From a virus, in IMG/VR virus record IMGVR_UViG_3300033145_001595, positions 38,929 to 102,928 of that record: 64,000 nucleotides of DNA. The stretch is one strand, 5' to 3'. The notes below the pieces were generated by a model that worked only from the letters and a program-made list of their open reading frames with translations, ran no database searches and was not told the origin of the DNA. Made by a program: the position numbers and the translations under genes. Below, one piece after another: positions 1 through 64,000 of the stretch (positions are counted from its first letter, which is position 1; every line of letters begins with the position of its first letter).

Positions 1-1
1 T

Positions 2-403
2 ATAAAAAAAGAATATACTATTGCCTTAACTGTTTTAGAAAAAGGTCGTGCAATGCCAGGACAAGGAGTAACTTCAATGTTTCGTTTTGGCATGGGATGT
101 GGTATATGGATAGGCATTCTAAGTGCTCTTAATATTCCTTTTATCGAAGTTGTACCTAGTGTATGGCATAAAACTATATGTGCAGGAATTAGTGGGGATG
201 CAAAAATAAAAGCATACCATGTAGCTTCAAACCGATTTCCAAATAACGATTTCACAAAATCAAATAGGGCTCGTACACCACATTCCGGGAAGGTTGATGC
301 TACTTGTATAGCTCTTTATGCAAAAAATGTATTTGGTTTTACAACAGAACTTGACGAAGCTTACCCACCAGAAGAAATAGTAAGAAGGGCAAAAAAATGT
401 TAA
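2..403 (+). CDS. RuvC-like Holliday junction resolvase (5' end outside window)
   Basis: The frame is open to the first base, so the gene begins upstream; the ATG at 53 is internal because the conserved stretch LEKGRAMPGQG starts before it. MPGQGVTSMFRFG is a hallmark of RuvC-family resolvases, which cut four-way DNA junctions with an RNase H-type active site. A late acidic residue is visible in GKVDATCIALYA; the N-terminal catalytic Asp is not in the window. It opens the rightward recombination and packaging block, where resolving branched DNA before packaging would make sense. The family call is fairly firm; the exact role is inferred. Confidence 0.85.
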   Translation: MKKEYTIALTVLEKGRAMPGQGVTSMFRFGMGCGIWIGILSALNIPFIEVVPSVWHKTICAGISGDAKIKAYHVASNRFPNNDFTKSNRARTPHSGKVDATCIALYAKNVFGFTTELDEAYPPEEIVRRAKKC

Positions 404-474
404 AAAGTGTAATCAAATATAACAATAATAATTGCAAAGTATCTATTACCGTAATTACTATTAAATATAAATAA
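397..474 (+). pseudogene. possible remnant of a duplicated sbcC-like 5' end
   Basis: A 25-codon frame overlaps the end of the RuvC-like gene. It begins MLKS, as does the intact SbcC-like gene at 1368, and continues with NCKVSITV, close to NCKVVITV at about residues 63-70 of that gene. The bases around both matches are also alike. It looks like a copy that lost everything between. The GC-rich radical SAM gene lies between this remnant and the intact copy. Chance similarity in AT-rich DNA is possible. Confidence 0.35.
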
Positions 475-484
475 GGAAATAAAT

Positions 485-1330
485 ATGTACACTTGGCGCA
501 AAGACATAGCATCATGGCGAATGGGGCGGGCGCTCTATCTGAGTGTGCCGTTCACGTGGTTGCTTACCAAGGCGCGACACATGGCCCAACAGCACAAGGG
601 GCCGGTATTCGCGGGCGGGCCAGCAGTGATGCTAATGCCGGACACCATGTGCGATGTGGCGGATATCGAAACCCCACCGCCCGTACCGCCGATTATCATG
701 CATAATCCGATGGCTACATTCACTACTAGAGGATGTCCGAACGCCTGTCCATTTTGTGCAGTACCAAAAATAGAGGGAAGTTTTCGTGAGTTACGCAACT
801 GGCCAGTACGACCCATTGTATGTGATAATAACTTACTATCGTCAAGCCGAGTACACTTCGATCGAGTGATTAATGCGCTAAAGACAATGCCGTGGGTAGA
901 CTTCAACCAGGGTTTGGACGCAAGGTTATTCAAGCCGCACCACGCCGACCGGCTGGCGGAACTGCGACACGTGAAGGTGCGGTTTGCGTTCGACCACAGA
1001 AGTACGGAGAACAAGGTGGCCGATGCGGTGGCCCTGACAAGACGGAAGGGCTTAAAGAATATTTCCATCTACTGTCTGATAGGGTTCCGGGACACGCCGG
1101 AGGATGCGCGTTACCGGCTGGAGAAGGTGAGGAGTTGGGGAATACGACCGAATCCGATGCGGTATCAACCACTGGATGCAATAAAAAAGAATAATTATGT
1201 AGCCCCTAATTGGACAGATTATGAATTATGTCGTATGATGCGATATTATAGTAGATTGTGTTGGTTAGAACATATTCCGTATAAGGACTATAAACACACC
1301 GTAACAAAAACATTACTATTTAACCCCTAA
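485..1330 (+). CDS. radical SAM protein
   Basis: The sequence shows a C-x3-C-x2-C iron-sulfur motif at residues 84-91 (TTRGCPNACPFC), followed by a TIM-barrel-like region with DFNQGLDARL and IYCLIGFRDTPEDA, as in MiaB/Elp3/B12-type radical SAM enzymes. Such enzymes cleave S-adenosylmethionine to make a 5'-deoxyadenosyl radical. The first 75 residues are too short for a complete cobalamin-binding domain. The start is supported by AAGGA seven bases upstream. The substrate cannot be read. About the first two thirds of the gene is clearly GC-richer than its neighbours, suggesting recent acquisition. Confidence 0.85.
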   Translation: MYTWRKDIASWRMGRALYLSVPFTWLLTKARHMAQQHKGPVFAGGPAVMLMPDTMCDVADIETPPPVPPIIMHNPMATFTTRGCPNACPFCAVPKIEGSFRELRNWPVRPIVCDNNLLSSSRVHFDRVINALKTMPWVDFNQGLDARLFKPHHADRLAELRHVKVRFAFDHRSTENKVADAVALTRRKGLKNISIYCLIGFRDTPEDARYRLEKVRSWGIRPNPMRYQPLDAIKKNNYVAPNWTDYELCRMMRYYSRLCWLEHIPYKDYKHTVTKTLLFNP

Positions 1331-1367
1331 TAAGATTAAATATGCAGAACAAAAGGAATACAAGAAA

Positions 1368-2426
1368 ATGTTAAAAAGTATACAATTAGAAAACTTTCAA
1401 GACCATGAACAAACGAATATAAAATTTGATCCAATGATAACTGTCATAACCGGAAATAGTAATTCCGGTAAGACTGCTATCATTCGTGGATTAGAGTGGG
1501 TTAGAACTAGCAGACCACGTGGTAATGCCATGATTAGGCATGGTAGTAATGGTAATTGTAAAGTAGTTATTACTGTAAGTGATGTTAATGAAGAACAAGT
1601 TACAAGAGTAAAAAGTAAAAAGATAAATAGGTTTATTGTTGGTAACACAACCCTTAATGCCGTTGGCGCAAATGTACCAAACGTTGTACAAGATATAATA
1701 AATCTTAATGATATAAACATACAACGACAGTTAAGTAGTCCATTTATGATTATGGATGCTCCTGGTCAAGTAGCAAAAATAATCAATAGTGCCATATCAC
1801 TTGATGACATGACAGCTTGCCAAAGAGAGGCATCCAAACGATTAAATAAAGCTACCACTACATTGGAACAAACAAAGAACCACGTAACAGACACAAAACA
1901 AGCAATTAAAGTTTTGTCCCCACAAGTAAAAAAAATGGCTTCATTGGTTGCAGCTTGTAAAAAGGCAAGAGTATCATTAAATAATGTAGCTGTTACAATA
2001 AAGAAGTTGCGAAGTAAAATAGAAGATGTTAAAAAAATTAAAAGCCTGCTCCAAGACATTAACATAGTTGCAATAACCGAAGTTATAGTTAAATGTGGAA
2101 TACTTGTAAGTAATCATGATATAGTAGAAAAATTACAAAGTAGGATAGAGGATGTTAAAAAAGCTAAGAAAAGAATTAGTAACATTAACGTAACCACAGT
2201 AATCGAAGTTCCGGCTAGATGTGAGACGCTTATAAACAGTCATGTTATGGTAAAAACTCTAATACGCCTTATACATGATGGTAAGCAAGCATTCCAAGCA
2301 GAAAAAGAAGCTGAACATACTTCTGTAAGAAAAATTTCAGACGTTGGACGTAAACTAAATGGAGCCATATGTCCAACCTGCAATAGAACTATAGACATAG
2401 ATACACTAGAACATATCTTAGAGTAA
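1368..2426 (+). CDS. SbcC/Rad50-like ATPase, N-terminal half
   Basis: The protein starts with the Rad50/SbcC N-terminal fold and a Walker A motif, GNSNSGKT (residues 29-36). Long helical stretches follow, and CPTC sits at 335-338, the place of a zinc hook. It then stops, so the signature motif, Walker B and H-loop are missing; they lie in the separate gene at 3744. Between the two halves are a Mre11-like nuclease and a small coiled-coil protein. Rad50-Mre11 complexes process DNA ends for recombination. The split is not a frameshift, because both parts have their own starts and other genes separate them. AAAGGA precedes the ATG. Confidence 0.85.
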   Translation: MLKSIQLENFQDHEQTNIKFDPMITVITGNSNSGKTAIIRGLEWVRTSRPRGNAMIRHGSNGNCKVVITVSDVNEEQVTRVKSKKINRFIVGNTTLNAVGANVPNVVQDIINLNDINIQRQLSSPFMIMDAPGQVAKIINSAISLDDMTACQREASKRLNKATTTLEQTKNHVTDTKQAIKVLSPQVKKMASLVAACKKARVSLNNVAVTIKKLRSKIEDVKKIKSLLQDINIVAITEVIVKCGILVSNHDIVEKLQSRIEDVKKAKKRISNINVTTVIEVPARCETLINSHVMVKTLIRLIHDGKQAFQAEKEAEHTSVRKISDVGRKLNGAICPTCNRTIDIDTLEHILE

Positions 2427-2473
2427 TCATTGTTGCACTACCTATGTGTGTAATACAGTAAAGAGAGGATACA

Positions 2474-3469
2474 ATGAAAATAGGAATACTAGGGGATGTT
2501 CATGCAAGAATGCGACCACCCGGTGGGCGGGTGGAAAAAGATTGGTTTAGTCTATTCAAAGCTAAGTTTAGTGAGGCAATGGGTATTTTTGAAGAAAATG
2601 ATTGTGGTGTAATTATACAACCTGGGGACTTATTTGATTCTCCTTCTCCCTCAAATGAAGTTACTCATTTCATTATTAAACTTATAAAACGAGCAAACTT
2701 ATTTGGTGGTCAAGAGTTTTTTACTGTACTCGGACAACATGATGTTCATTTCCATAATGTTGATTTTCCAAACAAAACCACTACTGGTATTCTAGAAGCA
2801 GCCGGATGTGTTACTATACTAAACAATAAACCTGTTTCTGCGCTTGCTCCTGAATTTTCCAATATACATTTCTATGGAGCATCCTGGGGAATAGACCCAC
2901 CAAAACTCAAACCGGGGGATACGGGTGGCGTAAACGTGTTAGTGGCTCATGCACACGTTGGGAATGTACCATTGTTTCCGGGACACGTACTTGCTACACC
3001 AAGTCAGTACGCAAGGAAAAATAAAGATTTTGATTTGATATGTCTTGGTGACTATCATTATCCGTACAACTCAACAGTCAAGTGGAGGGGTGTTAGCAGA
3101 GTACCACAAACCTTTGTAATCAATGCTGGTTGTATGTTTAGAATGCGCAATACAGAACGAGAACAAAAACATATACCGTCTGTTATTATATTTGATACTG
3201 ACACAGGAATAGCACACAAACATATTCTTGAATCAGCCCCGAAAGGAGACGTATTTGTGAGCACTGAAAATAATAACAATGTTTCTGACCATCCTGCATT
3301 AGATGAATTCATTGCAGGATTATCAAAGCACAATGACGATTTATTTGGAGATGGTAAGAATCCCTTGTCATTTCATGTTAGGTTGGAAACAATTTTAGAT
3401 AAAGAAAATGCAAGCAAAGAGGTAAGAGAAGAAGTATCAAAAATTCTAAAAGAGGTAGGAGCTAAATAA
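2474..3469 (+). CDS. SbcD/Mre11-like DNA repair nuclease
   Basis: This is a calcineurin-type metallophosphoesterase with motifs in order: GDVH (residues 7-10), GDLFD (51-55), GQHD (87-90, in place of the usual GNHD), VAHAH (157-161) and LGDYH (191-195). These bind the two catalytic metal ions of Mre11/SbcD nucleases. The length of 331 residues fits the family. It lies between the two SbcC halves, and its stop codon overlaps the next ATG by one base, so the set is probably co-translated and forms one end-processing complex. GAGAGG precedes the start. Confidence 0.9.
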   Translation: MKIGILGDVHARMRPPGGRVEKDWFSLFKAKFSEAMGIFEENDCGVIIQPGDLFDSPSPSNEVTHFIIKLIKRANLFGGQEFFTVLGQHDVHFHNVDFPNKTTTGILEAAGCVTILNNKPVSALAPEFSNIHFYGASWGIDPPKLKPGDTGGVNVLVAHAHVGNVPLFPGHVLATPSQYARKNKDFDLICLGDYHYPYNSTVKWRGVSRVPQTFVINAGCMFRMRNTEREQKHIPSVIIFDTDTGIAHKHILESAPKGDVFVSTENNNNVSDHPALDEFIAGLSKHNDDLFGDGKNPLSFHVRLETILDKENASKEVREEVSKILKEVGAK

Positions 3470-3738
3470 TGTATACGGTAAGACAAATAGAACAAATCAA
3501 AGAGGATGCTGCGGAAGCTATTAACTCTTACAACAGAGCCGTTGGCAGACATGAGGCTGCCGTAAAAAGTTTAGTAAGTTTCTTATCTGATAATAACATA
3601 GTAGACACTCCAACAGGTGAATTAAAGGAAGCAGAGGTCGCACTTGCTGTACTCACAGAGAAACTAGAGAAAGAAAGCAAAGCGTTTGAGGCACTTATCA
3701 AGGAAATAGATGAATTTAAAGAAACATTACCTGAGTAA
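3469..3738 (+). CDS. small coiled-coil protein in the split SbcCD operon
   Basis: This 89-residue protein is rich in Glu, Lys, Ala and Leu in a heptad-like pattern (for example ALAVLTEKLEKESKAFEALIKEI) and has no cysteines. Its start overlaps the stop of the Mre11-like gene by one base, and the C-terminal SbcC half begins five bases after its stop. Position and composition suggest a detached piece of the Rad50 coiled-coil arm or an accessory subunit. That is inference; I recognise no named family. Confidence 0.7.
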   Translation: MYTVRQIEQIKEDAAEAINSYNRAVGRHEAAVKSLVSFLSDNNIVDTPTGELKEAEVALAVLTEKLEKESKAFEALIKEIDEFKETLPE

Positions 3739-3743
3739 ATAAA

Positions 3744-4403
3744 ATGACCAACAACATACAAACCAAAAGAACTTTCTCTGAAATGTATAATTTTCTTGAT
3801 ACATTTGAAGATGACCTAAAAGAATCAAAAATAATGCTAAAATTGCTTAAAGAAAATTTAGGCAAAATGGAGGGTCAACTTACAAATCTTGAAAATACTG
3901 TAACCTATATCGAACAGGCGCGTGATTGCATCATGTTAGCAGTTGGTGCTACACAAACTGAAGTATGCGGTTTCATTGAAGATTTAGTAACTTTGGCTCT
4001 TCAATCTGTATTCGGACCTGAATATGGTTTCTGTTTAAAATTATCAGAAAAAAGAGGACAACTTGAAATAGAACCTATTATTCTATGGCAAAATGATAAG
4101 TTTTCACCAAGAACGGATGTTGGAGGGGGTGTAATAGATGTTGTTAGCTTTGCAATGCGTATTGTTTTATGGGCACTTACAAATAACAAAACAAATCCAA
4201 CATTTATATTAGACGAACCGTTCAAACATCTTAGTAGTGAATACGTGGAAGCAGCTTCCAGTATGCTTAGAAAGGTATCAAGTTTATTAAAAGTTCAAAT
4301 AATCATGGTAAGCCATAATACTATGTTGACTGCCGCCGCCGATATGCATTATGCTGTAACTCGTTCAGGAAAGGGTATAGCAACAGTAGAACGAAAAAAG
4401 TAG
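3744..4403 (+). CDS. SbcC/Rad50-like ATPase, C-terminal half
   Basis: The 219-residue protein supplies what the gene at 1368 lacks: a signature-like stretch DVGGGVIDVVSFA (125-137), a Walker B motif FILDEPF (154-160), a following D-loop region, and the H-loop MVSH (188-191). The first 80 residues are helical, as expected for the returning coiled coil. The usual SGGE of the signature is replaced by GGGV. Together with the N-terminal half it should rebuild one ABC-type ATPase head. The pairing is inferred from complementary motifs and gene order. Confidence 0.85.
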   Translation: MTNNIQTKRTFSEMYNFLDTFEDDLKESKIMLKLLKENLGKMEGQLTNLENTVTYIEQARDCIMLAVGATQTEVCGFIEDLVTLALQSVFGPEYGFCLKLSEKRGQLEIEPIILWQNDKFSPRTDVGGGVIDVVSFAMRIVLWALTNNKTNPTFILDEPFKHLSSEYVEAASSMLRKVSSLLKVQIIMVSHNTMLTAAADMHYAVTRSGKGIATVERKK

Positions 4404-4416
4404 AAAGTGTTATGTA

Positions 4417-5175
4417 ATGGCGGGTAAACGACGGAAAACTACGGGGAGTCCCAAAACCCCACCAAAATCCCCAAAGACTGGTAGTAGCCGGAGAGTTCCC
4501 ATCGCTCCCGGTTTAGAACAGTCTACTTCCGTCGAGCCCGCCCCATCTTTACAAGAACAAGAGCAAGAACAAAATGATGGTATTGTACAAGCCCTTTCTA
4601 ATTCATCAAACATTATTGAACCCCCTATTGGACCTGTTGACCCTAACGATCCACCTATAAAAATGCCAAAAACTTATTCAGCCGCTCGTATGTTAACAAT
4701 ACTTGAATCAATTGAAGGTGGACTAACATTAACTCATACATTAAGAGTACTAGGACTTACTAGAGTATTTGCATATTGGCGAGAAAAAACACCAAAATTT
4801 ATAGACGCTTTAATTGCTAGAGCAGAAAGTGTTTTTATAAAAACAAACATAGCTAGAATAAATAAAGCTGGTCAAAAATATTGGCAAGCAAATGCATGGT
4901 TACTTGAACGAAGATTCCCAAGTCAATTCTCACAGCAAAGAGGCGTCCCCGGAAAAGGTGGTGACAAGATAGGTCCAGTTAATATTGTATTTGTTTCCTC
5001 TGTTCCAAGACCCTATAAAACTATACAAAATCGTAGTAGACAATTTGGTGAACGTGGTAAAGGGCCAGAAGAGGTAGAAAATGAAAATAATGAGATTATG
5101 GAAATAATAGATGCTAACGCTAAAATAATAACTAATATTCCTAGACGTTCTTTACCAGAAGGTAATGAAGAATAA
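4417..5175 (+). CDS. terS: terminase small subunit (TerS-like)
   Basis: After a basic, proline-rich, disordered first 80 residues comes a helix-turn-helix-like region (LTIL to VFAYWREKTPKFID, about residues 90-127) and then YWQANAWLLERRFPSQF, a signature of TerS proteins of phages with this TerL type. TerS recognises viral DNA and recruits TerL for packaging. Its stop overlaps the terL start by one base. The C-terminal 60 residues are acidic and probably flexible. The assignment rests on the motif plus position directly before terL. Confidence 0.8.
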   Translation: MAGKRRKTTGSPKTPPKSPKTGSSRRVPIAPGLEQSTSVEPAPSLQEQEQEQNDGIVQALSNSSNIIEPPIGPVDPNDPPIKMPKTYSAARMLTILESIEGGLTLTHTLRVLGLTRVFAYWREKTPKFIDALIARAESVFIKTNIARINKAGQKYWQANAWLLERRFPSQFSQQRGVPGKGGDKIGPVNIVFVSSVPRPYKTIQNRSRQFGERGKGPEEVENENNEIMEIIDANAKIITNIPRRSLPEGNEE

Positions 5176-7667
5176 TGGCGCAAGAAATAGATGAATTTGA
5201 TATACAAGAAGCACCAGATGGGAAACTAATAGTAGACTTCGCATCTGCTTATACACCAAATCCCCGTCAAGCTATAGCCCATACAGCAGAGCCAAGATAC
5301 GTATTATTTGGTGGCGCTATGGGAGGGGGCAAGTTTGGTCCTCTTTCTAGCACCGTATTTACACCCTTTGGCCCCAAGAAAATGGGTAACATAAAAGTAG
5401 GAGATTTAGTTTCTTGCCCTGATGGAACAAATGCAAATGTAATAAAAATATGGCCGCAAGGAATACAACAACTTTACAAAGTAACTTTTTCTGATGGATC
5501 AAGTACACGAGTAGGCAGAGACCATCTTTGGACGTATAAAAAAGCAATGGGACGTTCTAAAATGAACTGCACATTACTTACGAAAGATAGAAAAATTTTA
5601 ATAGATCATGCCCAAACAAACACTACTGAATTTCTAATGGATCATCTTAACAGCCGACACGAACGTAAAACTCCTTACTGGCCTTTAATTCCAATGACAG
5701 AACCTGTTCAGTTTACACCGGGATACAGAAATAAAGAAGTCTCTGTACCTATCCATCCCTATGTATTAGGAGTTCTATTGGGTGATGGATGTATAACAAA
5801 TAAAAATTCATTAAATATAACAACAGGTGATACTGAAATTATAGAATTTATTCGTAATGATTGTCAGTACCAAGATATTAATACCTATACTTATCCTAAT
5901 ACTCCTACATCTTCCAATAAATATAGTATAAAATTTAATGGCAGAAGTAAGACTGTAATAGTTTGTGGATTAAAAAGACTTAATTTACTCGGCACCAAAT
6001 CTAATACCAAGTTCATTCCAGAAGCCTATATGCACGCTTCCCTTGAAGATAGGTGGGCATTAGTTAATGGAATGATGGATACGGATGGGTCGGCTTGGGA
6101 AAAAAATGGTCGTTGCACATGGTCGTCTGTTTCTAAAAAAATGGCCGATCAATTCCGTTGGGTACTAATGAGTCTTGGCTTCCGAGCTAACATAGTAGCA
6201 AGCGAAGGTTCCTACAAAAAGGACAATGGGGAAAAAGTTATTTGTAAGATGTCCTATGAACTTAATATTCAAGGACGCTACAAAGACAAACTATTCCGAC
6301 TACCAAGAAAAATAGCTAAAACAGACCAGCGTTATAATGGCAAGCACGTAGACGACAACCCAGTACTCCGTAGAATGGTAAGCATTGAACCGGACGGTAT
6401 GGAAGAGTGCCAGTGCATCACTATTAATCACCCCTATGGTCTGTACCTAACAGACGACTTTATCGTTACACACAACAGCGTCTGGCTGTGTGCAGAAAGC
6501 ATCCAATTATGCCTCGACTTCCCCGGTAATCGTGGATTTCTATGCAGGCACGAAAATATTACTTTTAGTAAAACAACATTATTAACTTTATTAGAAATTT
6601 TACCTACAAATGGTGTAACTAAACACGATAAAAAAGATCAGTACATAGAATTTGTAAATGGTAGTAGACTATATTATGGTGGATTGCGTCCTACTCAAAG
6701 TCAAAGACCATTAGATAGAATTAAAAGTTGGGATTTAGGTTTCTTTGGTATTGACGAAGCCTCTGAAACACAACGTGATTATTTCTTAATGTTGTGTACT
6801 CGTTTAAGACGCAAAGGTGTACCATCTACAGCATACAAAGGTTTATTAACAAGTAACCCTGAACCGGGATGGGTGAAGCAAGACTTTGTAGATCAACCAA
6901 TGGAAAATAGCATTTTCATTCCTGCATTGCCTAGAGACAACCCAAAGCTACCAGACGACTATGAGGACCAATTGAAGTCTGCCTTTGGTCAGACTAAGGG
7001 TTGGGTTGAACGTTACTTAGAGGGCGACTGGAACGCTCCTATGGGGCTAGCCGGGGAGTTCTACGTGTTCTCGTGGTCAATGATCCAACAAGCCGCACGA
7101 ATAGACTTAATGTCTACGTTAGAGCCTGTAGAAATGGGTATTGATGTTGCTCGTAGTGGTTCCGATAAAACTGTTATGTATTTAAGACGCGGACCAAATG
7201 CACAGTTATTAGTAGACGATCATATAACTGATACAATGGCAGTAGCAGAACTCGCAAAGTCGCTTATTGAGCGGTATAATCCTAGTGTAGTAAGGGTGGA
7301 TGCTATCGGTATAGGTGCTGGTGTTTACGATAGGCTTCATCAATTTTATCCTGAAGATGATCGTATTGTAGAATTTGTAGCTGGTAGTACTGCGGTTGAA
7401 AGTGAAAGATTTTTTAATGCTCGTAGTGAAATTGCTTGGTTAATTCGGGAACGGGCAGAACGTGGAGAAATTAGTATACCCGATGATCCAGAATTACATG
7501 GACAAATGACTGCACTGAGATATAAATTAAGAGCAGATAAAAAAATACAAATAGAAGGAAAAGAAGATATGAGAAAGAGGGGTATGCGTAGCCCCGATAA
7601 ATTTGATGCGTTATGTTTGACTTTTGGTGGTGGGAAACAGGGTGAACTTTTTATAGCATTTGGGTGA
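5175..7667 (+). CDS. terL: terminase large subunit with intein in Walker A
   Basis: This is the packaging ATPase and nuclease. Without the 381-residue intein it would be 449 residues, normal for TerL. The Walker A motif GGAMGGGK is broken after Lys53 and continues with Ser435. Walker B is FFGIDEA. The nuclease acids are visible in MGIDVARSGSDKT, VRVDAIGIG and SPDKFDALC. The host protein cannot bind ATP until the intein is removed, so splicing is needed for packaging. The gene overlaps terS by one base. Confidence 0.95.
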   Translation: MAQEIDEFDIQEAPDGKLIVDFASAYTPNPRQAIAHTAEPRYVLFGGAMGGGKFGPLSSTVFTPFGPKKMGNIKVGDLVSCPDGTNANVIKIWPQGIQQLYKVTFSDGSSTRVGRDHLWTYKKAMGRSKMNCTLLTKDRKILIDHAQTNTTEFLMDHLNSRHERKTPYWPLIPMTEPVQFTPGYRNKEVSVPIHPYVLGVLLGDGCITNKNSLNITTGDTEIIEFIRNDCQYQDINTYTYPNTPTSSNKYSIKFNGRSKTVIVCGLKRLNLLGTKSNTKFIPEAYMHASLEDRWALVNGMMDTDGSAWEKNGRCTWSSVSKKMADQFRWVLMSLGFRANIVASEGSYKKDNGEKVICKMSYELNIQGRYKDKLFRLPRKIAKTDQRYNGKHVDDNPVLRRMVSIEPDGMEECQCITINHPYGLYLTDDFIVTHNSVWLCAESIQLCLDFPGNRGFLCRHENITFSKTTLLTLLEILPTNGVTKHDKKDQYIEFVNGSRLYYGGLRPTQSQRPLDRIKSWDLGFFGIDEASETQRDYFLMLCTRLRRKGVPSTAYKGLLTSNPEPGWVKQDFVDQPMENSIFIPALPRDNPKLPDDYEDQLKSAFGQTKGWVERYLEGDWNAPMGLAGEFYVFSWSMIQQAARIDLMSTLEPVEMGIDVARSGSDKTVMYLRRGPNAQLLVDDHITDTMAVAELAKSLIERYNPSVVRVDAIGIGAGVYDRLHQFYPEDDRIVEFVAGSTAVESERFFNARSEIAWLIRERAERGEISIPDDPELHGQMTALRYKLRADKKIQIEGKEDMRKRGMRSPDKFDALCLTFGGGKQGELFIAFG
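5334..6476 (+). mobile_element. TerL intein with LAGLIDADG endonuclease; class 3 signature
   Basis: The intein covers 381 codons. Its first residue is Phe (codon TTT), not Cys or Ser, so standard class 1 splicing is not possible. It has the three residues that define class 3 inteins: Trp66 two residues after the block B His64 (DHLWT), Cys361 at the fourth position of block F (ECQCITI), and Thr379 before the C-terminal His380-Asn381. The residue after it is Ser. Two LAGLIDADG helices (VLGVLLGDGC at 144-153, LVNGMMDTDG at 243-252) indicate a homing endonuclease domain. Known biochemistry of class 3 inteins supports Cys361 as first nucleophile; activity here is inferred. Confidence 0.9.
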
Positions 7668-8539
7668 TAAAAATGCCTATGCCAAATATCTATAAAGATA
7701 ATATAAAATACAATTATGATGTAAATGCTATAGTTGATATGTACAATGAAATTGAACGTATTGTACAAATGAATAGTAATCTATTATTAGATGCTACAGG
7801 AATAGCAGGTTTATGTGAGATAATAAAAAAATGTTATCCACAACTTTCAACAAATGCAGTAATGAACCTTATTGAAATATATAGTGTAGCTTATTATGAT
7901 GAAGAATATCTTACAGCAGAGGAACCAAATGAAATTACCTACATAGACACCAAAGCGAAAGAACTAAAGTGGAATACTGAATACTTAAAAAAAAGTCAAA
8001 TTGCCATAAATAACTGGCTTGGTGAAACGAAAAAGGAAAGAATCTTTGACCCCAAAAAAATAGAAAAAGCATTCAAAATTCCACCACTAAACACTATATC
8101 AAATGTTCCTAGACCAGAAAGTTTTCCAACTGATACGTACGAGGCACTTAATACCCCAAAAGCGCAAGAGGCCCTAAATGAACTATTAACAAACGCCGCA
8201 AAACGTAAACGAACCCCCGGTATGGCCACGGAAAGAAAAAAGGTGGATAAAGGCACAGATGTAGAAATTACAGAACAATACTTAGCATCTATAATGCGAG
8301 ATATGTCTTGTGTGGTAAAAATAGATGGTACAGTTTATTATGGAATGATAACACAATACACTGTTGACCAACCAACCGGGGGGGTGCTTGAATATACAAT
8401 AGAATTTGTTGTTATGGATATAACTACTACAATGGATAATAATAAAACACCAACAATAGAAATGGCAGAGCCAAAAAAGTTTATAACAGGTTTTGATAAA
8501 AGACTAAGCAATCTAGAACTGGAGATAGATGATGTCTAA
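7664..8539 (+). CDS. hypothetical protein after terL
   Basis: I recognise no family. The C-terminal third (about residues 200-260) alternates short beta-like runs, such as CVVKIDGTVYYGMITQYTV, and the middle has a basic stretch around KRKRTPG. The start is uncertain: GTG at 7664 overlaps the terL stop, while ATGs follow at 7673 and 7679. It overlaps the next gene by 11 bases, so it is part of the same rightward unit. Confidence 0.7.
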   Translation: MIKMPMPNIYKDNIKYNYDVNAIVDMYNEIERIVQMNSNLLLDATGIAGLCEIIKKCYPQLSTNAVMNLIEIYSVAYYDEEYLTAEEPNEITYIDTKAKELKWNTEYLKKSQIAINNWLGETKKERIFDPKKIEKAFKIPPLNTISNVPRPESFPTDTYEALNTPKAQEALNELLTNAAKRKRTPGMATERKKVDKGTDVEITEQYLASIMRDMSCVVKIDGTVYYGMITQYTVDQPTGGVLEYTIEFVVMDITTTMDNNKTPTIEMAEPKKFITGFDKRLSNLELEIDDV

Positions 8540-8864
8540 TACAGATGCAAAAGTTTTAAATATGAAACTTATAGCAGAAATGCTTCCAGATAACAGAGCT
8601 TTAGTAAATATAGGTTCTGACGAAGTTCTTCCTCTCATGATATTTAAAACAAAATTTGAAACAGATCGCCCAACTCGTATGACACAAACTATGAATGATC
8701 CCATAGGTACACCAATATATGAATCGTCAACTAATAAAATTACAATAAGATGTGTACAAATTACTAATAATAATATAACCATCAAACAACCAAAAAAAGA
8801 ACTCCAAAAAAAGGCATCAACTTTACAATATGAACAAATGTTTGATAATTTAGAAATAGAATAA
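8529..8864 (+). CDS. hypothetical protein
   Basis: This is a 111-residue soluble protein with no motif I recognise. Tandem ATG codons at 8529 and 8532 could both serve as start. It overlaps the end of the preceding gene and is followed 19 bases later by the next one, with AGAAAGGA before that start. Its position suggests a role near packaging or nearby functions, but nothing in the sequence shows one. Confidence 0.65.
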   Translation: MMSNTDAKVLNMKLIAEMLPDNRALVNIGSDEVLPLMIFKTKFETDRPTRMTQTMNDPIGTPIYESSTNKITIRCVQITNNNITIKQPKKELQKKASTLQYEQMFDNLEIE

Positions 8865-8883
8865 ACCAGTAGAAAGGACAAAA

Positions 8884-9288
8884 ATGCTTAATGACAGTTA
8901 TGCAGACAGACGTTGTACAGTTCTTTTTTCCCGTGAATGTTTAGCGGAACTTTTGAATCTTCCCCAAGGTGCTATTATTACTAATGTACAATGGGAAGAT
9001 AAGAGAAGAATTTTTATTATGAGTATCGAGAACATTCCCTTTGGTTCCAAACCAGATGACGGAGCACCTGTAGAATTTGATGGAGTTACTGTTGTACATA
9101 CACCACATCATATTGTACATTGGCCTGCACCAGCAGCAACCGTCAACTCTCCAATAGTTCAATTGAGAGATCACCAGAATACAGACCCGTCTAACAATAA
9201 CCAAGCACCTAGTTTATCAGGATTTAATCTTGGCGCGGTATTAGAAATGCAACTACCAACTAACACAGATGAGGAGTCAAATGAGTAA
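8884..9288 (+). CDS. hypothetical protein
   Basis: This 134-residue protein has an N-terminal region rich in beta-type residues, a His-rich segment (VVHTPHHIVHW, about residues 75-85) and an Asn/Gln/Asp-rich tail. I recognise no family. AGAAAGGA precedes its start, and the following gene begins inside its last codons. The His cluster could bind a metal, but that is only a guess. Confidence 0.65.
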   Translation: MLNDSYADRRCTVLFSRECLAELLNLPQGAIITNVQWEDKRRIFIMSIENIPFGSKPDDGAPVEFDGVTVVHTPHHIVHWPAPAATVNSPIVQLRDHQNTDPSNNNQAPSLSGFNLGAVLEMQLPTNTDEESNE

Positions 9289-10174
9289 TGAATATTATAT
9301 AGATTCACTACCTTACCAACAAGATTTATTAGCAGATTCTACAAAATGGAATGCCCTACTCATTTTAGATGCATGTAGATATGATTATCTAAAAGACGAA
9401 ATAGATAGTATCAATAAAAGTTCACCAGATAGTGTACAAAAAGTACAGGTTTCCCCTGTAAGGACATTTACACATACTACTATTTTGTGGATGTATTCTG
9501 TAATGCCCATTTTTGCAAGAAGAAAAGTTAGATATTATACTGCTAACCCACAAACAAATATTCAACTAAAAAAACATTATCCAAGAATACCAGTAGAATC
9601 AATTTGGGATAAAGGTTGGTGGCGAACAACGCGCCTAAGTATACCATCTGTAAATCCCTGGACTGTAAACGGTTGGGTACTAGCAGACCTACAACATAGA
9701 ATACAGAAAGGAGCTTATCCTATAGTCGTACACTACATACAACCTCACTTCCCGGCAATAGGTGAACCACCAATGAAGGTAGGAGCATGGGGTACAATTA
9801 CAAATCCTTTTTCAAAAGCTACTAAGGATGAATGCCCACAACCATTAAAAGAATTAGCAAATGGTGTTATCACTATAGAACAGTACCGAGAAGCATATCG
9901 GGGAAACGTGCGCCTTGTTGCTGAGGCTGCATTGGCACTGGCCAATAACATAAAAGGTCCAGTTATTATAACTGCTGACCACGGGGAGGCTTTAGGAGAA
10001 TATGAAGAACGAGAAGATGGACAAAAGGTAATGCGTATAGGACATTCAGACAGGTACAAACAACTTAATAATGAACTATTAGTTGTACCATGGATTGTTG
10101 TTAATCCAACGCCGGATGAGCGGACTGAAGAAGAAAAAATGCATGAAAGATTAAATGCCCTAGGATATGAATAA
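9281..10174 (+). CDS. alkaline phosphatase superfamily / sulfatase-like hydrolase
   Basis: Three blocks match the alkaline phosphatase superfamily: LLILDACRYDYL near the N-terminus (metal-binding Asp30), a nucleophile region around RTFTHTT, and VIITADHGEALGE with a later IGHS (metal ligands). Enzymes of this fold hydrolyse phosphate or sulfate esters or move phosphoethanolamine. No Cys/Ser-x-Pro-x-Arg sulfatase signature is seen, so true sulfatase activity is doubtful. The start at 9281 is chosen over 9269 because GAGGAG lies just before it. There is no signal peptide, so it probably acts in the cytoplasm or on the virion. Confidence 0.75.
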   Translation: MSNEYYIDSLPYQQDLLADSTKWNALLILDACRYDYLKDEIDSINKSSPDSVQKVQVSPVRTFTHTTILWMYSVMPIFARRKVRYYTANPQTNIQLKKHYPRIPVESIWDKGWWRTTRLSIPSVNPWTVNGWVLADLQHRIQKGAYPIVVHYIQPHFPAIGEPPMKVGAWGTITNPFSKATKDECPQPLKELANGVITIEQYREAYRGNVRLVAEAALALANNIKGPVIITADHGEALGEYEEREDGQKVMRIGHSDRYKQLNNELLVVPWIVVNPTPDERTEEEKMHERLNALGYE

Positions 10175-10185
10175 GGAGAAATAAA

Positions 10186-10410
10186 ATGCGTAAACACAAC
10201 TCAAGAGAAATTACATTTTATTCAGCGTCTATACGTAATGAAGTAATTCGGATTAGTAATAAGCTTATTTCAGTTGGTTGTAAAATTATTGCTGTTACTT
10301 TTGCAGATGATAGGGGAATGGGACATCCTAATTATACAATTTGGACATTACTGCCCGCATCAAAAGGAAGGGATGAAATTACAGAAGAAATAAGAAATAT
10401 TGAAGAATGA
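10186..10410 (+). CDS. hypothetical protein
   Basis: This 74-residue protein has alternating helix and strand propensity and no recognised motif. AAGGAG precedes the ATG. Its TGA overlaps the start of the next small gene (ATGA), so the two are likely translated together at the end of the rightward unit. Confidence 0.6.
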   Translation: MRKHNSREITFYSASIRNEVIRISNKLISVGCKIIAVTFADDRGMGHPNYTIWTLLPASKGRDEITEEIRNIEE

Positions 10411-10550
10411 GTTACATTAAACGACAAATAGATAATCGTATGTATGGGGAGTTTAGAAGAAATCAACCCATAATATTTAAGAAAAAGGAACCTGTAAAAA
10501 AAGTAATTAAACAGGTTCCTAAAAAAGAAACTTCTAACTGGTTACTTTAG
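10407..10550 (+). CDS. small basic protein at the end of the rightward unit
   Basis: A 47-codon frame starts at the ATGA overlap with the previous gene and ends with TAG at 10548-10550, overlapping the stop of the converging glycosyltransferase gene. The product is Lys/Arg-rich (KKKEPVKKVIKQVPKK). The inverted repeat that terminates the leftward operon is embedded in its codons. Start context and overlap favour a real gene, but it is very short. Confidence 0.5.
   Translation: MSYIKRQIDNRMYGEFRRNQPIIFKKKEPVKKVIKQVPKKETSNWLL
10481..10520 (-). terminator. intrinsic terminator of the leftward virion/sugar operon
   Basis: AGGAACCTGT (10486-10495) and ACAGGTTCCT (10511-10520) form a perfect 10-bp stem with a 15-base loop. 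On the minus strand it is followed by TTTTTC. It lies just past the stop of the glycosyltransferase gene at 10547. There is no T-run on the plus-strand side. Confidence 0.75.
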
Positions 10551-11521
10551 TACTCCCCATATGGTGTCCTACTCATTTTGGCAGAATCCAACCTAGGAAA
10601 GACAAACTTCTGCAAAAATTCCATTGACGAGAACTTAGAAATGGATACCATATGTGCCCTCTCCCCCCGAATACCCGGAGAATTTAATATGTCTTTCCAG
10701 TCCTCAGCCCAATGCCTACCGTATCGTTCTTTCAACCCTGCACACCAAAAATTCTCATAAATACTATCATCAAATAAAATCCTAGACGAATACACCCTAT
10801 TAATTACCTCATGCCACTTAGGCGTGCTATGTGGACCAAATCCCTTTATACCATGAAAATGATGGGCTTTTGTATCAACTAATATAGGCACATCTGCAAA
10901 CCAAGCCTTCATACACATAGTAGCATCGCTGTAAGACCAATAGCCGGGCAAATTGGCCCATCCATTAAGGTAATCATACACTGCCTTCTTCATGGTCATA
11001 CCACACGCATACGAGCCATTACGTCGTTGGTAATGAACAGGATGCTTATTCACTGACATGTACCATCGCCATTTACTTGCAGCAAACGTAAATCCACCTC
11101 CATAGTTCGTTCCTCTGACCGGAAGGTCCGGTAGTGGTGTCCAGGGGTCGGTAAGTCTGTGCTGTGTCAATCCAGGTGTTATGATACTGTCTGGATGCTC
11201 ATTAACGGATGCCTCTAATGATTCAAAGAAGCCGGGAGTTGGCCATACATGGGCATCTATGAAACAAATAGTATCTCCAGTACTAAGTTGTGCTCCCATC
11301 CTTCTACAATTTGAAACTCCCCCACGAGTTTCTTTTAATATAGGAAGGAACGTAGGATAACGATCTGCAAAACCTAAAAGAATTTCTCTTGTTTTGTCTG
11401 TTGAACAATCATCTATAATTATTAACTCGTGTGGGGACTCCGGTAAAACATCACATATAGCCTGCATCGACCGGGGAAGCCATTTTGCTTCATTATAAGT
11501 AGGTATGACAATGCTTAACAT
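10547..11521 (-). CDS. family 2 (GT-A) glycosyltransferase with DXH motif
   Basis: The protein opens with LSIVIPTYNEAKW and has IIIDDCSTD (34-42), the nucleotide-sugar binding pattern of GT2 enzymes. The metal-binding motif is FIDAHVWP, with DAH at 89-91 instead of the usual DXD; DXH is the form found in polypeptide GalNAc-transferases (GT27). A later YWSYSDATMCMKAW resembles the acceptor motif of that group. It is the last gene of the leftward unit and close kin to the two GT domains in the gene at 18494. The acceptor is unknown; Ser/Thr-rich virion proteins are the obvious candidates. Confidence 0.85.
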   Translation of the reverse strand: MLSIVIPTYNEAKWLPRSMQAICDVLPESPHELIIIDDCSTDKTREILLGFADRYPTFLPILKETRGGVSNCRRMGAQLSTGDTICFIDAHVWPTPGFFESLEASVNEHPDSIITPGLTQHRLTDPWTPLPDLPVRGTNYGGGFTFAASKWRWYMSVNKHPVHYQRRNGSYACGMTMKKAVYDYLNGWANLPGYWSYSDATMCMKAWFADVPILVDTKAHHFHGIKGFGPHSTPKWHEVINRVYSSRILFDDSIYENFWCAGLKERYGRHWAEDWKDILNSPGIRGERAHMVSISKFSSMEFLQKFVFPRLDSAKMSRTPYGEY

Positions 11522-12759
11522 TATTCTTCTCCAGTGTAAAACTTAACAATAGTGTTAACAACATATTTAACTTTTTCACGCGGAATAGTAGGCCACATAG
11601 GCAAAGATAAAATTCTTTCGGACATATGATCTGTAATTGCAAATTCATTTGTAATTTCAGTATTATTATTTCTTGTTTTGTACATAGGCATTGTATGTAA
11701 TGGATTAGGATAGTGAACACCTGTATGCACATCATGTTCTTTCAAGTAACTGACAAGTTTATCTCGCTGTTCAGCTAAAATAACAAAATGATGATAAACT
11801 GAATCATAATTTGTATTTGACAAACTATTATATTTAATATGGTCATTGCCAACAAAACTTATTGGTATACGATGTTTAAGAAAATAATGATAATACCATT
11901 GTGCTACCACTTTTCTTTTTAAGTTATTATATGAAAGTTTAGTTAATTTTCTTATTAATACAGCAGCTTGAAATTCATCAAGTCTACTATTATAACCAAG
12001 TAACGTATGTTCATTTTTTGCAGATTGTCCATGATGTTGTAACTGTTTTATTTTTAAAGCAACAAAATCAGCAAAACTAGAAGATTCCACATTGTTTACT
12101 GTAATTACACCACCATCTCCATAACAACCTAAATTCTTTATTGGCCCACAACTAAAACAACCAATGTCCCCAACACTTCCAAGTTTTTGTATTGGTTTGT
12201 TATTACTATTATTAAAATAACACCCACCATGTGCATGAGAACAATCCTCAATTAAAAACAATTTATGATTGTCCGCTATTTCCCGTAAACACGTAACAGG
12301 TTCAATATGATAAGAAGCATTTGAACTTACCCAAGTATAAATATCAGCAGGGATACCATGCATATGAACAACTAAAATAGCTTTTGTTCTCTTTGTTATT
12401 TTACTAATAACTTCTTCCACATTAGGGCCACACGATACCCTATCCACGTCAACTAAAATAGGTGTGGCTCCAACATGATAGATAGCTTCCAGGTCTGCCG
12501 CGAAAGCATTGTCCTGTAGGATTACCTCATCACCAGAACCTATGCCAAGAGCCAGCATTCCAAGGATAAGCGCATCTGTACCGCTTGCAACACCTACGGC
12601 GTATGTGGAACCTATGTACTCTGCAAATCGTGTCTGAAAGGCTGACAGATACGGACCTTTGAGTAGACGACCAGAATTCATTATATTAGTCAAGTCATTA
12701 CTAATTTCATTTTTAATATAATCATCTTCTACTGATAAATCTAATAAAGGCACATACAT
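11521..12759 (-). CDS. DegT/DnrJ/EryC1/StrS-type sugar aminotransferase
   Basis: This is a PLP-dependent enzyme that puts an amino group on a keto-sugar nucleotide. It shows GVASGTDAL (phosphate-binding loop), IEDCSHAHGG (Asp172) and GPIKNLGCYGDGG with the Schiff-base Lys at 208. A short insertion near residues 145-158 is unusual. Next to it is a Gfo/Idh/MocA dehydrogenase; such pairs make 3-amino sugars in O-antigen and capsule pathways. It overlaps the glycosyltransferase start by one base. Family confidence is high, exact product unknown. Confidence 0.9.
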   Translation of the reverse strand: MYVPLLDLSVEDDYIKNEISNDLTNIMNSGRLLKGPYLSAFQTRFAEYIGSTYAVGVASGTDALILGMLALGIGSGDEVILQDNAFAADLEAIYHVGATPILVDVDRVSCGPNVEEVISKITKRTKAILVVHMHGIPADIYTWVSSNASYHIEPVTCLREIADNHKLFLIEDCSHAHGGCYFNNSNNKPIQKLGSVGDIGCFSCGPIKNLGCYGDGGVITVNNVESSSFADFVALKIKQLQHHGQSAKNEHTLLGYNSRLDEFQAAVLIRKLTKLSYNNLKRKVVAQWYYHYFLKHRIPISFVGNDHIKYNSLSNTNYDSVYHHFVILAEQRDKLVSYLKEHDVHTGVHYPNPLHTMPMYKTRNNNTEITNEFAITDHMSERILSLPMWPTIPREKVKYVVNTIVKFYTGEE

Positions 12760-12777
12760 TTTTACACTCTTTTCTAT

Positions 12778-13833
12778 TTATGAATTTATGTCTGTAACAT
12801 TAAAATTCTTACGTTCTAATGCATCACAAACGAGAAAGGTAGCCGGTGCTGCATCTGATATGGAGCATAGTGGTGTGGCATCATGGCGAACACAATCATA
12901 AAAATTCTCATAAATATCTACTGATTCAACAGTTTCTCCAATACTTAAAATAGGAGCTTCACCTTTACTATGAACCTCAATATAATTTTGTGTAACAGTA
13001 ATAGTTTCTCCACCATAACTACGAATTGTAATAGTGGGAGTTCCATTTTTATCCATAACTGTAGAACCAGAATAAACAAATTCTATTTGTTTTCTTTCAG
13101 AAGATATTTGACAACTTATATTTGCTTTATCATCCATTTCTAAGCCAATACAATTTTTCCTTATTTTGTAAAAATAAGCTCGTATATCATCAAAAGAAAA
13201 ACCACCAGAAAGTTCACATACACCAGCAAGCCATAGTCCTAATTGAATCCAATGAATACCTTGATTCATAGTAGAACCATCAAACAAATCCATACCATTA
13301 AAGGCACGCTTACCAAACCATTGAGAATTATCATAATAAGCATTTTCTCTACGACAGGGTACTATTATTTTTATACTTTCTACTGAATCTTGATTTTCAA
13401 AGATATTTTTTTCAATATAAAGTTTAGCAGCCTGTGCTGTTTTATCTCCCATATGATGATACCCAATACATAATTTACTTCCTTCATGTTTACGCATTAC
13501 TTCTTTTATTTTGCATACTCCTACTATATTAGGAGCTAAAGGTTTTTCACAGAAAACAGCAACACCCCTACTAAGAAAATATTTTACTATTTTTTCATTT
13601 AATGCATAAGGTACTGAAACAAAAACAGCTTCAAGTTTGGGATCACTAGGGAAACTAGCAATTTTTTCATAATCATATACTCGCTTTGGTCCATGTATAT
13701 GTCTTTTAGAAGAATCACATACAGAAATAACATTAAAATTCAATGAGTTCTCAAGAGCATTATAATGTGTATGACCCCTCTTGCCCATTCCTATAACTGC
13801 TACATTAACTGGCTTACCATTACTCGTTCCCAT
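12778..13833 (-). CDS. Gfo/Idh/MocA family oxidoreductase
   Basis: A Rossmann motif, VAVIGMGKRG (11-20), and CEKPLA (95-100) place it in the Gfo/Idh/MocA family of NAD(P)-dependent sugar dehydrogenases. About 350 residues is the normal length. In amino-sugar pathways such an enzyme makes the 3-keto sugar that the neighbouring DegT-type aminotransferase uses. AGAGGG precedes the ATG. The pathway role is inferred from pairing. Confidence 0.88.
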   Translation of the reverse strand: MGTSNGKPVNVAVIGMGKRGHTHYNALENSLNFNVISVCDSSKRHIHGPKRVYDYEKIASFPSDPKLEAVFVSVPYALNEKIVKYFLSRGVAVFCEKPLAPNIVGVCKIKEVMRKHEGSKLCIGYHHMGDKTAQAAKLYIEKNIFENQDSVESIKIIVPCRRENAYYDNSQWFGKRAFNGMDLFDGSTMNQGIHWIQLGLWLAGVCELSGGFSFDDIRAYFYKIRKNCIGLEMDDKANISCQISSERKQIEFVYSGSTVMDKNGTPTITIRSYGGETITVTQNYIEVHSKGEAPILSIGETVESVDIYENFYDCVRHDATPLCSISDAAPATFLVCDALERKNFNVTDINS

Positions 13834-13851
13834 CTGTCTGCCCTCTCTATC

Positions 13852-14631
13852 TTATACTGTAAAGTAAGGGGTAACTACGTTCAAGTACATCTCCCAAAGA
13901 AGTTGCTCTACCTCAATATCTACTTTTGTACTATCCCATTGCACTATACCAATTCCAGTTGCCCACGGTCTAAGCTTCCTATCCCATTCATCTATACCTA
14001 TAGTTTTATAAATAATGCCTTGCTTATCAAAAACATTTGTTAACCTACCCCAAGCACGTTTAACAAGCTTCGTTCTACCTACATCGTGAAAGCCAATGAC
14101 ACCACCATCCACAACATATTTACGAAATGCTAAATAATCATGTACAACATGATTAGTTTTATGACACCCATCAATATAAAGAAATTGACACATTCCAAAT
14201 TTAGTTGCTATTATTTGCGCTCGGGGATCAACTGAATTACCAACAAATTGTTCTACATAAATTCCAGATGTCCTCATATAATCTAAAGCTCTATACAAAG
14301 GAGCAGTAGCATGTTTTCTATCACATAAATCTATTGATAAAAAACTACAAGTACGTGTAGGATCAAATAAACTATTAAATGCTAATCCGGTTCCACCACA
14401 GTAAGAACCAATTTCAATAATTTTACAAACCTTATGACCTAAATTTGTTTCAATAATTTCATTTACCATTTGGCATAAACGCACTAATTGACTAGTATCA
14501 TGTCTAATTTCACATTCAAGCTCATCTGCTTTATTTACCATGTCCATAACACGATGTGCTATATCCAAAGAACCATAATCTTTTCTGTTTAATTCACCCC
14601 GTAAATCAAGTGACTCTTTTTGAGTAACCAT
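13852..14631 (-). CDS. SAM-dependent methyltransferase (CmcI/TylF-like)
   Basis: The class I methyltransferase motif IIEIGSYCGGTG (71-82) is followed by FLSIDL, LYIDGCH and GVIGFHDVG. This order is typical of the CmcI/rhamnosyl O-methyltransferase type, which methylate sugar or antibiotic hydroxyls. It sits inside the glycosyltransferase cassette and abuts the next gene, so it could methylate the phage-made glycan. The acceptor is not shown by the sequence. Confidence 0.82.
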   Translation of the reverse strand: MVTQKESLDLRGELNRKDYGSLDIAHRVMDMVNKADELECEIRHDTSQLVRLCQMVNEIIETNLGHKVCKIIEIGSYCGGTGLAFNSLFDPTRTCSFLSIDLCDRKHATAPLYRALDYMRTSGIYVEQFVGNSVDPRAQIIATKFGMCQFLYIDGCHKTNHVVHDYLAFRKYVVDGGVIGFHDVGRTKLVKRAWGRLTNVFDKQGIIYKTIGIDEWDRKLRPWATGIGIVQWDSTKVDIEVEQLLWEMYLNVVTPYFTV

Positions 14632-15570
14632 TTAACATTCCTTTCCTATTTTTTCAAAATACATTCCAACACGTCCTGTTGAAAGTCGCCTTGTAAACCT
14701 ACCAAACTCTTTATCACGATCTTCTAATTTACTAATAAATTCTAATAATTTCATATAAACTACTTCTAATCTATCCATTGTAAAATCAACATAATTATCT
14801 TCAAGGTACGGTATCAAAGGATACCCATTACCAAAATCTACATTCTTTTCTTTCCAAAGTCGTCCAGCTTTTGCATCAGCTTTACCAGACCGACACAAGT
14901 GTTTTAATCCATCGTAAATTCTATATACATAAGTATATGCATCAAATGGTGGATTTGGATGATGAATAATTTTATTTCTTTTATGGTAATCCATAATAAG
15001 CGGTAATTCAATACTTCTATTACCTACTTTGTAAGGAACACTAGTACCCGCTCTAAAAATCATTTGACCATCATACCTACCAGTGCGTATATCAAGTGGT
15101 TTCCATTTTGGTGATGGAACATACTTTGGATCACGCATCCTCCAAGCAGCTTCATATTTAACACATTCCATATCTTCATTATCAAGTAATTTTCCAACTC
15201 CATATTCAAGATGCCACGGAAGATAAATATCATCATCTTCCCAATGTGCAATAAAGTCTGTTTCAGCATTATCTAACAATGATTGTTTTTTATTACTAAG
15301 TTGTTCGTACTCATCACTATTAACTATTCGTATAGCCTTTTTAGTAGCAACATATTCATATTCGTACTGTGGCTCTCCTACATCATCAGTATAAAGCACA
15401 AGCGGCGTAGGTGCATCATTACCAATGACCAGTGTAGACATTCCGGGATAGCCCTGAGACAAAAACGATGCTATAGCATCTCGTACTTTATCATGTCTAC
15501 CATATGTAGGACAGATACAAGTAACATGAGGCCAGTAGTAATGCTCAAAAAGTCTTTTTTTCAATGGCAT
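14632..15570 (-). CDS. GT-A glycosyltransferase
   Basis: The sequence starts with THVTCICPTYGR-type strands (CICPTYGRHDK near residue 18) and contains IAHWEDDDIYLPWHLE, a DXD-type nucleotide-sugar site. It is a paralogue of the neighbour at 15580: both have CPTYGR, a DDD site followed by LPWH, and a RYDGQMI/RFDGQMI segment. The C-terminal third is unlike other families I know. The two proteins may add successive sugars. Confidence 0.78.
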   Translation of the reverse strand: MPLKKRLFEHYYWPHVTCICPTYGRHDKVRDAIASFLSQGYPGMSTLVIGNDAPTPLVLYTDDVGEPQYEYEYVATKKAIRIVNSDEYEQLSNKKQSLLDNAETDFIAHWEDDDIYLPWHLEYGVGKLLDNEDMECVKYEAAWRMRDPKYVPSPKWKPLDIRTGRYDGQMIFRAGTSVPYKVGNRSIELPLIMDYHKRNKIIHHPNPPFDAYTYVYRIYDGLKHLCRSGKADAKAGRLWKEKNVDFGNGYPLIPYLEDNYVDFTMDRLEVVYMKLLEFISKLEDRDKEFGRFTRRLSTGRVGMYFEKIGKEC

Positions 15571-15579
15571 ATTATTGTA

Positions 15580-16470
15580 TTACCACTTTTCCAATCCAAG
15601 AGAAAGTTGAATTTTTGTATTTACCCTTGCTGCTACTTCTTCTGGAAGTCTAGCAACATCATATAAAGATTTACCAAACCGTTCAAACATAGGTCGCAAA
15701 TGATAAATTGCCCAATCCTTAAGCATAGAACTTGTCATTACTGGCACTAGATAATTATTCCCAAAATCCTTATTCTTTGCAGAATATAATCTTTGTATTC
15801 GTAAATTAGGAGCATTACTACCAATTTTATGTAAATGTCTTACATCATCATGTCGTCTGTATATGTAACTATACATTTCTTTTGTTACACTACCGGATGG
15901 TGCTAATAACGTTCCTTTTTCCTTGAAAGCATGAGCAACCATTCTTGGTACACGTCGTTCTAAATTTGAATCATATTCTATTTGAGTACCATTAATATAA
16001 ATCATTTGCCCATCAAATCTCTGTCTGTAAAGAGACTCAGCCTTTTCCTCTCCAGGCTTACCACCACAGAACCATGCTACTCGTGGCTTAACACATTCAC
16101 TACCCTCAGTATTAGCATAATGTTCTAAGTAAGGAATCCAAGTACTAAAATGCCAAGGAAGAAATAAATCATCATCATCCCAATGCGCCAATAAATCAGT
16201 ATCAGAAATATCTACTAATTCCTGTCTTTTAGCTCCCAATGTTTTACAACGTTCACCGCGATTGAAAATATTTATTCTTGACCCATCTGACAATTGTATC
16301 GTATTCTCATTACCATAAGAAAGTTTAATTGGAACTTCAGCATCATTAATAATATTCATTTCTTTATGGCCTTCATACTCTTGCAGTATGAAGCAAGCAG
16401 CAGAATCCCGTAGCCGGTGAAACCTACCATACGTCGGGCACATAGCTGTTACTGAATGTAACTTGCTCAT
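15580..16470 (-). CDS. GT-A glycosyltransferase, paralogue of neighbour
   Basis: It shares CPTYGR, LLAHWDDDDLFLPWHF and RFDGQMIYINGT with the gene at 14632 and a similar length, so the pair arose by duplication and diverged strongly. The Asp cluster would bind the nucleotide sugar and metal. It overlaps the upstream methyltransferase gene by four bases (ATGA-type), indicating translational coupling. Confidence 0.78.
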   Translation of the reverse strand: MSKLHSVTAMCPTYGRFHRLRDSAACFILQEYEGHKEMNIINDAEVPIKLSYGNENTIQLSDGSRINIFNRGERCKTLGAKRQELVDISDTDLLAHWDDDDLFLPWHFSTWIPYLEHYANTEGSECVKPRVAWFCGGKPGEEKAESLYRQRFDGQMIYINGTQIEYDSNLERRVPRMVAHAFKEKGTLLAPSGSVTKEMYSYIYRRHDDVRHLHKIGSNAPNLRIQRLYSAKNKDFGNNYLVPVMTSSMLKDWAIYHLRPMFERFGKSLYDVARLPEEVAARVNTKIQLSLGLEKW

Positions 16471-17105
16471 GCTGTAAATCCCTTTCTTCTACGGGTAATA
16501 ATTTTTTTTGCAACAAGAACATCATATTCCTTATGCTGTACAAAATGAAAAATCTGTGTTGCCCAACCATTTTTTGATAAAAAGTAATCTATAATTGTTT
16601 GTATGTTATACTGATTCCATAATATACATTTCTTATTCGGGTGGGAAACGCCTACACGCTCACCCTCCTCATAGTTAATACCATTGAAAAAAGAAGCTAT
16701 AATGATTTTAGGATTTATTGCTATTGCCCAATCAAAAAATTCATCAATACTATTCAAATGCTCAACTACAGCAAAAGCACAAACTAAATCTATATTACGA
16801 TTACCTGACATACGGAAAGAACTAATATTTCTAAAATCATTATGAATGAATCTACTATTACAATGAGGCCAAAGTTGATCGCATGTACTTTCTGATTTAC
16901 AAACATCTATGTTTGTATAAGTTCCACCAGTAGGTAACATTTTAGGAATAGGACTATAATTACCACCTACTTCAATTACACGAGAAACATTATTATTACT
17001 AATAACTTCTTTTACAAACTTCCAAGCATCCTTATGCCTTCTAATCATACGAACATATTTTTTACTATCACGGCTCTGCCAATAATCAATTTCTGCTTTT
17101 TCCAT
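16467..17105 (-). CDS. SAM-dependent methyltransferase-like protein
   Basis: VIEVGGNYSP (about 43-52) replaces the usual D/E-x-G-x-G-x-G motif I. It is followed by YTNIDVC, and AFAVVEHLNSIDEF is the motif with the conserved His of Methyltransf_11-type proteins. Motif I is weaker than normal, so activity is uncertain. It lies between two glycosyltransferase-type genes and overlaps the downstream one. Confidence 0.65.
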   Translation of the reverse strand: MEKAEIDYWQSRDSKKYVRMIRRHKDAWKFVKEVISNNNVSRVIEVGGNYSPIPKMLPTGGTYTNIDVCKSESTCDQLWPHCNSRFIHNDFRNISSFRMSGNRNIDLVCAFAVVEHLNSIDEFFDWAIAINPKIIIASFFNGINYEEGERVGVSHPNKKCILWNQYNIQTIIDYFLSKNGWATQIFHFVQHKEYDVLVAKKIITRRRKGFTA

Positions 17106-17117
17106 GTTGCCCCTTTT

Positions 17118-18491
17118 CTACTTTTCAGCAATAACGGCAAAATCTTTTCCAAGCATGTAACTTTTAACTACATTAAAATTTGCTTTTTCAAAAAGATTCA
17201 AAACATCAGAACAGCATTGCATTGTATGGCAATGATCCCCCTTAAAGCTAATGCCACCCTTAAACTCAATAGGCACAACAATCATAGCGTACCCACCAGA
17301 TTTCAAGACTCGTTTTACCTCTGAGAGCACTTGAACGGGATCATGACAATGCTCAAGATTATGAAATTCAGTAACAGCCCGAAATGTATTATCTTCATAC
17401 CTACTAAGATCATGTGCATCACCCTGTTCAACTGGACGCCCATTATCATAAGCCCACTTAGCAGACCAAGGAGACAACTCAATACCATGAATAGTATTAT
17501 ATTCAAATCCACATTCCATTAAATAATTTAATACATATCCATCCCTAGAACCTATGTCCAATAAAGGAAGATCTTCCCTTTCCAAATAACCTTCCTCGTC
17601 CAAAAACTCTAAGAAACTATTAACATCACGCCTTTGTCTCTTCTTATCAGGATACCAGTCCCTACCCGGCGAACGCTTTGCTTGGTATGCTACATAAGCA
17701 GCTTGTCCACTTGGCTTTGCTAAACCTAAATCAGTATCCAAAGTTAATGCTACTTCGGGCTCTTTCCAAATAGCCTTTCGGAAAAAAATTTCTTCTTGAA
17801 CTACTCTATGTTCTTTCATCCAACTTTTTTCCGAATCCACCTTAACCTGCATTTTTATTAGTTTCAAATTTTCTTCTTGATTACTGGAAAGGCAAAGAAA
17901 TAATTCTTTTTCTTTCACTTCCCCATCAATTCCAATAACTGTACGCATAAATTCTTCTTTGAACAAGGCTTCAAAAGTCATATCTTCAAAATAAGCTGTA
18001 TGAATAAAATAATCATTATGTATTGATCTATAATAAATTGTAGAACGTGCTTCATTAATAAATATGTCAGAAACACTATACACTTTAACACCACTAAAAT
18101 AAGCTTTAAGTCCAATTGCTATACAATCACCATCATACTCAGATTCAGGTAATTGACATGGAGCAAGTTTTTCAACAACATTTTTATTCATAAAAATCAA
18201 TGGTCCAAACGGTGCTTGTACTCGTAAAAACCTGTAAGGCTTACCTTTCCGAGTAGGAAGTGGTTCTTCGGTAAATTCAGTATGAATTAATGTACTTAAA
18301 CTCCAATTAGCATTATTTACTATAGTCTTTGATTCATCATTTGCTAAACGTATAATAGTAGGTACTAAAACATGATCCTGTTCTTTAGCAACAACTATCA
18401 TGGCACTAATAGTATCTAAATCATAAGTACCATTATCAAGATTTTTAACATCACCAGCAATAGCACCCCAATCATAAAATCTAATACCCAT
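17118..18491 (-). CDS. two-domain protein: GT-A-like domain plus methyltransferase
   Basis: The C-terminal 155 residues are a clear class I methyltransferase: LLDIGSRDGYVLNYL, IHGIELS, VEQGDAHDLS, AVTEFHNLEHC and LKSGGYAMIVVP. The first 300 residues contain a glycosyltransferase-like nucleotide site region (LIFMNKNVVEKL, SEYDGDCIAIGLKA), which is much less certain. A fusion of sugar transfer and methylation would suit a glycan-building cassette. The gap to the gene at 18494 is two bases. Confidence 0.75.
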   Translation of the reverse strand: MGIRFYDWGAIAGDVKNLDNGTYDLDTISAMIVVAKEQDHVLVPTIIRLANDESKTIVNNANWSLSTLIHTEFTEEPLPTRKGKPYRFLRVQAPFGPLIFMNKNVVEKLAPCQLPESEYDGDCIAIGLKAYFSGVKVYSVSDIFINEARSTIYYRSIHNDYFIHTAYFEDMTFEALFKEEFMRTVIGIDGEVKEKELFLCLSSNQEENLKLIKMQVKVDSEKSWMKEHRVVQEEIFFRKAIWKEPEVALTLDTDLGLAKPSGQAAYVAYQAKRSPGRDWYPDKKRQRRDVNSFLEFLDEEGYLEREDLPLLDIGSRDGYVLNYLMECGFEYNTIHGIELSPWSAKWAYDNGRPVEQGDAHDLSRYEDNTFRAVTEFHNLEHCHDPVQVLSEVKRVLKSGGYAMIVVPIEFKGGISFKGDHCHTMQCCSDVLNLFEKANFNVVKSYMLGKDFAVIAEK

Positions 18492-18493
18492 TT

Positions 18494-21400
18494 TTATTTA
18501 CCTTTCGAATCATAATTAATACTCAAAAATTCCATAAAATCCTCTGCATGTGTTCCCCCACCTGCTTTTCCAAGCATAGCAAAGAAATCTCCATCTGTCT
18601 TTCCATAGGCCTCTTTAAGTTTTGTCCAAATAGCACGCGCTTTCTGAACCTCTTCAGACTTCAAAAAAGTATCTATCCTATCATCATAACCATGCTCAAG
18701 AAGATATGGCTTAAAATACTCATAAGCTACATCACCAAAGAACAAATAATGAATAAGATGAGCATTCATTAATGTACCCACATGAGGAACGTCCATAGTA
18801 CCCTTTTTGTACATATGCTCAAAAGTAATATCTCTAGACGCATACATAGGTACTCCTATAATCCAAGCAGCTAAACCTATGTACTGTTCATTGTACGCCC
18901 ACAGTCCAGGTAAGGTAGGCCAGCCCCCAAGTCGATTTAACACCTTTTTGCTCATAACGTAACCAGCCCCAATAATAGCATCACGTCGAATAAAAGGAGT
19001 ATCCGGCTTAGTGGTGATATGAGAATTAAGAATACCCCATTTGGGTTTAAGAGAGAATCGCGCTCCATACGTACGAGCTTCTGACTTCTTAGCATTACCA
19101 AGATTACAAACATTTACTACCACAATACCGTCTTTCTCCTGAGCATGTGCTGCCGCCCATTCAATACCATATTGTGTAATAACCCTCTGGTGACAATCCA
19201 TAACACAGATCATTTCACCACGAGCAACAGAAATAGCCTCTGCCCTACTCCTAGAAACACCAATACGCTCAGTATGCCTAATTATACGAATCCTATCCTG
19301 TATATCTGCCCTCCAATGTCCGGCAAGCTTTGGACGAATATTGTCTGCAATATTATCCGGGATGCTTCCATCGGTAGAGGCATCATCAACAAGAATAATT
19401 TCAAACCTAGTTTGTCCACTATTGATAATGGATCGTAATGTTAATTCGACTTCTTTACCCTCATTATAGGCAGTAAGAATAACAGAAATCGGTAGTACCT
19501 TTTTAATAGACTGATTATGCTCTCCACAGGTTTCAGTAGGTACTCGCAGAACATCACGGAAGAATTCAGCATCAGAATGAATTCTACCTTTCTGCCAATG
19601 GCCCGTCTCGTAAAGTTTACCTGCCTTCATAGCTTCTAAAGTACTGCGGTGTTCGGGACTTATTTGATTTATGTAATGAGGTTCCCAAACATTTTCATAT
19701 GTTTCCCGATCAAACAAAGCAAGATGGGAAGCAAGATGGTTTAGATTCAAGTCACTTGTTGGAGGATAACCCCAAGGCGGCTCTTTACTACCCTTTGCAG
19801 CTTCAGACCTATAAAGATGCCGCACAGTGTACTTGGGGAAACAATAGCATTCAACTCCATGTAACCATGCCCACGAATTCAATGCCGATTCTTCATAACC
19901 CCATTTGCCATTGATAGACGGCCAACGTGTAAGATCATCAAAAATCTCACGAGGCACAAAATAACAAGCTCCTAAAACACCCGTTGTTAATTCTGGATCA
20001 GTACCTTTAGTTCTATAATAAGAACATCCAATTTTACCATCCCTATGATAATTAAGTTTTGCCCCCCAACCTTGAGGACCACCAAACATTGCAGCTACTC
20101 CGGGACAGGCGATAGCGTGCTTTTCTAAGACGAACCCACCTATCTCATGCCACATTCCCTTTGGATAGCGCATATGAGCATCTGAGCTAACTACTACCCG
20201 ACCACGCGCGGCTGCAAAGCCAATGTTTCTTGCCATGCCAGCACCAACAGATTTTTTCAATGTGATTACTATAACATAGGCATTATTAGTATTATACTTG
20301 TTCAAACCCTCACATGACCCATCTGTAGACGCATCATCCACTACGATTACCTCCAACGGGCCTGTAGTGGCCGCTATGGCACTTTCAACAGTCTTAGCAA
20401 CCTCTTCCCCCTCATTCATAGAAGCATACACCACAGACACCATAAAATCAGATTTCATAGTAGTAAATGACTCATCTGTATGTGGCGGGGGTGCTACACC
20501 GGGGAGCACGCCGAAGGGATGGGTTTTCCTATCCTTAACACGTTCTTCTGCGGTTGGAAGGGGTCCAACTTTTTCCACTGTATTTGTTTTTACTATTTCC
20601 TTTTTTGGAGTTAGTCGCATGTTTACTGGTTGCTCCTGTTCTATACCATTATTAAGTAATCGAGTTACCTCAGAAAATACTATTCTACTTATTTGACAAA
20701 AATCTTCATACGGTGTAATAGTCGTAATTTTTTTACCCGTTGTTGGGTCTGTGCTAATAACAATTCTATTACCACACATAAGATCAACAAAACATGGACA
20801 ATTACATGTTGGGGCACATTCACAATCTTGACATTGAGCATTAGTAGGGAAAGGTGTAATTTTATCATAAATAGTAGTAGCTGGATTATTTAGTTCTGCT
20901 ACATTAACACCATTTTTTAAGTCACCAATTTTATAAAAGTTTCTTCCATCTATAGCTGCTTTATAGCACCCAAAAATATCACCAGATGCATTTACGGCAC
21001 ACCTACTACTTGCTACACCACAACTACCACAATTATTACCCTTTTTACATATCTCTGCACCCTTATATGTAAATGTGTACGATCCATTCAGAAAACTAAG
21101 GCGCTTGCCCTTTAATGAACTACTATTAAGAAAAGAATCAGCACACTCACGTATTTGCAAATCTAACGTAGAATAAAACTCAGACGGCCATTCTGGCTCA
21201 ATACATATGAATTCCACTTCTACCAAATCTGTAAAACTAAGTAAATGCAAAGCACTTTTTGCCATATCAACAATAGTAGCTTGGGTAACAACCATCTTAA
21301 TAGTAGGATGCAACCCAAGCAAACGCATATCTTTCAATGCAGAATGTGCAACACCAAACTTTACACCATTCTTATGCACTGAATTTATTGATTCATCCCC

Positions 21401-21862
21401 ATCTACATGAGCTTCTACAATAATATTATGTTCTTTAAGAAATGCAATCTTTTCCCCATCCATATTCTGCAAATTAGTTTTTACTGTTATCTCTGCATCA
21501 AGGTCTAAAACATTACTAATATTACGAGCAGTAGATAAAAGAAAAGAAGTAACTGTAAAATTCAACAAAGGTTCTTGACCAAGAAAATTTATCTTAATCT
21601 TCCTCTTCTCTTTTTTAATAAGAACTATATTATCTTTTTCCTTTTTCTCCTCTTCCTTTTCTTCCACAATCTTTTCCGCAGCTACAGAAGCTATATGCAT
21701 ATTCAAAAACCACGTAATAGCATTAGCAAAATTAGTTTGAATCTTCTCTGCGGATGCCGGAGCATTGTCTGGCCCGCTCTTGTTCGTACAGTAATCACAC
21801 GTCAAGTTACAACCCCATTGAAAAACTAAATCCAGTTCTGTAGGTAAAAACCTATCAACCAT
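18494..21862 (-). CDS. radical SAM/SPASM - GT2 - GT2 fusion protein
   Basis: About 1122 residues with three modules; residue numbers count from this start. First, a radical SAM domain with C18-x3-C22-x2-C25 (WGCNLTCDYC), FLGQEPLL, and a cysteine-rich SPASM region (about residues 272-363) such as CGSCG...C and CQDCECAPTCNCPC, which would hold auxiliary iron-sulfur clusters as in peptide-modifying enzymes. Second, a GT2 domain (about 470-720) with VVDDASTDGS, DAH and KWGYEESALNSWAWLHG. Third, another GT2 domain (about 790-1040) with VDDASTDGS, DCH and LWAYNEQ. Both use DXH, as in GalNAc-transferases. The start at 21862 is chosen for the GGAG leader; an upstream in-frame ATG at 21913 exists. I know of no described enzyme with this architecture. 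Confidence 0.88.
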   Translation of the reverse strand: MVDRFLPTELDLVFQWGCNLTCDYCTNKSGPDNAPASAEKIQTNFANAITWFLNMHIASVAAEKIVEEKEEEKKEKDNIVLIKKEKRKIKINFLGQEPLLNFTVTSFLLSTARNISNVLDLDAEITVKTNLQNMDGEKIAFLKEHNIIVEAHVDGDESINSVHKNGVKFGVAHSALKDMRLLGLHPTIKMVVTQATIVDMAKSALHLLSFTDLVEVEFICIEPEWPSEFYSTLDLQIRECADSFLNSSSLKGKRLSFLNGSYTFTYKGAEICKKGNNCGSCGVASSRCAVNASGDIFGCYKAAIDGRNFYKIGDLKNGVNVAELNNPATTIYDKITPFPTNAQCQDCECAPTCNCPCFVDLMCGNRIVISTDPTTGKKITTITPYEDFCQISRIVFSEVTRLLNNGIEQEQPVNMRLTPKKEIVKTNTVEKVGPLPTAEERVKDRKTHPFGVLPGVAPPPHTDESFTTMKSDFMVSVVYASMNEGEEVAKTVESAIAATTGPLEVIVVDDASTDGSCEGLNKYNTNNAYVIVITLKKSVGAGMARNIGFAAARGRVVVSSDAHMRYPKGMWHEIGGFVLEKHAIACPGVAAMFGGPQGWGAKLNYHRDGKIGCSYYRTKGTDPELTTGVLGACYFVPREIFDDLTRWPSINGKWGYEESALNSWAWLHGVECYCFPKYTVRHLYRSEAAKGSKEPPWGYPPTSDLNLNHLASHLALFDRETYENVWEPHYINQISPEHRSTLEAMKAGKLYETGHWQKGRIHSDAEFFRDVLRVPTETCGEHNQSIKKVLPISVILTAYNEGKEVELTLRSIINSGQTRFEIILVDDASTDGSIPDNIADNIRPKLAGHWRADIQDRIRIIRHTERIGVSRSRAEAISVARGEMICVMDCHQRVITQYGIEWAAAHAQEKDGIVVVNVCNLGNAKKSEARTYGARFSLKPKWGILNSHITTKPDTPFIRRDAIIGAGYVMSKKVLNRLGGWPTLPGLWAYNEQYIGLAAWIIGVPMYASRDITFEHMYKKGTMDVPHVGTLMNAHLIHYLFFGDVAYEYFKPYLLEHGYDDRIDTFLKSEEVQKARAIWTKLKEAYGKTDGDFFAMLGKAGGGTHAEDFMEFLSINYDSKGK

Positions 21863-21897
21863 TCTCCATTCTCCTAAGTTACACAGAAATTGCCCAT

Positions 21898-22272
21898 CTA
21901 CTCTATTACACACCTAGCTCTAACATAAAAGCGACAAAGAAAATTGCAACTACGGGCAGAAAGCTCATATCCATATCTAGCTGGATGTTTACACCGAAAT
22001 CGCCTAGAACAACACAGTCCTGTTTCCTCAGCATCTTTACACATTCCAGCAGTGGATGCAATGGTATCATGGATATTTGGTCTTTTTGATAGGTAGTTGT
22101 CATTGTTTATAGGCAGACCGTAAGGACAGTCAAAATCTACATTAACTATGTCAGAAAAAATCTTACACTTTTCTTCACGCCATAATCTCATTTGACGACA
22201 AACATGAACAGCTTTTTTGCCCTTACATATTTGAGCACAAACTTCCTCACGAAATAATCTTATTCTTCTCAT
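21898..22272 (-). CDS. small cysteine-rich protein upstream of the radical SAM-GT fusion
   Basis: The 124-residue protein has about twelve cysteines spread over its length, is rich in Arg and Lys, and contains FDCPYGLP. No signal peptide is seen. Its stop lies 35 bases before the chosen start of the fusion protein. Cysteines could bind zinc or an iron-sulfur cluster, or it could be a substrate or partner of the adjacent radical SAM/SPASM enzyme. None of these is shown; I recognise no family with confidence. Confidence 0.7.
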   Translation of the reverse strand: MRRIRLFREEVCAQICKGKKAVHVCRQMRLWREEKCKIFSDIVNVDFDCPYGLPINNDNYLSKRPNIHDTIASTAGMCKDAEETGLCCSRRFRCKHPARYGYELSARSCNFLCRFYVRARCVIE

Positions 22273-22275
22273 GGC

Positions 22276-23907
22276 CTATGGTGAATCTCTACCCCCTAAA
22301 GCACTCAAACCCGGCATCCCATCAAACCCGTCAAACCCAACAACTATTTCTGTAGATACATCTTCAGCCCCTATAGCAACTTTTACCATATTTTGTGACA
22401 CAGTAGAAGGAACTGTGGCATATGCCCCATAAGGATTTGGAACATCAAAATCTGGTATTGCCAAACTAGTTCTAGACATAGGAACTAAATACATATTAGC
22501 ATTACCTTTATTATAACTAGGATAAGATATACTAGAAGCATTTGAATAAATAGTACGCTTAAACATTTCAAGTAAATGATAATATGTATTAGGATCATCT
22601 GTCGGTTCCCACAGCGTAGTAACAATCCAAATATCTATATCATCCGCATCTATACCATCCCATTCTATTTTGTATAAACCATATGAAAGTGTTTCTGTTA
22701 AATGTACTCCCTCATTATTACCATTAGTATAAATACCATAACCAGCTACATAGGCAGCAGTGCTAGAAATAAAATTAACATATAATTGTTGCTGTGTTTC
22801 AAACATACGATAAATCTGATTATTTGGCACATTAAAAGGAAGCCCACATTGTTTAATTGCATTTACATCACAATTAAAAAAAGTATTAGTAAACTGAACT
22901 TGCCAACTACTACCACCCACATTTTGTACTAAAACAGTGCGTATACCAAGTCCACCCACACCTGGATACCCAGGACGAGCGGTTAAATGTCCCCACAAAT
23001 TTATTTTTACTACTGGCTGCCCAGCCTCTATTTGCCAACTATAATCATTAGAACCAACAGCAATAAATCGCCCATCTTCAGTATATTGAATAAATCTATC
23101 TCCCTGAGTATAACTTGAATAATAACCAGGAACTTCTTGCTGCCAAACCCCCGGCCCATCAGCCGTCATATCAGTTGTCCAAAATGAATATCCAAGTGTA
23201 TCTGTATTATACAATATTTTTGCAGCCTGACCTGCCCTATTAAAACAAAATCCTCGTTTACCACATTCTAATGATACAGGTGTTTTCATATTACCTGCCC
23301 CATCTATACCCGTCCAATATAAATCCGTTTCATACGGCCATGCCGGGAGGGTAAACGGATTTGCTTTCCATGCAATGCCAATTGACTTGCCTGAATCACC
23401 AAAATATCTAAGTTGAGTTACTTCAGTAACATAAACATCACTTTCAAAATCACGTGGATATGGACCAAAAACTTTTGGCATCCAATTCGCTCCCGTATGA
23501 TTCCATTCGCACAAAGAAGGAAATTGATAATTTGTATCCCACCATTCACAACCACCTAAATTTGTATAACCAATATAACTACTAGCTGTAACATCTGTTT
23601 GGTGGTAAAAAGAATATTCAAATGGATATTTTACCCCACCATCTGTTTGAACACTTAACTTTTCAAAATAGCCTCCAAATGCAGAAATATATCCACTAGG
23701 CCATTCCATAAGTAATACTTCTTTTACAGTTCCATCATTCAAAGCTATATCCATTACATCTTCATCAAATTCTCCACTAGTAAATAATGGATATAAACAA
23801 AGCCACCCACTATTTTTTTGTAATTGAAGAACATTACCTGAAATACAAGACGGATAATCACCTGTACCATCCCACCAAACTCGACCCGTTGCCCAATAAT
23901 CTGCCAT
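22276..23907 (-). CDS. putative distal tail/receptor-binding protein
   Basis: The 543-residue protein is rich in Trp, Tyr, Gly and Thr in beta-type patterns and has no cytoplasmic enzyme motif. It ends with a short Gly-rich stretch (GFDGFDGMPG). It lies in the distal-tail position after the tape measure and two further tail genes. That composition and place suggest a virion surface protein contacting the host; the exact role is unknown. Confidence 0.6.
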   Translation of the reverse strand: MADYWATGRVWWDGTGDYPSCISGNVLQLQKNSGWLCLYPLFTSGEFDEDVMDIALNDGTVKEVLLMEWPSGYISAFGGYFEKLSVQTDGGVKYPFEYSFYHQTDVTASSYIGYTNLGGCEWWDTNYQFPSLCEWNHTGANWMPKVFGPYPRDFESDVYVTEVTQLRYFGDSGKSIGIAWKANPFTLPAWPYETDLYWTGIDGAGNMKTPVSLECGKRGFCFNRAGQAAKILYNTDTLGYSFWTTDMTADGPGVWQQEVPGYYSSYTQGDRFIQYTEDGRFIAVGSNDYSWQIEAGQPVVKINLWGHLTARPGYPGVGGLGIRTVLVQNVGGSSWQVQFTNTFFNCDVNAIKQCGLPFNVPNNQIYRMFETQQQLYVNFISSTAAYVAGYGIYTNGNNEGVHLTETLSYGLYKIEWDGIDADDIDIWIVTTLWEPTDDPNTYYHLLEMFKRTIYSNASSISYPSYNKGNANMYLVPMSRTSLAIPDFDVPNPYGAYATVPSTVSQNMVKVAIGAEDVSTEIVVGFDGFDGMPGLSALGGRDSP

Positions 23908-23929
23908 TATTGTATTTTACCTTTTTATC

Positions 23930-24997
23930 TTACGGAAGTTCCCTTAAACACATTCTGCCAGCCGGTTCTCCACCAGCTATTCCAGTAGCATTCACATAAA
24001 CAGAAAGAAAGTTTCCGGGATCGTCTCTCAAATGGCATGGAATGAATGTGAAAAGTAATGATTCTGGATCAGTTTTACCTAGTATTCCATAAGAACCGTT
24101 TCTTATCATCAGGTCAGGTGCGCGATAAACTTTGAAAGAACTACCCACTACAACACCATCATTGCCACAATACTTTACATCATACTGTACTTCATTTGCA
24201 GTCATATCCTCTTGTGCTTTTATTAAAGTACCTATTTTACCGCTGCTGTTACATGGGATAAGTACTGGATACAAGGAAGCTGGATTTGTTTTTCCAATAA
24301 ATGCATATTCATCTGTTAATATTATAATTCCAGGGGGTCGATAAACATCAAAAGCAACTCCCACTACAACACCAGTAGCATTACAGTATTTTACTTCATA
24401 AGCTATACCATCAACTGTCATGTCCTCTTGAGCTTTTACCAAACTACCTATAGTACTACTTGAACCTGCACCGGGAGCGAATAGAACGGCGTTGTAAGTA
24501 ACTCCACCATATACTTTCTCACCAAGATTTATTAATGGACCATCATCTTGTGCTTGAACAACAGTACTACCATTTGTAGAACCCAATCTATCACCTACAG
24601 CAACATCAAGACCTTGAACAAGACAAGCTCCATAGATATACACCCATCCCGCATAACCATCATCAATACGCTGATCTGTAATTCCTACAAACTCTAAATT
24701 ATCTGCTGTAGGAGTATCAAAAGTTGGAAATATTTTAGAATTATCTCCTGTTACTATCCCATCAAGTTCTACTAACTGTGCTATATCTATAGTTCCACCA
24801 GAAGTATTTTGTGCCATAATCCGGGACTGCATAGAAGGCCAACCAAAAATACCATTTGTTGATGCAATTATAGAATTTGTCCTAATACCATCTACTATTA
24901 AGTTCAAATCCTTTGCCATTATAGGATCGCCACTTTCATAGGAAGCTGGTAAGGACGCTGCCTGTGCCATTGGGCGAACTGATTCTCTATCTGACAT
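23930..24997 (-). CDS. putative virion protein with internal repeat
   Basis: Residues 183-250 and 254-322 are two copies of a roughly 68-residue module, each containing KAQEDMT, a VKYC motif, DGVVVG or TGVVVG, VYR.P and IPC. The first 170 residues are different and contain VQGLDVAVGDRLG, a style common in phage decoration or fibre proteins. It lies between the tape measure side and the receptor-binding candidate. A tail-tip or fibre role is likely but unproven. Confidence 0.65.
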   Translation of the reverse strand: MSDRESVRPMAQAASLPASYESGDPIMAKDLNLIVDGIRTNSIIASTNGIFGWPSMQSRIMAQNTSGGTIDIAQLVELDGIVTGDNSKIFPTFDTPTADNLEFVGITDQRIDDGYAGWVYIYGACLVQGLDVAVGDRLGSTNGSTVVQAQDDGPLINLGEKVYGGVTYNAVLFAPGAGSSSTIGSLVKAQEDMTVDGIAYEVKYCNATGVVVGVAFDVYRPPGIIILTDEYAFIGKTNPASLYPVLIPCNSSGKIGTLIKAQEDMTANEVQYDVKYCGNDGVVVGSSFKVYRAPDLMIRNGSYGILGKTDPESLLFTFIPCHLRDDPGNFLSVYVNATGIAGGEPAGRMCLRELP

Positions 24998-25008
24998 TAT
25001 TATATTCC

Positions 25009-25734
25009 TTATAACGGTAAAGCTGTAAAGTCCTCTTCAGGATATACATCTGCATAAAATGTAATACTTAACTTCGGTTCTTCCTCTCCAGAGACTGGAT
25101 TTATTTCTGTTGACCTTGTTTTCCAAGCTACTACATGTAACGCTGGATCATAAAGAAATTGGAATGAACAATCATAATTAGAACTTCCTTGTTTTCTAGC
25201 TCTGCATCCCATGTAAAGTAATGAATTAGATGGATACCCTTTATAAACAAATTTATTTATCGTACCAGTAAGATTATAAACAGCAGCGGGCAAAACAGAT
25301 AATCTACAATCATATGTAATAGTCAAATGAGGTCTATAAACTTCAACTCCTTCACCTACAGCCCCAATAGCTTTAGTCTCATCACTAATATCCCAAATTT
25401 GTCGTTCAGTTTTACCCAACATATCTAAAGTAAGTACAATAGATGAATCTGGAATAATAATAGCAGATGCACGATTTGAATATTTTATTGTTGCTATACA
25501 ACCAGTTGGACTAAAATTATTTATGTCTCTTCCTATAACCTTACAAGATGCTATTTCTCCATGAGCATCTAATATATCAGGTAATCCAACTGCATCTTTT
25601 GCATAAGCCGGGTATTCCATATTGTCGGAAGCGTCACCATTTATAACATAAATTTCAGTTATGTCTATACTATCTCTAGATTCTGTTAAACTAGTTTGAC
25701 TATCTTTCATCATTCTTTTAACTGTAACTGCCAT
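25009..25734 (-). CDS. putative distal tail protein
   Basis: A 241-residue beta-rich protein directly after the tape measure, where siphoviruses usually encode the distal tail (Dit) protein. I see no decisive motif. AAAGGT precedes the start. The assignment is by position only. Confidence 0.55.
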   Translation of the reverse strand: MAVTVKRMMKDSQTSLTESRDSIDITEIYVINGDASDNMEYPAYAKDAVGLPDILDAHGEIASCKVIGRDINNFSPTGCIATIKYSNRASAIIIPDSSIVLTLDMLGKTERQIWDISDETKAIGAVGEGVEVYRPHLTITYDCRLSVLPAAVYNLTGTINKFVYKGYPSNSLLYMGCRARKQGSSNYDCSFQFLYDPALHVVAWKTRSTEINPVSGEEEPKLSITFYADVYPEEDFTALPL

Positions 25735-25749
25735 ATGTCTTACCTTTCA

Positions 25750-27879
25750 TTAACCAGCTTTTGCAACATCATCATTTTCTTCGGCATCAATTAGTTCTTG
25801 TAACTTATCATTTATTTTTTGCAATTCTGTAAGAGCGGGGTCTTGTTGTATAGCCATTGAAAATGCACCTTCAGGAGCATTACTAAAGGCAGATAAGAAT
25901 AATGAACTTTTTGCTGTACCCGCACCCCCCATTGCATTTTGAAGCATTTGCTCAATTTGCCTTTTCATATCTTTCCATTTACTTATAATTGCCTCTATAG
26001 GCCCTTCTTCTTCATCTGCCATTTTTTTATCACCTTGGATCAATGCTGTAACTACCATTTCCCAATGTTTTTTCCCCGCATCTACCCATTTTTTCCAATT
26101 CAAAAAGCCTTCTTTGTTTATTTTATCTTTTTTGCCTTTATGTATATTAGCTGCAACTTCTATTGCTTTATTTTTTTCATTTTCTAGTCTAACTATTTCT
26201 TTGTTTTCATTATCCTGTATAGCCGTTATTTCGGCCATCATTTTTTCTTGTCGTTTTTTAGTCGTTTGATTTAACCACGCAAGAGCAACAGGAGAATCGG
26301 CCCCCTTATCATTTAACATAGGTAATATTTTTTTTGCTAACCAATCATAAAAACCTTGTAATTCTTCCCAAGTTGTTTTTGCACTAGTCTTAATAAATGA
26401 CATTAATTTAACCCAATCTTGTTTTATTTTTGAGGTAAATTTTATAATCTGTACAGTAAAGAAATTTATTACCATTTCAACACCAAGTTTAAAATCAGCC
26501 TTTTTATCTTCAAACGTTTTCATTATTTCAATCATTATGCCGGTTAGGTGGTCTTTAAATTTAATTCCACCAATTTTCATTTCCCCTAATGCCCTACCCC
26601 AAGATTCCGGCATCTTGCCAAACAGTGCTAATAATGAACCAATAATAATAGCTACTAAAGTTATTGGATGTAATAAAGCCGCAAAGGCAAGTGAAAGCGC
26701 ACCTATACTTATTGCTCCAACTCCTAAAGCTATTATACTAGCAACAATAAGAGCTAAACCTTGAATAATACCACTATTTGCTTTTATCCATTTTCTTATA
26801 CTCTCATAAGATTCTATAAAAAGATCAACCATAACCATAAGAGCTGGAATTAAAACCATTCCAACTTCAATAGACAAAGACTTTATCATTTCAACAAATC
26901 TTCTCCACCTGAATGCTGAAGTGGAAGTACGTTTTTCAAGAGCTTCTTGCATAGCACCTTCTGATTTTGTCATCATATCCAAATCACGCTTATAGCCTTT
27001 AACATTCTGTACAAGTGCGGCTATAGCTCTTAAGGCGCGTCTTGGGAATATTTTTGCTATTGAATCGGCTGAAGCTCCTTCAAGTTTTTCTAAAACACCT
27101 ATTAAACCTATAGTTTTTAATGTTGTTGTATTAAGCTCAAATCCAAATTTTCTAGCCTCAGCCCTAGATATTGGAGTATTTTTTGCGAACATTGAAAATG
27201 CTGCTGAAAGAGCAAATGTCGTTCTACGGGCATTACCCAATATACGACTTGTAGTTGCAACGGCTGCACCCAATTCATATAAACTTACATTAGATATAGC
27301 CGCTTGGGCAGTAACCATAGGCATAGCTTGTGCGAACTCACCAAAAGAAGCCTGTCCCTGTTTCATAACAGTAAACAAGAAATCAGCCACTTTACCTACA
27401 TCTTTCATACCTATTTTGTAGGCAAACATAGTTTTAGTCAAACCCAATACTGCCGTTGATGTATCTGTAAAACCAGCTACAGCCGACTTAGTAGCTATAT
27501 CTAAAAATCCCATTGCATCCGCTGCCGGAATCTGAGCAGATAAAATCCTATACATAGCATCTGATAATTCTTTAGTACTTACTCCAAAATCAGTGGCCAT
27601 TTTTCGTATACCATCAGAAAATTCCGGCAGTAAGTACATGGTGTGTTCTCTAAGCATCGTGGCAACAACAGACATTTGATCTTCAAATGCCATCGCTGCT
27701 TTTGTTGCTTTATAAAATGGCACAGCCATAAGACCACCAGCTATTAACATACCACGGCCTTGGCGCATCATTGTAGAGCCAAAGTTTTGAAGAGCTTTCC
27801 TAGCCGTGTTCAAACCGGCATAGAATTGCCCTAATCTAACTCCTATATTTACATAAAGTTCAGCTAACTTTAATGCCAT
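25750..27879 (-). CDS. tail tape measure protein
   Basis: The N-terminus matches TP901-type tape measure proteins: LYVNIGVRLGQF, SVVATMLREHT, FGVSTKELSDAMYRI and LGLTKTMFAYK. A strongly hydrophobic segment (about residues 368-420) fits membrane entry during DNA ejection, and the C-terminal part is helical and charged. At 709 residues it suggests a tail of roughly 100 nm by the usual rule of about 1.5 angstrom per residue. It follows the tail assembly chaperone genes as expected. Confidence 0.92.
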   Translation of the reverse strand: MALKLAELYVNIGVRLGQFYAGLNTARKALQNFGSTMMRQGRGMLIAGGLMAVPFYKATKAAMAFEDQMSVVATMLREHTMYLLPEFSDGIRKMATDFGVSTKELSDAMYRILSAQIPAADAMGFLDIATKSAVAGFTDTSTAVLGLTKTMFAYKIGMKDVGKVADFLFTVMKQGQASFGEFAQAMPMVTAQAAISNVSLYELGAAVATTSRILGNARRTTFALSAAFSMFAKNTPISRAEARKFGFELNTTTLKTIGLIGVLEKLEGASADSIAKIFPRRALRAIAALVQNVKGYKRDLDMMTKSEGAMQEALEKRTSTSAFRWRRFVEMIKSLSIEVGMVLIPALMVMVDLFIESYESIRKWIKANSGIIQGLALIVASIIALGVGAISIGALSLAFAALLHPITLVAIIIGSLLALFGKMPESWGRALGEMKIGGIKFKDHLTGIMIEIMKTFEDKKADFKLGVEMVINFFTVQIIKFTSKIKQDWVKLMSFIKTSAKTTWEELQGFYDWLAKKILPMLNDKGADSPVALAWLNQTTKKRQEKMMAEITAIQDNENKEIVRLENEKNKAIEVAANIHKGKKDKINKEGFLNWKKWVDAGKKHWEMVVTALIQGDKKMADEEEGPIEAIISKWKDMKRQIEQMLQNAMGGAGTAKSSLFLSAFSNAPEGAFSMAIQQDPALTELQKINDKLQELIDAEENDDVAKAG

Positions 27880-27893
27880 TTATATCTCCACTT

Positions 27894-28102
27894 TTATAAT
27901 GCTTGCATTGCCATTGCATCTGTGGAACCACCACTAGCACCCTTTTGCAATTTCATTACTTCAACAACTTCTACAGTATAAAGTAAAAATTGAGTAATAG
28001 TTAATTCTAATATTTCATCTATACTTAAACCATATGTTGCCATTAAAACAGCAAATGTTTTATGCCAATTAAACCTTGCTTCCAAAGGGGGGCTTATGCC
28101 CC
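27894..28102 (-). CDS. tail assembly chaperone, -1 frameshift extension
   Basis: The frame has no good start of its own: the first candidate codon is TTG, with no leader. It is in the -1 frame relative to the upstream gene and open across that gene's end. Slippage at AAAGGGG (28106-28100) would give a 218-residue fusion, reading ...AKG then GISPPLEARFNWHK. Two overlapping frames between tube protein and tape measure, joined by -1 slippage, are the standard tail chaperone arrangement in long-tailed phages. Confidence 0.8.
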
Positions 28103-28549
28103 CTTTGCCGGGGGGCCAGAATCGTCGTCCATATCCTCATCAATTTCAGCAGCTTCCTCTATTCTACCAAGACTACTAATAGCTGTTAATGCTGTCATAA
28201 TTTCATCCATATCATCAAATGCATCCACTTCCTCAATTGTGAATTTAGGATACTTTTTCTGAATAGAACGATGTAACAAGAATCTAACTCCGCCCATACT
28301 AGCCATTTCACTTGTAAAATCATCGGGCGTATATGGCATAGCAATAATTCTAGCAATACCAGACATTCGATCCTCTTTAGACATTTCTGCTTGCCGGGAA
28401 GCCTCTAAAAATGCAAGCATTCGTTTGCCTTTAGCAAATGATTCAAATGCGGCAAGATCGCCAATAGTAATTGGAGATAAAATAAACTCCTGTCCACCTG
28501 AAGTCTTATAAATAATTCCTTCCCCCGCTGAACGTGTAAGGTCCGCCAT
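28094..28549 (-). CDS. tail assembly chaperone, short form
   Basis: The 151-residue protein sits between tail tube and tape measure genes. It ends ...DDDSGPPAKGA, with an acidic, unstructured tail typical before a frameshift site. Tail chaperones bind the tape measure and guide tube assembly. The leader is AAAGGGG. The short form ends at 28094 and the long form arises by frameshift. Confidence 0.8.
   Translation of the reverse strand: MADLTRSAGEGIIYKTSGGQEFILSPITIGDLAAFESFAKGKRMLAFLEASRQAEMSKEDRMSGIARIIAMPYTPDDFTSEMASMGGVRFLLHRSIQKKYPKFTIEEVDAFDDMDEIMTALTAISSLGRIEEAAEIDEDMDDDSGPPAKGA
28100..28106 (-). promoter_or_regulatory. programmed -1 frameshift site
   Basis: In the zero frame the codons read GCA AAG GGG GCA TAA, giving the X-XXY-YYZ heptamer A-AAG-GGG two codons before the stop. 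A second candidate, C-CCC-CCG, lies 9 bases upstream. A GC-rich hairpin (CAAAGGGGGC with GCCCCCCTTTG) overlaps the site and stop codon. Confidence 0.75.
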
Positions 28550-28577
28550 TGTACTACCCCTTTCTCGGGTACTAAGT

Positions 28578-28964
28578 TTAAGCTACCGTAGTGGTAACAC
28601 CAGCGATGTTCAAATAACCAGAACCCTGGAATGAGAACACTACCGACGCAACACCATCTACAGTAACACTTAATGAAACAGAAGTAATAAGAATTGCTCC
28701 AGTGTACAAAACACCAGCAGTCGCAAAGAACTCTGCTGCTGCCGCTGGTTTTCCTGGATGGGAAATCTTTGTCGTGTTATCAAGTCTACACTCATACTGA
28801 CCAGACCATGTTCTAAGACCGCCAATATATTCTCGATACCCATTACCTGCAAACGTAGTCACTTCTAAGGCATCTGCGGCGTAATCAATAGACCAACTGA
28901 AAACACCAGTTTTATAACCAGAGGCGAATGTAACATTTCCACCTTTTCCACTTATTGCCGCCAT
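28578..28964 (-). CDS. tail tube protein, short paralogue
   Basis: 128 residues without extension. It shares ISGKGGNVTFASGY, WSIDYAADALE, GGLRTWSGQYECRLDN and SLSVTVDG with the two genes upstream, so three copies lie in tandem. Position before the chaperone genes marks the family as the major tail (tube) protein. This copy, lacking any Ser-rich tail, is the best candidate for the main tube subunit. GGAG precedes the start. Confidence 0.8.
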   Translation of the reverse strand: MAAISGKGGNVTFASGYKTGVFSWSIDYAADALEVTTFAGNGYREYIGGLRTWSGQYECRLDNTTKISHPGKPAAAAEFFATAGVLYTGAILITSVSLSVTVDGVASVVFSFQGSGYLNIAGVTTTVA

Positions 28965-28986
28965 ATTGTACTCCTTTCACTTATAT

Positions 28987-29697
28987 TTATGGTTCTGTAC
29001 TAGTACTACTTGTTGAGCTACTTGTTGAGCTACTTGTTGAACTACTGGACGAGCTACTAGACGAGCTACTACTACTAGATGAACTACTCGTTGTCGTACT
29101 CGTTGTCGTGCTCGTTGACGTGCTGCTGGACGTACTAGATGAACTACTAGACGAACTACTACTAGTAGGTGAACTACTTGAACTAGACGAGCTACTTGAA
29201 CTAGTAGGTGAACTACTTGAACTAGACGAGCTACTTGAACTAGTAGGTGAACTACTTGAACTAGACGTACTACTTGACGAACTAGTAGTTGAACTGGTAG
29301 TAGATGACGAACTAGTAGTAGTTGTCACTACACCGGCTATAGTAATATGACCAGAACCTTGAAAAGAGAACGTTGCGGCTGAAAGCCCGTCAACAGGAGT
29401 ACTTAAAGAAATAGAGGTAATAATAATACTACCACTATAAGAAATGCCAGTAACCGCAAGAAATGTTGCAGCCGCCGCATCATGGCCCGGATGTAAAACT
29501 TTTACTGTGTTATCAAGTCTACACTCGTACTGACCAGACCAAGCTTTTAATCCAGGAATATAATTTCTATAACCACCATCCGCGAAATCTGTTGATTCCA
29601 AGGCATCGGCCACATAGTCAATCGACCAACTGTATACATTTGTGGTGTATCCAGAGACGAAAGTAACATTTCCATTCTTTCCACTTATTGCTGCCAT
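28987..29697 (-). CDS. tail tube paralogue with mucin-like Ser/Thr tail
   Basis: Residues 1-125 are a tube domain nearly parallel to the 128-residue paralogue (ISGKNGNVTFVSGY, WSIDYVADALE). The remaining 110 residues are almost only Ser and Thr with regular Pro (SSSSPTSSSS). A flexible Ser/Thr tail on a tube subunit would project from the tail surface and could carry O-linked sugars. GGAG precedes the start. Confidence 0.85.
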   Translation of the reverse strand: MAAISGKNGNVTFVSGYTTNVYSWSIDYVADALESTDFADGGYRNYIPGLKAWSGQYECRLDNTVKVLHPGHDAAAATFLAVTGISYSGSIIITSISLSTPVDGLSAATFSFQGSGHITIAGVVTTTTSSSSTTSSTTSSSSSTSSSSSSPTSSSSSSSSSSSPTSSSSSSSSSSSPTSSSSSSSSSSTSSSTSTSTTTSTTTSSSSSSSSSSSSSSSSSTSSSTSSSTSSTSTEP

Positions 29698-29718
29698 ATG
29701 TTTTAGCTCCTATTTAAT

Positions 29719-31095
29719 CTACGATATTGTAACTGTTGCGGGACACGTAGTGCAATCCCCTGAGTCCAAAGAATATATGCCATCTGGACAATCACTATCT
29801 CCCCATGCTTCCATTTTCCAAACACATGATTCACCCAATGATCCAACTGTAAGAGTCCAATAACCACTAACACAATCAAGATCAGCATCACATGAGTCAT
29901 TACCACCAGTTCCCGCCCAATCACAACCAAACGTCCTATTCAATGTATATGAACCAGTACAATCTGCTATTCCACAATCTATAGTTCCTGTCAATGTAAA
30001 CGAGTACGATTCATTACAACCATCACACGTACCGGACGGGCAAGTAGGGGGCATTGGGGTTGTTGACGATGTTGACGATGTAGATGAACTACTTGAACTA
30101 CTCGTTGGGGAACTACTGGTACTGGATGAACTACTTGAACTTGAAGGTGAACTACTAGTACTGGATGAACTACTTGAACTCGTTGGAGAACTACTTGAAC
30201 TGGACGAACTAGTAGGAGAGCTACTAGAACTACTACTTGTGGGTGAACTACTAGTAGATGTTGAAGAACTTGGTGTAGAATTTGAACTGGATGATGATGG
30301 ACTAGAAGATGTGGACGAACTGCTTGAACTGCTCGTTGGAGAACTACTTGAACTGGATGAACTGCTACTACTCGTTGGAGAGCTACTTGAACTGGATGAA
30401 CTACTAGTACTCGTTGTACTGCTCGTTGTACTAGTGGATGAACTCGTACTTGATGAACTTGACGTGGTTGAAGTGGAACTACTGCTGGACGAACTCGTTG
30501 GTGAACTACTTGAACTAGACGAACTTGAAGGTGTACTACTAGAACTACTTGAACTCGAAGCAGAACTAGACGAACTACTACTACTTGACGAACTCGTTGG
30601 AGAACTACTAGTAGAGGACGATGAACTAGTAGTAGTAGTTGTCATACCAGTTACAAATGGACATGGCACTCCAATTGCATAATACACCCCATCTGGATAT
30701 ATGCCCTCTTCCCCTGGTTGAACTACTCCACCTGTAATGCGCAAATGCCCTGTACCAGTAAATGCAAACACAACATTGCAAACACCATCCACAGGAACAC
30801 CCAAAGACATATTAGTAATAATTGCACTACCTTCATATGCTGCTCCCGCTTCTGCCTCTAACATTATATCAGCAGCAACCCTACCGGGCGGTCCTACCAA
30901 TGCTATATTATCTAATCTACATAAAAATTGACCAGTAAATGATTTTAGACCGGGAATGTGGTACTTATAACTATTCGATACCCAATTAGTAGTTTCTAAT
31001 GCATCGGCGTTGTATTCCATACTCCATTCATGCACACCAGTTGTATAACCTGTTGTGAATATGACTCTTCCAGTTTTTCCAGATATAGTTGCCAT
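29719..31095 (-). CDS. tail tube paralogue with long Ser/Thr/Pro stalk and Cys-rich tip
   Basis: This third tube paralogue (ISGKTGRVIFTTGY, GLKSFTGQFLCRLDN) is followed by a Ser/Thr/Pro stalk of about 195 residues and then a C-terminal domain of about 110 residues with some 14 cysteines (CPSGTCDGCNESY, DADLDCVSGYW, CVWKMEAWG). The tip looks like a small disulfide- or metal-stabilised beta domain, perhaps for binding. No strong Shine-Dalgarno is visible, which may keep this form scarce. Confidence 0.85.
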   Translation of the reverse strand: MATISGKTGRVIFTTGYTTGVHEWSMEYNADALETTNWVSNSYKYHIPGLKSFTGQFLCRLDNIALVGPPGRVAADIMLEAEAGAAYEGSAIITNMSLGVPVDGVCNVVFAFTGTGHLRITGGVVQPGEEGIYPDGVYYAIGVPCPFVTGMTTTTTSSSSSTSSSPTSSSSSSSSSSSASSSSSSSSTPSSSSSSSSSPTSSSSSSSTSTTSSSSSTSSSTSTTSSTTSTSSSSSSSSSPTSSSSSSSSSSSPTSSSSSSSTSSSPSSSSSNSTPSSSTSTSSSPTSSSSSSSPTSSSSSSSSPTSSSSSSSTSSSPSSSSSSSSTSSSPTSSSSSSSTSSTSSTTPMPPTCPSGTCDGCNESYSFTLTGTIDCGIADCTGSYTLNRTFGCDWAGTGGNDSCDADLDCVSGYWTLTVGSLGESCVWKMEAWGDSDCPDGIYSLDSGDCTTCPATVTIS

Positions 31096-31102
31096 TTGTT
31101 TA

Positions 31103-31525
31103 TCATGGTGCCGTTGTAGTAGTTACAGGCTGTAAAAGAAAATTATACTCAACAATGTAATGCCAATAATTATCCGCTTCTTTAGTTAAATATGAAATAT
31201 CTCTGCTTACTTCTATTGTAGTATAATCATTATTACGAAATAATACTGTACCCCTATCAAAAACTTTTGTTAGTGCAGCATACATAGCATAAACATCATC
31301 TGTACTACTATTTTTTGAAAATAAATCAAACTGCACAATTGCAGTTTCAAGCCGTCTATCCCAAGCAAATACCTCATCTGTATTTTCAGTTATAAATGTA
31401 AATGTTATAAACTTATTTGTAATTCCTTGACGTGCCCGTGCATTCCAAAAATTACCATCACATGAATTCCACAAATCTGATCCACGCCGACACTTATCAA
31501 GAATAGCTTGGGATAACTGTTGCAT
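31103..31525 (-). CDS. tail completion/terminator-like protein
   Basis: The 140-residue protein has ITNKFITFTFITENTDEVFAW and VQFDLFSKN, the pattern of DUF3168-type tail completion proteins, which cap the tube and join it to the head. It lies directly before the tail tube genes, the usual place. Its start overlaps the upstream stop by one base. Confidence 0.7.
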   Translation of the reverse strand: MQQLSQAILDKCRRGSDLWNSCDGNFWNARARQGITNKFITFTFITENTDEVFAWDRRLETAIVQFDLFSKNSSTDDVYAMYAALTKVFDRGTVLFRNNDYTTIEVSRDISYLTKEADNYWHYIVEYNFLLQPVTTTTAP

Positions 31526-31875
31526 TAATTAATACCACCATCATCAATAATCATACTTTGTAATTTAGTAATTGAACTAGTTTGTGACGTACTAATTGGA
31601 TGTACAGTAGATGCATGAGTTAAAATATAAATAGCCATTGACCCACATAAAGTACATAATGTAGCAATCATTATAGTTACAACCCATGAGGGCTTTCCAG
31701 CCTGTTGCAAAGTTAAAGCATTTAATTGTTTACCCTGTCTACTAATCATTTCTTTTATCTCTATAGTAGCTTCATGTTGATTAGCTACCATAATCCTTGT
31801 CTCTCTACCCCAAGCACAACCATTTGTATTCATATTAGTATTATCCTGTTGCTTTTGTATGGTTCGTCGCTCCAT
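31525..31875 (-). CDS. small single-pass membrane protein, holin-like
   Basis: A helical N-terminal half (IEIKEMISRQGKQLNAL) is followed by one hydrophobic segment (WVVTIMIATLCTLCGSMAIYIL, about residues 70-91). This resembles XhlA-type haemolysin/holin helpers, but its place inside the connector genes is unusual for a lysis gene. GGAA precedes the start. The membrane segment is clear; the role is not. Confidence 0.55.
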   Translation of the reverse strand: MERRTIQKQQDNTNMNTNGCAWGRETRIMVANQHEATIEIKEMISRQGKQLNALTLQQAGKPSWVVTIMIATLCTLCGSMAIYILTHASTVHPISTSQTSSITKLQSMIIDDGGIN

Positions 31876-31910
31876 AAAAATTCCTACTAACTATAACAAT
31901 AGAAAAAGAA

Positions 31911-32330
31911 TTACTCAACATACACAATAACAGTCCCTTGCATAGCATTTCCAGCAGCCGCAATTGTAAGAGTTAGTACACTATTAACTGTAATACCCTC
32001 AGAGGCTAATCTGTTATTTGCACCATCCACATACGTAGCATAGGGAAAGATTTGTTCTGTATTCACAGCACTTCTATTTGCCCCAAAACCCATTAAAACA
32101 TCAACACCCTCAGAATCGAGCAATGTAACGTCATAAAGAGGCGAAGGAACTGCTACGGTATCCGGCACGAACACTACTCTTACAACTCTACCAGAAATTG
32201 CATAATCAGATGCTACACTGACAACACCTAATGCTGTAGATGTCCACGCCCATTCCAAACGTGTAATAATAGTCTGATAAATAGAATCTAACGGTAAAGG
32301 ATTCCTAGAAACTGTTTCTGTTGCTGGCAT
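31911..32330 (-). CDS. putative virion protein
   Basis: A 139-residue beta-rich protein (SGRVVRVVFVPDT, LYDVTLLDSEGVDVLMG, LTLTIAAAGNAMQGTVIVYVE). It is encoded between the head-tail joining and tail completion genes. The layout of the sheets resembles small decoration or joining proteins, but I recognise no family. Confidence 0.6.
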   Translation of the reverse strand: MPATETVSRNPLPLDSIYQTIITRLEWAWTSTALGVVSVASDYAISGRVVRVVFVPDTVAVPSPLYDVTLLDSEGVDVLMGFGANRSAVNTEQIFPYATYVDGANNRLASEGITVNSVLTLTIAAAGNAMQGTVIVYVE

Positions 32331-32343
32331 TATTTATTCTCCA

Positions 32344-32778
32344 TTACATTACTGGTTTACCCATTATGCTTATAAGTTCATCTACAGATTCATAAAGACC
32401 AACTCGCATAAATGGTCTTGGTTCTGCATACATATGCCCAAATTCTAATTCTTTTGCATATTTTACAGAAGTTCCAACACTACTATAAATTATATCACCA
32501 AACTTTTTAGGTATTGTATAATCCATACTGGCATAAAGCTTTGCCTCTTTAATCGCCGGAGGTTCACCGGGTGCTGACGCTTGATACATTCCACCACTAT
32601 CAGTTACGTACCACCGACCTGTTTTTGGTAAATCAAACATACCTCTATAATGTGCTTGTAAAAAAACTGCCCCTTCAAGAACATTAGCTCTAATCTTATT
32701 TTCTATTTGTGCCGTTACTTTTGGCCCATACCAGCGCATATAGGTACTATTTGCACTTAAAGGGGAGTCAACAGCCAT
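32344..32778 (-). CDS. HK97 gp10-like head-tail joining protein
   Basis: It ends with SVKYAKELEFGHMYAEPRPFMRVGL, split here only by position, the hallmark of HK97 gp10-type proteins (YA..lEfG....PrPFmrpA). These take part in head-tail completion. The 144-residue length and neighbours (head closure upstream, tail completion downstream) agree. GAGGTGG precedes the start. Confidence 0.82.
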   Translation of the reverse strand: MAVDSPLSANSTYMRWYGPKVTAQIENKIRANVLEGAVFLQAHYRGMFDLPKTGRWYVTDSGGMYQASAPGEPPAIKEAKLYASMDYTIPKKFGDIIYSSVGTSVKYAKELEFGHMYAEPRPFMRVGLYESVDELISIMGKPVM

Positions 32779-32781
32779 TAG

Positions 32782-33108
32782 TTACACCACCTCTTGCAAA
32801 TTTATTGTTAAAAATCTACCTAATTGGTCAATATTTCTAGAGTTCAATATATTAAATATAACTTCTCCCTGCACTACAACATATGAAGATGGAATTGGCT
32901 TTGTCTGTATATCACAATACATTACATGTGTACCATCTAATTGTATTTTGTTATGTGCTATAACCTCATCACCTTTTCTAGGTTGTATACAACAAGGCAC
33001 ATTAGCATAAACAACTTTTTGTTCATCATGCCAATTTCCATTATTATCATCTACACGTTCATATTTACAAATATTAACAACACTGCTGTAAAAATCTTGA
33101 ATACTCAT
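32782..33108 (-). CDS. head closure (stopper) protein
   Basis: The protein shows VPCCIQPRKGDEV followed by THVMYCDI, the pattern of SPP1 gp16/HK97-type head closure proteins, which seal the portal after packaging. The ATG at 33108 overlaps the upstream stop as ATGA; a GTG two codons earlier is less likely. At 108 residues it has the expected size. Confidence 0.75.
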   Translation of the reverse strand: MSIQDFYSSVVNICKYERVDDNNGNWHDEQKVVYANVPCCIQPRKGDEVIAHNKIQLDGTHVMYCDIQTKPIPSSYVVVQGEVIFNILNSRNIDQLGRFLTINLQEVV

Positions 33109-34247
33109 GCCCACCCCAATCCATAATTACGCCACAAGGCTAAAGAAGATTCCATTTCCTTCTCCATGCTAACCAATCCGGCTGTTGCTCTTGACCAAGA
33201 ATGATCTCCTAACTTTTCAGATGATAAAGTTGGATCAGAATTAGACCTATGATAAGCTAAAGAAATTAGTTTTAGCACTTCTTCCTTCAAACCACCTGGA
33301 ACTAAAGCAACCGCATAGCCATACGTATAGTCAATAAGAATATTTTGCTTACCTCTTGTAAAAACACCAGTTGTAAGAGTTATCATTCCTGAAGCAGACT
33401 CTAAAATATAATTCGTTACAGAAGCACCAAATACTGCTAATGTGGCTGAATAAGATAAACAATAAAGTGCTTCTGTAGTTATTAAATCTGTAGGGGAATA
33501 ACTATCATATCCAGACGACACTGTAGCATTCCAATCAGTTAATGCATTAATAGCGTCATACAACTCAGTCAATGTAGCATAAGAAGCCAATGTAAGAGTA
33601 CTAGTAGTCGTGGTTGCCCCCGTCTCTGTTGTAAGCATTAATTCAGTGCTGCCTACTCTTACATAGGCTTCTGTGGCTGTGATGGAACTATTCCATACTG
33701 TAAATATCGCTGACCTTCCTATACAAATACGTGTGATTGTATTAACTGGCCTATTGTCAAGATATAAAGTACTTGTCCCGTCACCGTCATAAAGAGAAGA
33801 TAAAGTACCTTCTTCATATTGTATACCACAGTATCTATAAACATAGTCAGAAATTCTATTAATAAAAGCCATTATGCTATAGTTATCAACAATTTTTAAC
33901 ACTTGTTCATTATCACTACCAAGGCAATCCACAACCGGGGAAACCGCGAGGTCAATAGACAACGCAGCCCCGTCTGTAAGAGCTTCAGCAGTTATAGCAG
34001 CTACAGATGCATTTAAAACAGCTACTAATAATGTAATAGTAGGATAAACGCCAGCTTCCAATAACGAAAATGAATACGTTCCTGGATTAGCTCCACCTAT
34101 TATAACTATTTCAAGTATTTCTGCTTTTACTTGTACAGTTGCCGACGTAGGGCCTGCATCTACACTAAGACGCAGACCCCCTACAGACAGAGAACTATCA
34201 GTTACACCTAAATAACTTTTAGCCTCCGCCAGCGTAACTAGCGCCAT
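33105..34247 (-). CDS. head-tail adaptor (gp6-like) with two inserted domains
   Basis: The start VTLAEAKSYLGV and a later segment with FINRISDYVYRYCG are the two halves of a gp6-like connector, here separated by about 95 residues not found in typical adaptors. A second insertion of roughly 100 residues (from about FTVWNSSITATEAYV to ILESASGMITL) precedes the conserved ILIDYTYGY and EEVLKLISLAYHRS. At 380 residues it is two to three times normal length. The insertions are beta-rich and may face outward. GGAGC precedes the start. Confidence 0.75.
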   Translation of the reverse strand: MALVTLAEAKSYLGVTDSSLSVGGLRLSVDAGPTSATVQVKAEILEIVIIGGANPGTYSFSLLEAGVYPTITLLVAVLNASVAAITAEALTDGAALSIDLAVSPVVDCLGSDNEQVLKIVDNYSIMAFINRISDYVYRYCGIQYEEGTLSSLYDGDGTSTLYLDNRPVNTITRICIGRSAIFTVWNSSITATEAYVRVGSTELMLTTETGATTTTSTLTLASYATLTELYDAINALTDWNATVSSGYDSYSPTDLITTEALYCLSYSATLAVFGASVTNYILESASGMITLTTGVFTRGKQNILIDYTYGYAVALVPGGLKEEVLKLISLAYHRSNSDPTLSSEKLGDHSWSRATAGLVSMEKEMESSLALWRNYGLGWA

Positions 34248-34270
34248 AATAAGCTCCTTTCAAAACAATA

Positions 34271-35245
34271 TTAAGGAGCAGTTGACGTACTAGAACTAGA
34301 CGAACTCGTACTAGAACTCGTAGAACTAGACGAACTCGTAGAACTGGACGTACTCGTACTAGAACTCGTAGAACTAGACGAACTCGTAGAACTGGACGTA
34401 CTCGTACTAGAACTCGTAGAACTAGACGTACTAGAACTTGAACTCGTAGTCGTGGTAGTTGCACTAAACGACTGACCAGAATAGTTCCGCGACTTGTAAC
34501 ATCTAACAATATCCACACCAATGTTTCTAACAGCCTGCCCCGCCCTAGTCTGAACAGCAATATAAGGCGTAAGCAATGCAGCCGGTGCAACCGCAGATGC
34601 AATAGACCCACGATATGTACCATTAATATAGAAATCCACATTCCCACTACCATCAATCTCAATTCTCAATGCCTGATAGCCACCAGCGGCTACAGTATCA
34701 GTAAGATCAAGAGCCTGCGTAGTTCCGGCGTTATTTGCAAGTCCAGTAAGGTTAACGTTAGTAGCCCCGTCTGTATCAAATGCAATAACAACACCATTTG
34801 CACAATTAGCATTCGGAGTATCAGGATCAGCAAAAGCTAATCGCCTGCCCGGATACCACTGCTCATCAGCAAAGCCAGCTTCTATATGAACGGTAGTGAT
34901 AGCAGCCGGTGCGATAACGGCCTCAAACACGACCCTATCAGTTTCCATCCCACTATTACCCTCATCGCCACAGCGCCAGTTAAGCTGCTGTGACAACTGC
35001 ACAGTATCATCATCCGTATTACCAGTACGCAACTCATAAATACCATTATTCGCAACGCGTACTAACCCGCCACCAGTTCCATCGGCAAAAACATTCCATT
35101 CATCCTGTATCTGGTCGCCTAAAAAATCATCGTGTAACTGTACACCGAAAATTTCAATTCGACCACCATCTCTAGCATCAAGATGATTAGTATATTCCTG
35201 AATAAGAATGGAATTGGTCTGCCTAATTCCTTCATTCTTGGGCAT
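34271..35245 (-). CDS. lectin-like virion protein with Ser/Thr tail
   Basis: Residues 1-265 look like a concanavalin/LamG jelly roll: FLGDQIQDEWNVF, FEAVIAPAAIT, LRIEIDGSGNVDFYINGT. The last 60 residues are a pure Ser/Thr repeat. It is encoded beside the capsid and decoration genes, so a head fibre or decoration role is likely, with the jelly roll possibly binding sugars. GGAGT precedes the start. Confidence 0.75.
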   Translation of the reverse strand: MPKNEGIRQTNSILIQEYTNHLDARDGGRIEIFGVQLHDDFLGDQIQDEWNVFADGTGGGLVRVANNGIYELRTGNTDDDTVQLSQQLNWRCGDEGNSGMETDRVVFEAVIAPAAITTVHIEAGFADEQWYPGRRLAFADPDTPNANCANGVVIAFDTDGATNVNLTGLANNAGTTQALDLTDTVAAGGYQALRIEIDGSGNVDFYINGTYRGSIASAVAPAALLTPYIAVQTRAGQAVRNIGVDIVRCYKSRNYSGQSFSATTTTTSSSSSTSSSTSSSTSTSSSTSSSSSTSSSTSTSSSTSSSSSTSSSTSSSSSSTSTAP

Positions 35246-35261
35246 TATACACTCCTAAAGC

Positions 35262-35327
35262 TAAGAAATAAAAATCATTGTCCTGTCCGCCCCCCGCCTC
35301 CCAATTCACAGAGACGGGGGGTAGGAC
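35262..35327 (-). terminator. intrinsic terminator after the capsid/decoration genes
   Basis: On the minus strand CCCCCCG-T-CTC pairs with GAG-G-CGGGGGG, extended by GTCCT (35280-35284) with AGGAC (35323-35327), followed by an AU-rich ATTTTTATTT. It would reduce read-through from the highly expressed capsid genes into the tail genes. Confidence 0.65.
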
Positions 35328-35354
35328 CGCCTATACTAACTTACTGCTTGCACA

Positions 35355-35735
35355 TTAAGGCACAGGAGCAGTAACAGGCTCAGTACCCATATACAGAACA
35401 GCCCAATACGTATCTGCATTAGCAGCCGCACGAGTCCAGGTAATACGCAAATACCTATAAGTATTTGCCACATCAACCTGATACAAAGTACTAGCCGCTA
35501 AATTGGCATCCGTTACTTCAACTAACGTAGCCCACGTAGAATTATCATACGAATGCTCCAACGTGAAATCCGTAGCAACATCAGTACCAATAGTCTGACT
35601 AATGAGCAACCTACCATTACGACAAGTACGCATGTCAATAGCCGTAGTGCCCGCATTAGTAACACCAAGCACACCAGCACGGACAAGCTCCAACACCTTA
35701 CCATAACTTCCAAAATCCCTTGCACTGCCAGCCAT
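35355..35735 (-). CDS. small capsid decoration-like protein
   Basis: The 126-residue protein has a jelly-roll-like pattern (FTLEHSYDNSTWATL, YRYLRITWTRAAANADTYWAVLY). It follows the major capsid gene after a hairpin, a common place for decoration proteins. GGGAGA precedes the start. Position and size support the call; no family motif is decisive. Confidence 0.65.
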   Translation of the reverse strand: MAGSARDFGSYGKVLELVRAGVLGVTNAGTTAIDMRTCRNGRLLISQTIGTDVATDFTLEHSYDNSTWATLVEVTDANLAASTLYQVDVANTYRYLRITWTRAAANADTYWAVLYMGTEPVTAPVP

Positions 35736-35771
35736 TTCATTTCTCCCTTACTTGACTTATATTAAATCCTA

Positions 35772-35827
35772 CACAAAAAGTAGGGGTATAAAGCTCAAAA
35801 CTTTAGCCGTATACCCCCGGCTCTAAC
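35772..35827 (-). terminator. intrinsic terminator after the major capsid gene
   Basis: GGGGTATA (35783-35790) and TATACCCC (35820-35827) form an 8-bp stem. On the minus strand it is followed by TACTTTTTGTG. It lies just past the capsid stop codon. The loop is long, so strength is uncertain. Confidence 0.55.
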
Positions 35828-35833
35828 TATTTA

Positions 35834-36940
35834 TTAAGGCAAGACGCCCCGAATAATATAAAAAGCATTCGGCTGCCTAACCATACAGTCAACCCGGCGC
35901 ACTGCACGAATTGCCGTTTCATCCGTATAGAAATGGATAGACGAATCTACATCCAAAACGATTCCCTTACCAGACTTCTCGCCAATACACAAATCATTCC
36001 AATTACCAAGAATGATATAACTACAATTTGCAGCCGACGTTCCATACGTCAAGTTAATGGGAACCTGAGTACTCTTAGCTACAGGTAAACCAAGCAACGT
36101 ATCCTGTTCACCCTTACTCAGATCACCAACATTATAAATATAAGCCCCGTCACCGTCCTTCAGCTTACGCAGCGTATTCTTAGTACGCGGATTCATAAGC
36201 CAACCGGAAGGCTCAGTATTCGCCGCCTCAATGGCATAAAGAGCATCCCACAGATCATCAAACACCGGAGTAGCACCGTTGCCACCACCAAGCGTAGTAT
36301 TAGGAACTGCCGGATCGTTGTAGATACCAAGAGGCTGCCCGCCACCAGTACCCTGAATGAACGCTAAATCTTCTGCAAGTGAAAGCACTCGCACAAGATC
36401 ATTCTTAACCAGTGCATCAACAGCCGGGGAGGCGTCCTCGATCATGTCGTTAGTCACCACACATACACCAGCAACCTCTTTCAACACTAACTGCTTCTGA
36501 CCAAGCGTCTGCTGTGAACGAGTCTTAGTATCACCCTCTGCAACCCAATACGCCGTTGCCGCCGCAGTCTGAGCGCGGAAGAACATCGTATTACCACTCA
36601 GGGGGTAAATACGCGGACCCATACTTCGCACAACAGCCTTAGCCTGTAACAAATCAATAATTTCCTGATTGTACTGAGGCGTAACTAAAAATCCACCAGC
36701 AGTACCAGTACCTACGTTAAGACCTAACTGCTTACTAATATTAAACTGTGCCTTTTCAACTTTAGCATCAGCCCAATTACCATTTTTAATACCACGCAGA
36801 TACTTAGAAATACTAAACTCTTCCTTATCTACATTCTTACTAACATCAAGAGAAGTACCACGAGACTTACGCACTACCTCCTCAAGAGGGCCAAACTTTG
36901 CATCCAATAAAGCCGTCACTTGCGCCTTCGTTAACTTCAT
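35834..36940 (-). CDS. major capsid protein, HK97 fold
   Basis: After a helical N-terminal region (delta-domain-like) the sequence shows GTGTAGGFLVTPQYNQEIIDLL, split at the conserved GG, then YWVAEGDTK, SPAVDALV, DLAFIQGTGGGQPLGI and SGWLMNPRT, all typical of HK97-type capsid proteins. The start at 36940 is chosen because AAAGGAGT lies six bases upstream; an in-frame ATG at 36967 has no leader. The product is 368 residues. Confidence 0.93.
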   Translation of the reverse strand: MKLTKAQVTALLDAKFGPLEEVVRKSRGTSLDVSKNVDKEEFSISKYLRGIKNGNWADAKVEKAQFNISKQLGLNVGTGTAGGFLVTPQYNQEIIDLLQAKAVVRSMGPRIYPLSGNTMFFRAQTAAATAYWVAEGDTKTRSQQTLGQKQLVLKEVAGVCVVTNDMIEDASPAVDALVKNDLVRVLSLAEDLAFIQGTGGGQPLGIYNDPAVPNTTLGGGNGATPVFDDLWDALYAIEAANTEPSGWLMNPRTKNTLRKLKDGDGAYIYNVGDLSKGEQDTLLGLPVAKSTQVPINLTYGTSAANCSYIILGNWNDLCIGEKSGKGIVLDVDSSIHFYTDETAIRAVRRVDCMVRQPNAFYIIRGVLP

Positions 36941-37011
36941 TTGAAACTCCTTTATCGTAATTACCATTACTTTCTTGCTTGTAACTTCATACTCTTATTT
37001 ACTTAACTACC

Positions 37012-37617
37012 TCAAGACAATGCAGCAACACGCTCTGCAATCTTTTCAGCTAAATACTCCTCAGTAACTTCCTCATCATCATCCTTACCCGCCGTAGCCT
37101 TACTCACAAGCTCTGCCACCTGGGTTTCAAGTGCAATAAACTTCGTAATAAGCTCATCAACCCGATCATCCTTCTTAACATCATCCTTGACCAAATCTTT
37201 AGTAGCCTTAGCAACAGCATCTTCAATAAGAGCAACAACGTCAACATCCTTGCTCGTATCCTTGGTATCCTTGTCCTTTTTAACATCGTCAACCTTGGTA
37301 ATTACACCAAACGCTGCACGAGCGGATAAAGCACCAATAGCGGAAACAACAGCCGCCGGAAAATCGTCGCTATACTTCTTAAGTAACGTCAGCGTCTCAA
37401 CAAGCCCGGCTGCAACGTCCTTATCCATTTCCTTTGCCTTCTCTACAACAGTAGCATCCAACGTCATGCCAGTAAATTCCTCAACTAACTTTTTAAGCTC
37501 ATCCATGTCTTTTATTCCTAACATTGATTTAATAATTGCAAACCTTTTTAAGTTCGCTGGCTCATCTACTAAACTAACTTCGCTAATGAAAATATCTTTC
37601 ATAAACCTAATAGCCAT
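37012..37617 (-). CDS. putative capsid scaffold protein
   Basis: The N-terminus FISEVSLVDEPANLKRFAI carries the 'SLVD.PAN' motif usually found just after XkdF-type protease domains. The rest is highly charged and helical (KVDDVKKDKDTKD, VDELITKFIALETQVAEL), as in scaffolds. It lies between protease and capsid genes. The start at 37617 has GGAGT upstream; the longer frame has an implausible N-terminus and no leader. It looks as though protease and scaffold were separated here. Confidence 0.72.
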   Translation of the reverse strand: MAIRFMKDIFISEVSLVDEPANLKRFAIIKSMLGIKDMDELKKLVEEFTGMTLDATVVEKAKEMDKDVAAGLVETLTLLKKYSDDFPAAVVSAIGALSARAAFGVITKVDDVKKDKDTKDTSKDVDVVALIEDAVAKATKDLVKDDVKKDDRVDELITKFIALETQVAELVSKATAGKDDDEEVTEEYLAEKIAERVAALS

Positions 37618-37637
37618 TGAAACTCCAATCAGTTGCA

Positions 37638-37680
37638 ATAAAAAAACGTGACACCTATTTTTGACAACAGGCGCCACGTT
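37638..37680 (-). terminator. intrinsic terminator in the scaffold/capsid leader
   Basis: On the minus strand AACGTGGCGCCT pairs with AGGTGTCACGTT over 12 bp (two G-U pairs), followed by TTTTTTTATTG. It lies downstream of the promoter at 37717-37745 and before the scaffold start, so transcripts from that promoter must pass it. Confidence 0.75.
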
Positions 37681-37716
37681 ATTTCCACAACTGGCCCGGC
37701 TTCCAACATGCTTAAC

Positions 37717-37745
37717 AATATAGCACATATTAAGAAGCCGTGCAA
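37717..37745 (-). promoter_or_regulatory. sigma70-like promoter for scaffold and capsid genes
   Basis: TTGCAC, 17 bases, TGC-TATATT (extended -10). CGGCTTC directly after the -35 and GAAGCCG past the -10 form an inverted repeat, with an inner CTTAA/TTAAG pair, so an operator or RNA hairpin is possible. Confidence 0.65.
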
Positions 37746-37793
37746 CTACAAATTATCAGATTTTTCAGATTGTCATAACTCCCTACTATGTTA

Positions 37794-39203
37794 TTAGTTA
37801 TCTGCTTTTGCTACCCCGCCCATAGAAAAACCTTTTATCTCACCATCCTTTATTGCCGTCCAAGCATTTTCATCACGCACCCTTACTGACATAAACCATG
37901 TACCCTTACGTACAATTTGACCACCAAGAGTAAAATCAGCCGGGGCTATGAAACTTTCTATAACCTTTGCTGCAATAGGTCTGTCTTGGTGCATCACTTT
38001 TATCTGCTGAGACGTTTCCATAAAGAAATGAGCAGCCTTTTCTATCTCTACTGCTGTGGCTGCATCTCCATGAGCATCTGCTACATTCGGTTCATAAATA
38101 ATACCACTAACTATATGCTGATCGACATCTGTCTTAAACACAGTAAAAGATTGTGAATTCTTTTTAAGTTCTTTTTCATCTGCATCAAGTAGTGTCTTTA
38201 TAGTATTATTTGCCATAAGATTATGATTTACATCTAAAATGCTCTTATGTGCTACAATCCACAATGCAGCACTCTTTACATCCCAACCATCCGTTATATG
38301 GAATCTAAGCCCCTGCAAAGAATAACATTTTTCCACTTTTTCGGAAGAATCTTCCTTTACCCCAATTATGCCAAACACACGCGGAACTTGCTGCACAAGA
38401 GCTATACGCTTAAATGTTTGGTTCTTAAAAATTTTGCCATCACGTACCCTAAAAGTAATAATTTTAGCATCTATATCAAATCCAGGTTTCGCTACACAGA
38501 CCCCGCCCATACTCTGCCAACTTGGAATAGACTTTTCTAACAAAGTTCCACAATCTGCACATTCTAACCAATCGGAATCAGCAATAAATGACATTCCACA
38601 ATTTTTACAATAAGTAGCTAACGCGGACATATCCTCATTAACCGGAACGGGCTGCACCATGCTCTTTTCCAAGGACATCCTAGGTACTAATTTCAAATCA
38701 AACAAAGGTAATATAGTTTCATTGTCATGTGCATGAATATCACCAAACTTTACATGTACCGGCTTGCTCAACTGCTTTGACAATACAATCTCTAATCGCT
38801 TCGCTAGTATACTAGAATTTTCCACATCCAAGGTATCAGAAATAAATATCTCACATATATCAGCTTCCCTTGGATTTGTTGCAAACACACCACCAACATA
38901 GATACAAGAATCCTTCATAATAACTTCTTCAAGCTGCGTAGGATCAAGACCATCCATCATCTTATGCCGGAGCAACGCTGAATCAAGGTCTGACCAATTT
39001 CCCTTCAAACCTCTTTTACCAATTTCTACTGTAAGATCAGAATACTTATCAAAAAGCTCTGTCCTAGTTAAACCCTCTAAAACAGTTTTAGAATTTGGCT
39101 TAAAATGTTTATTGTACACCTGAACAACACGTAACCGAAGATCGAACAAAGCATTATCAGCTAATCCAGTCAATGTGTTCTTTTGTATTTCCTCAATTCT
39201 CAT
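37794..39203 (-). CDS. XkdF-type capsid maturation protease with N-terminal domains
   Basis: The C-terminal 110 residues match the XkdF protease domain: GIIYEPNVADAHGDAATAVEIEKAA (first part), KVMHQDRPIA, VIESFIAP, KGTWFMSVRVRD and EIKGFSMGG. His and Ser candidates are visible. The N-terminal part has a nucleotidyltransferase-like stretch (READICEIFISDTL, about 112-125) and a zinc ribbon with cysteines 199, 202, 215 and 218. At 469 residues it is larger than a bare protease. It should cut scaffold and capsid during maturation. GGAGT precedes the start. Confidence 0.82.
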   Translation of the reverse strand: MRIEEIQKNTLTGLADNALFDLRLRVVQVYNKHFKPNSKTVLEGLTRTELFDKYSDLTVEIGKRGLKGNWSDLDSALLRHKMMDGLDPTQLEEVIMKDSCIYVGGVFATNPREADICEIFISDTLDVENSSILAKRLEIVLSKQLSKPVHVKFGDIHAHDNETILPLFDLKLVPRMSLEKSMVQPVPVNEDMSALATYCKNCGMSFIADSDWLECADCGTLLEKSIPSWQSMGGVCVAKPGFDIDAKIITFRVRDGKIFKNQTFKRIALVQQVPRVFGIIGVKEDSSEKVEKCYSLQGLRFHITDGWDVKSAALWIVAHKSILDVNHNLMANNTIKTLLDADEKELKKNSQSFTVFKTDVDQHIVSGIIYEPNVADAHGDAATAVEIEKAAHFFMETSQQIKVMHQDRPIAAKVIESFIAPADFTLGGQIVRKGTWFMSVRVRDENAWTAIKDGEIKGFSMGGVAKADN

Positions 39204-39217
39204 AGATCACTCCTTAT

Positions 39218-39592
39218 TTAACTACAAAATAGATAAGTCCCATCATTCCCACCAAACATACGTTTAAACTCAGTAACAAATTTAAGGCCATCCGTTGCTG
39301 GATATAACTGTCCTTCATCCTTAACATGAATACCCATTTCAAAAAATTGTAAATATGGTGCCCTCGATACTGTACTACTATTTAATCCCGCAGTTACTAT
39401 CATTTCAGTATTAGTTGTGTACACATGAAGCAAAGGTTTCTTGTGTACAAGAAGATTAGGAGAGTATGTATATAATGAAAATAATAAAACTAAATCAGTT
39501 AAATGACTAGACATAACATTTTTTACATATACCATTCTAAATACAATATTAGCAATTTTTTCTAATTCATCCAATTTTATATTTTTGGCCAT
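39218..39592 (-). CDS. hypothetical protein between MuF and protease genes
   Basis: 124 residues, no recognised motif; mixed helix and strand, one stretch of hydrophobic residues too polar for a firm membrane call. It overlaps the end of the MuF gene by 16 bases, so translation is probably coupled to head genes. Confidence 0.6.
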   Translation of the reverse strand: MAKNIKLDELEKIANIVFRMVYVKNVMSSHLTDLVLLFSLYTYSPNLLVHKKPLLHVYTTNTEMIVTAGLNSSTVSRAPYLQFFEMGIHVKDEGQLYPATDGLKFVTEFKRMFGGNDGTYLFCS

Positions 39593-41388
39593 AAGGCAGA
39601 CCCCTTTATTTCAATTATTGTATTCTCTACACTTTTACCAAAAATCATACACTGAATTAAAATATCTATTCTTCTTTTTATTTCATCTATAAACTCTAAC
39701 ACATTAACACCATCATATGCAATCAAAGTCTCTTTTACACTCTCCCAATTATTGCTCAAAGCCACAACAGCATTTACCTCACTCTGTGTCCAACGACTTT
39801 TTTTCAATTGACTAACTAATAACTTTGGCAAAGTTGAATAGTTAATTATAGACTTACTTTTTGTAATAGGTTTATCAACAGTAAAATTATTTACACCCCA
39901 AAAATTACCCCCGCTATCTACTTCCATAGTCGCAAAAAACTTACTATCCATCTTATCAAGCAAGAAATACAATATTATTAATTGTTTTAACTGAGCAAGT
40001 CGTCTTTCCCTTACTATATCCTTATTTTTATAAAAATAATCTACAGCAGATTTTACAGAAGGAATAAGCCTTGAAAACACTTTACCATCTTCCCTTTTTA
40101 CCGTTTGTGGCACCCTACCAAACCCCATAGCTTGACTCAACACATATGCACTCGTAATTCTATTATCATCGTTAGAAATAAGAAAACCCTTAACATCGCC
40201 AGTTGAATAATCTATACCATCCCTATAAGGATCAGTATTTTTAGAATTCAAAGGCATTAAATAAAAGTATTCAAGAGAATCCTTAGAATACTTAGTGTAA
40301 TCATTTCCAAAAGCTAAATCCAATTCCGGCAACACCCCCAATAACGCAAGCCCTACCAATGGCAATGTAACATCCGCCGGTTCACTAGGTTCTTCAAGAA
40401 TACGTCCTACATCTTCCATACTTCCAACAACAGGCGTCCAAGTGCACATGCCATTACAGTGAAGAGGTATCATACCCTCAGCAGTTTCAACTGACATAAT
40501 TGTGCCATTTACTTCAAGGCATATATCACATGCATTAGGACCAGCCGTAAACACAACCTTATCTATGTTAGACTGTCTATAGGTCAACAATGCCCCATCA
40601 TTAATAGCTGTAGCTGCTTCTGTACGTGCTATAGAGTAATTCCTATAATTCTGTGCTGTTACATAACTATTTATTGCTTCCCGCTGCGCCAAAGCAAAAT
40701 CCATTTTCTTAACATTCACATTTTTTATAAAAGCAAGATTTATCTTGTTTGCACTCTTCTCTAAAGCGGTCAAGCCATAAGATAAATTTCTAAGCATGTA
40801 CGCCGGAGCAATGTTATTTGCAAACGCCAAAGAAATGGTATTCTCTATGTTTGCAAAAGCCGAATCCATAATACTCTGTGCCAACATACTACCTCTAGTT
40901 TTGGCAACAATACGAATAGTTGATTCAAGCGCCCTCATAGCATCTGGTAATCCTGCAAGTCTTTGAACAGCTTTTATACTATTTCTGTACAGAGCAATCT
41001 CAGCTTCTATTAGTTCAGTAGAACCTCTTGCAAAAATTTGCCCAAATGATAAATTATTGATAATACCAGTACCAATAACTGATTTTTTTAACTGTTTAGG
41101 TATTTTATAAGGTAAACCTTCAGCATAACCTAACCTTCGTAAAACCATAAAAAAATCATTACACGTTTCTACTGCCACATGAGTAGTCGCTTTTTGAAAT
41201 CTTCCTGCCTCTCGCTTACACACCTTCTGAATACGAAATTGAAAAGCCCTAGGAGTATCCATAATCTGTTCTATATTTACTTCTATTTCAAGTGGATCAT
41301 CAATAAACCTTGCCTTCATTAACTCTAATGAAGCACAACATTCTTGCAAAACTTTGATATTATCTTTTGTAGCCTCAAAATTATCCAC
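39577..41388 (-). CDS. MuF-like head morphogenesis protein with long C-terminal extension
   Basis: Residues 250-322 carry the MuF signature: SIARTEAATAINDG, TAGPNACDICLEVNG, MIPLHCNGMCTWTPV. Such minor head proteins associate with the portal. About 270 residues follow that are not part of the MuF fold and that I do not recognise; in some phages this position holds effector domains. It overlaps the portal gene by eight bases. Confidence 0.82.
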   Translation of the reverse strand: MDNFEATKDNIKVLQECCASLELMKARFIDDPLEIEVNIEQIMDTPRAFQFRIQKVCKREAGRFQKATTHVAVETCNDFFMVLRRLGYAEGLPYKIPKQLKKSVIGTGIINNLSFGQIFARGSTELIEAEIALYRNSIKAVQRLAGLPDAMRALESTIRIVAKTRGSMLAQSIMDSAFANIENTISLAFANNIAPAYMLRNLSYGLTALEKSANKINLAFIKNVNVKKMDFALAQREAINSYVTAQNYRNYSIARTEAATAINDGALLTYRQSNIDKVVFTAGPNACDICLEVNGTIMSVETAEGMIPLHCNGMCTWTPVVGSMEDVGRILEEPSEPADVTLPLVGLALLGVLPELDLAFGNDYTKYSKDSLEYFYLMPLNSKNTDPYRDGIDYSTGDVKGFLISNDDNRITSAYVLSQAMGFGRVPQTVKREDGKVFSRLIPSVKSAVDYFYKNKDIVRERRLAQLKQLIILYFLLDKMDSKFFATMEVDSGGNFWGVNNFTVDKPITKSKSIINYSTLPKLLVSQLKKSRWTQSEVNAVVALSNNWESVKETLIAYDGVNVLEFIDEIKRRIDILIQCMIFGKSVENTIIEIKGSALWPKI

Positions 41389-42832
41389 CTAACATTTCTC
41401 CATTTTCATCCAATACCCCAACAACAGATTTATTAGCTGCTTCAGAAGCAACTAAAGCCTTTTGTACCTTAGCCTTTAACTTTTCCATTTCCTCATTCAT
41501 ATCCTCACGCATCAATGCCGAATCATCGGGATCAGCCGGGAAGCCGCCAGCCCCGATTTTCTGGTAAACAGAATTGATATAATGCTCATCACCATCTTCA
41601 AATACCTCTCCAACCTTAAGCATAGTTATGAGAGCATTAGGAGAAAATAAACCCATAGAGAACAATTTCAAAAGCCTTGATGCTTCCTCACTCTTGTCAA
41701 CTGTCATAAAGGCAGACAAATCAAATGTAAATGTGTAAGGCTTATTAAAAGCTCTACGCAAAAATTTTGTTATCTTGCTAGCAATTTTCAATCCTTTAGG
41801 TTGGATAGTGTCACGATAAAAAGCTGCTTCCTGCAACTGGTAATTATCATACTTTGCCTTGTCCAACAACCCAACTTTTACCGGGGGGACGCCAAACACG
41901 GATAAAATCTCTTCCCTGTTGTACATTCGCTGGTTAAGAAACTGCATATCCCTAGCATTAACACCAATGGTATGAAACATAAGCCCCTTTGGCATAACAG
42001 GAATTTTATACTTATTATTAGAACCAGAAAGGTTTTTACGCCAGTCATTTCCAATTTTTTTAGCTTGTTCAGGTGTTATCACTTGGTCAGTAGCAAGATA
42101 CCCTTGAGGTGTTGCATCCCTCTGGAAAAATCCCTGGTTATACTCAATAGTATACAACTCACTCTGAACACTCATTGCCGCTGCACTCAAAGGAGAAAGA
42201 CCATACCAATCATCCATTGGGTTAAAATATAAAAAATGAACAATTTGCCAAGGATCAAACTTTATTATATTTTTTGAATATGGAGATAACTTCCATACAT
42301 ATTGCTCTACACCCTTACCATCTTTTCTTGGTCGAATAGTTACTCTACTAGGACGAAGTGCAAAAAGTTGTTTCGGCTTACCGGCTGGATTACCAGTAGC
42401 TTTTGAAATCTGTTCTGAAATCTTTGGTCTAACTATTTCCCAATAGCAATCCCCGGCTAATTCCAAATACGTAACAGTAGCCTCAATTAAATCAAACCAT
42501 GTCATTTCATCATTTGGATCATTAAATAACTTTACAACTTCGTGTTCCTCATTAAGTTTTTTACCCTTACCTACTTCACCATCCCATATCTCCCAAGGCA
42601 CAACAGCCAAACCAGACGCTACAGCGAACACAGAAGCATACACCCAAGCTAGACTTTGATAAAGACCACAATATTCATTATAGCCCTCTGGTAGAGAAAC
42701 TTCATTTCTACCAAACAACTGTGCAGCTACAATTGTAGGGCCTACTGTTTCGGAGTATGCTTTTTCTACTTCTATATTATTCGCTTTTTCTCCGCGCCTA
42801 ACTACTCCCGCTTTCACAAGCTGTTTTGCCAT
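41381..42832 (-). CDS. portal protein, HK97 type
   Basis: The sequence shows the HK97 portal pattern: AWVYASVFAVASGLAVVPW, FNDPNDEMTWFDLIEA, WQIVHFLYFNPMDDWYGLSP, RDATPQGYLATDQ and VFGVPPVKVGLLDKAKYDN. About 483 residues is a normal size. The start at 42832 (MAKQLVKAG) is preferred to 42841 because GAGG then has correct spacing. Its 5' end overlaps the HTH gene by over 30 bases. It forms the DNA entry ring. Confidence 0.93.
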   Translation of the reverse strand: MAKQLVKAGVVRRGEKANNIEVEKAYSETVGPTIVAAQLFGRNEVSLPEGYNEYCGLYQSLAWVYASVFAVASGLAVVPWEIWDGEVGKGKKLNEEHEVVKLFNDPNDEMTWFDLIEATVTYLELAGDCYWEIVRPKISEQISKATGNPAGKPKQLFALRPSRVTIRPRKDGKGVEQYVWKLSPYSKNIIKFDPWQIVHFLYFNPMDDWYGLSPLSAAAMSVQSELYTIEYNQGFFQRDATPQGYLATDQVITPEQAKKIGNDWRKNLSGSNNKYKIPVMPKGLMFHTIGVNARDMQFLNQRMYNREEILSVFGVPPVKVGLLDKAKYDNYQLQEAAFYRDTIQPKGLKIASKITKFLRRAFNKPYTFTFDLSAFMTVDKSEEASRLLKLFSMGLFSPNALITMLKVGEVFEDGDEHYINSVYQKIGAGGFPADPDDSALMREDMNEEMEKLKAKVQKALVASEAANKSVVGVLDENGEMLGG

Positions 42833-43634
42833 AGTCACCATCCTCGTCTAACAGTTCATCCTCAAAAATATCTTCATAGTCATCATCAATATCATTATTT
42901 GAGCCACCTTCTTTTATATCAATTTCACTAAATCGCTTATAGTAATCATCTTCCTTATCTTGATCAAAATAAGAATCCTTCTTATTAGCAATAAGACCAC
43001 CTTTCGCTAATATAGATTTTTCCCTAAAATCATTCCATACATCTCCTTTTACGCCATACATTATCATAAGTTCTTTTCTGAACTCATAAGGTACATATTC
43101 ACCTTGTTCCCATCCTAACACAACCTCTACTGGAATACCTAATCTTTTTGCAACATTATCCACACTGTACTTACAAGAAATACGCCTATGCCGCAAAAAC
43201 TCAATAAGTGTAGGATCATAAACAATATCATTCAAAGTACTAGCTAACTTTTTCTTTATGTAATCTACAATTACATGCTTACCACTTAATGCTTTTTTAG
43301 CTGTAACAAGAGCAATACTAGCCCGCTTTGCCAACAATTCAGGAGTAATACCCCATGCTGTACAAAACTTCCGTAAAGACTTAGAACCAATATCCGATAT
43401 AATAATATCAGCAATTTCCACCGGACCCACAGACAGAGTACACCTGCCATTAAACACCCTTGCTAACTTATCCTCAATTTCATCCATATCTGAACTAGAT
43501 ATACCTTTAATTTTTAATACACCTTCCAACTCCCAACCCATATTATTATCTGAACTTAGTTCCAACACCAAAACATTTTGAGTAACACCACTCGTTCTAG
43601 ACACTACAGAAACAGCAGCTTCGGTTAGTAACAT
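42798..43634 (-). CDS. helix-turn-helix protein before the portal gene
   Basis: Two HTH-like segments are visible: TPELLAKRASIALVTAKKAL and SVDNVAKRLGIPVEVVLGWE, the second of XRE type. The C-terminus is acidic (DDDYEDIFEDELLDEDG). It may bind DNA as a regulator of the virion operon, or act in packaging. It overlaps portal, which suggests coupled translation. GAAAGGG precedes the start. Confidence 0.65.
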   Translation of the reverse strand: MLLTEAAVSVVSRTSGVTQNVLVLELSSDNNMGWELEGVLKIKGISSSDMDEIEDKLARVFNGRCTLSVGPVEIADIIISDIGSKSLRKFCTAWGITPELLAKRASIALVTAKKALSGKHVIVDYIKKKLASTLNDIVYDPTLIEFLRHRRISCKYSVDNVAKRLGIPVEVVLGWEQGEYVPYEFRKELMIMYGVKGDVWNDFREKSILAKGGLIANKKDSYFDQDKEDDYYKRFSEIDIKEGGSNNDIDDDYEDIFEDELLDEDGDYGKTACESGSS

Positions 43635-43636
43635 AA

Positions 43637-44614
43637 TTACCCTTTCTTTGTAGTAAGGTTTACCTTATTTATTACATCTTGAAGCCCTTCGCGCAATCCA
43701 AACATATTATAATCTTGCCCTAATACCTTAAACATTTCAGTATTATCTAATGCTCCAAAACCCTCACTATCTATTTTTACAGAGGATATAGGATTATTAA
43801 CATTAACATTTATCTTATTACCCAACAAATCATTCATTAATTCAACAACATAATCATAACTTACTGCTACACCACTACTAACATTAATTACTTTACCAAC
43901 AACATCCATATTACTAGATGCTTTTATTGCTACATTAACAGCATCTCTAACATGAATAAAATCATGCATCTTCTCATTAGAATTAGCTGGGAGGGCACAT
44001 GGTCGACCCGCTATTGCAGCTTCTATAATTCTAGGCATAACTCGAACATTATTACTAAACCTTGTATGTCCATATATGCAACTAAATCTAAGAATTACAA
44101 CTGACATATCATCTTCTGCAAATTGTTTATGCCAAGCCAAACAATACTGTTCAGCAGCTAACTTACTAATACCTATTGGTGTATTAGGACGAACAACATC
44201 AACACTTCGTGGAAAACCTTTAGAAGTTCCCTCGGCTCCATAAGTACCATAGATAGAATGGCACGAACCCAAAACAATTTTTTTAACACGTTTAACATTA
44301 CAAGCATTTAATATACTTTGTGTGCCAATAATATTGGTAGATGAAACATTTTCTGGTGCTTCCCAAGACCTATTTAAATTAGTTTCAGCAGCAAAATGAA
44401 AAACAACACTTACATCTTCCATTGCCGCTAAAACATCCTCATACCTACATACATCACCCATTTTTATTTCTGCATAGCCCCTAACACTAGCTAGATTATC
44501 CATATTACCAGATATAAAATTATCAAGTATCCTTACCTTATAACCATCATTTACTAGCTTAGAGGCTACAGCCGAACCAAGAACTCCGGCACCACCAGTA
44601 ATTAAAATGGGCAT
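43637..44614 (-). CDS. NAD-dependent epimerase/dehydratase-like protein lacking the catalytic Tyr
   Basis: The Rossmann motif ITGGAGVLGS (5-14), HFAAETN and SKLAAEQY identify an extended short-chain dehydrogenase of the sugar epimerase group. The YxxxK active site reads I147-GIS-K151, so the catalytic tyrosine is replaced by Ile (codon ATA). GSCHSIYG holds the expected Ser. It could be a binding or scaffolding protein, or use a changed mechanism. It lies far from the sugar cassette but on the same strand. Confidence 0.85.
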   Translation of the reverse strand: MPILITGGAGVLGSAVASKLVNDGYKVRILDNFISGNMDNLASVRGYAEIKMGDVCRYEDVLAAMEDVSVVFHFAAETNLNRSWEAPENVSSTNIIGTQSILNACNVKRVKKIVLGSCHSIYGTYGAEGTSKGFPRSVDVVRPNTPIGISKLAAEQYCLAWHKQFAEDDMSVVILRFSCIYGHTRFSNNVRVMPRIIEAAIAGRPCALPANSNEKMHDFIHVRDAVNVAIKASSNMDVVGKVINVSSGVAVSYDYVVELMNDLLGNKINVNVNNPISSVKIDSEGFGALDNTEMFKVLGQDYNMFGLREGLQDVINKVNLTTKKG

Positions 44615-45486
44615 TACTTTAACCTTTCCTCTTTTTTTATACTAGTTACAACCGCCCTAACAATATCTTCATTCTTACCAGACTGCTTTTCTATCTCGTC
44701 TCTAACAGCCTTACCCTTATTCGGGGACAACTGTACCCCTCTAACTATAGTGCTGAGAGCTACCTTTTGAGCAGCAGTTTTCCTTGATTTCAACAGAATT
44801 ACCACTAATACAACAATACTAAATATTACAATCAAAGCTAATGGTAGCCAAGGATAAAGCTCCATAGCTCTTGCAGCAAAAATAAGAGCAAAACCACCTA
44901 TAGATACAACAATACCAATTTTTTTATTATACGGTATAAACATTGCTAATACTAAACCACCAATTACAGCTAAACTACCTATAGCAAACACAATAACCAT
45001 GCCCATACTAGCTTTTCCTTCTGTTTTGGTAGTAACATTACTAGCTTTTGCTAATAAACCAGAAGGCAAAGAAACAACACCGGGTATTAACCCAAGTTCC
45101 TCTGATAGGGCATCATCATCCCCACTTATGTCTGTGGACGTTTCAGCAGATTCCGTTACCGTATCCTCACCACCAACAGTAGTAGTTACAGTTTTGGTTT
45201 CTACTATCAATTTAAGACCAAAAGGTACAAGCTCTTTTAGAGAAGCAATAACTACATCACCAAGACTATTTACATATTCACTTTCCTCAATATCTGACGG
45301 CACAGACCACACACGAACTATCTCTTCTTCCGTAATTGCAGAAGGAATAGATACCTGTTTATGAGCTACCCCGGATTTGGATTGAATTCTTGTAACAATA
45401 GGAAAAAGACCACTACACCCAACAAAGGAAAAAACAATTACCAAAATAGAAACTATTACCACAATCTTACTAACTATTGGTTTCAT
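44614..45486 (-). CDS. membrane protein with lipoprotein-like signal
   Basis: A hydrophobic N-terminus ends SFVGC at Cys24, a lipobox-like site (Phe at -3 is unusual). Two to three further hydrophobic segments occur at about residues 165-235 (MGMVIVFAIGSLAVIGGLVLAMF, then VVSIGGFALIFAA and LALIVIFSIVVLVVILL). The tail is charged. It could be an envelope-acting lysis helper or a superinfection-type protein. It overlaps the genes on both sides. Confidence 0.6.
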   Translation of the reverse strand: MKPIVSKIVVIVSILVIVFSFVGCSGLFPIVTRIQSKSGVAHKQVSIPSAITEEEIVRVWSVPSDIEESEYVNSLGDVVIASLKELVPFGLKLIVETKTVTTTVGGEDTVTESAETSTDISGDDDALSEELGLIPGVVSLPSGLLAKASNVTTKTEGKASMGMVIVFAIGSLAVIGGLVLAMFIPYNKKIGIVVSIGGFALIFAARAMELYPWLPLALIVIFSIVVLVVILLKSRKTAAQKVALSTIVRGVQLSPNKGKAVRDEIEKQSGKNEDIVRAVVTSIKKEERLK

Positions 45487-45790
45487 TAGCTGCCTCTTCC
45501 CTAGCTATTTGTTCTCTTGCCATAATAACCATTTGCCTATCCATATGTTCCGCCCGTCGCTTATTCCTTTTAAATTCTTTTTTTATCTGTCGATAACTCT
45601 TAATAGATGCTTCTTGCTTAACCTTTCTGAATAATTTAGCTGCATCATGCTTATGTTTTGCTCCACCAACTAAATCATTTCTACACTCTCGACAAACAAA
45701 AACAGAACTACCATCAGGAAAAACTTGCTTATACGCAACACCACTAATTACTTCCTCACAAGAATTACAAATAATCGCTTCATTACTCAT
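45470..45790 (-). CDS. small zinc-ribbon/coiled-coil protein
   Basis: Starting at 45790 (GAGAAGG leader) the protein is 106 residues: CNSCEEVISG and CRECRND give a C-x2-C...C-x2-C zinc ribbon, followed by a basic helix (FRKVKQEASIKSYRQIKKEF). The longer frame from 45880 has no leader. Zinc ribbons of this kind often bind nucleic acid; the role here is unknown. Confidence 0.65.
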   Translation of the reverse strand: MSNEAIICNSCEEVISGVAYKQVFPDGSSVFVCRECRNDLVGGAKHKHDAAKLFRKVKQEASIKSYRQIKKEFKRNKRRAEHMDRQMVIMAREQIAREEAANETNS

Positions 45791-46185
45791 TATCCTTCTC
45801 CTACAGGGGATTGAACCTCTGCCCTTCCAGTAGCATAGTAACCGTAAATAACTCCATTTGTGCTTTTTACTTGCACCCAATACCTAGCGTTTGTAGTTGT
45901 TGTTATTGTAGCTGTTTGTGCAGATGTGGCGTAAAACAAAAGAGTTGCCACATTTCCAGAAACAGTAACAGATGTTGCCGTTAACGTCAAGTCCGGCGTA
46001 CCTCCATACTGACTTCTAGATATGAGCAATTCCCATGTCCATGCATCCGCACCAACTGGAAAATCCAAATCTACCCCCGACTGTTTACGTATTAAAATGA
46101 CCCTAACTGCCCCACCTGCGGGGGGCCAACGTCCATTCCGTTTAATAGGTCCAGTACATTTTGTATAATCAAGCTCAACTACCAT
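45790..46185 (-). CDS. beta-sandwich virion protein
   Basis: The protein (131 residues) reads like a baseplate or fibre beta-sandwich: GGAVRVILIRKQSGVDLDFPVG, then WTWELLISRS and a C-terminal YYATGRAEVQSP. Its stop overlaps the next start. GGGGAGG precedes the ATG. The role is inferred from composition and context. Confidence 0.6.
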   Translation of the reverse strand: MVVELDYTKCTGPIKRNGRWPPAGGAVRVILIRKQSGVDLDFPVGADAWTWELLISRSQYGGTPDLTLTATSVTVSGNVATLLFYATSAQTATITTTTNARYWVQVKSTNGVIYGYYATGRAEVQSPVGEG

Positions 46186-48017
46186 TTATCTTACCTCCCC
46201 TTCAATCTCTGGTGCTGAAATAATAACTTCAATTTCTGGTGCATCTACATTATCCTCAATTCCCGGTCCTACTACAACATACATATAACATGGAACTACT
46301 AACGCTGGTTCCGGGGACGATGATGTGGTGCTAGAACTACTACTGCTTGATGAACTTGTAGGTGAACTACTTGAGCTAGATGAACTACTAGAACTACTGC
46401 TGCTTGTAGGTGAACTAGATGAACTACTACTACTTGATGAACTTGTAGGCGAACTACTCGAACTGGATGAACTACTACTACTTGTAGGTGAACTAGATGA
46501 ACTACTACTACTTGATGAACTTGTAGGCGAACTACTCGAACTAGATGAACTACTACTACTTGATGAACTTGTAGGCGAACTACTTGAACTGGACGAACTA
46601 CTACTACTACTTGTGGGTGAACTAGACGAACTTGAACTACTACTACTACTTGTGGGTGAACTAGACGAACTTGAACTACTACTACTACTTGTGGGTGAAA
46701 ACTAGACGAACTTGAACTACTACTACTACTTGTGGGTGAACTACTTGAACTGGACGAACTACTTGAACTACTTGAACTGGACGAACTAGATGAACTAGTA
46801 GTAGGGGAACTAGACAACCAACCACTAACTCGTGACCCATCTTGTATCCAAATTTCACCCTCTGCAACTATTTCATCTACAGCTAAATCATCTATAGCTT
46901 GAACAATAAAAACCTTAGACGGCGTTGAATTATACAATCTACCTAAATCAAGTTCAGCAACATAAAGACTTACATCATCATCACCCATGTCTGTATTTTC
47001 AACTGCTTCTAACTTTGGATCGACACAGGAACCTAAATCTACTTCCCACGTATCATCATCAAAATCAAAAACCTTATCATTAGACGGATCAAGGAACCTA
47101 AAATATACAGTTTTTCCAACCGTATACTCAGTAAAAAAATATTCCAAATCACCAATTAATGGAGTAGGCGTAGTACTACTTGAACTAGACGAACTACTAC
47201 TACTACTCGTGGGTGAACTGCTCGTGCTACTGGAACTACTGGACGAGCTACTTGTACTTGTAGTGCTACTTGTGCTGGACGAACTACTTGTAGTGCTACT
47301 TGTGCTGGACGAACTACTTGTAGAACTACTTGTGCTGGACGAACTACTTGTAGAACTACTTGTGCTGGACGAACTACTTGTAGAACTACTTGTGCTGGAC
47401 GAACTACTACTAGTTGTTGTAGTACCACCGCCTTCGTTCAGGTCCAGGTTGGCAACGTCCATGTCGCCTTTGCGCGTAGAGTATTGTTTGCCGTACGCAT
47501 TGCAGGCGTACCGATAGCGGTAGCTGGATGGCGTGCTGCAATCAGTTACGCTCAGGTCGCCACCAGATATCAGGCTCGTACGAGCGGCATTGTCGTATAC
47601 GTCGATTTCGCAGTTAGTACCGTCCCACGTAAACGTAGTGTAGTACCACGTGTCGCTTGCTGCCCCTATGCTGACACTATCGGAAAGGCCATCCTCATTG
47701 TTGAATGCTCGGATGTAGACAATGAATCCGGCGCCGTAGTAGACGTCACCACCCATTGCCTGATCGTCGTTCACGTTCCAATTATCAAACGTATCGTGGG
47801 TGTTGCTGACACCAATAAACACGTGCCCAAAATACGCATTGGTCTGGGCGGTGGCCCTTACGTTCACATCCCAATCGATGCCTGATGAGATATTGCCTGC
47901 GCCCTTATCCTCATAGACATAGTTCGCAGTCGCGCCGTCCGTCAACTCTATGAGGTTGGCACCCACGCTTATTTGCGTGCCGGATTTCGACCACGTTGTC
48001 CAATCTACGTATGCCAT
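46186..48017 (-). CDS. modular fibre-like protein with two Ser/Thr linkers, interrupted by a 2-base insertion
   Basis: Order: a GC-rich LamG-like jelly roll (residues 1-195), a Ser/Thr linker (about 47160-47425), a 110-residue module with DPSNDKVFDFDDDTWEV, then a second Ser/Thr/Pro linker. At about 46698-46700 the repeat unit reads GTGGGTGAAAACTAG where sister copies read GTGGGTGAACTAG. The extra AA throws the frame into HPQVVVVVQ-type sequence and a stop at 46299. The original frame resumes below and ends with a conserved-looking tail (PEPALVVPCYMYVVVGPG...EGEVR) at 46186, directly before the next ATG. The intact product would be 609 residues. The change may be a sequencing error, a mutation or slippage. 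Confidence 0.75.
46318..46810 (-). repeat. Ser/Thr/Pro-coding low-complexity repeat
   Basis: Short units such as GAACTACTACTACTTGATGAACTTGTAGG (plus strand, written here in parts GAACTACTACTACTTGATGA + ACTTGTAGG) repeat imperfectly. On the minus strand they encode Ser runs with periodic PTSS. Different Ser codons are mixed, so the protein property rather than the DNA is conserved. The block holds the frame break at about 46699. Confidence 0.85.
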
Positions 48018-48503
48018 CTATCGCCTCAACTCCTCGACCACCTTCTCGATGAACACCACGTCCAGATCAATCGTCGCAAGCTTCGCCACGTCCGCTGTGG
48101 CGTCTGCCCGTGTTACGTGCTCCACCTGCACGATGTAATCCCCATCGAGCAACTTGACATCTACCTCTTTCAACGACGAGGACAAGTTGGCCACTGTGGC
48201 CATATCCTTCAGTGTGTCTACCTTGAGCAAGTTCCTTAATAGCGCCTTATACGTGTGCTTCCGTGGACGCCAGACTGCTTCTCTCCATGCCCGAAACGCC
48301 GCAAGGGGAGCGGGAATGTTCTTCTTGCTCTCTATCGCTTCGGCAAAAGCCTTCTCGCCAACCAGCGCGATGCTGGCCAGCCTAGCCACTTGCCCGCGCG
48401 AGTTATGCTCCTGACGGCACTTCTCTCGCACGGCCTGAATGTAGCGCAGGCACTCCTCCGGCGTCCCGTCCGGCACGGTCAGTTCATGCGTCAGTGCCAT
48501 CAT
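48018..48503 (-). CDS. hypothetical protein, GC-rich gene
   Basis: Helical, about 162 residues from the ATG at 48503 (MMALTHELTVPDG; AGGGGG lies upstream). No family recognised. Its base composition is far GC-richer than neighbours and matches the 5' part of the fibre-like gene just downstream, so both probably arrived together. Possible chaperone or structural partner of that fibre, by adjacency only. Confidence 0.65.
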   Translation of the reverse strand: MMALTHELTVPDGTPEECLRYIQAVREKCRQEHNSRGQVARLASIALVGEKAFAEAIESKKNIPAPLAAFRAWREAVWRPRKHTYKALLRNLLKVDTLKDMATVANLSSSLKEVDVKLLDGDYIVQVEHVTRADATADVAKLATIDLDVVFIEKVVEELRR

Positions 48504-48516
48504 TTTTACATACCCC

Positions 48517-48852
48517 CTATTTATTAATTCGTAACCCACTAGCTATAACTAACTCTATTTCACTTATAACTTCATCTGTGCCCAAATCATCCACAGCTTG
48601 ACAAACAATAGATTTAGCCGGAGCTAGGTTATAAAACGTTGCCAACTCAAAACTACCAATATACAAACTCTCATCCGCATCCCCCATATCTGTATTCTCT
48701 ACAGTAGTTAATTTAGGGTCTGTACATGCAACCAAGTTTACTTCCCAAGTATCATCATCAAAATCAAAAACCTTATCATTTGATGGGTCAAAAAATCTGA
48801 AATAGACGGTTCTACTCGCAGTAAACCCAACAGTGAAGAACTCTACAGCCAT
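48517..48852 (-). CDS. single-module virion protein
   Basis: The whole protein (111 residues) is a copy of the module inside the fibre-like gene at 46186: both have TVYFRF, DPSNDKVFDFDDDTWEV, ENTDMGD and VDELV/TDEVI-type ends. AAGGAGAG precedes the start. The GC-rich segment lies exactly between the two copies. Confidence 0.75.
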   Translation of the reverse strand: MAVEFFTVGFTASRTVYFRFFDPSNDKVFDFDDDTWEVNLVACTDPKLTTVENTDMGDADESLYIGSFELATFYNLAPAKSIVCQAVDDLGTDEVISEIELVIASGLRINK

Positions 48853-48861
48853 ATACTCTCC

Positions 48862-48909
48862 TTATGCAGCATCAAAAAGTCCAAGATTATTAGCCCAATT
48901 GTTATTGAC
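48862..48909 (-). pseudogene. 3' remnant of a fibre-type gene cut by the HNH insertion
   Basis: The last codons before TAA read QVNNNWANNLGLFDAA. The neighbouring gene at 49468 ends NNWAN...LGLFDTA. The match suggests the tail end of a paralogous gene whose body was replaced or separated by the HNH gene inserted in the opposite direction. Confidence 0.5.
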
Positions 48910-48938
48910 TTGACCGTCAATATGTGCTACACTATACT
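48910..48938 (+). promoter_or_regulatory. sigma70-like promoter of the HNH gene
   Basis: TTGACC, 17 bases, TATACT, ending four bases before the ATG at 48943. The -35 lies in the palindrome TTGACCGTCAA. With no Shine-Dalgarno, the mRNA may be leaderless. Confidence 0.65.
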
Positions 48939-48942
48939 TACT

Positions 48943-49485
48943 ATGGCAAACCAAATAGACATTACTGGACAACGCTTTGGTAAATTGGTTGCACTTGAAC
49001 GCTTTCGGCACCCTACAAATCCCAAAGGAAAATGTAAATGGCTTTGCAAATGCGACTGTGGGGTCGAAAAAAAGATTACTCTTCACCACCTTACAAGCGG
49101 TGCCACAAAAAGTTGTAGTTGCTTGAGAAGAAAACCCCAAGCCCCAGAACGATGGGTTTGGTCGTCCTACAAAGCCAACGCGAAAAAGAGGAAAAAAGAA
49201 TTTACTATTCCACTTGAAACATTTGCCTATTTGCTTCACCAACCATGTTTTTACTGTGGTAAAGAACCTGCCCAACTTATTCCAATTACTTACTACAAAA
49301 AAAAGAAGCTTGTTTACAATGGTATTGATAGATACGATAACTCCAAAGGTTACATTACCAACAATTGCGTACCATGCTGCAAACAATGCAACTATGGAAA
49401 ACAAGAATTCTCTGCAAAAGAGTTTCTTGACCATATTAAACGTATCTATAATCATTTTAATCTTTCCTCAAGCTGTATCAAATAA
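48943..49485 (+). CDS. HNH homing endonuclease with AP2-like N-terminus
   Basis: The only rightward gene inside the leftward virion block. The N-terminal part (GQRFGKLVALERF, WLCKCDCG, TSGATKSCSCL) is the AP2/NUMOD-like DNA-binding region of phage HNH enzymes. The C-terminal part (CFYCGKEP, NGIDRYDNSKGYITNN, PCCKQCNYGK) is the HNH nuclease with zinc-binding cysteines. Such genes spread by cutting DNA lacking them. The start is set at MANQIDITGQ; its promoter is directly upstream. It overlaps the 3' end of the gene at 49468 by 18 bases. Confidence 0.88.
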   Translation: MANQIDITGQRFGKLVALERFRHPTNPKGKCKWLCKCDCGVEKKITLHHLTSGATKSCSCLRRKPQAPERWVWSSYKANAKKRKKEFTIPLETFAYLLHQPCFYCGKEPAQLIPITYYKKKKLVYNGIDRYDNSKGYITNNCVPCCKQCNYGKQEFSAKEFLDHIKRIYNHFNLSSSCIK

Positions 49486-50601
49486 ACCAAGACTAACTAA
49501 TGCATCAACAATATCACTAAAATTTGCCCAATTATTAAAATTTGCTTTAGCTCTCTGATTAACAGGAGTCGCACTAAAAAATCCAACAGTACCACCATCA
49601 TGGTTTAAAGCACCCGTCATATTTACATCTTTAATAAATAGATCACCATCCTTATCCCATTCAAATAATGTTGCTACAAGTATTTTTGCAGTTGCTAATG
49701 TAACAGCACCGGGGGCACTCACTCTACTGCGTAAAATCTTAATCCAATACCCTGTATCACCAGTACCCCCCGCAGGGTCTTCACTAGACCAATCTGTCAA
49801 TGTACCACTTGACCAACGTATTAATCCATCTTGTTTCCCACCATCTGTATCATCAGCGGGATAAAATTGTACCCATGCGGGACTACTATCATAATACCAA
49901 AACGTAAATTTTTCATCTTTCGTAGCAGCGACTGTAAAAAGTAATTCAAGTTCATCAAACTTATCCGCATTTCCTACTAAAATACCATCCCCATTACTTA
50001 CCCAAATACTTTGACCATCAATGTTATCTGTGTACGTAGGACCAGAGGTCAACCGACAAGCGTAGTTTGCGCCGGGAGAGGCCAGAGCACCCGAATGCTG
50101 GTGAACAGGAGCTATCCCCGCATGAACACCTATTCCCGATACACTTCCTGCAAGCACCCCTGAGATAGCAACATCCACTCCATGCACATCTGAAGATGCG
50201 TCAAGTGCAGCTACATTTAAAACAATATTATTGGCAGTATACTCTGCCTTTACTTCTGAACCTGTCGTAAATCTAGTTGTCATGTATCCTTCTACAATAT
50301 CCAAAGCTTGCTCACCAACTGGCATGACAAGTCGAAGGCCCTCTAAGTCAGGATTATTTGTTACATCCACTCCAGACAAATTAACAGCTATCCCCCTAAT
50401 TCGAGTATCAACCCCACTCGGATCAAGATTATCACCTGTTACTCTTAAACCTACCCAATGCACACCAGCACCAATAGCTACACTTGCACCAATATCAATA
50501 ACTCGATTTGTTGCTCCCGCTAAAGTACCAGATTCAAATATTTGAGCAGCAGTCCAAGTATAAGATTTATCAGGATTAACGCCGTCAGGATCAAGGTACA
50601 T
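49468..50601 (-). CDS. tail fibre/virion structural protein
   Basis: About 377 residues from the ATG at 50601 (GGGAGGAG upstream; an earlier in-frame codon has no leader). Beta-rich, with GTVGFFSATPVNQ and the C-terminal NNWANFSDIVDALVSLGLFD, both common at the end of phage fibre proteins. The middle (GFWYY/TFWYYDSSPAWVQFYP) suggests a beta-sandwich. It is near the start of the virion operon. Confidence 0.7.
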   Translation of the reverse strand: MYLDPDGVNPDKSYTWTAAQIFESGTLAGATNRVIDIGASVAIGAGVHWVGLRVTGDNLDPSGVDTRIRGIAVNLSGVDVTNNPDLEGLRLVMPVGEQALDIVEGYMTTRFTTGSEVKAEYTANNIVLNVAALDASSDVHGVDVAISGVLAGSVSGIGVHAGIAPVHQHSGALASPGANYACRLTSGPTYTDNIDGQSIWVSNGDGILVGNADKFDELELLFTVAATKDEKFTFWYYDSSPAWVQFYPADDTDGGKQDGLIRWSSGTLTDWSSEDPAGGTGDTGYWIKILRSRVSAPGAVTLATAKILVATLFEWDKDGDLFIKDVNMTGALNHDGGTVGFFSATPVNQRAKANFNNWANFSDIVDALVSLGLFDTA

Positions 50602-50839
50602 TATTCTCCTCCCACTCAATAGTAATAAACCCCCGCTTATCCGGCCCATCCTCAAGCTTTACATTAAGAATACCCTTATCTAATGGAATGCCAACAAATT
50701 CTGCGGCACTCACTAATTGTTTACGCAATCCATCAAGACGTTTTTGTGCATCTTGTACTACTGCATTCAATTCAGGATAAATTGCCAACCACGTAGCCAA
50801 TTTTAATGCTTGCTCGTACGGTATTTGCTTAGTAGCCAT
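50591..50839 (-). CDS. small helical protein
   Basis: 82 residues from 50839 (GGAGG upstream). Helical (AVVQDAQKRLDGLRKQL), then an acidic end. The start overlaps the stop of the 43-residue gene upstream as TGATG, and its 3' end overlaps the fibre gene. Role unknown; resembles small structural or assembly helpers only by context. Confidence 0.6.
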   Translation of the reverse strand: MATKQIPYEQALKLATWLAIYPELNAVVQDAQKRLDGLRKQLVSAAEFVGIPLDKGILNVKLEDGPDKRGFITIEWEENNVP

Positions 50840-50970
50840 CAACCCCGCCTCCATCGCCTATTCAGAAATCTTAACCATAACTTCGGTACACCATGACGCG
50901 CCCAAACACCAGCCCAAACACCTAATCCAAATGCGATAAATACACCTGCAATTTCCATAAACTCTTTCAT
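50839..50970 (-). CDS. 43-residue membrane protein
   Basis: Starts MKEFMEIAGVFIAFGLG, with one hydrophobic segment (residues 7-24), then a basic tail (NRRWRRG). GGGGA lies upstream. Its stop overlaps the next ATG. Being the first gene after the leader terminator, it may be a small holin-like or lysis-timing peptide, but only its membrane character is visible. Confidence 0.6.
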   Translation of the reverse strand: MKEFMEIAGVFIAFGLGVWAGVWARHGVPKLWLRFLNRRWRRG

Positions 50971-50981
50971 AATCATTCCCC

Positions 50982-51023
50982 AAAAAGAAAACCCCATGCT
51001 GGCCGGATAGAGCCAACATGGGG
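50982..51023 (-). terminator. intrinsic terminator in the virion operon leader
   Basis: On the minus strand CCCCATG (51023-51017) pairs with CATGGGG (50998-50992), with an inner GGC/GCC pair, followed by TTTTCTTTTT. It lies after the promoter at 51058-51087 and before the first gene at 50970. Confidence 0.85.
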
Positions 51024-51057
51024 CATCATCTCGACTGCTCTACTACCGCCGCTAATT

Positions 51058-51087
51058 AGTATAGCATATAGATAGTAGTAAGACCAA
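51058..51087 (-). promoter_or_regulatory. sigma70-like promoter for the virion operon
   Basis: TTGGTC, 18 bases, TGC-TATACT (extended -10). TACTAC after the -35 and GTAGTA beyond the -10 form an inverted repeat, the same layout as the promoter at 37717-37745. Confidence 0.6.
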
Positions 51088-51106
51088 CAAAAACCAAGAT
51101 ATATGC

Positions 51107-51304
51107 TTATTCTTGATTAATTTCAGTATTATTTAATTGTGCCATTTCCTCATACTGTTCAACATCCCACGAATGTCCATTTATACAAGTTTCTGTAATA
51201 CGAAGCCTCCATTTCCAAAAGCCATCTTTCGCTCCATCAAGAATACAATCACGAACTGACTTCTCACGTACAGCACCACATACTGGACATTTTCTTGGTT
51301 CCAT
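51107..51304 (-). CDS. small zinc-ribbon protein
   Basis: 65 residues with CPVCG near the N-terminus and a later C-x-x-GH (CINGHSW), giving a likely C-x2-C...C...H zinc site. The last gene before the virion operon promoter. It shares a stop/start overlap with the membrane protein upstream. No function can be read. Confidence 0.6.
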   Translation of the reverse strand: MEPRKCPVCGAVREKSVRDCILDGAKDGFWKWRLRITETCINGHSWDVEQYEEMAQLNNTEINQE

Positions 51305-51528
51305 TACTCACCCCCTTTATCATCCCACTCCTGTGCAATTTTAGAATGTGACTTCCACTGCCAATCACCAGTATCGGAAGCATACTCAGCATAACCTAAT
51401 TCCGCAGCATTACTTTTCATAGCATTATTACCATACGAATAACCAACACAAAAAATAAATACAGCCATAAAAAGAACAATTGCTATTTCAGCCCAAATAT
51501 CACGAATATATTCAGCATATTCATTCAT
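51304..51528 (-). CDS. small membrane protein
   Basis: From the ATG at 51528 (MNEYAEYIRDIWAEIAIVLF) the product is 74 residues with one membrane segment (about 13-33) and a soluble tail. AAAGGTGA precedes the start. Possibly a holin or host-membrane protein; unproven. Confidence 0.6.
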   Translation of the reverse strand: MNEYAEYIRDIWAEIAIVLFMAVFIFCVGYSYGNNAMKSNAAELGYAEYASDTGDWQWKSHSKIAQEWDDKGGE

Positions 51529-51535
51529 TCTATCA

Positions 51536-51793
51536 TCACCTTTTCTTAACAATAGCATTAAGACGACTCATACAAAAAGCAACTCCCCAAAGACCGGGCG
51601 TAAAGGCTGCCATTACAACGCCGAAGAATATGTAAAAATCAGAGGCAAACACATCCTCAGAAAAAGCGTAATTAATAGCACATATCCCAAAGACAGTAAG
51701 AAGAAGCCCAACAACAATACACAAAGCCTGCACAGCCGTAAAAAACAAACCTGTTACACGATTCTCCCAAGTGGGGCCATTATACCTTGTCAT
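51536..51793 (-). CDS. small membrane protein with two segments
   Basis: 85 residues with two hydrophobic stretches (FFTAVQALCIVVGLLLTVFG and FYIFFGVVMAAFTPGLWGVAF). Two segments fit a class II holin topology, but no endolysin is evident beside it. The leader AGAAAGGTAAGTAAAATG is identical to that of the gene at 52169. Confidence 0.6.
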   Translation of the reverse strand: MTRYNGPTWENRVTGLFFTAVQALCIVVGLLLTVFGICAINYAFSEDVFASDFYIFFGVVMAAFTPGLWGVAFCMSRLNAIVKKR

Positions 51794-51815
51794 TTTACTT
51801 ACCTTTCTATATTAC

Positions 51816-52169
51816 TTATTTAGAATCCAAACCAACAGTCAAAATAGCCGGATTAAGCACACCATTCGACTTATTAGCTTCTTCTCCCTCATGGCTAACC
51901 TGTTGTTTTACATTCCACCACTTACGAAATTCATCACCACGCGGATGAAAATATGCAATCCACTGAGCTACACATCCTGCCATAAATCCAGTAATGCCAA
52001 ATCCATTCATTTCCTTTTCTGACTGTTCACAAGTTTTACCTAAATCCAAAGCCTTGCCAACAGCAACAGTTGCCTTAACTACACCATAACCATAATCATC
52101 ACGATTATTATTTACAACTTCTACCCATTCCTGTTCCATGCCTTCTTTAACGGTCAAATGCTCATCCAT
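51816..52169 (-). CDS. hypothetical protein
   Basis: 117 residues, no recognised family; a Gly/Ala-rich middle (MNGFGITGFMAGCVAQWIAYF) may be a weak membrane-interacting segment. It shares its leader sequence with the downstream gene, suggesting a duplicated translation start. Confidence 0.55.
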   Translation of the reverse strand: MDEHLTVKEGMEQEWVEVVNNNRDDYGYGVVKATVAVGKALDLGKTCEQSEKEMNGFGITGFMAGCVAQWIAYFHPRGDEFRKWWNVKQQVSHEGEEANKSNGVLNPAILTVGLDSK

Positions 52170-52174
52170 TTTAC

Positions 52175-52408
52175 TTACCTTTCTACTTTATCACTAGTTG
52201 GGACTTCCCCATATTCTTCCCCATAATACCCATCAAGAACTTTATGAATTCTGCCAAGAAGTTCCGGCACGTCCTCCATTTCTTGTTCTATTTGCTTATC
52301 CATTAAATTTATAGAACTGTCTACATCAACTGATTGATAAGCTGTCTGAATTCTCTCCAACTTAATCAAAGCATCCAATAAAGACGACGCCAAATTACTA
52401 TTACCCAT
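52175..52408 (-). CDS. hypothetical helical protein
   Basis: 77 residues, helical and acidic (LLDALIKLERIQTAYQ, MDKQIEQEMEDVPEL). AGGAGAAGGG precedes the start. It lies directly downstream of the tRNA pair. No function seen. Confidence 0.55.
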   Translation of the reverse strand: MGNSNLASSLLDALIKLERIQTAYQSVDVDSSINLMDKQIEQEMEDVPELLGRIHKVLDGYYGEEYGEVPTSDKVER

Positions 52409-52442
52409 AACACCCTTCTCCTTTTCTAACTTTATTATAAAA

Positions 52443-52531
52443 TGGTGGGCAAGGTGGGATTCGAACCCACACGGAGGATTGTCCCCCGGCGGCTTTTAAG
52501 GCCGCTGTCTCTGCCTTTTGACCACTCGCCC
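52443..52531 (-). tRNA. tRNA-Leu (UAA)
   Basis: GGGCGAG/CTTGCCC acceptor stem, anticodon arm GCGGC-CTTAAAA-GCCGC with anticodon UAA, a long variable arm typical of Leu, GTGGG-TTCGAAT-CCCAC T-arm and encoded CCA. It reads UUA, a frequent codon in this AT-rich genome. Confidence 0.93.
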
Positions 52532-52535
52532 ATAT

Positions 52536-52613
52536 TGGTGCATGAGGCGGGACTTGAACCCGCAACCTACAGATTAAAAGTCTGTTGCTCTTATCCAATT
52601 GAGCTACTCATGC
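52536..52613 (-). tRNA. tRNA-Lys (UUU)
   Basis: GCATGAG/CTCATGC acceptor stem, D-arm GCTC...GAGC, anticodon arm ACAGA-CTTTTAA-TCTGT with UUU, TTCAAGT T-loop and encoded CCA. Four bases separate it from tRNA-Leu. Its 5' end overlaps the last codons of the gene at 52604. Confidence 0.93.
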
Positions 52614-52831
52614 TTAGACATATCCACTTCATAAAAAGGGCCATTTCCCTTACGCAAACTACAAAAAGGTATCCAACCCCCATCCCTTAATAGACATAAA
52701 GAATACGCATCATACATCACTCGCATCTGATAAACAGTCTTTAAAATAGTTTCATCTCTTACTCCCCCACCATGCTGAAGAACTTCTATAGCTTCATCAA
52801 AATCTAACGGAGTTATATCTTCATGCCCCAT
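52604..52831 (-). CDS. hypothetical protein
   Basis: 75 residues from 52831, where GGAGG lies nine bases upstream (the longer frame has no support). The sequence (DFDEAIEVLQHGG, VYQMRVMYDAYSL) suggests helices; no family recognised. Its start overlaps the recombinase end and its stop lies inside the tRNA-Lys gene. Confidence 0.6.
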   Translation of the reverse strand: MGHEDITPLDFDEAIEVLQHGGGVRDETILKTVYQMRVMYDAYSLCLLRDGGWIPFCSLRKGNGPFYEVDMSKHE

Positions 52832-53513
52832 TTTCTTTTTCCTCCTTTGCCCTTTTACAAATATTATAAATAGTTGACGCCGACCAAGGGCCACCACTCC
52901 TATTAAAAATTCCAACCATATTAAGATTATCCACAATTTCCCTATAGGTACAACCCCTTTTCCTCATATCCAAAATACGTGACACCGTACCCACCTCTCC
53001 CTCTTTTGCACCAAAAGGCTTACGCCCTTCACATCTACCAGTTTCTCGCTTCTTAGCCTCTCTAGCAATACGCAACTTTTTAACAAGCATGGACTTTTCA
53101 AGTTCTGCAAACACAGCCTGAATTTGAATCAATGCCCGCTTCATAGGATCGGACATATAAGCCTCAGTTACGTTTTCTCCTGTATCCGCAACCATCAGAG
53201 TTACCTTGTGGGCAGCAAGCCACATAATAGCCTGCTCCTGCACAATAACAGACCTAGCTAGCCTATCAAGCCTCTCAACAACGATAATACGCACACCGTT
53301 CAAACTGGCTATCATCTGACCAAATCCCGGCCTATCCAAAGCATCACACGTTCCGGTGTGTACATCTTCAAAAGTTTCTGTAATATGTATATGCCTAAGA
53401 GCAGCAAACTTATTTATACCATAAATCTGCCGATCAAAACCATTTCCAGCTTCTTGTCCCTTACCACTTACTCTAATATAAGCAAATGCTTTTTCCATCT
53501 CTTGTTCTGACAT
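52821..53513 (-). CDS. small serine recombinase (resolvase/invertase type)
   Basis: The catalytic domain shows AYIRVSGKGQ with Ser16, the VVERLDRLAR block (arginines 81, 84, 87) and AVFAELEK in the long helix. A C-terminal HTH follows (GCTYREIVDNLNMVG). At 230 residues it is a small resolvase/invertase-type enzyme, not a large serine integrase. It could resolve genome multimers, flip a segment or integrate. No recombination site is recognised. GGGAGT precedes the start. Confidence 0.88.
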   Translation of the reverse strand: MSEQEMEKAFAYIRVSGKGQEAGNGFDRQIYGINKFAALRHIHITETFEDVHTGTCDALDRPGFGQMIASLNGVRIIVVERLDRLARSVIVQEQAIMWLAAHKVTLMVADTGENVTEAYMSDPMKRALIQIQAVFAELEKSMLVKKLRIAREAKKRETGRCEGRKPFGAKEGEVGTVSRILDMRKRGCTYREIVDNLNMVGIFNRSGGPWSASTIYNICKRAKEEKENGA

Positions 53514-53557
53514 AATCCACTCCCTTTCTTTGTTTCAGGGTTACTATAGTATTATAC

Positions 53558-54115
53558 CTATACATCCCAGGAAGTGTCAGGATTTTCCCCATTTTTATCA
53601 CTTTTAGAAAATTTATAATATTCTTGCAGTAACCCATCCAATTCTTTATCTCCAGATTGAAACTTAATATTAGAAAGGTTCCCCAAAACTGTTTCTTGCC
53701 CACCTAACAAATCTATTGATCGCAAACTCATCTTAGCACCACAAATCTTATAACCTTCTTCCCAACTTTCATTTTTACCAGTATTAGACATTTTATTAGC
53801 AAGTCTACTAACAAGTTTCCAAAAAGTAAACCTATACGCTTCTCTTATTCCATCCACTGTATGCACATTTTGAATTAACAACTCAAATGCTTGCAATATA
53901 GTTATAGTATAATCTGCCCACTCATCACTACTTGGCTCTCTGCTCAACGTAGCAAATGAAGTAAGCTCATCCATTATTTTACTTATTTCATTAGCAACCT
54001 CTTGATTTGCAGCATTTTGCAAACCTTCCCCATCAGAATTTTCCTTCTTCTTTTTAGAATCATCATCCTTCCCATAGTCCTTATCAGGGTCAAGCTCCAT
54101 ATTATTATAATCCAT
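53558..54115 (-). CDS. hypothetical protein
   Basis: About 184 residues from the ATG at 54115. An acidic, Lys-rich disordered start (DPDKDYGKDDDSKKKK) is followed by helices (EISKIMDELTSFATL). The composition resembles a DNA- or protein-binding accessory factor, but no family is recognised. Confidence 0.6.
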   Translation of the reverse strand: MDYNNMELDPDKDYGKDDDSKKKKENSDGEGLQNAANQEVANEISKIMDELTSFATLSREPSSDEWADYTITILQAFELLIQNVHTVDGIREAYRFTFWKLVSRLANKMSNTGKNESWEEGYKICGAKMSLRSIDLLGGQETVLGNLSNIKFQSGDKELDGLLQEYYKFSKSDKNGENPDTSWDV

Positions 54116-54161
54116 AAATTGCCTACCTTTCCTTGTTACAGGTGTCATTTGTATTCTATCT

Positions 54162-54176
54162 TATTATACACATGAA
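54162..54176 (-). promoter_or_regulatory. candidate promoter -10 element
   Basis: TTCATGTGTATAATA on the minus strand contains a perfect TATAAT. The same 15 bases recur at 55580-55594. No convincing -35 is seen. Confidence 0.45.
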
Positions 54177-54191
54177 GCACCCAAATAGGCA

Positions 54192-54623
54192 CTACCTATA
54201 CTTTCTATGCCGATTAGGAGAACTCAAAGCCCTACGAAGCCTACGCCTAGCATTTCTAAGTATAGTAATAGCCTTTCTATACCTCCTACGCTCCCTTGCG
54301 GAAAGATATTTTATCTCTATATCAAAATTTTCCATTTCCGCAATAACAGACTTAGCATTCGTCAAACCCCTAATAAATGAATTCTTTTTATGCACACAAG
54401 TAAAAGAAGAATCATCATATGAAAGAACAAACCTATTTGGCACACGACAATTTAATGGACACCCAATACAATTACGTAAATATTTTTTACAAAAAGCACA
54501 CACACCTTTAGAAGCTACAATATTTTTTATCTTTAAACTCTCAATTATCATTTCAACGTCTTTACACTTAACTTTAATCCTATGTTCACCAACACCCTTC
54601 TCTCTATGAATTGTAATCCACAT
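54192..54623 (-). CDS. zinc-binding MWIT-family paralogue 1
   Basis: One of four paralogues starting MWIT/MWMT. It has DVEM, CAFCKKY, a second C-x2-C (CIGCPL), a further Cys-His pair (TCVHK) and a strongly basic C-terminus ending LRRALSSPNRHRKY. The four cysteines should bind zinc; the basic tail suggests nucleic-acid or nucleoprotein binding. Its 3' coding DNA is also close to that of the other copies. Function unknown. Confidence 0.75.
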   Translation of the reverse strand: MWITIHREKGVGEHRIKVKCKDVEMIIESLKIKNIVASKGVCAFCKKYLRNCIGCPLNCRVPNRFVLSYDDSSFTCVHKKNSFIRGLTNAKSVIAEMENFDIEIKYLSARERRRYRKAITILRNARRRLRRALSSPNRHRKYR

Positions 54624-54624
54624 T

Positions 54625-55092
54625 TTAATTATACTTTCTATGCCGATTAGGAGACTTCAAAGCTCTACGAAGCCTACGCCGGGCAGAATTAAGTGTACTA
54701 ACAGCCTCAAGATGTTTATTTATTAAATCCCACTCACCATGCAAAGCACACTCATTAAAAACCTTGTTTGACAACAAAATATCATCTCTAGCCCTTGTAG
54801 TATTCCAAATAAAAGAACCTTCAACATGAACACAAGCACTCACATATTCACCCACTCTATTACCCAAAAATACCTCATGCACATTATAAAAAAGAGGACA
54901 TCCTACACATCCTTGTTTATAATCCAAACCTTCAGAATACTTCTTACACAATGGACACACACTCTCAATACTTTCAACACTTGCCACTCTAATAGCTTTT
55001 ACTGTTAAACTATCAAGAATCATTTCAACATCTTCACGCTTAACCCTAATTCGTTCCTCAAATTCCTTAGTACTATTAATTGTAATCCACAT
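54625..55092 (-). CDS. zinc-binding MWIT-family paralogue 2
   Basis: 155 residues: MWITIN, RIRVKREDVEMILDSL, CPLCKKY, CVGCPL, CVHVEGSF and the basic ending LRRALKSPNRHRKYN. It is one base away from copy 1 and one base from copy 3, so the three form a tandem array. The central region (about residues 90-125) differs most between copies, as if it gave each a distinct partner. Confidence 0.75.
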   Translation of the reverse strand: MWITINSTKEFEERIRVKREDVEMILDSLTVKAIRVASVESIESVCPLCKKYSEGLDYKQGCVGCPLFYNVHEVFLGNRVGEYVSACVHVEGSFIWNTTRARDDILLSNKVFNECALHGEWDLINKHLEAVSTLNSARRRLRRALKSPNRHRKYN

Positions 55093-55093
55093 T

Positions 55094-55555
55094 TTAATAC
55101 TTTCTATTTCTTCCGGGATGCTTCAAAGCTCGGTACAACTTCTTACGCAAATTAGACAAATCACGAATAGCCTTAACTTGCGAACCATCTGCTTCCCCAC
55201 CAGTACCATTATATTTAGTATAAGTAAATGCATCAAACTCACGCACAGCCTTTGTAATTTCATATGACAATGAACCTTTAACATGCAAACATACAAAAAC
55301 ATCAATATTCCTATTCGGATTATTAGGATTCGGTATTGAATCAACTATATCTAAAGGACAGCCAAAACATGAAAAACCATTTTTCTTATTTACTCTATGC
55401 TCATACTTATTACACAATGAACATCTACTCTTCCCACTTTTATAAGCAGCTACAATATTCTTTATCCTAAGAGAATCAATAACCATTTCAACATCTTCAC
55501 GCTTAACTCTAATCCTATGCTCAAAATCCTTCGTCCTATACACTGTCATCCACAT
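55094..55555 (-). CDS. zinc-binding MWIT-family paralogue 3
   Basis: 153 residues: MWMTVY, RIRVKREDVEMVIDSL, CSLCNKY, CFGCPL, CLHVKGSL, ending LYRALKHPGRNRKY. It is the most diverged at the C-terminus (HPGRNRKY for SPNRHRKY). It is first in the array, preceded by the recurring TATAAT element at 55580-55594. Confidence 0.75.
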   Translation of the reverse strand: MWMTVYRTKDFEHRIRVKREDVEMVIDSLRIKNIVAAYKSGKSRCSLCNKYEHRVNKKNGFSCFGCPLDIVDSIPNPNNPNRNIDVFVCLHVKGSLSYEITKAVREFDAFTYTKYNGTGGEADGSQVKAIRDLSNLRKKLYRALKHPGRNRKY

Positions 55556-55579
55556 TTTACTGTACCATCCTTTCTACTA

Positions 55580-55594
55580 TATTATACACATGAA
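55580..55594 (-). promoter_or_regulatory. candidate promoter -10 element
   Basis: TTCATGTGTATAATA, identical to the copy at 54162-54176, lies 25 bases upstream of the first gene of the paralogue array. Confidence 0.45.
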
Positions 55595-55624
55595 AAGTAC
55601 AACAATTAGTGTTATAAAAAAGAA

Positions 55625-55918
55625 CTACTCTAGAAAATCCTTTTTTTCAACTAATCTTTTTCTCAGTAACTCACACTTATGCTCCAATGCACGATACTTA
55701 CTTCTCATAGCACGTAAATCCACACCATGCTTATATTTATCACCAGTCCCCCAACATTCATCACATACATCACCCGTAATCATACAACCACCAACACCAC
55801 CCGACCATGTTGAAGTAGATGCATAACTATGCCTACCAGAACCCTGACATTTATCACACGGTATATCAATTCCCCGCCACGACAACATCCTTTGCCAACA
55901 ATCTTCACTAGTTAACAT
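55625..55918 (-). CDS. DnaJ-type zinc-finger protein
   Basis: Two C-x2-C-x-G-x-G motifs (CDKCQGSG at 21-28, CDECWGTG at 52-59) form a DnaJ-like zinc centre; a basic helix follows (YRALEHKCELLRKRLVEK). There is no J domain. Stand-alone zinc centres of this type occur in small phage proteins; their partner is unknown. Confidence 0.7.
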   Translation of the reverse strand: MLTSEDCWQRMLSWRGIDIPCDKCQGSGRHSYASTSTWSGGVGGCMITGDVCDECWGTGDKYKHGVDLRAMRSKYRALEHKCELLRKRLVEKKDFLE

Positions 55919-55936
55919 ATTATCTTTTTATCCCCA

Positions 55937-56230
55937 CTACTCTGGAAAATCCTTTTTTCTAGCGTTACTATAACCCCTTTCAAGAATATCAAGTATTTGA
56001 TCTACCCTAATACGAGCACTAAGCAAATACTCTTTCAAAATAGACCATTCAGACTTAGAAAGAAGAATATCATAATGAAGAAAACGAAATAACCTATATT
56101 CAGCAATACCTGTATTAACTGCCACTTCATAAAGTAAATCCTTATCATCAAAAATTTGTAGAGCAGACTTAACATTAACATTTATCAAAGCTTTTTCACG
56201 TTTTTTATTCTTTCCAGATACCCTTACCAT
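55937..56230 (-). CDS. hypothetical helical protein
   Basis: About 97 residues from the ATG at 56230. The segment LLYEVAVNTGIAEYRLFRFL resembles a helix-turn-helix, so it may bind DNA. Basic N-terminus (GKNKKREKA). No family recognised. Confidence 0.55.
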   Translation of the reverse strand: MVRVSGKNKKREKALINVNVKSALQIFDDKDLLYEVAVNTGIAEYRLFRFLHYDILLSKSEWSILKEYLLSARIRVDQILDILERGYSNARKKDFPE

Positions 56231-56244
56231 ATTCACCTACCCCC

Positions 56245-56466
56245 TTACCCTATCATAGGAGTATATTTGTGTAAAATAGCATCAAATGCACTATCACATA
56301 TTCCTACAATCCGGCGTAATTCTGAAAGAGGTACATCAGCGGGTGCATTCTTATACAAAGATATAATTATATCTGCCTCAAAATCATTCAAAGCCGTATC
56401 CCGTGCTTCTTGAAGCTCATTTTCAGTAAAACAACTATCATTACTTATTTTCTTTTCTGTATCCAT
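56245..56466 (-). CDS. hypothetical small protein
   Basis: 73 residues, acidic and helical (ELQEARDTALNDFEADIIISL, DVPLSELRRIVGI). It overlaps the upstream stop by one base. No motif recognised. Confidence 0.55.
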   Translation of the reverse strand: MDTEKKISNDSCFTENELQEARDTALNDFEADIIISLYKNAPADVPLSELRRIVGICDSAFDAILHKYTPMIG

Positions 56467-56789
56467 TACCCACCTACCCCTTTCGTAACATCATAACCTT
56501 GCATTTCCTCATATGCAAGCAAAGCCCCCCATAAAGACTTATAATTTAATAATATAGCTTGGTGTGCAATATATGCTTCCCTTTCTGCTTTATCTGCCAA
56601 TTCCTTTCTACGAACTTTATCAAGAACACATCTCTTAGCTAAATGCATTGCATCTACCGACTTGCGAAAATGCATAAGTAATTCTTCAAATTCTGTCAGA
56701 CCAAGAGCAACTTCTTTCTTGGACTTAGACACCACAGATGGCCTAGGCCCTTTACACAATGGCGTACAATTTAAACTATCTCTACGCAT
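56466..56789 (-). CDS. hypothetical helical protein
   Basis: About 107 residues from the ATG at 56789 (GGGGGTAGG upstream). Helical with a Lys/Arg-rich middle (CVLDKVRRKELADKAEREAY). Part of the leftward run of small genes. Function unknown. Confidence 0.55.
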   Translation of the reverse strand: MRRDSLNCTPLCKGPRPSVVSKSKKEVALGLTEFEELLMHFRKSVDAMHLAKRCVLDKVRRKELADKAEREAYIAHQAILLNYKSLWGALLAYEEMQGYDVTKGVGG

Positions 56790-56802
56790 CACCTACCCCC
56801 TT

Positions 56803-57354
56803 TTATTCTGGCCACAAATCACCCGCAGACGCATTACCTTCATTTTCTTCAAATTCTTTAACTATCTTTTTTAACTGAACTACCTCAGCCTTAACTTTAT
56901 CTATTTTATTTTTTAACTTCGTAGCTATCTGTATCCATTCCTCAACAAAACCTTTTACTTGAACAATATGCTCATTCAAAAACTCCTCTTTTGCACAAAC
57001 ACTACAATACTTCTGCCCATCACCACGCATTTTAAGACACGCTGCCGGATGCCCGCAGATTTGCACAATAACCTGCAACCGCAACTGTTCAACCTCAGTC
57101 TTTAACACGTCACGCTCACGTTCAAGCACACCAACCCAACACTTCTCAGTATGGCCCCCTTCATCCCCCCCGCCACAGAAGGGGCATGTCCCGTTGCCCA
57201 CGTCATAATCCGCCAACTCCACCAGCCGGTCGCAGACGGCGTCGAGAAGATCGAACCTCCATCTAGGGTCGCCATCGTGGTAGACTTGGCTCAGCTCCGC
57301 CGCCTTCGGGCACACCTCCGCCAGCCGCGTCTCATCAAGTTCATTTTCACCCAT
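56803..57354 (-). CDS. zinc-finger and coiled-coil protein
   Basis: 183 residues with CPFCGGGDEGGHTEKC (about 58-73; C-x2-C...H...C) and a second C-x2-C (CSVCAKE), flanked by coiled coils (ERERDVLKTEVEQLRL, KNKIDKVKAEVVQLKK). The zinc motif CPFCGGGDEGGH is common in phage proteins of unknown role. The 5' third of the gene is GC-richer than the rest. Confidence 0.65.
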   Translation of the reverse strand: MGENELDETRLAEVCPKAAELSQVYHDGDPRWRFDLLDAVCDRLVELADYDVGNGTCPFCGGGDEGGHTEKCWVGVLERERDVLKTEVEQLRLQVIVQICGHPAACLKMRGDGQKYCSVCAKEEFLNEHIVQVKGFVEEWIQIATKLKNKIDKVKAEVVQLKKIVKEFEENEGNASAGDLWPE

Positions 57355-57538
57355 TATTATCTTCTTTCATACCTTTCCTAAATTTAATAACTATATCAAC
57401 ACTAGTAAGTATAAAAGCAAAAATAAACACTGTTAAAATCATACTAATACCCGCAGAAATAAGATCAGTAACAACTTGACTAACAGGAGTATGATAAAGA
57501 TAACCGGGATGAACAAACATAGCCGTGGGTAAGTCCAT
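57347..57538 (-). CDS. small membrane protein
   Basis: 63 residues with one membrane segment (ISAGISMILTVFIFAFILTS, about 28-47) and a basic tail. GGAG precedes the start. Function unknown. Confidence 0.6.
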   Translation of the reverse strand: MDLPTAMFVHPGYLYHTPVSQVVTDLISAGISMILTVFIFAFILTSVDIVIKFRKGMKEDNNG

Positions 57539-57540
57539 TG

Positions 57541-57840
57541 TTATTTCTCCTTTAATTTATCATTAAGCCATTGAAGAACAATAGCACGAATAGAATCTTT
57601 TGCTGCTTCTTCAGCAAGAAATATCTTTTTAATATTCTCCAACGTATAATAACCATCACCCGGTTCAATCGTCACTGATTCCAAAACACGTACATTCATT
57701 AAAGCTTCAAGGTACAAAGGAAAATCTTCTGTACTCCTAATATAAACATCAAACTCCCTACAATGCGCATTACAAAGCCGAACAGACACACCACCAGCAA
57801 GATTATATGACTCTCCAAACGTATTACATAACTCACACAT
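57541..57840 (-). CDS. zinc-binding MCELCN-family protein 1
   Basis: 99 residues: MCELCNTFGESYNLAGGVSV, then RLCNAHCREFDVY, giving a C-x2-C...C-x2-H zinc site, and a helical C-terminus ending LNDKLKEK. It is a paralogue of the gene at 59697. AGGAG precedes the start. Function unknown. Confidence 0.65.
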   Translation of the reverse strand: MCELCNTFGESYNLAGGVSVRLCNAHCREFDVYIRSTEDFPLYLEALMNVRVLESVTIEPGDGYYTLENIKKIFLAEEAAKDSIRAIVLQWLNDKLKEK

Positions 57841-58078
57841 TGTCTTTCTCCTTTTCTTCTGTTTCTACATCAGAAATCTTCTCTTGCCGACCCCTAATTG
57901 CAATTGAATGTGTAACCCCAAGCATAAGACCCAAAACAAGTATAAGAGGCCACACTAACATAGGCGCAATCTTATCTACATCGGGTAACGGTGACACAGG
58001 CTCTTTCCTACTCGCCAATCCTACAACTATTGCTCCAATAATCAAATACACTAACACACTTATAATCCATATCCACAT
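57833..58078 (-). CDS. small membrane protein
   Basis: 81 residues with two hydrophobic segments (IWIISVLVYLIIGAIVVGLA and MLVWPLILVLGLMLGV) and a charged tail. It overlaps the next gene by eight bases. Holin-like topology, but nothing more specific can be said. Confidence 0.6.
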   Translation of the reverse strand: MWIWIISVLVYLIIGAIVVGLASRKEPVSPLPDVDKIAPMLVWPLILVLGLMLGVTHSIAIRGRQEKISDVETEEKEKDNV

Positions 58079-58080
58079 TG

Positions 58081-58305
58081 TTATTTCTCCTCTTCCTTAT
58101 GTTCTTCTTTTATAATAACTCCAAATTCACAAGCATCACAAACAATACCATGTTCATCTTCACACTGGTCATTTACTGTAAAATAAGCATCCAACAAATG
58201 CCATCCAAATGGACAAAATAACTTACGCCATATAGCCAATACAAAACGATTACTCAGAATACCAGGGTAGGTCACACGCACTAAACTTGGATCAAAGTAT
58301 TTCAT
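58081..58305 (-). CDS. hypothetical zinc-binding protein
   Basis: 74 residues; FCPFGWHLLD and HGIVCDACE suggest a metal site of Cys and His residues. Charged Glu/Lys tail. It overlaps the MazG-like gene by one base. Confidence 0.55.
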   Translation of the reverse strand: MKYFDPSLVRVTYPGILSNRFVLAIWRKLFCPFGWHLLDAYFTVNDQCEDEHGIVCDACEFGVIIKEEHKEEEK

Positions 58306-58601
58306 TATTTTCTTTCTTCTTTACTATAATTATCAGCCAACATCATAAGAAGATTTGCTACATCGGCACATTCATTTTCCACGACACAACTTGAAGCCCG
58401 CATTGCAACGGCATAGTGTACTTCCACCAGTTCCTCTTTAGCGCGTTCAAGTAAATAGGCCACTGACATCGTACTCCATGCACCCTTATGCGCGTGCTTA
58501 TAGAGCTTTCGTAACATGGCTTGGCGAAAGTGTTCAGTGGTTGTCTTATAAAGCATCACATCGTTTGATGCCTGTCCGTCACCTTCATCAGGTCGCCCCA
58601 T
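58305..58601 (-). CDS. MazG-like nucleotide pyrophosphohydrolase
   Basis: The helical fold with E-E-x-x-E (residues 56-60, KEELVE) and E-x-x-D (77-80, ECAD) followed by VANLLMMLADN matches MazG-like NTP pyrophosphohydrolases, which hydrolyse (d)NTPs and are common phage genes. At 98 residues it is one compact domain. GGAG precedes the start. Confidence 0.7.
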   Translation of the reverse strand: MGRPDEGDGQASNDVMLYKTTTEHFRQAMLRKLYKHAHKGAWSTMSVAYLLERAKEELVEVHYAVAMRASSCVVENECADVANLLMMLADNYSKEERK

Positions 58602-58626
58602 TATTTACTCCTTTCTTTACAAACAT

Positions 58627-58738
58627 TGGAGGGCCAGGATGGAATTGAACCACCTACCTTGTGTTCCTAACACACGCTCTAATAAGCAAGCGTCCTTGCA
58701 AATAAGTTGCGCAACTTATCTCATTGAGCTACTGGCCC
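58627..58738 (-). tRNA. tRNA gene with about 36 extra bases in the D-arm; anticodon AGG (Pro?)
   Basis: Acceptor GGGCCAG/CTGGCCC is perfect, the T-arm GGTGG-TTCAATT-CCATC is good and TCCA ends it. The anticodon loop TTAGGAA gives AGG. Between GCTC and GAGC of the D-arm lie 46 bases instead of about 9, including the palindrome ATAAGTTGCGCAACTTAT and a GCAAG/CTTGC hairpin. Total length is 112. G1-C72 is not usual for bacterial tRNA-Pro, so identity is uncertain. Confidence 0.7.
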
Positions 58739-58748
58739 TGTAATCTAT

Positions 58749-59153
58749 TTAATTATACTTTCTATGTCGATTAGGAGAATCCAAAGCTCGACTTAATTTA
58801 CGCCTAATATTTCTAAGACCACGAAGAGCTTTAGCATATGTACGCTTATTACAAAAAACATGTTCATTATAATCTGCAACATCTGCTCTACAATCTATAA
58901 TCTTTAAACCAAATGCAGACGCTTCACAAATAAGTTTATTTGACCAATCCTTTACAATTACATTAAGAGGACAACTCCCACAATTACCATCTCCTACAGT
59001 TCCCTCTGGATTATACTTTACACAAAGTGAACACTCTGAAGAAATCTTAATTTGTTCAACTGTCAAAGAATTCATCATTTCTTCAACATCTTCCCTTTTA
59101 ACCCTAATCCTAAGTTCTTTACCATTCTTCTTTTTATCAAGTGTAATCCACAT
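58749..59153 (-). CDS. zinc-binding MWIT-family paralogue 4
   Basis: 134 residues, detached from the three-gene array. It keeps MWIT, RIRVKREDVE, CSLCVKY, CGSCPL and the ending LSRALDSPNRHRKYN; the third Cys region is changed. Its 3' coding DNA (ACTTTCTATG-CGATTAGGAGA) is nearly identical to two array copies, suggesting recent duplication or gene conversion. Confidence 0.75.
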   Translation of the reverse strand: MWITLDKKKNGKELRIRVKREDVEEMMNSLTVEQIKISSECSLCVKYNPEGTVGDGNCGSCPLNVIVKDWSNKLICEASAFGLKIIDCRADVADYNEHVFCNKRTYAKALRGLRNIRRKLSRALDSPNRHRKYN

Positions 59154-59181
59154 TTTACAATTCTCCTATTTCTCTTTTCTA

Positions 59182-59481
59182 CTAAGAACAATTCAAATTC
59201 CTACTGAGTCCCGGATAGTCTACTATTAGGTTTTGTCGCTCTAGTTCTGTCAACATATTTACAGGCCACTCTATTAGTTCTGCCTCTTCAAGATTAATTA
59301 CACGATCAGCGTAATTACTCCCTGAACTTACACTTGAAGAAAGTATACCTACTCTTACAAAATTCTCATAACAAGCAAGAACCAACAAACCCTCTCCTAC
59401 CCATGCATAATTAACAATATTATTCGACATCCTATTTACCCAACCCTTAACCGTCACTAACATTCCACGCTTATACTTCAT
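59182..59481 (-). CDS. hypothetical protein
   Basis: About 99 residues from the ATG at 59481 (GGGAGT upstream). Beta-rich SH3-like start (YKRGMLVTVKGWVNRM), no recognised family. An inverted repeat of CCCCCCTA lies upstream. Confidence 0.55.
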   Translation of the reverse strand: MKYKRGMLVTVKGWVNRMSNNIVNYAWVGEGLLVLACYENFVRVGILSSSVSSGSNYADRVINLEEAELIEWPVNMLTELERQNLIVDYPGLSRNLNCS

Positions 59482-59507
59482 AATAATACTCCCTTTCTTT
59501 TTAGTTA

Positions 59508-59550
59508 CCCCCCTAATAGAATAGGGCACAACTCCTAACTAATAGGGGGG
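59508..59550. repeat. inverted repeat upstream of the 59182 gene
   Basis: CCCCCCTA (59508-59515) and TAGGGGGG (59543-59550) are separated by 27 bases. No T-run follows on either side, so it looks more like a binding site or leader hairpin than a terminator. The rest of 59551-59696 shows only a short AAATAGT/ACTATTT hairpin. Confidence 0.5.
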
Positions 59551-59696
59551 CAACACAGCGTAGTAACGGAAGGGCCTTATCAGTATTAGAAGCAGCCCAT
59601 AAATAGTCTATGCCTAGAACTATTTACATTTGAGCACATTACTCCCATAACCCATCAGTTACTCACCTACTCTATTACACACTTACCTACACTCAA

Positions 59697-60047
59697 TTAT
59701 CTACACTCATCTGTATCTACATTCAATTGCATTGTCTTTTCTTCTTTTTCTTTAGCAAGTTCTTCTATACTAAGAATATCAAACTTATCATTAAGCCATT
59801 TATGAGCAATATTACGAACTTTTTTTTGCAATTCATATTCCCTAATAAGAGCCTCCCCAAGAGCTATTGTAGAATCCCCTTTTTCAGCAACTTTAACAGC
59901 AATAGCAGTGTAAATCCAACTATTATAATCTTCACTATTAACTAGAAAAACATCAAATTCCCTACGATGCTTATTACACAAACTCACAGCAATACCACCA
60001 GCAAGCGAAACATCCTTACCATACCCATTACACAGTTCACACATCAT
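59697..60047 (-). CDS. zinc-binding MCELCN-family protein 2
   Basis: About 116 residues from the ATG at 60047 (GGGGAGAAG upstream). MCELCNGYGKDVSLAGGIAV and LCNKHRREFDVF repeat the pattern of the gene at 57541; the C-terminal part is longer. Zinc site C-x2-C...C-x2-H. A TATAAT lies in the upstream region (about 60092-60097). Confidence 0.65.
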   Translation of the reverse strand: MMCELCNGYGKDVSLAGGIAVSLCNKHRREFDVFLVNSEDYNSWIYTAIAVKVAEKGDSTIALGEALIREYELQKKVRNIAHKWLNDKFDILSIEELAKEKEEKTMQLNVDTDECR

Positions 60048-60258
60048 TTTCTTCTCCCCTTTCAAAGTAGTAGAACAATTTCCCATTCACCCTATTATAC
60101 ACTTACCTATGCTCAATCTATTACTAATATCTTTTTATTCCATCTTATTAAAACATCACCACTTCTTGGGATTTCCATTTTTTCTTCTTTTATTTCCATA
60201 CCCCCTTTATAACTTCTCCCATGTATGCTGCATGTAGAGCAATCTGCACGCTACGATT

Positions 60259-60538
60259 CCTTTCCCTCTAGGGTCAAACCCAATGAAACGGTGCAAAAAG
60301 GGGGTATTTTATACATATATGGGCATATTTTATACATATGTAGACATTTTAGGTTCCCTTTTTTACAATATACCCCCCCTATTTGCCCATTATCCGCATT
60401 TTACTACGACCCCTGTGCATTGCTCCATGTGTTTTATACTTTTTCAGGTATAAATGACCATTTATTGTAATATATGGGGTGTTTTTGGGCATTTTTATCT
60501 ATTTTGAGCTATTTCGGTCCTTTCCCTCTAGGGTCAAA
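60259..60538. repeat. pair of 20-bp direct repeats in gene-poor DNA
   Basis: CCTTTCCCTCTAGGGTCAAA occurs at 60259-60278 and 60519-60538. Each copy contains the palindrome CCCTCTAGGG. Between them are AT-rich runs with a repeated ATTTTATACATAT. No gene is supported in 60087-60603. Operators, or part of a replication origin, are possible. Confidence 0.6.
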
Positions 60539-60603
60539 GTCAATAGACTGTATGTATTTTTATATTTATTTTGTTAGGTATTGGGGTTTACGGTGTTATA
60601 GGT

Positions 60604-60789
60604 TTATATTAAATAGAATTTTTTGTCAAAAATCACGACGTAGTGGGGTTGTAGGCCCGCGATGTGGGGGTGCCGTTTTTTCTTGACCGTCCCCCCCATG
60701 TGGCAGCGATAGCAAAAACATTTGTATAGTGTTCTCTTATACTTAATATATTGCACATATAAGCTGCCATTAGGGCATAAACTATACAC
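60604..60789 (-). CDS. possible small zinc-binding protein
   Basis: 61 residues with CFCYRCHMGG. The gene upstream has CRHCHKGG at a similar place, and both end in a hydrophobic YVVI/YVII stretch, which argues that they are related and real. No clear Shine-Dalgarno is seen; the frame overlaps its neighbour by eight bases. Confidence 0.4.
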   Translation of the reverse strand: MYSLCPNGSLYVQYIKYKRTLYKCFCYRCHMGGTVKKKRHPHIAGLQPHYVVIFDKKFYLI

Positions 60790-60970
60790 CTGTATAGCTA
60801 TCTGTCCACCAATCTACGGATTCATGGACATAGATTATTATTATCACATATATAGGGCGGCATTCACCTGAAATATTCACGTCATTGCCCCATCTACCCC
60901 CCTTGTGGCAGTGCCGGCAGTTGCCCCTTATAAGAACCTTGTGGCTGCCTGGAAATACTATTTTTTGCAT
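60782..60970 (-). CDS. possible small zinc-binding protein
   Basis: 62 residues from the ATG at 60970 (GGGG some seven bases upstream): MQKIVFPGSHKVLIRGNCRH, then CHKGGRWGND. A longer frame starts at 61021 without a leader. Paired with the similar frame at 60604. Codon evidence is thin. Confidence 0.4.
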   Translation of the reverse strand: MQKIVFPGSHKVLIRGNCRHCHKGGRWGNDVNISGECRPIYVIIIIYVHESVDWWTDSYTGV

Positions 60971-61130
60971 ACTAAAAACCCCATTGATACTACGTGATAG
61001 CCAATAAAATATAAACTGCATAACATGGCTACACTACACCCCCTATAATGCATCATGTATATCAATCCATAGTAATAACAGTAATATCTCCCTGAGAACC
61101 TACTAACCTTATCTCTCTGCTATGGTCTAT

Positions 61131-61530
61131 CTACCTATGATGGGCCTTGACAATCTCTGTGGTGGCCTTGACGGGCCTATGCTGACCTTATCTCGCTATG
61201 CTGGCCTTGACGGGCCTATGCTGACCTTATCTCGCTATGATGGGCCTTGACAATCTCTGTGGTGGCCTTATCTCCCTATGCTGGGCCTTGACAATCTCTG
61301 TAGTGGCCTTGACGGGCCTTATCTCTCTGCTATGGTCTATCTACCTATGCTGGCCTTATCTCGCTATGGTGGGCCTATGCTGGCCTTATCTCACTGTAAT
61401 CACCTATGCTAACCTGTGACGGGCCTTATCTCCCTGTGACGGGCCTTATCTCCCTGTGACAGCTATCTACCTATGGTGGCCTTATCTCGCCTTGACGGGC
61501 CTGTGACGGGCCTATGCTGGCCTATTACCT
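61131..61530. repeat. mosaic tandem repeat array
   Basis: Roughly 400 bases built from shuffled short units: CCTTATCTCGCTATG, CCTTGACGGGCCTATGCTG, CCTTGACAATCTCTGTGGTGG and TGCTATGGTCTATCTACCTATG-type blocks. Two perfect 20-base copies of TGACGGGCCTTATCTCCCTG stand side by side near 61417-61456. No coding frame is credible. GC-richer than its surroundings. Candidate origin, partition or packaging site. Confidence 0.85.
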
Positions 61531-61550
61531 ACACGCGCGCGAAGAGGAGT

Positions 61551-61588
61551 ACAAAAAGAAAGGGCTCTCCGGTTAAGAAGAGCCCTTT
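61551..61588 (-). terminator. intrinsic terminator of the right-end operon
   Basis: AAAGGGCTCT (61559-61568) and AGAGCCCTTT (61579-61588) form a 10-bp stem with a 10-base loop; on the minus strand TTCTTTTTGT follows. It lies just after the gene at 61614. Confidence 0.85.
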
Positions 61589-61613
61589 ACTACTATCCGA
61601 CTACCTAACTAGC

Positions 61614-61832
61614 CTACTCATGCCAAAGACATACTCGATAAACCCTTAACCACAACCCAGCGATAACGTAACCGACATGCCTAACACTACCTTGTTCAGT
61701 ATCTACATACATTTTCTCCACATGCTGGCGATCAAAACAATCAAGTAGCCATTTGCGCGGCGGATTGTTACCTATGTGATAAGTTTGCCCATACTGGTCA
61801 ATTGCCATGTACCCGATAACCTTATCCATCAT
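61614..61832 (-). CDS. hypothetical protein
   Basis: 72 residues from 61832, where GGGAGT lies just upstream (a second ATG follows at 61829). Beta-rich start (VIGYMAIDQYGQTYHIG). It is the last gene of the right-end operon. No family recognised. Confidence 0.6.
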   Translation of the reverse strand: MMDKVIGYMAIDQYGQTYHIGNNPPRKWLLDCFDRQHVEKMYVDTEQGSVRHVGYVIAGLWLRVYRVCLWHE

Positions 61833-61887
61833 CTTACTCCCAATCAAAAGAACCCTTTACCACTATCCAACTAGGATCCTAGCTAGC

Positions 61888-62361
61888 CTATACGCAATCC
61901 CATATCAAAGCTCCAGCGAGATCGTATAGCGACATGTTGCCGTGATCATTCACTACTAGGGCATACTCGACACCATCGGGCATTGTGCCAGGTCTCTCGT
62001 CTGCCTTGTAGACAATACCGTCTTGACAATCCCATTCAAGACTATGATGGTCAATCCAAAAACCATAGTCCGCACCATCGCCTTCAGAAGCCCCAAAATA
62101 CACGTATGCAGGACAGATACCATCTAAGGCGTCGAACAGTTCGTTACATATCCATCCTGCGTTGTCCTTATCGGTGTCGAGTATGTACCCATCGTCCATT
62201 CGTTCAGCTATCCTATCCCATTCCGTTTGCTTTTCCTTAACGTCTACTCCAGCAGTAGTCAAGACGTCCAGGAATGCCGGTATCAAATCTCGCTCCAACA
62301 TGGTGCCAGTGGAGATACTTCCCAATCCGGGCCATTTGGTTTGCTTTTCTACTTTTGCCAT
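61888..62361 (-). CDS. conserved phage hypothetical protein
   Basis: From the ATG at 62361 (AGGTGA upstream; the longer frame starts with TTG). 157 residues: GTMLERDLIPAFLDVL, ELFDALDGICPAYVYFG and DGADYGFWID. This pattern is known to me from many phage early regions, with no assigned function. Acidic overall. Confidence 0.72.
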   Translation of the reverse strand: MAKVEKQTKWPGLGSISTGTMLERDLIPAFLDVLTTAGVDVKEKQTEWDRIAERMDDGYILDTDKDNAGWICNELFDALDGICPAYVYFGASEGDGADYGFWIDHHSLEWDCQDGIVYKADERPGTMPDGVEYALVVNDHGNMSLYDLAGALIWDCV

Positions 62362-62363
62362 AG

Positions 62364-62636
62364 TCAATCACCTGTTTCAAAAAGAAAATCTGTTGCGCCG
62401 AGAACTATATTCTTTACCCGACCAATCTGGCCAGTGGGAAGTACTTCTTTCAAGGTGATTCGCAGATACTCAGTTCCTACCGGAGTTGTATCGGGAATTG
62501 CGACTATCGGACAGTGTTTCCAGATATGTACTTCCACTGCTATGCTCTTTCCCCTTACTTCCGTAGTCATCATCTGATTACCAGTGCGAGTAACTGCCTT
62601 GCCTTTACCCTGTAGTGAGCCCCTAAACCTACTCAT
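62364..62636 (-). CDS. conserved phage hypothetical protein
   Basis: 90 residues starting MSRFRGSLQGKGKAVTRTG, a motif (FRGSLQG...TR.G) shared by small phage proteins of unknown function. Beta-rich middle. ATGA-type overlap with the upstream gene. Confidence 0.7.
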   Translation of the reverse strand: MSRFRGSLQGKGKAVTRTGNQMMTTEVRGKSIAVEVHIWKHCPIVAIPDTTPVGTEYLRITLKEVLPTGQIGRVKNIVLGATDFLFETGD

Positions 62637-62905
62637 GCCATAATCCTCCTATAAGAGGCAACCAGTTCCCGCTCTCTCCGGTCCCTAGTTTTGACACTCA
62701 ACAAGTTTCGCTTTTCCACCATGCTACGCGCGCAAGCTTCGCAACAGACCTTGTGACCTATGCTTCGCGCGTAGTTAACATTAAGTACCGGCACGTACGC
62801 CCACCTACTACCTTTGATATAGACTTCGTAGGGCACGTAGGGCGGGCAAGAATTGATAATTTTGCCGCAACGGTCGCAAATCTCCCTATAATCCATCTTT
62901 GCCAT
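62633..62905 (-). CDS. small zinc-binding protein
   Basis: 90 residues with CDRCGK near the start and CCEACA later (C-x2-C...C-x2-C), and a basic helical C-terminus. AGGGAC precedes the start. A nucleic-acid or protein-binding role is possible. Confidence 0.65.
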   Translation of the reverse strand: MAKMDYREICDRCGKIINSCPPYVPYEVYIKGSRWAYVPVLNVNYARSIGHKVCCEACARSMVEKRNLLSVKTRDRRERELVASYRRIMA

Positions 62906-62907
62906 AT

Positions 62908-63111
62908 TTACTGTCCCTTTCTCGCCTTGATAATCGCTCGGTTCCTATTACTGGCGACAACACAAGCGCATCGTTCACAGTAGATTTTACCCACGAATGT
63001 ACTGGGCGTAGGCTCAACGTACCAAAATCCATCGTACTTGCGATAAACACAATAGTTAGGGTAAAACTCGCCTTTACAGGTAGCACACACTTCATATCTC
63101 ACATTTACCAT
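62908..63111 (-). CDS. small zinc-binding protein
   Basis: 67 residues: CATCKGEF and CERCACVV form a C-x2-C...C-x2-C zinc ribbon; basic end (NRNRAIIKARKG). It resembles the next gene in overall plan. AGGAG precedes the start. Confidence 0.65.
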   Translation of the reverse strand: MVNVRYEVCATCKGEFYPNYCVYRKYDGFWYVEPTPSTFVGKIYCERCACVVASNRNRAIIKARKGQ

Positions 63112-63113
63112 GT

Positions 63114-63179
63114 TTACTGCTCCTCTCTTATCTTGATTTGCTCAGCGGCGCAAAGACAAACGCTTATAGGCGCGTTCAT
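63114..63179 (-). CDS. possible 21-residue peptide
   Basis: A short frame (MNAPISVCLCAAEQIKIREEQ is 21 residues; key part SVCLCAAEQ) whose 3' end holds the Shine-Dalgarno of the next gene. It may only be a leader. Weak support. Confidence 0.25.
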   Translation of the reverse strand: MNAPISVCLCAAEQIKIREEQ

Positions 63180-63204
63180 ACAAACGGTTGACACGGCGTA
63201 ATTC

Positions 63205-63327
63205 TCACTTCGCTTCAGACAATCCGGCTGGATTACATTTGCGACAATAGATTACCCATCGGATTGCTTTTTGCACATTGTCACAAAGCCTATTCACAGT
63301 ACCGCACATGCGCGTTTCCATGTCCAT
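63205..63327 (-). CDS. 40-residue protein with a C-x2-C motif
   Basis: Frame MDMETRMCGTVNRLC...YCRKCNPAGLSEAK, with a likely metal-binding CRKC. GGGGGAAAAG lies upstream of the ATG. It fits the run of closely spaced small genes. Moderate support. Confidence 0.45.
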   Translation of the reverse strand: MDMETRMCGTVNRLCDNVQKAIRWVIYCRKCNPAGLSEAK

Positions 63328-63382
63328 ACTACTTTTCCCCCTGTTTGGTGTCATAGTCTATTTCTTTGAAATCGACCATTCC

Positions 63383-63478
63383 CTATACCACCACGATAAT
63401 AGTAATCACTATGCAGGCGAGTACGACTATCAGACACCATTCCAACCTAGCCACCATAATTTCATCTTCTTGGTGCAT
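63383..63478 (-). CDS. 31-residue membrane peptide
   Basis: Its ATG overlaps the stop of the upstream gene (TAATG). After MHQEDEIMVARLEW the rest is almost wholly hydrophobic (LIVVLACIVITIIVVV), a single membrane segment. Coupled translation supports it as real. Confidence 0.5.
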   Translation of the reverse strand: MHQEDEIMVARLEWCLIVVLACIVITIIVVV

Positions 63479-63642
63479 TAGTCCAGTTCCCCACCAACAA
63501 GGTAGACGGTATCGTCAATGTCAAACGTCCCTATGTCCAGTGCAGACCAATCCACCCGTTCCCCTTCTTGCAACAATTCCTCAATTTCTGCCCGTTCTGC
63601 CTCCGTGTTCGCCCCCACCATACTTGCCATCTTTGCTGCCAT
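63478..63642 (-). CDS. 54-residue acidic protein
   Basis: GGGAGTCGGGAA precedes the ATG, the same leader as the next gene upstream. The product (AERAEIEELLQEGERVDWSA, DDTVYLVGGELD) is acidic. Small acidic early proteins often bind host factors; nothing specific is visible. Confidence 0.6.
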   Translation of the reverse strand: MAAKMASMVGANTEAERAEIEELLQEGERVDWSALDIGTFDIDDTVYLVGGELD

Positions 63643-63656
63643 TTCCCGACTCCCTA

Positions 63657-63842
63657 TTAAGACAAATCGAGTACACGATTGTGAAACGCCATGAAAGCCG
63701 AATTGTAGCGTTTACGCGCAGATTCTACCTTTGCAGGACGTACGGCCTTTGTCCATGCGAGAAACTCGGTTGCACGATGCAATTTCCGAAGCAATTCGTC
63801 AAGACTAATCCGCGCCGCCATTTTGTCCATCTTTACTCCCAT
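63657..63842 (-). CDS. small helical protein, first gene of the right-end operon
   Basis: 61 residues, helical and basic (LDELLRKLHRATEFLAW, AKVESARKRYNSAFMAF). The ATG at 63842 has GGGAGT upstream; a second in-frame ATG at 63830 also has one. It is 30 bases from the likely transcription start. Function unknown. Confidence 0.6.
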   Translation of the reverse strand: MGVKMDKMAARISLDELLRKLHRATEFLAWTKAVRPAKVESARKRYNSAFMAFHNRVLDLS

Positions 63843-63870
63843 TTCCCGACTCCCTATCTAATGGTAGATG

Positions 63871-63888
63871 CAATCCTATCACGGATTG
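63871..63888. promoter_or_regulatory. operator-like inverted repeat over the early promoter
   Basis: CAATCC and GGATTG, six bases apart, cover the -10 box of the promoter at 63873-63901. A repressor bound here would block transcription. Confidence 0.5.
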
Positions 63889-63901
63889 TACCTTGTGTCA
63901 A
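63873..63901 (-). promoter_or_regulatory. strong sigma70-like promoter of the right-end operon
   Basis: TTGACA, 17 bases, TAGGAT on the minus strand, about 30 bases upstream of the first gene. The -35 is a perfect consensus. Confidence 0.75.
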
Positions 63902-63923
63902 GGAAAAAAAGAAAAACTGTATC

Positions 63924-64000
63924 AAGGCCAGTAGGTCGGGCCAGAGGCAAGGCCAGAGGCAAGGCCAGTAGGTCGGGCCAGAGGCAAGGCCAGAGGCAAG
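63924..64000. repeat. 37-bp tandem repeat running off the window
   Basis: Two full 37-base copies (63924-63960, 63961-63997) and the start of a third. Each begins AAGGCCAGTAGGTCGGGCC and holds two copies of GCCAGAGGCAAG-like sequence. GC-rich; directly upstream of the early promoter. Confidence 0.85.

Follow-up and report, generated by a model that had tools for sequence, protein, structure and literature searches.

In the window examined here (the whole stretch of 64,000 nucleotides that was analysed), the gene at 18494..21862 on the minus strand encodes a single polypeptide in which a radical SAM core, a SPASM region, a linker and two glycosyltransferase (GT) domains of the GT2 type, A and B, follow one another. 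This gene may specify an enzyme that O-glycosylates virion proteins and carries out an additional radical step, a reading to which we give about an even chance. The proposal builds on the identity of the domains and their motifs, on the position of the gene, on the Ser/Thr tracts found in proteins of the same phage and on the recurrent coupling between such tracts and related GTs, all of which are seen at the sequence level.

The minus-strand open reading frame spans 18494-21913 and would comprise 1139 codons if started at GTG, but an ATG at 21862, with AGGAG upstream, appears the likelier start and yields 1122 codons, as compared to at most 250 codons for the longest stop-free frame when the same bases were shuffled 500 times. 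The first-pass annotation of this DNA had described a single frame of about 1122 codons at 18494-21862, which was recovered with coordinates matching the ATG start, and profile HMMs and motifs agree with the domain order given there, a peptide-type radical SAM/SPASM part followed by two GT2 domains. That two adjacent genes were merged artefactually, in assembly or sequencing, is very unlikely, since the frame remains open, GC by codon position is coding-like (GC1>GC2>GC3) across the Pro-rich linker that leads from SPASM to the first GT (20459..20656, minus strand), and other radical SAM-GT2 fusions exist. In favor of an artefact, the radical SAM-GT junction is known from a single assembly, the present contig, with no second copy found on any other contig searched and no match to its DNA pattern elsewhere (in a search that may exclude very near records), and an internal Met near residue 486 aligns with the position at which the GT-GT protein of phage contig L008 begins. 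GC3 is also unequal between the SPASM (0.13) and GT-A (0.33) parts, but the measured genes themselves span 0.13 to 0.41. The GT-GT junction is present as well in two independent contigs, L008 and L009. No full-length relative of the fused protein was found among viral contigs, phages or plasmids; two matches from the phage collection, MT837768 and MT839555, look like bacterial DNA (their contexts showing a SCIFF-type maturase beside SbcCD-like genes and GTs beside a SecA-like gene) and were discarded as phage relatives. Within the linker (window 20500-20650, minus strand), an in-frame ATG at residue 432 (Met432) has ACAGGAG just upstream and is a possible internal start, from which a GT-GT-only product could result.

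The radical SAM core (21044..21862, minus strand) presents the features expected of its superfamily, a class with a partial TIM barrel, namely the cysteine motif C-x3-C-x2-C at 21788-21811 (C35, C39 and C42 in GTG numbering) and a SAM-binding GGEP-type motif in which GQEP replaces the usual GGEP, and it carries an additional insert of ~30 residues (EKIVEEKEEEKKEKDN). Its Pfam Radical_SAM score is 29.2 bits for the whole protein and 32.2 bits in the genome search, with a cut-off of 29.5. The SPASM region (20696..21022, minus strand) contains all seven cysteines in the complete pattern C-x12-G-x4-C ... C-x2-C-x5-C-x3-C ... C, in agreement with the C-x(9-15)-G-x4-C ... C-x2-C-x5-C-x3-C ... C signature of the seven-Cys SPASM subfamily, and none of these cysteines varies when 12 radical SAM/SPASM proteins are aligned. 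Among solved structures, the radical SAM profile matched CteB (1.2e-69) and then anSME (2e-36), which were also the top folds in a Foldseek search of the structure model, a model of modest confidence (pLDDT 61.5) that is poorest in the SPASM and cluster loops. The radical SAM domain with C-x3-C-x2-C called in the first-pass annotation is hence upheld by motif, near-cut-off Pfam score and top folds, and its cysteine-rich SPASM region by the full invariant motif, with a score of 26.0 bits (E 9.6e-6) for TIGR04085, the SPASM model of NCBIfam, a single bit below the cut-off of 27, and no match of Pfam SPASM PF13186 to a 163-aa piece of the protein.

In its C-x3-C-x2-C motif, its seven-Cys SPASM region and its best profile and fold matches, the fused protein is akin to anSME and to the CteB/PapB-type thioether maturases. 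PapB/CteB-type RiPP maturases carry an N-terminal RiPP recognition element. This element is absent from the fused protein and would have no room there, because the core starts within ~15 residues of the start codon. Also unlike these maturases, the fused protein is joined to GTs and comes without a known precursor peptide. These differences bear on the alternative of a glycosylated RiPP, in which the 124-aa protein encoded immediately upstream of the fused gene (21898..22272, minus strand) would be cross-linked by the PapB/CteB-like domain and then glycosylated by the GTs in glycocin-like fashion, as by SunS. While the 12 Cys of that small protein and the presence of SunS among the PDB relatives of the GT profile fit this alternative, and the PapB ranthipeptide maturase model (NF047865) is the best NCBIfam match of the fused protein (E 2.5e-25), the 89 bits obtained are far below the curated cut-off of 340, the recognition element is missing and the 124-aa protein is without matches in all libraries searched and without relatives in phages, all of which make a glycosylated RiPP distinctly unlikely. 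The 124-aa protein is a possible accessory protein or peptide substrate.

GT2 domains A (19544..20446) and B (18584..19498), both on the minus strand, carry the DXH motifs DAH (20174-20182; D578-A-H580 of the fused protein) and DCH (19190-19198; D906-C-H908), and their two stretches together score 146.3 bits against Pfam GT2 (cut-off 23.3), in accordance with the two GT2 domains with DXH motifs that had been annotated. In searches against the PDB, the GT profile matched ppGalNAc-T10 (2.3e-32), chondroitin synthase (8.6e-32) and then many GalNAc-Ts. Like the ppGalNAc-transferases (GT27), the fused protein combines a DXH metal motif (DAH, DCH) with a GT-A catalytic fold and shares with them a W-x(n)-E...W..G block; unlike them, it is phage-encoded, shows ~20% identity and has two tandem catalytic domains. 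The ppGalNAc-transferases use UDP-GalNAc as donor and a peptide as acceptor. Their matches cover the catalytic part only, and the ricin-type C-terminal lectin domain of these enzymes was not found in a Pfam scan of the whole protein. Chondroitin and heparosan synthases likewise hold two GT-A domains per chain, and the pair might constitute a processive disaccharide synthase making a polymer. The structure model of the GT-GT part is confident (pLDDT 83.7), and Foldseek returned for it GalNAc-Ts and dual-GT synthases, with heparosan synthase as the top match spanning both domains, which adds to the chondroitin synthase profile match. TM-scores across both domains are, however, only 0.26-0.28, so the domain arrangement of dual-GT synthases is not matched; moreover, the fused protein differs from these synthases in having DXH in both domains, and the match of single domains to GalNAc-Ts is the closer one. 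Polymer synthesis is on this evidence clearly improbable.

The first-pass annotation had deemed the order of domains undescribed, and no paper describing a radical SAM-GT2 fusion was found in a literature search. Searches with phmmer yielded no radical SAM-GT fusion other than that of the window, and a broader radical SAM profile uncovered six further radical SAM-GT2 fusion ORFs in phage contigs, so that at least six exist, in each of which Pfam placed both domains above cut-off. With these six in hand, the notion that a radical SAM-GT fusion is unique was dropped: the joining of radical SAM and GT2 activities recurs among phages. Radical SAM precedes GT2 in L097 (6702-8756) and L078 (4663-6774), and the reverse order occurs in L122 (8001-9986), L277 (4468-6366), L020 (1-2016) and L089 (6426-9434). 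All six resemble the enzyme of the window in uniting radical SAM and GT2 in one polypeptide, but their radical SAM parts belong to other types, and each has only one GT2, which in L097 and L078 has DPD/DSD rather than DXH. The order of radical SAM followed by GT is hence not novel in itself, whereas the exact build, in which tandem DXH GTs follow a CteB-like SPASM enzyme, has been seen once, on one assembly.

The source record (102,928 bases) contains head, portal, terminase and tape-measure genes of a tailed phage, for whose portal protein no relatives were found by search. The fused gene lies directly downstream of the tail genes in the same transcription direction, the order being tape measure and tail-region genes (25750-27879, 23930-25734, 22276-23907), the 124-aa gene, the fused gene and an island of further genes. 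The first of these (17118..18491, minus strand) encodes the C-terminal half of a third GT, with the nucleotide-binding half missing, together with a methyltransferase; across 371 residues, its product shares 37% identity with the C-terminal GT-methyltransferase portion of an L009 protein that fuses two GTs and a methyltransferase. The rest of the island (10547..17105, minus strand) comprises GT2-like genes (15580-16470, a weak match, 14632-15570 and 10547-11521), methyltransferase genes (16467-17105, also weak, and 13852-14631), a Gfo/Idh/MocA dehydrogenase gene (12778-13833) and a DegT aminotransferase gene (11521-12759). The Gfo/Idh and DegT pair might form a WlbA/WlbE-like route to a 3-amino sugar, and a nucleotide-sugar epimerase/dehydratase (LegB, RmlB, GalE-like) is encoded at 43637..44614 (minus strand).

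An island of this kind could alternatively convert the surface polysaccharide of the host (serotype), with the fused enzyme acting on a lipid-linked glycan and its radical SAM domain on a sugar. O-antigen conversion of the GtrB type involves a partner flippase and a membrane anchor. The nearest phage GT families bear the PHROGs label 'GtrB-like O-antigen conversion', radical SAM and GT2 genes co-occur in polysaccharide-type clusters and fusions of GT2 followed by radical SAM exist (L277, L122, L020 and L089), but surface conversion is rather unlikely in view of the location of the gene within the late tail region, the polypeptide acceptors of the most similar solved GTs, the closest affinity of the radical SAM core being to peptide- or protein-modifying enzymes, and the association of close GT relatives with Ser/Thr-tract virion proteins. 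Glycosylation of modified DNA bases (DNA hypermodification), which phage GTs are known to perform (reference cited in PMC12619734), is highly improbable for a late tail-operon gene whose closest solved GT counterparts have polypeptides or polysaccharides as acceptors.

Candidate acceptors for virion-protein glycosylation are encoded by the same phage, four of whose virion-region proteins contain long Ser/Thr tracts. Three paralogues in tandem, which we read as tail-tube-like from position and size alone, as no family model names them, include two with such a tract, both candidate acceptors: one has a Ser/Thr-rich C-terminal tail of ~119 residues (28987..29697, minus strand; residues 118-236), and the other a tract of ~210 residues (29719..31095, minus strand; residues 145-354) and a Cys-rich C-terminal module. 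The remaining paralogue (28578..28964, minus strand), 68% and 50% identical to the tailed two, is bare. The other tract-bearing proteins, both on the minus strand, are encoded at 34271..35245, with a Ser/Thr C-terminal tail (residues 254-324), and at 46299..48017, with two tracts (residues 193-290 and 395-444). This last protein seems frameshifted past residue ~445 (46299-48017 and 46189-46701, minus strand), where its 572-aa frame becomes a VVVVQVRLVHPQ repeat and the Ser/Thr reading goes on in another frame; either misassembly of the repeat or genuine slippage could account for the shift. Relatives of the tail-tube-like proteins were located in other phages at six loci, five of which were read out at the match. 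None of these five ends in a Ser/Thr tail, and the surroundings of all six loci yielded no GT. By eye, similar-looking Cys-rich modules alternate with or trail Thr/Ser tracts in tail proteins of several phages (L082 2242-4530, L237 1114-4533, L242 5664-6344 and window 29719-31095), and these modules are a possible unrecognised virion domain.

Scans with GT alignments gathered tandem-GT relatives in L008, L009, L082 and L237 and single-GT relatives in L083-L085, L240, L242 and L243. At all four tandem-GT loci, the GTs lie downstream of tail genes bearing Ser/Thr or Thr/Pro/Val tracts. In the first scan, tracts were present at 3/3 close relatives, compared to 2/109 other phage GT2 loci (p 4e-5), under a criterion fixed only after seeing L008, L009 and L082. 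Since this choice was post hoc, the criterion was re-applied unchanged to loci first brought up by a later scan, where tracts accompanied three of the four top matches and none of 38 others (p 3e-4, with small numbers). At L240, the sole miss, the protein encoded immediately upstream is rich in Thr but falls short of the strict criterion, and the DXH-GT relatives L083-L085 show no tract by the same criterion. Orthologous stand-alone radical SAM genes, 74% identical, are found in the islands of L082 and L237, and a further one in that of L242. Pairwise BLAST detected no similarity between the stand-alone radical SAM of L237 and the radical SAM domain of the window, and the two therefore need not do the same job; over 153 loci, the association of radical SAM presence with Ser/Thr tracts is suggestive only (p 0.06). 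In bacterial genomes, the GT alignment retrieved generic GT2 alone, and neither phmmer nor later profiles found a fused ORF there. In another phage group, Ser/Thr-tract proteins (L050 3288-3701 and 9018-10724) flank a GT cluster located directly after the capsid gene. For mycobacteriophages, capsid and tail-tube proteins are reported to carry C-terminal glycans (cited in PMC12619734), a system that has in common with the one proposed here the use of phage GTs and of such C-termini as glycan sites; unlike the fused enzyme, the mycobacteriophage system is presented there without mention of a radical SAM domain.

In the proposed mechanism, the fused enzyme would be made late, beside the tail genes, for modifying virion proteins. 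Its two GT-A-fold DXH domains would draw on nucleotide-sugar donors to attach one or two sugars at Ser/Thr residues in the tails of tail-tube-like and other virion proteins, as family, position and co-occurrence suggest, and the dehydrogenase, aminotransferase, epimerase/dehydratase, methyltransferases and additional GTs encoded in the neighbourhood would make and finish the glycan. Family resemblance points to a radical SAM/SPASM domain that would convert SAM to a 5'-deoxyadenosyl radical and alter the same acceptor, with the polypeptide as the most likely target (e.g., Cys or Ser, as with CteB and anSME) and the sugar a less likely one, and the fusion would hold both activities on one substrate. 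The first-pass annotation had suggested a protein target, which is plausible given that polypeptide GalNAc-transferases are the most similar solved GTs and that the same phage encodes Ser/Thr-rich virion proteins; we infer the two-step action on a single target, as we do the acceptor, the donor, the order of steps and everything on the radical step. Several observations count against virion glycosylation, including a poly-Ser tract in L301 with no GT found within ~10 kb upstream and 8 kb downstream, the absence of tracts, by the criterion used, at L083-L085, a dual-GT fold that also resembles polysaccharide synthases, the 'GtrB-like' PHROGs labels and the modest radical SAM model.

A broader and more doubtful extension, which we advance tentatively, is that mucin-like O-glycosylation is widespread among tailed phages with Ser/Thr-rich virion tails, which would carry beside their tail genes GalNAc-transferase-like DXH GTs and a radical SAM enzyme making a further modification on the same protein, the two being fused here. 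If true, phages would decorate their own particles by mucin-like O-glycosylation, with radical chemistry built into the same enzyme, and the adjacent Ser/Thr tails would give a concrete substrate to many GT2 and radical SAM genes that are now orphans in phages. Such decoration would bear on the interaction of particles with surfaces and host immunity, and the fused protein would offer a compact two-activity enzyme for study.

Two further features of the window may be recorded. A 281-aa ORF at 485-1330 (plus strand) shows a weak radical SAM match confined to the cysteine motif (Pfam E 7.4e-5, below cut-off). The terminase large subunit (5175-7667, plus strand) displays LAGLIDADG and Hint-like matches and therefore probably harbors an intein.
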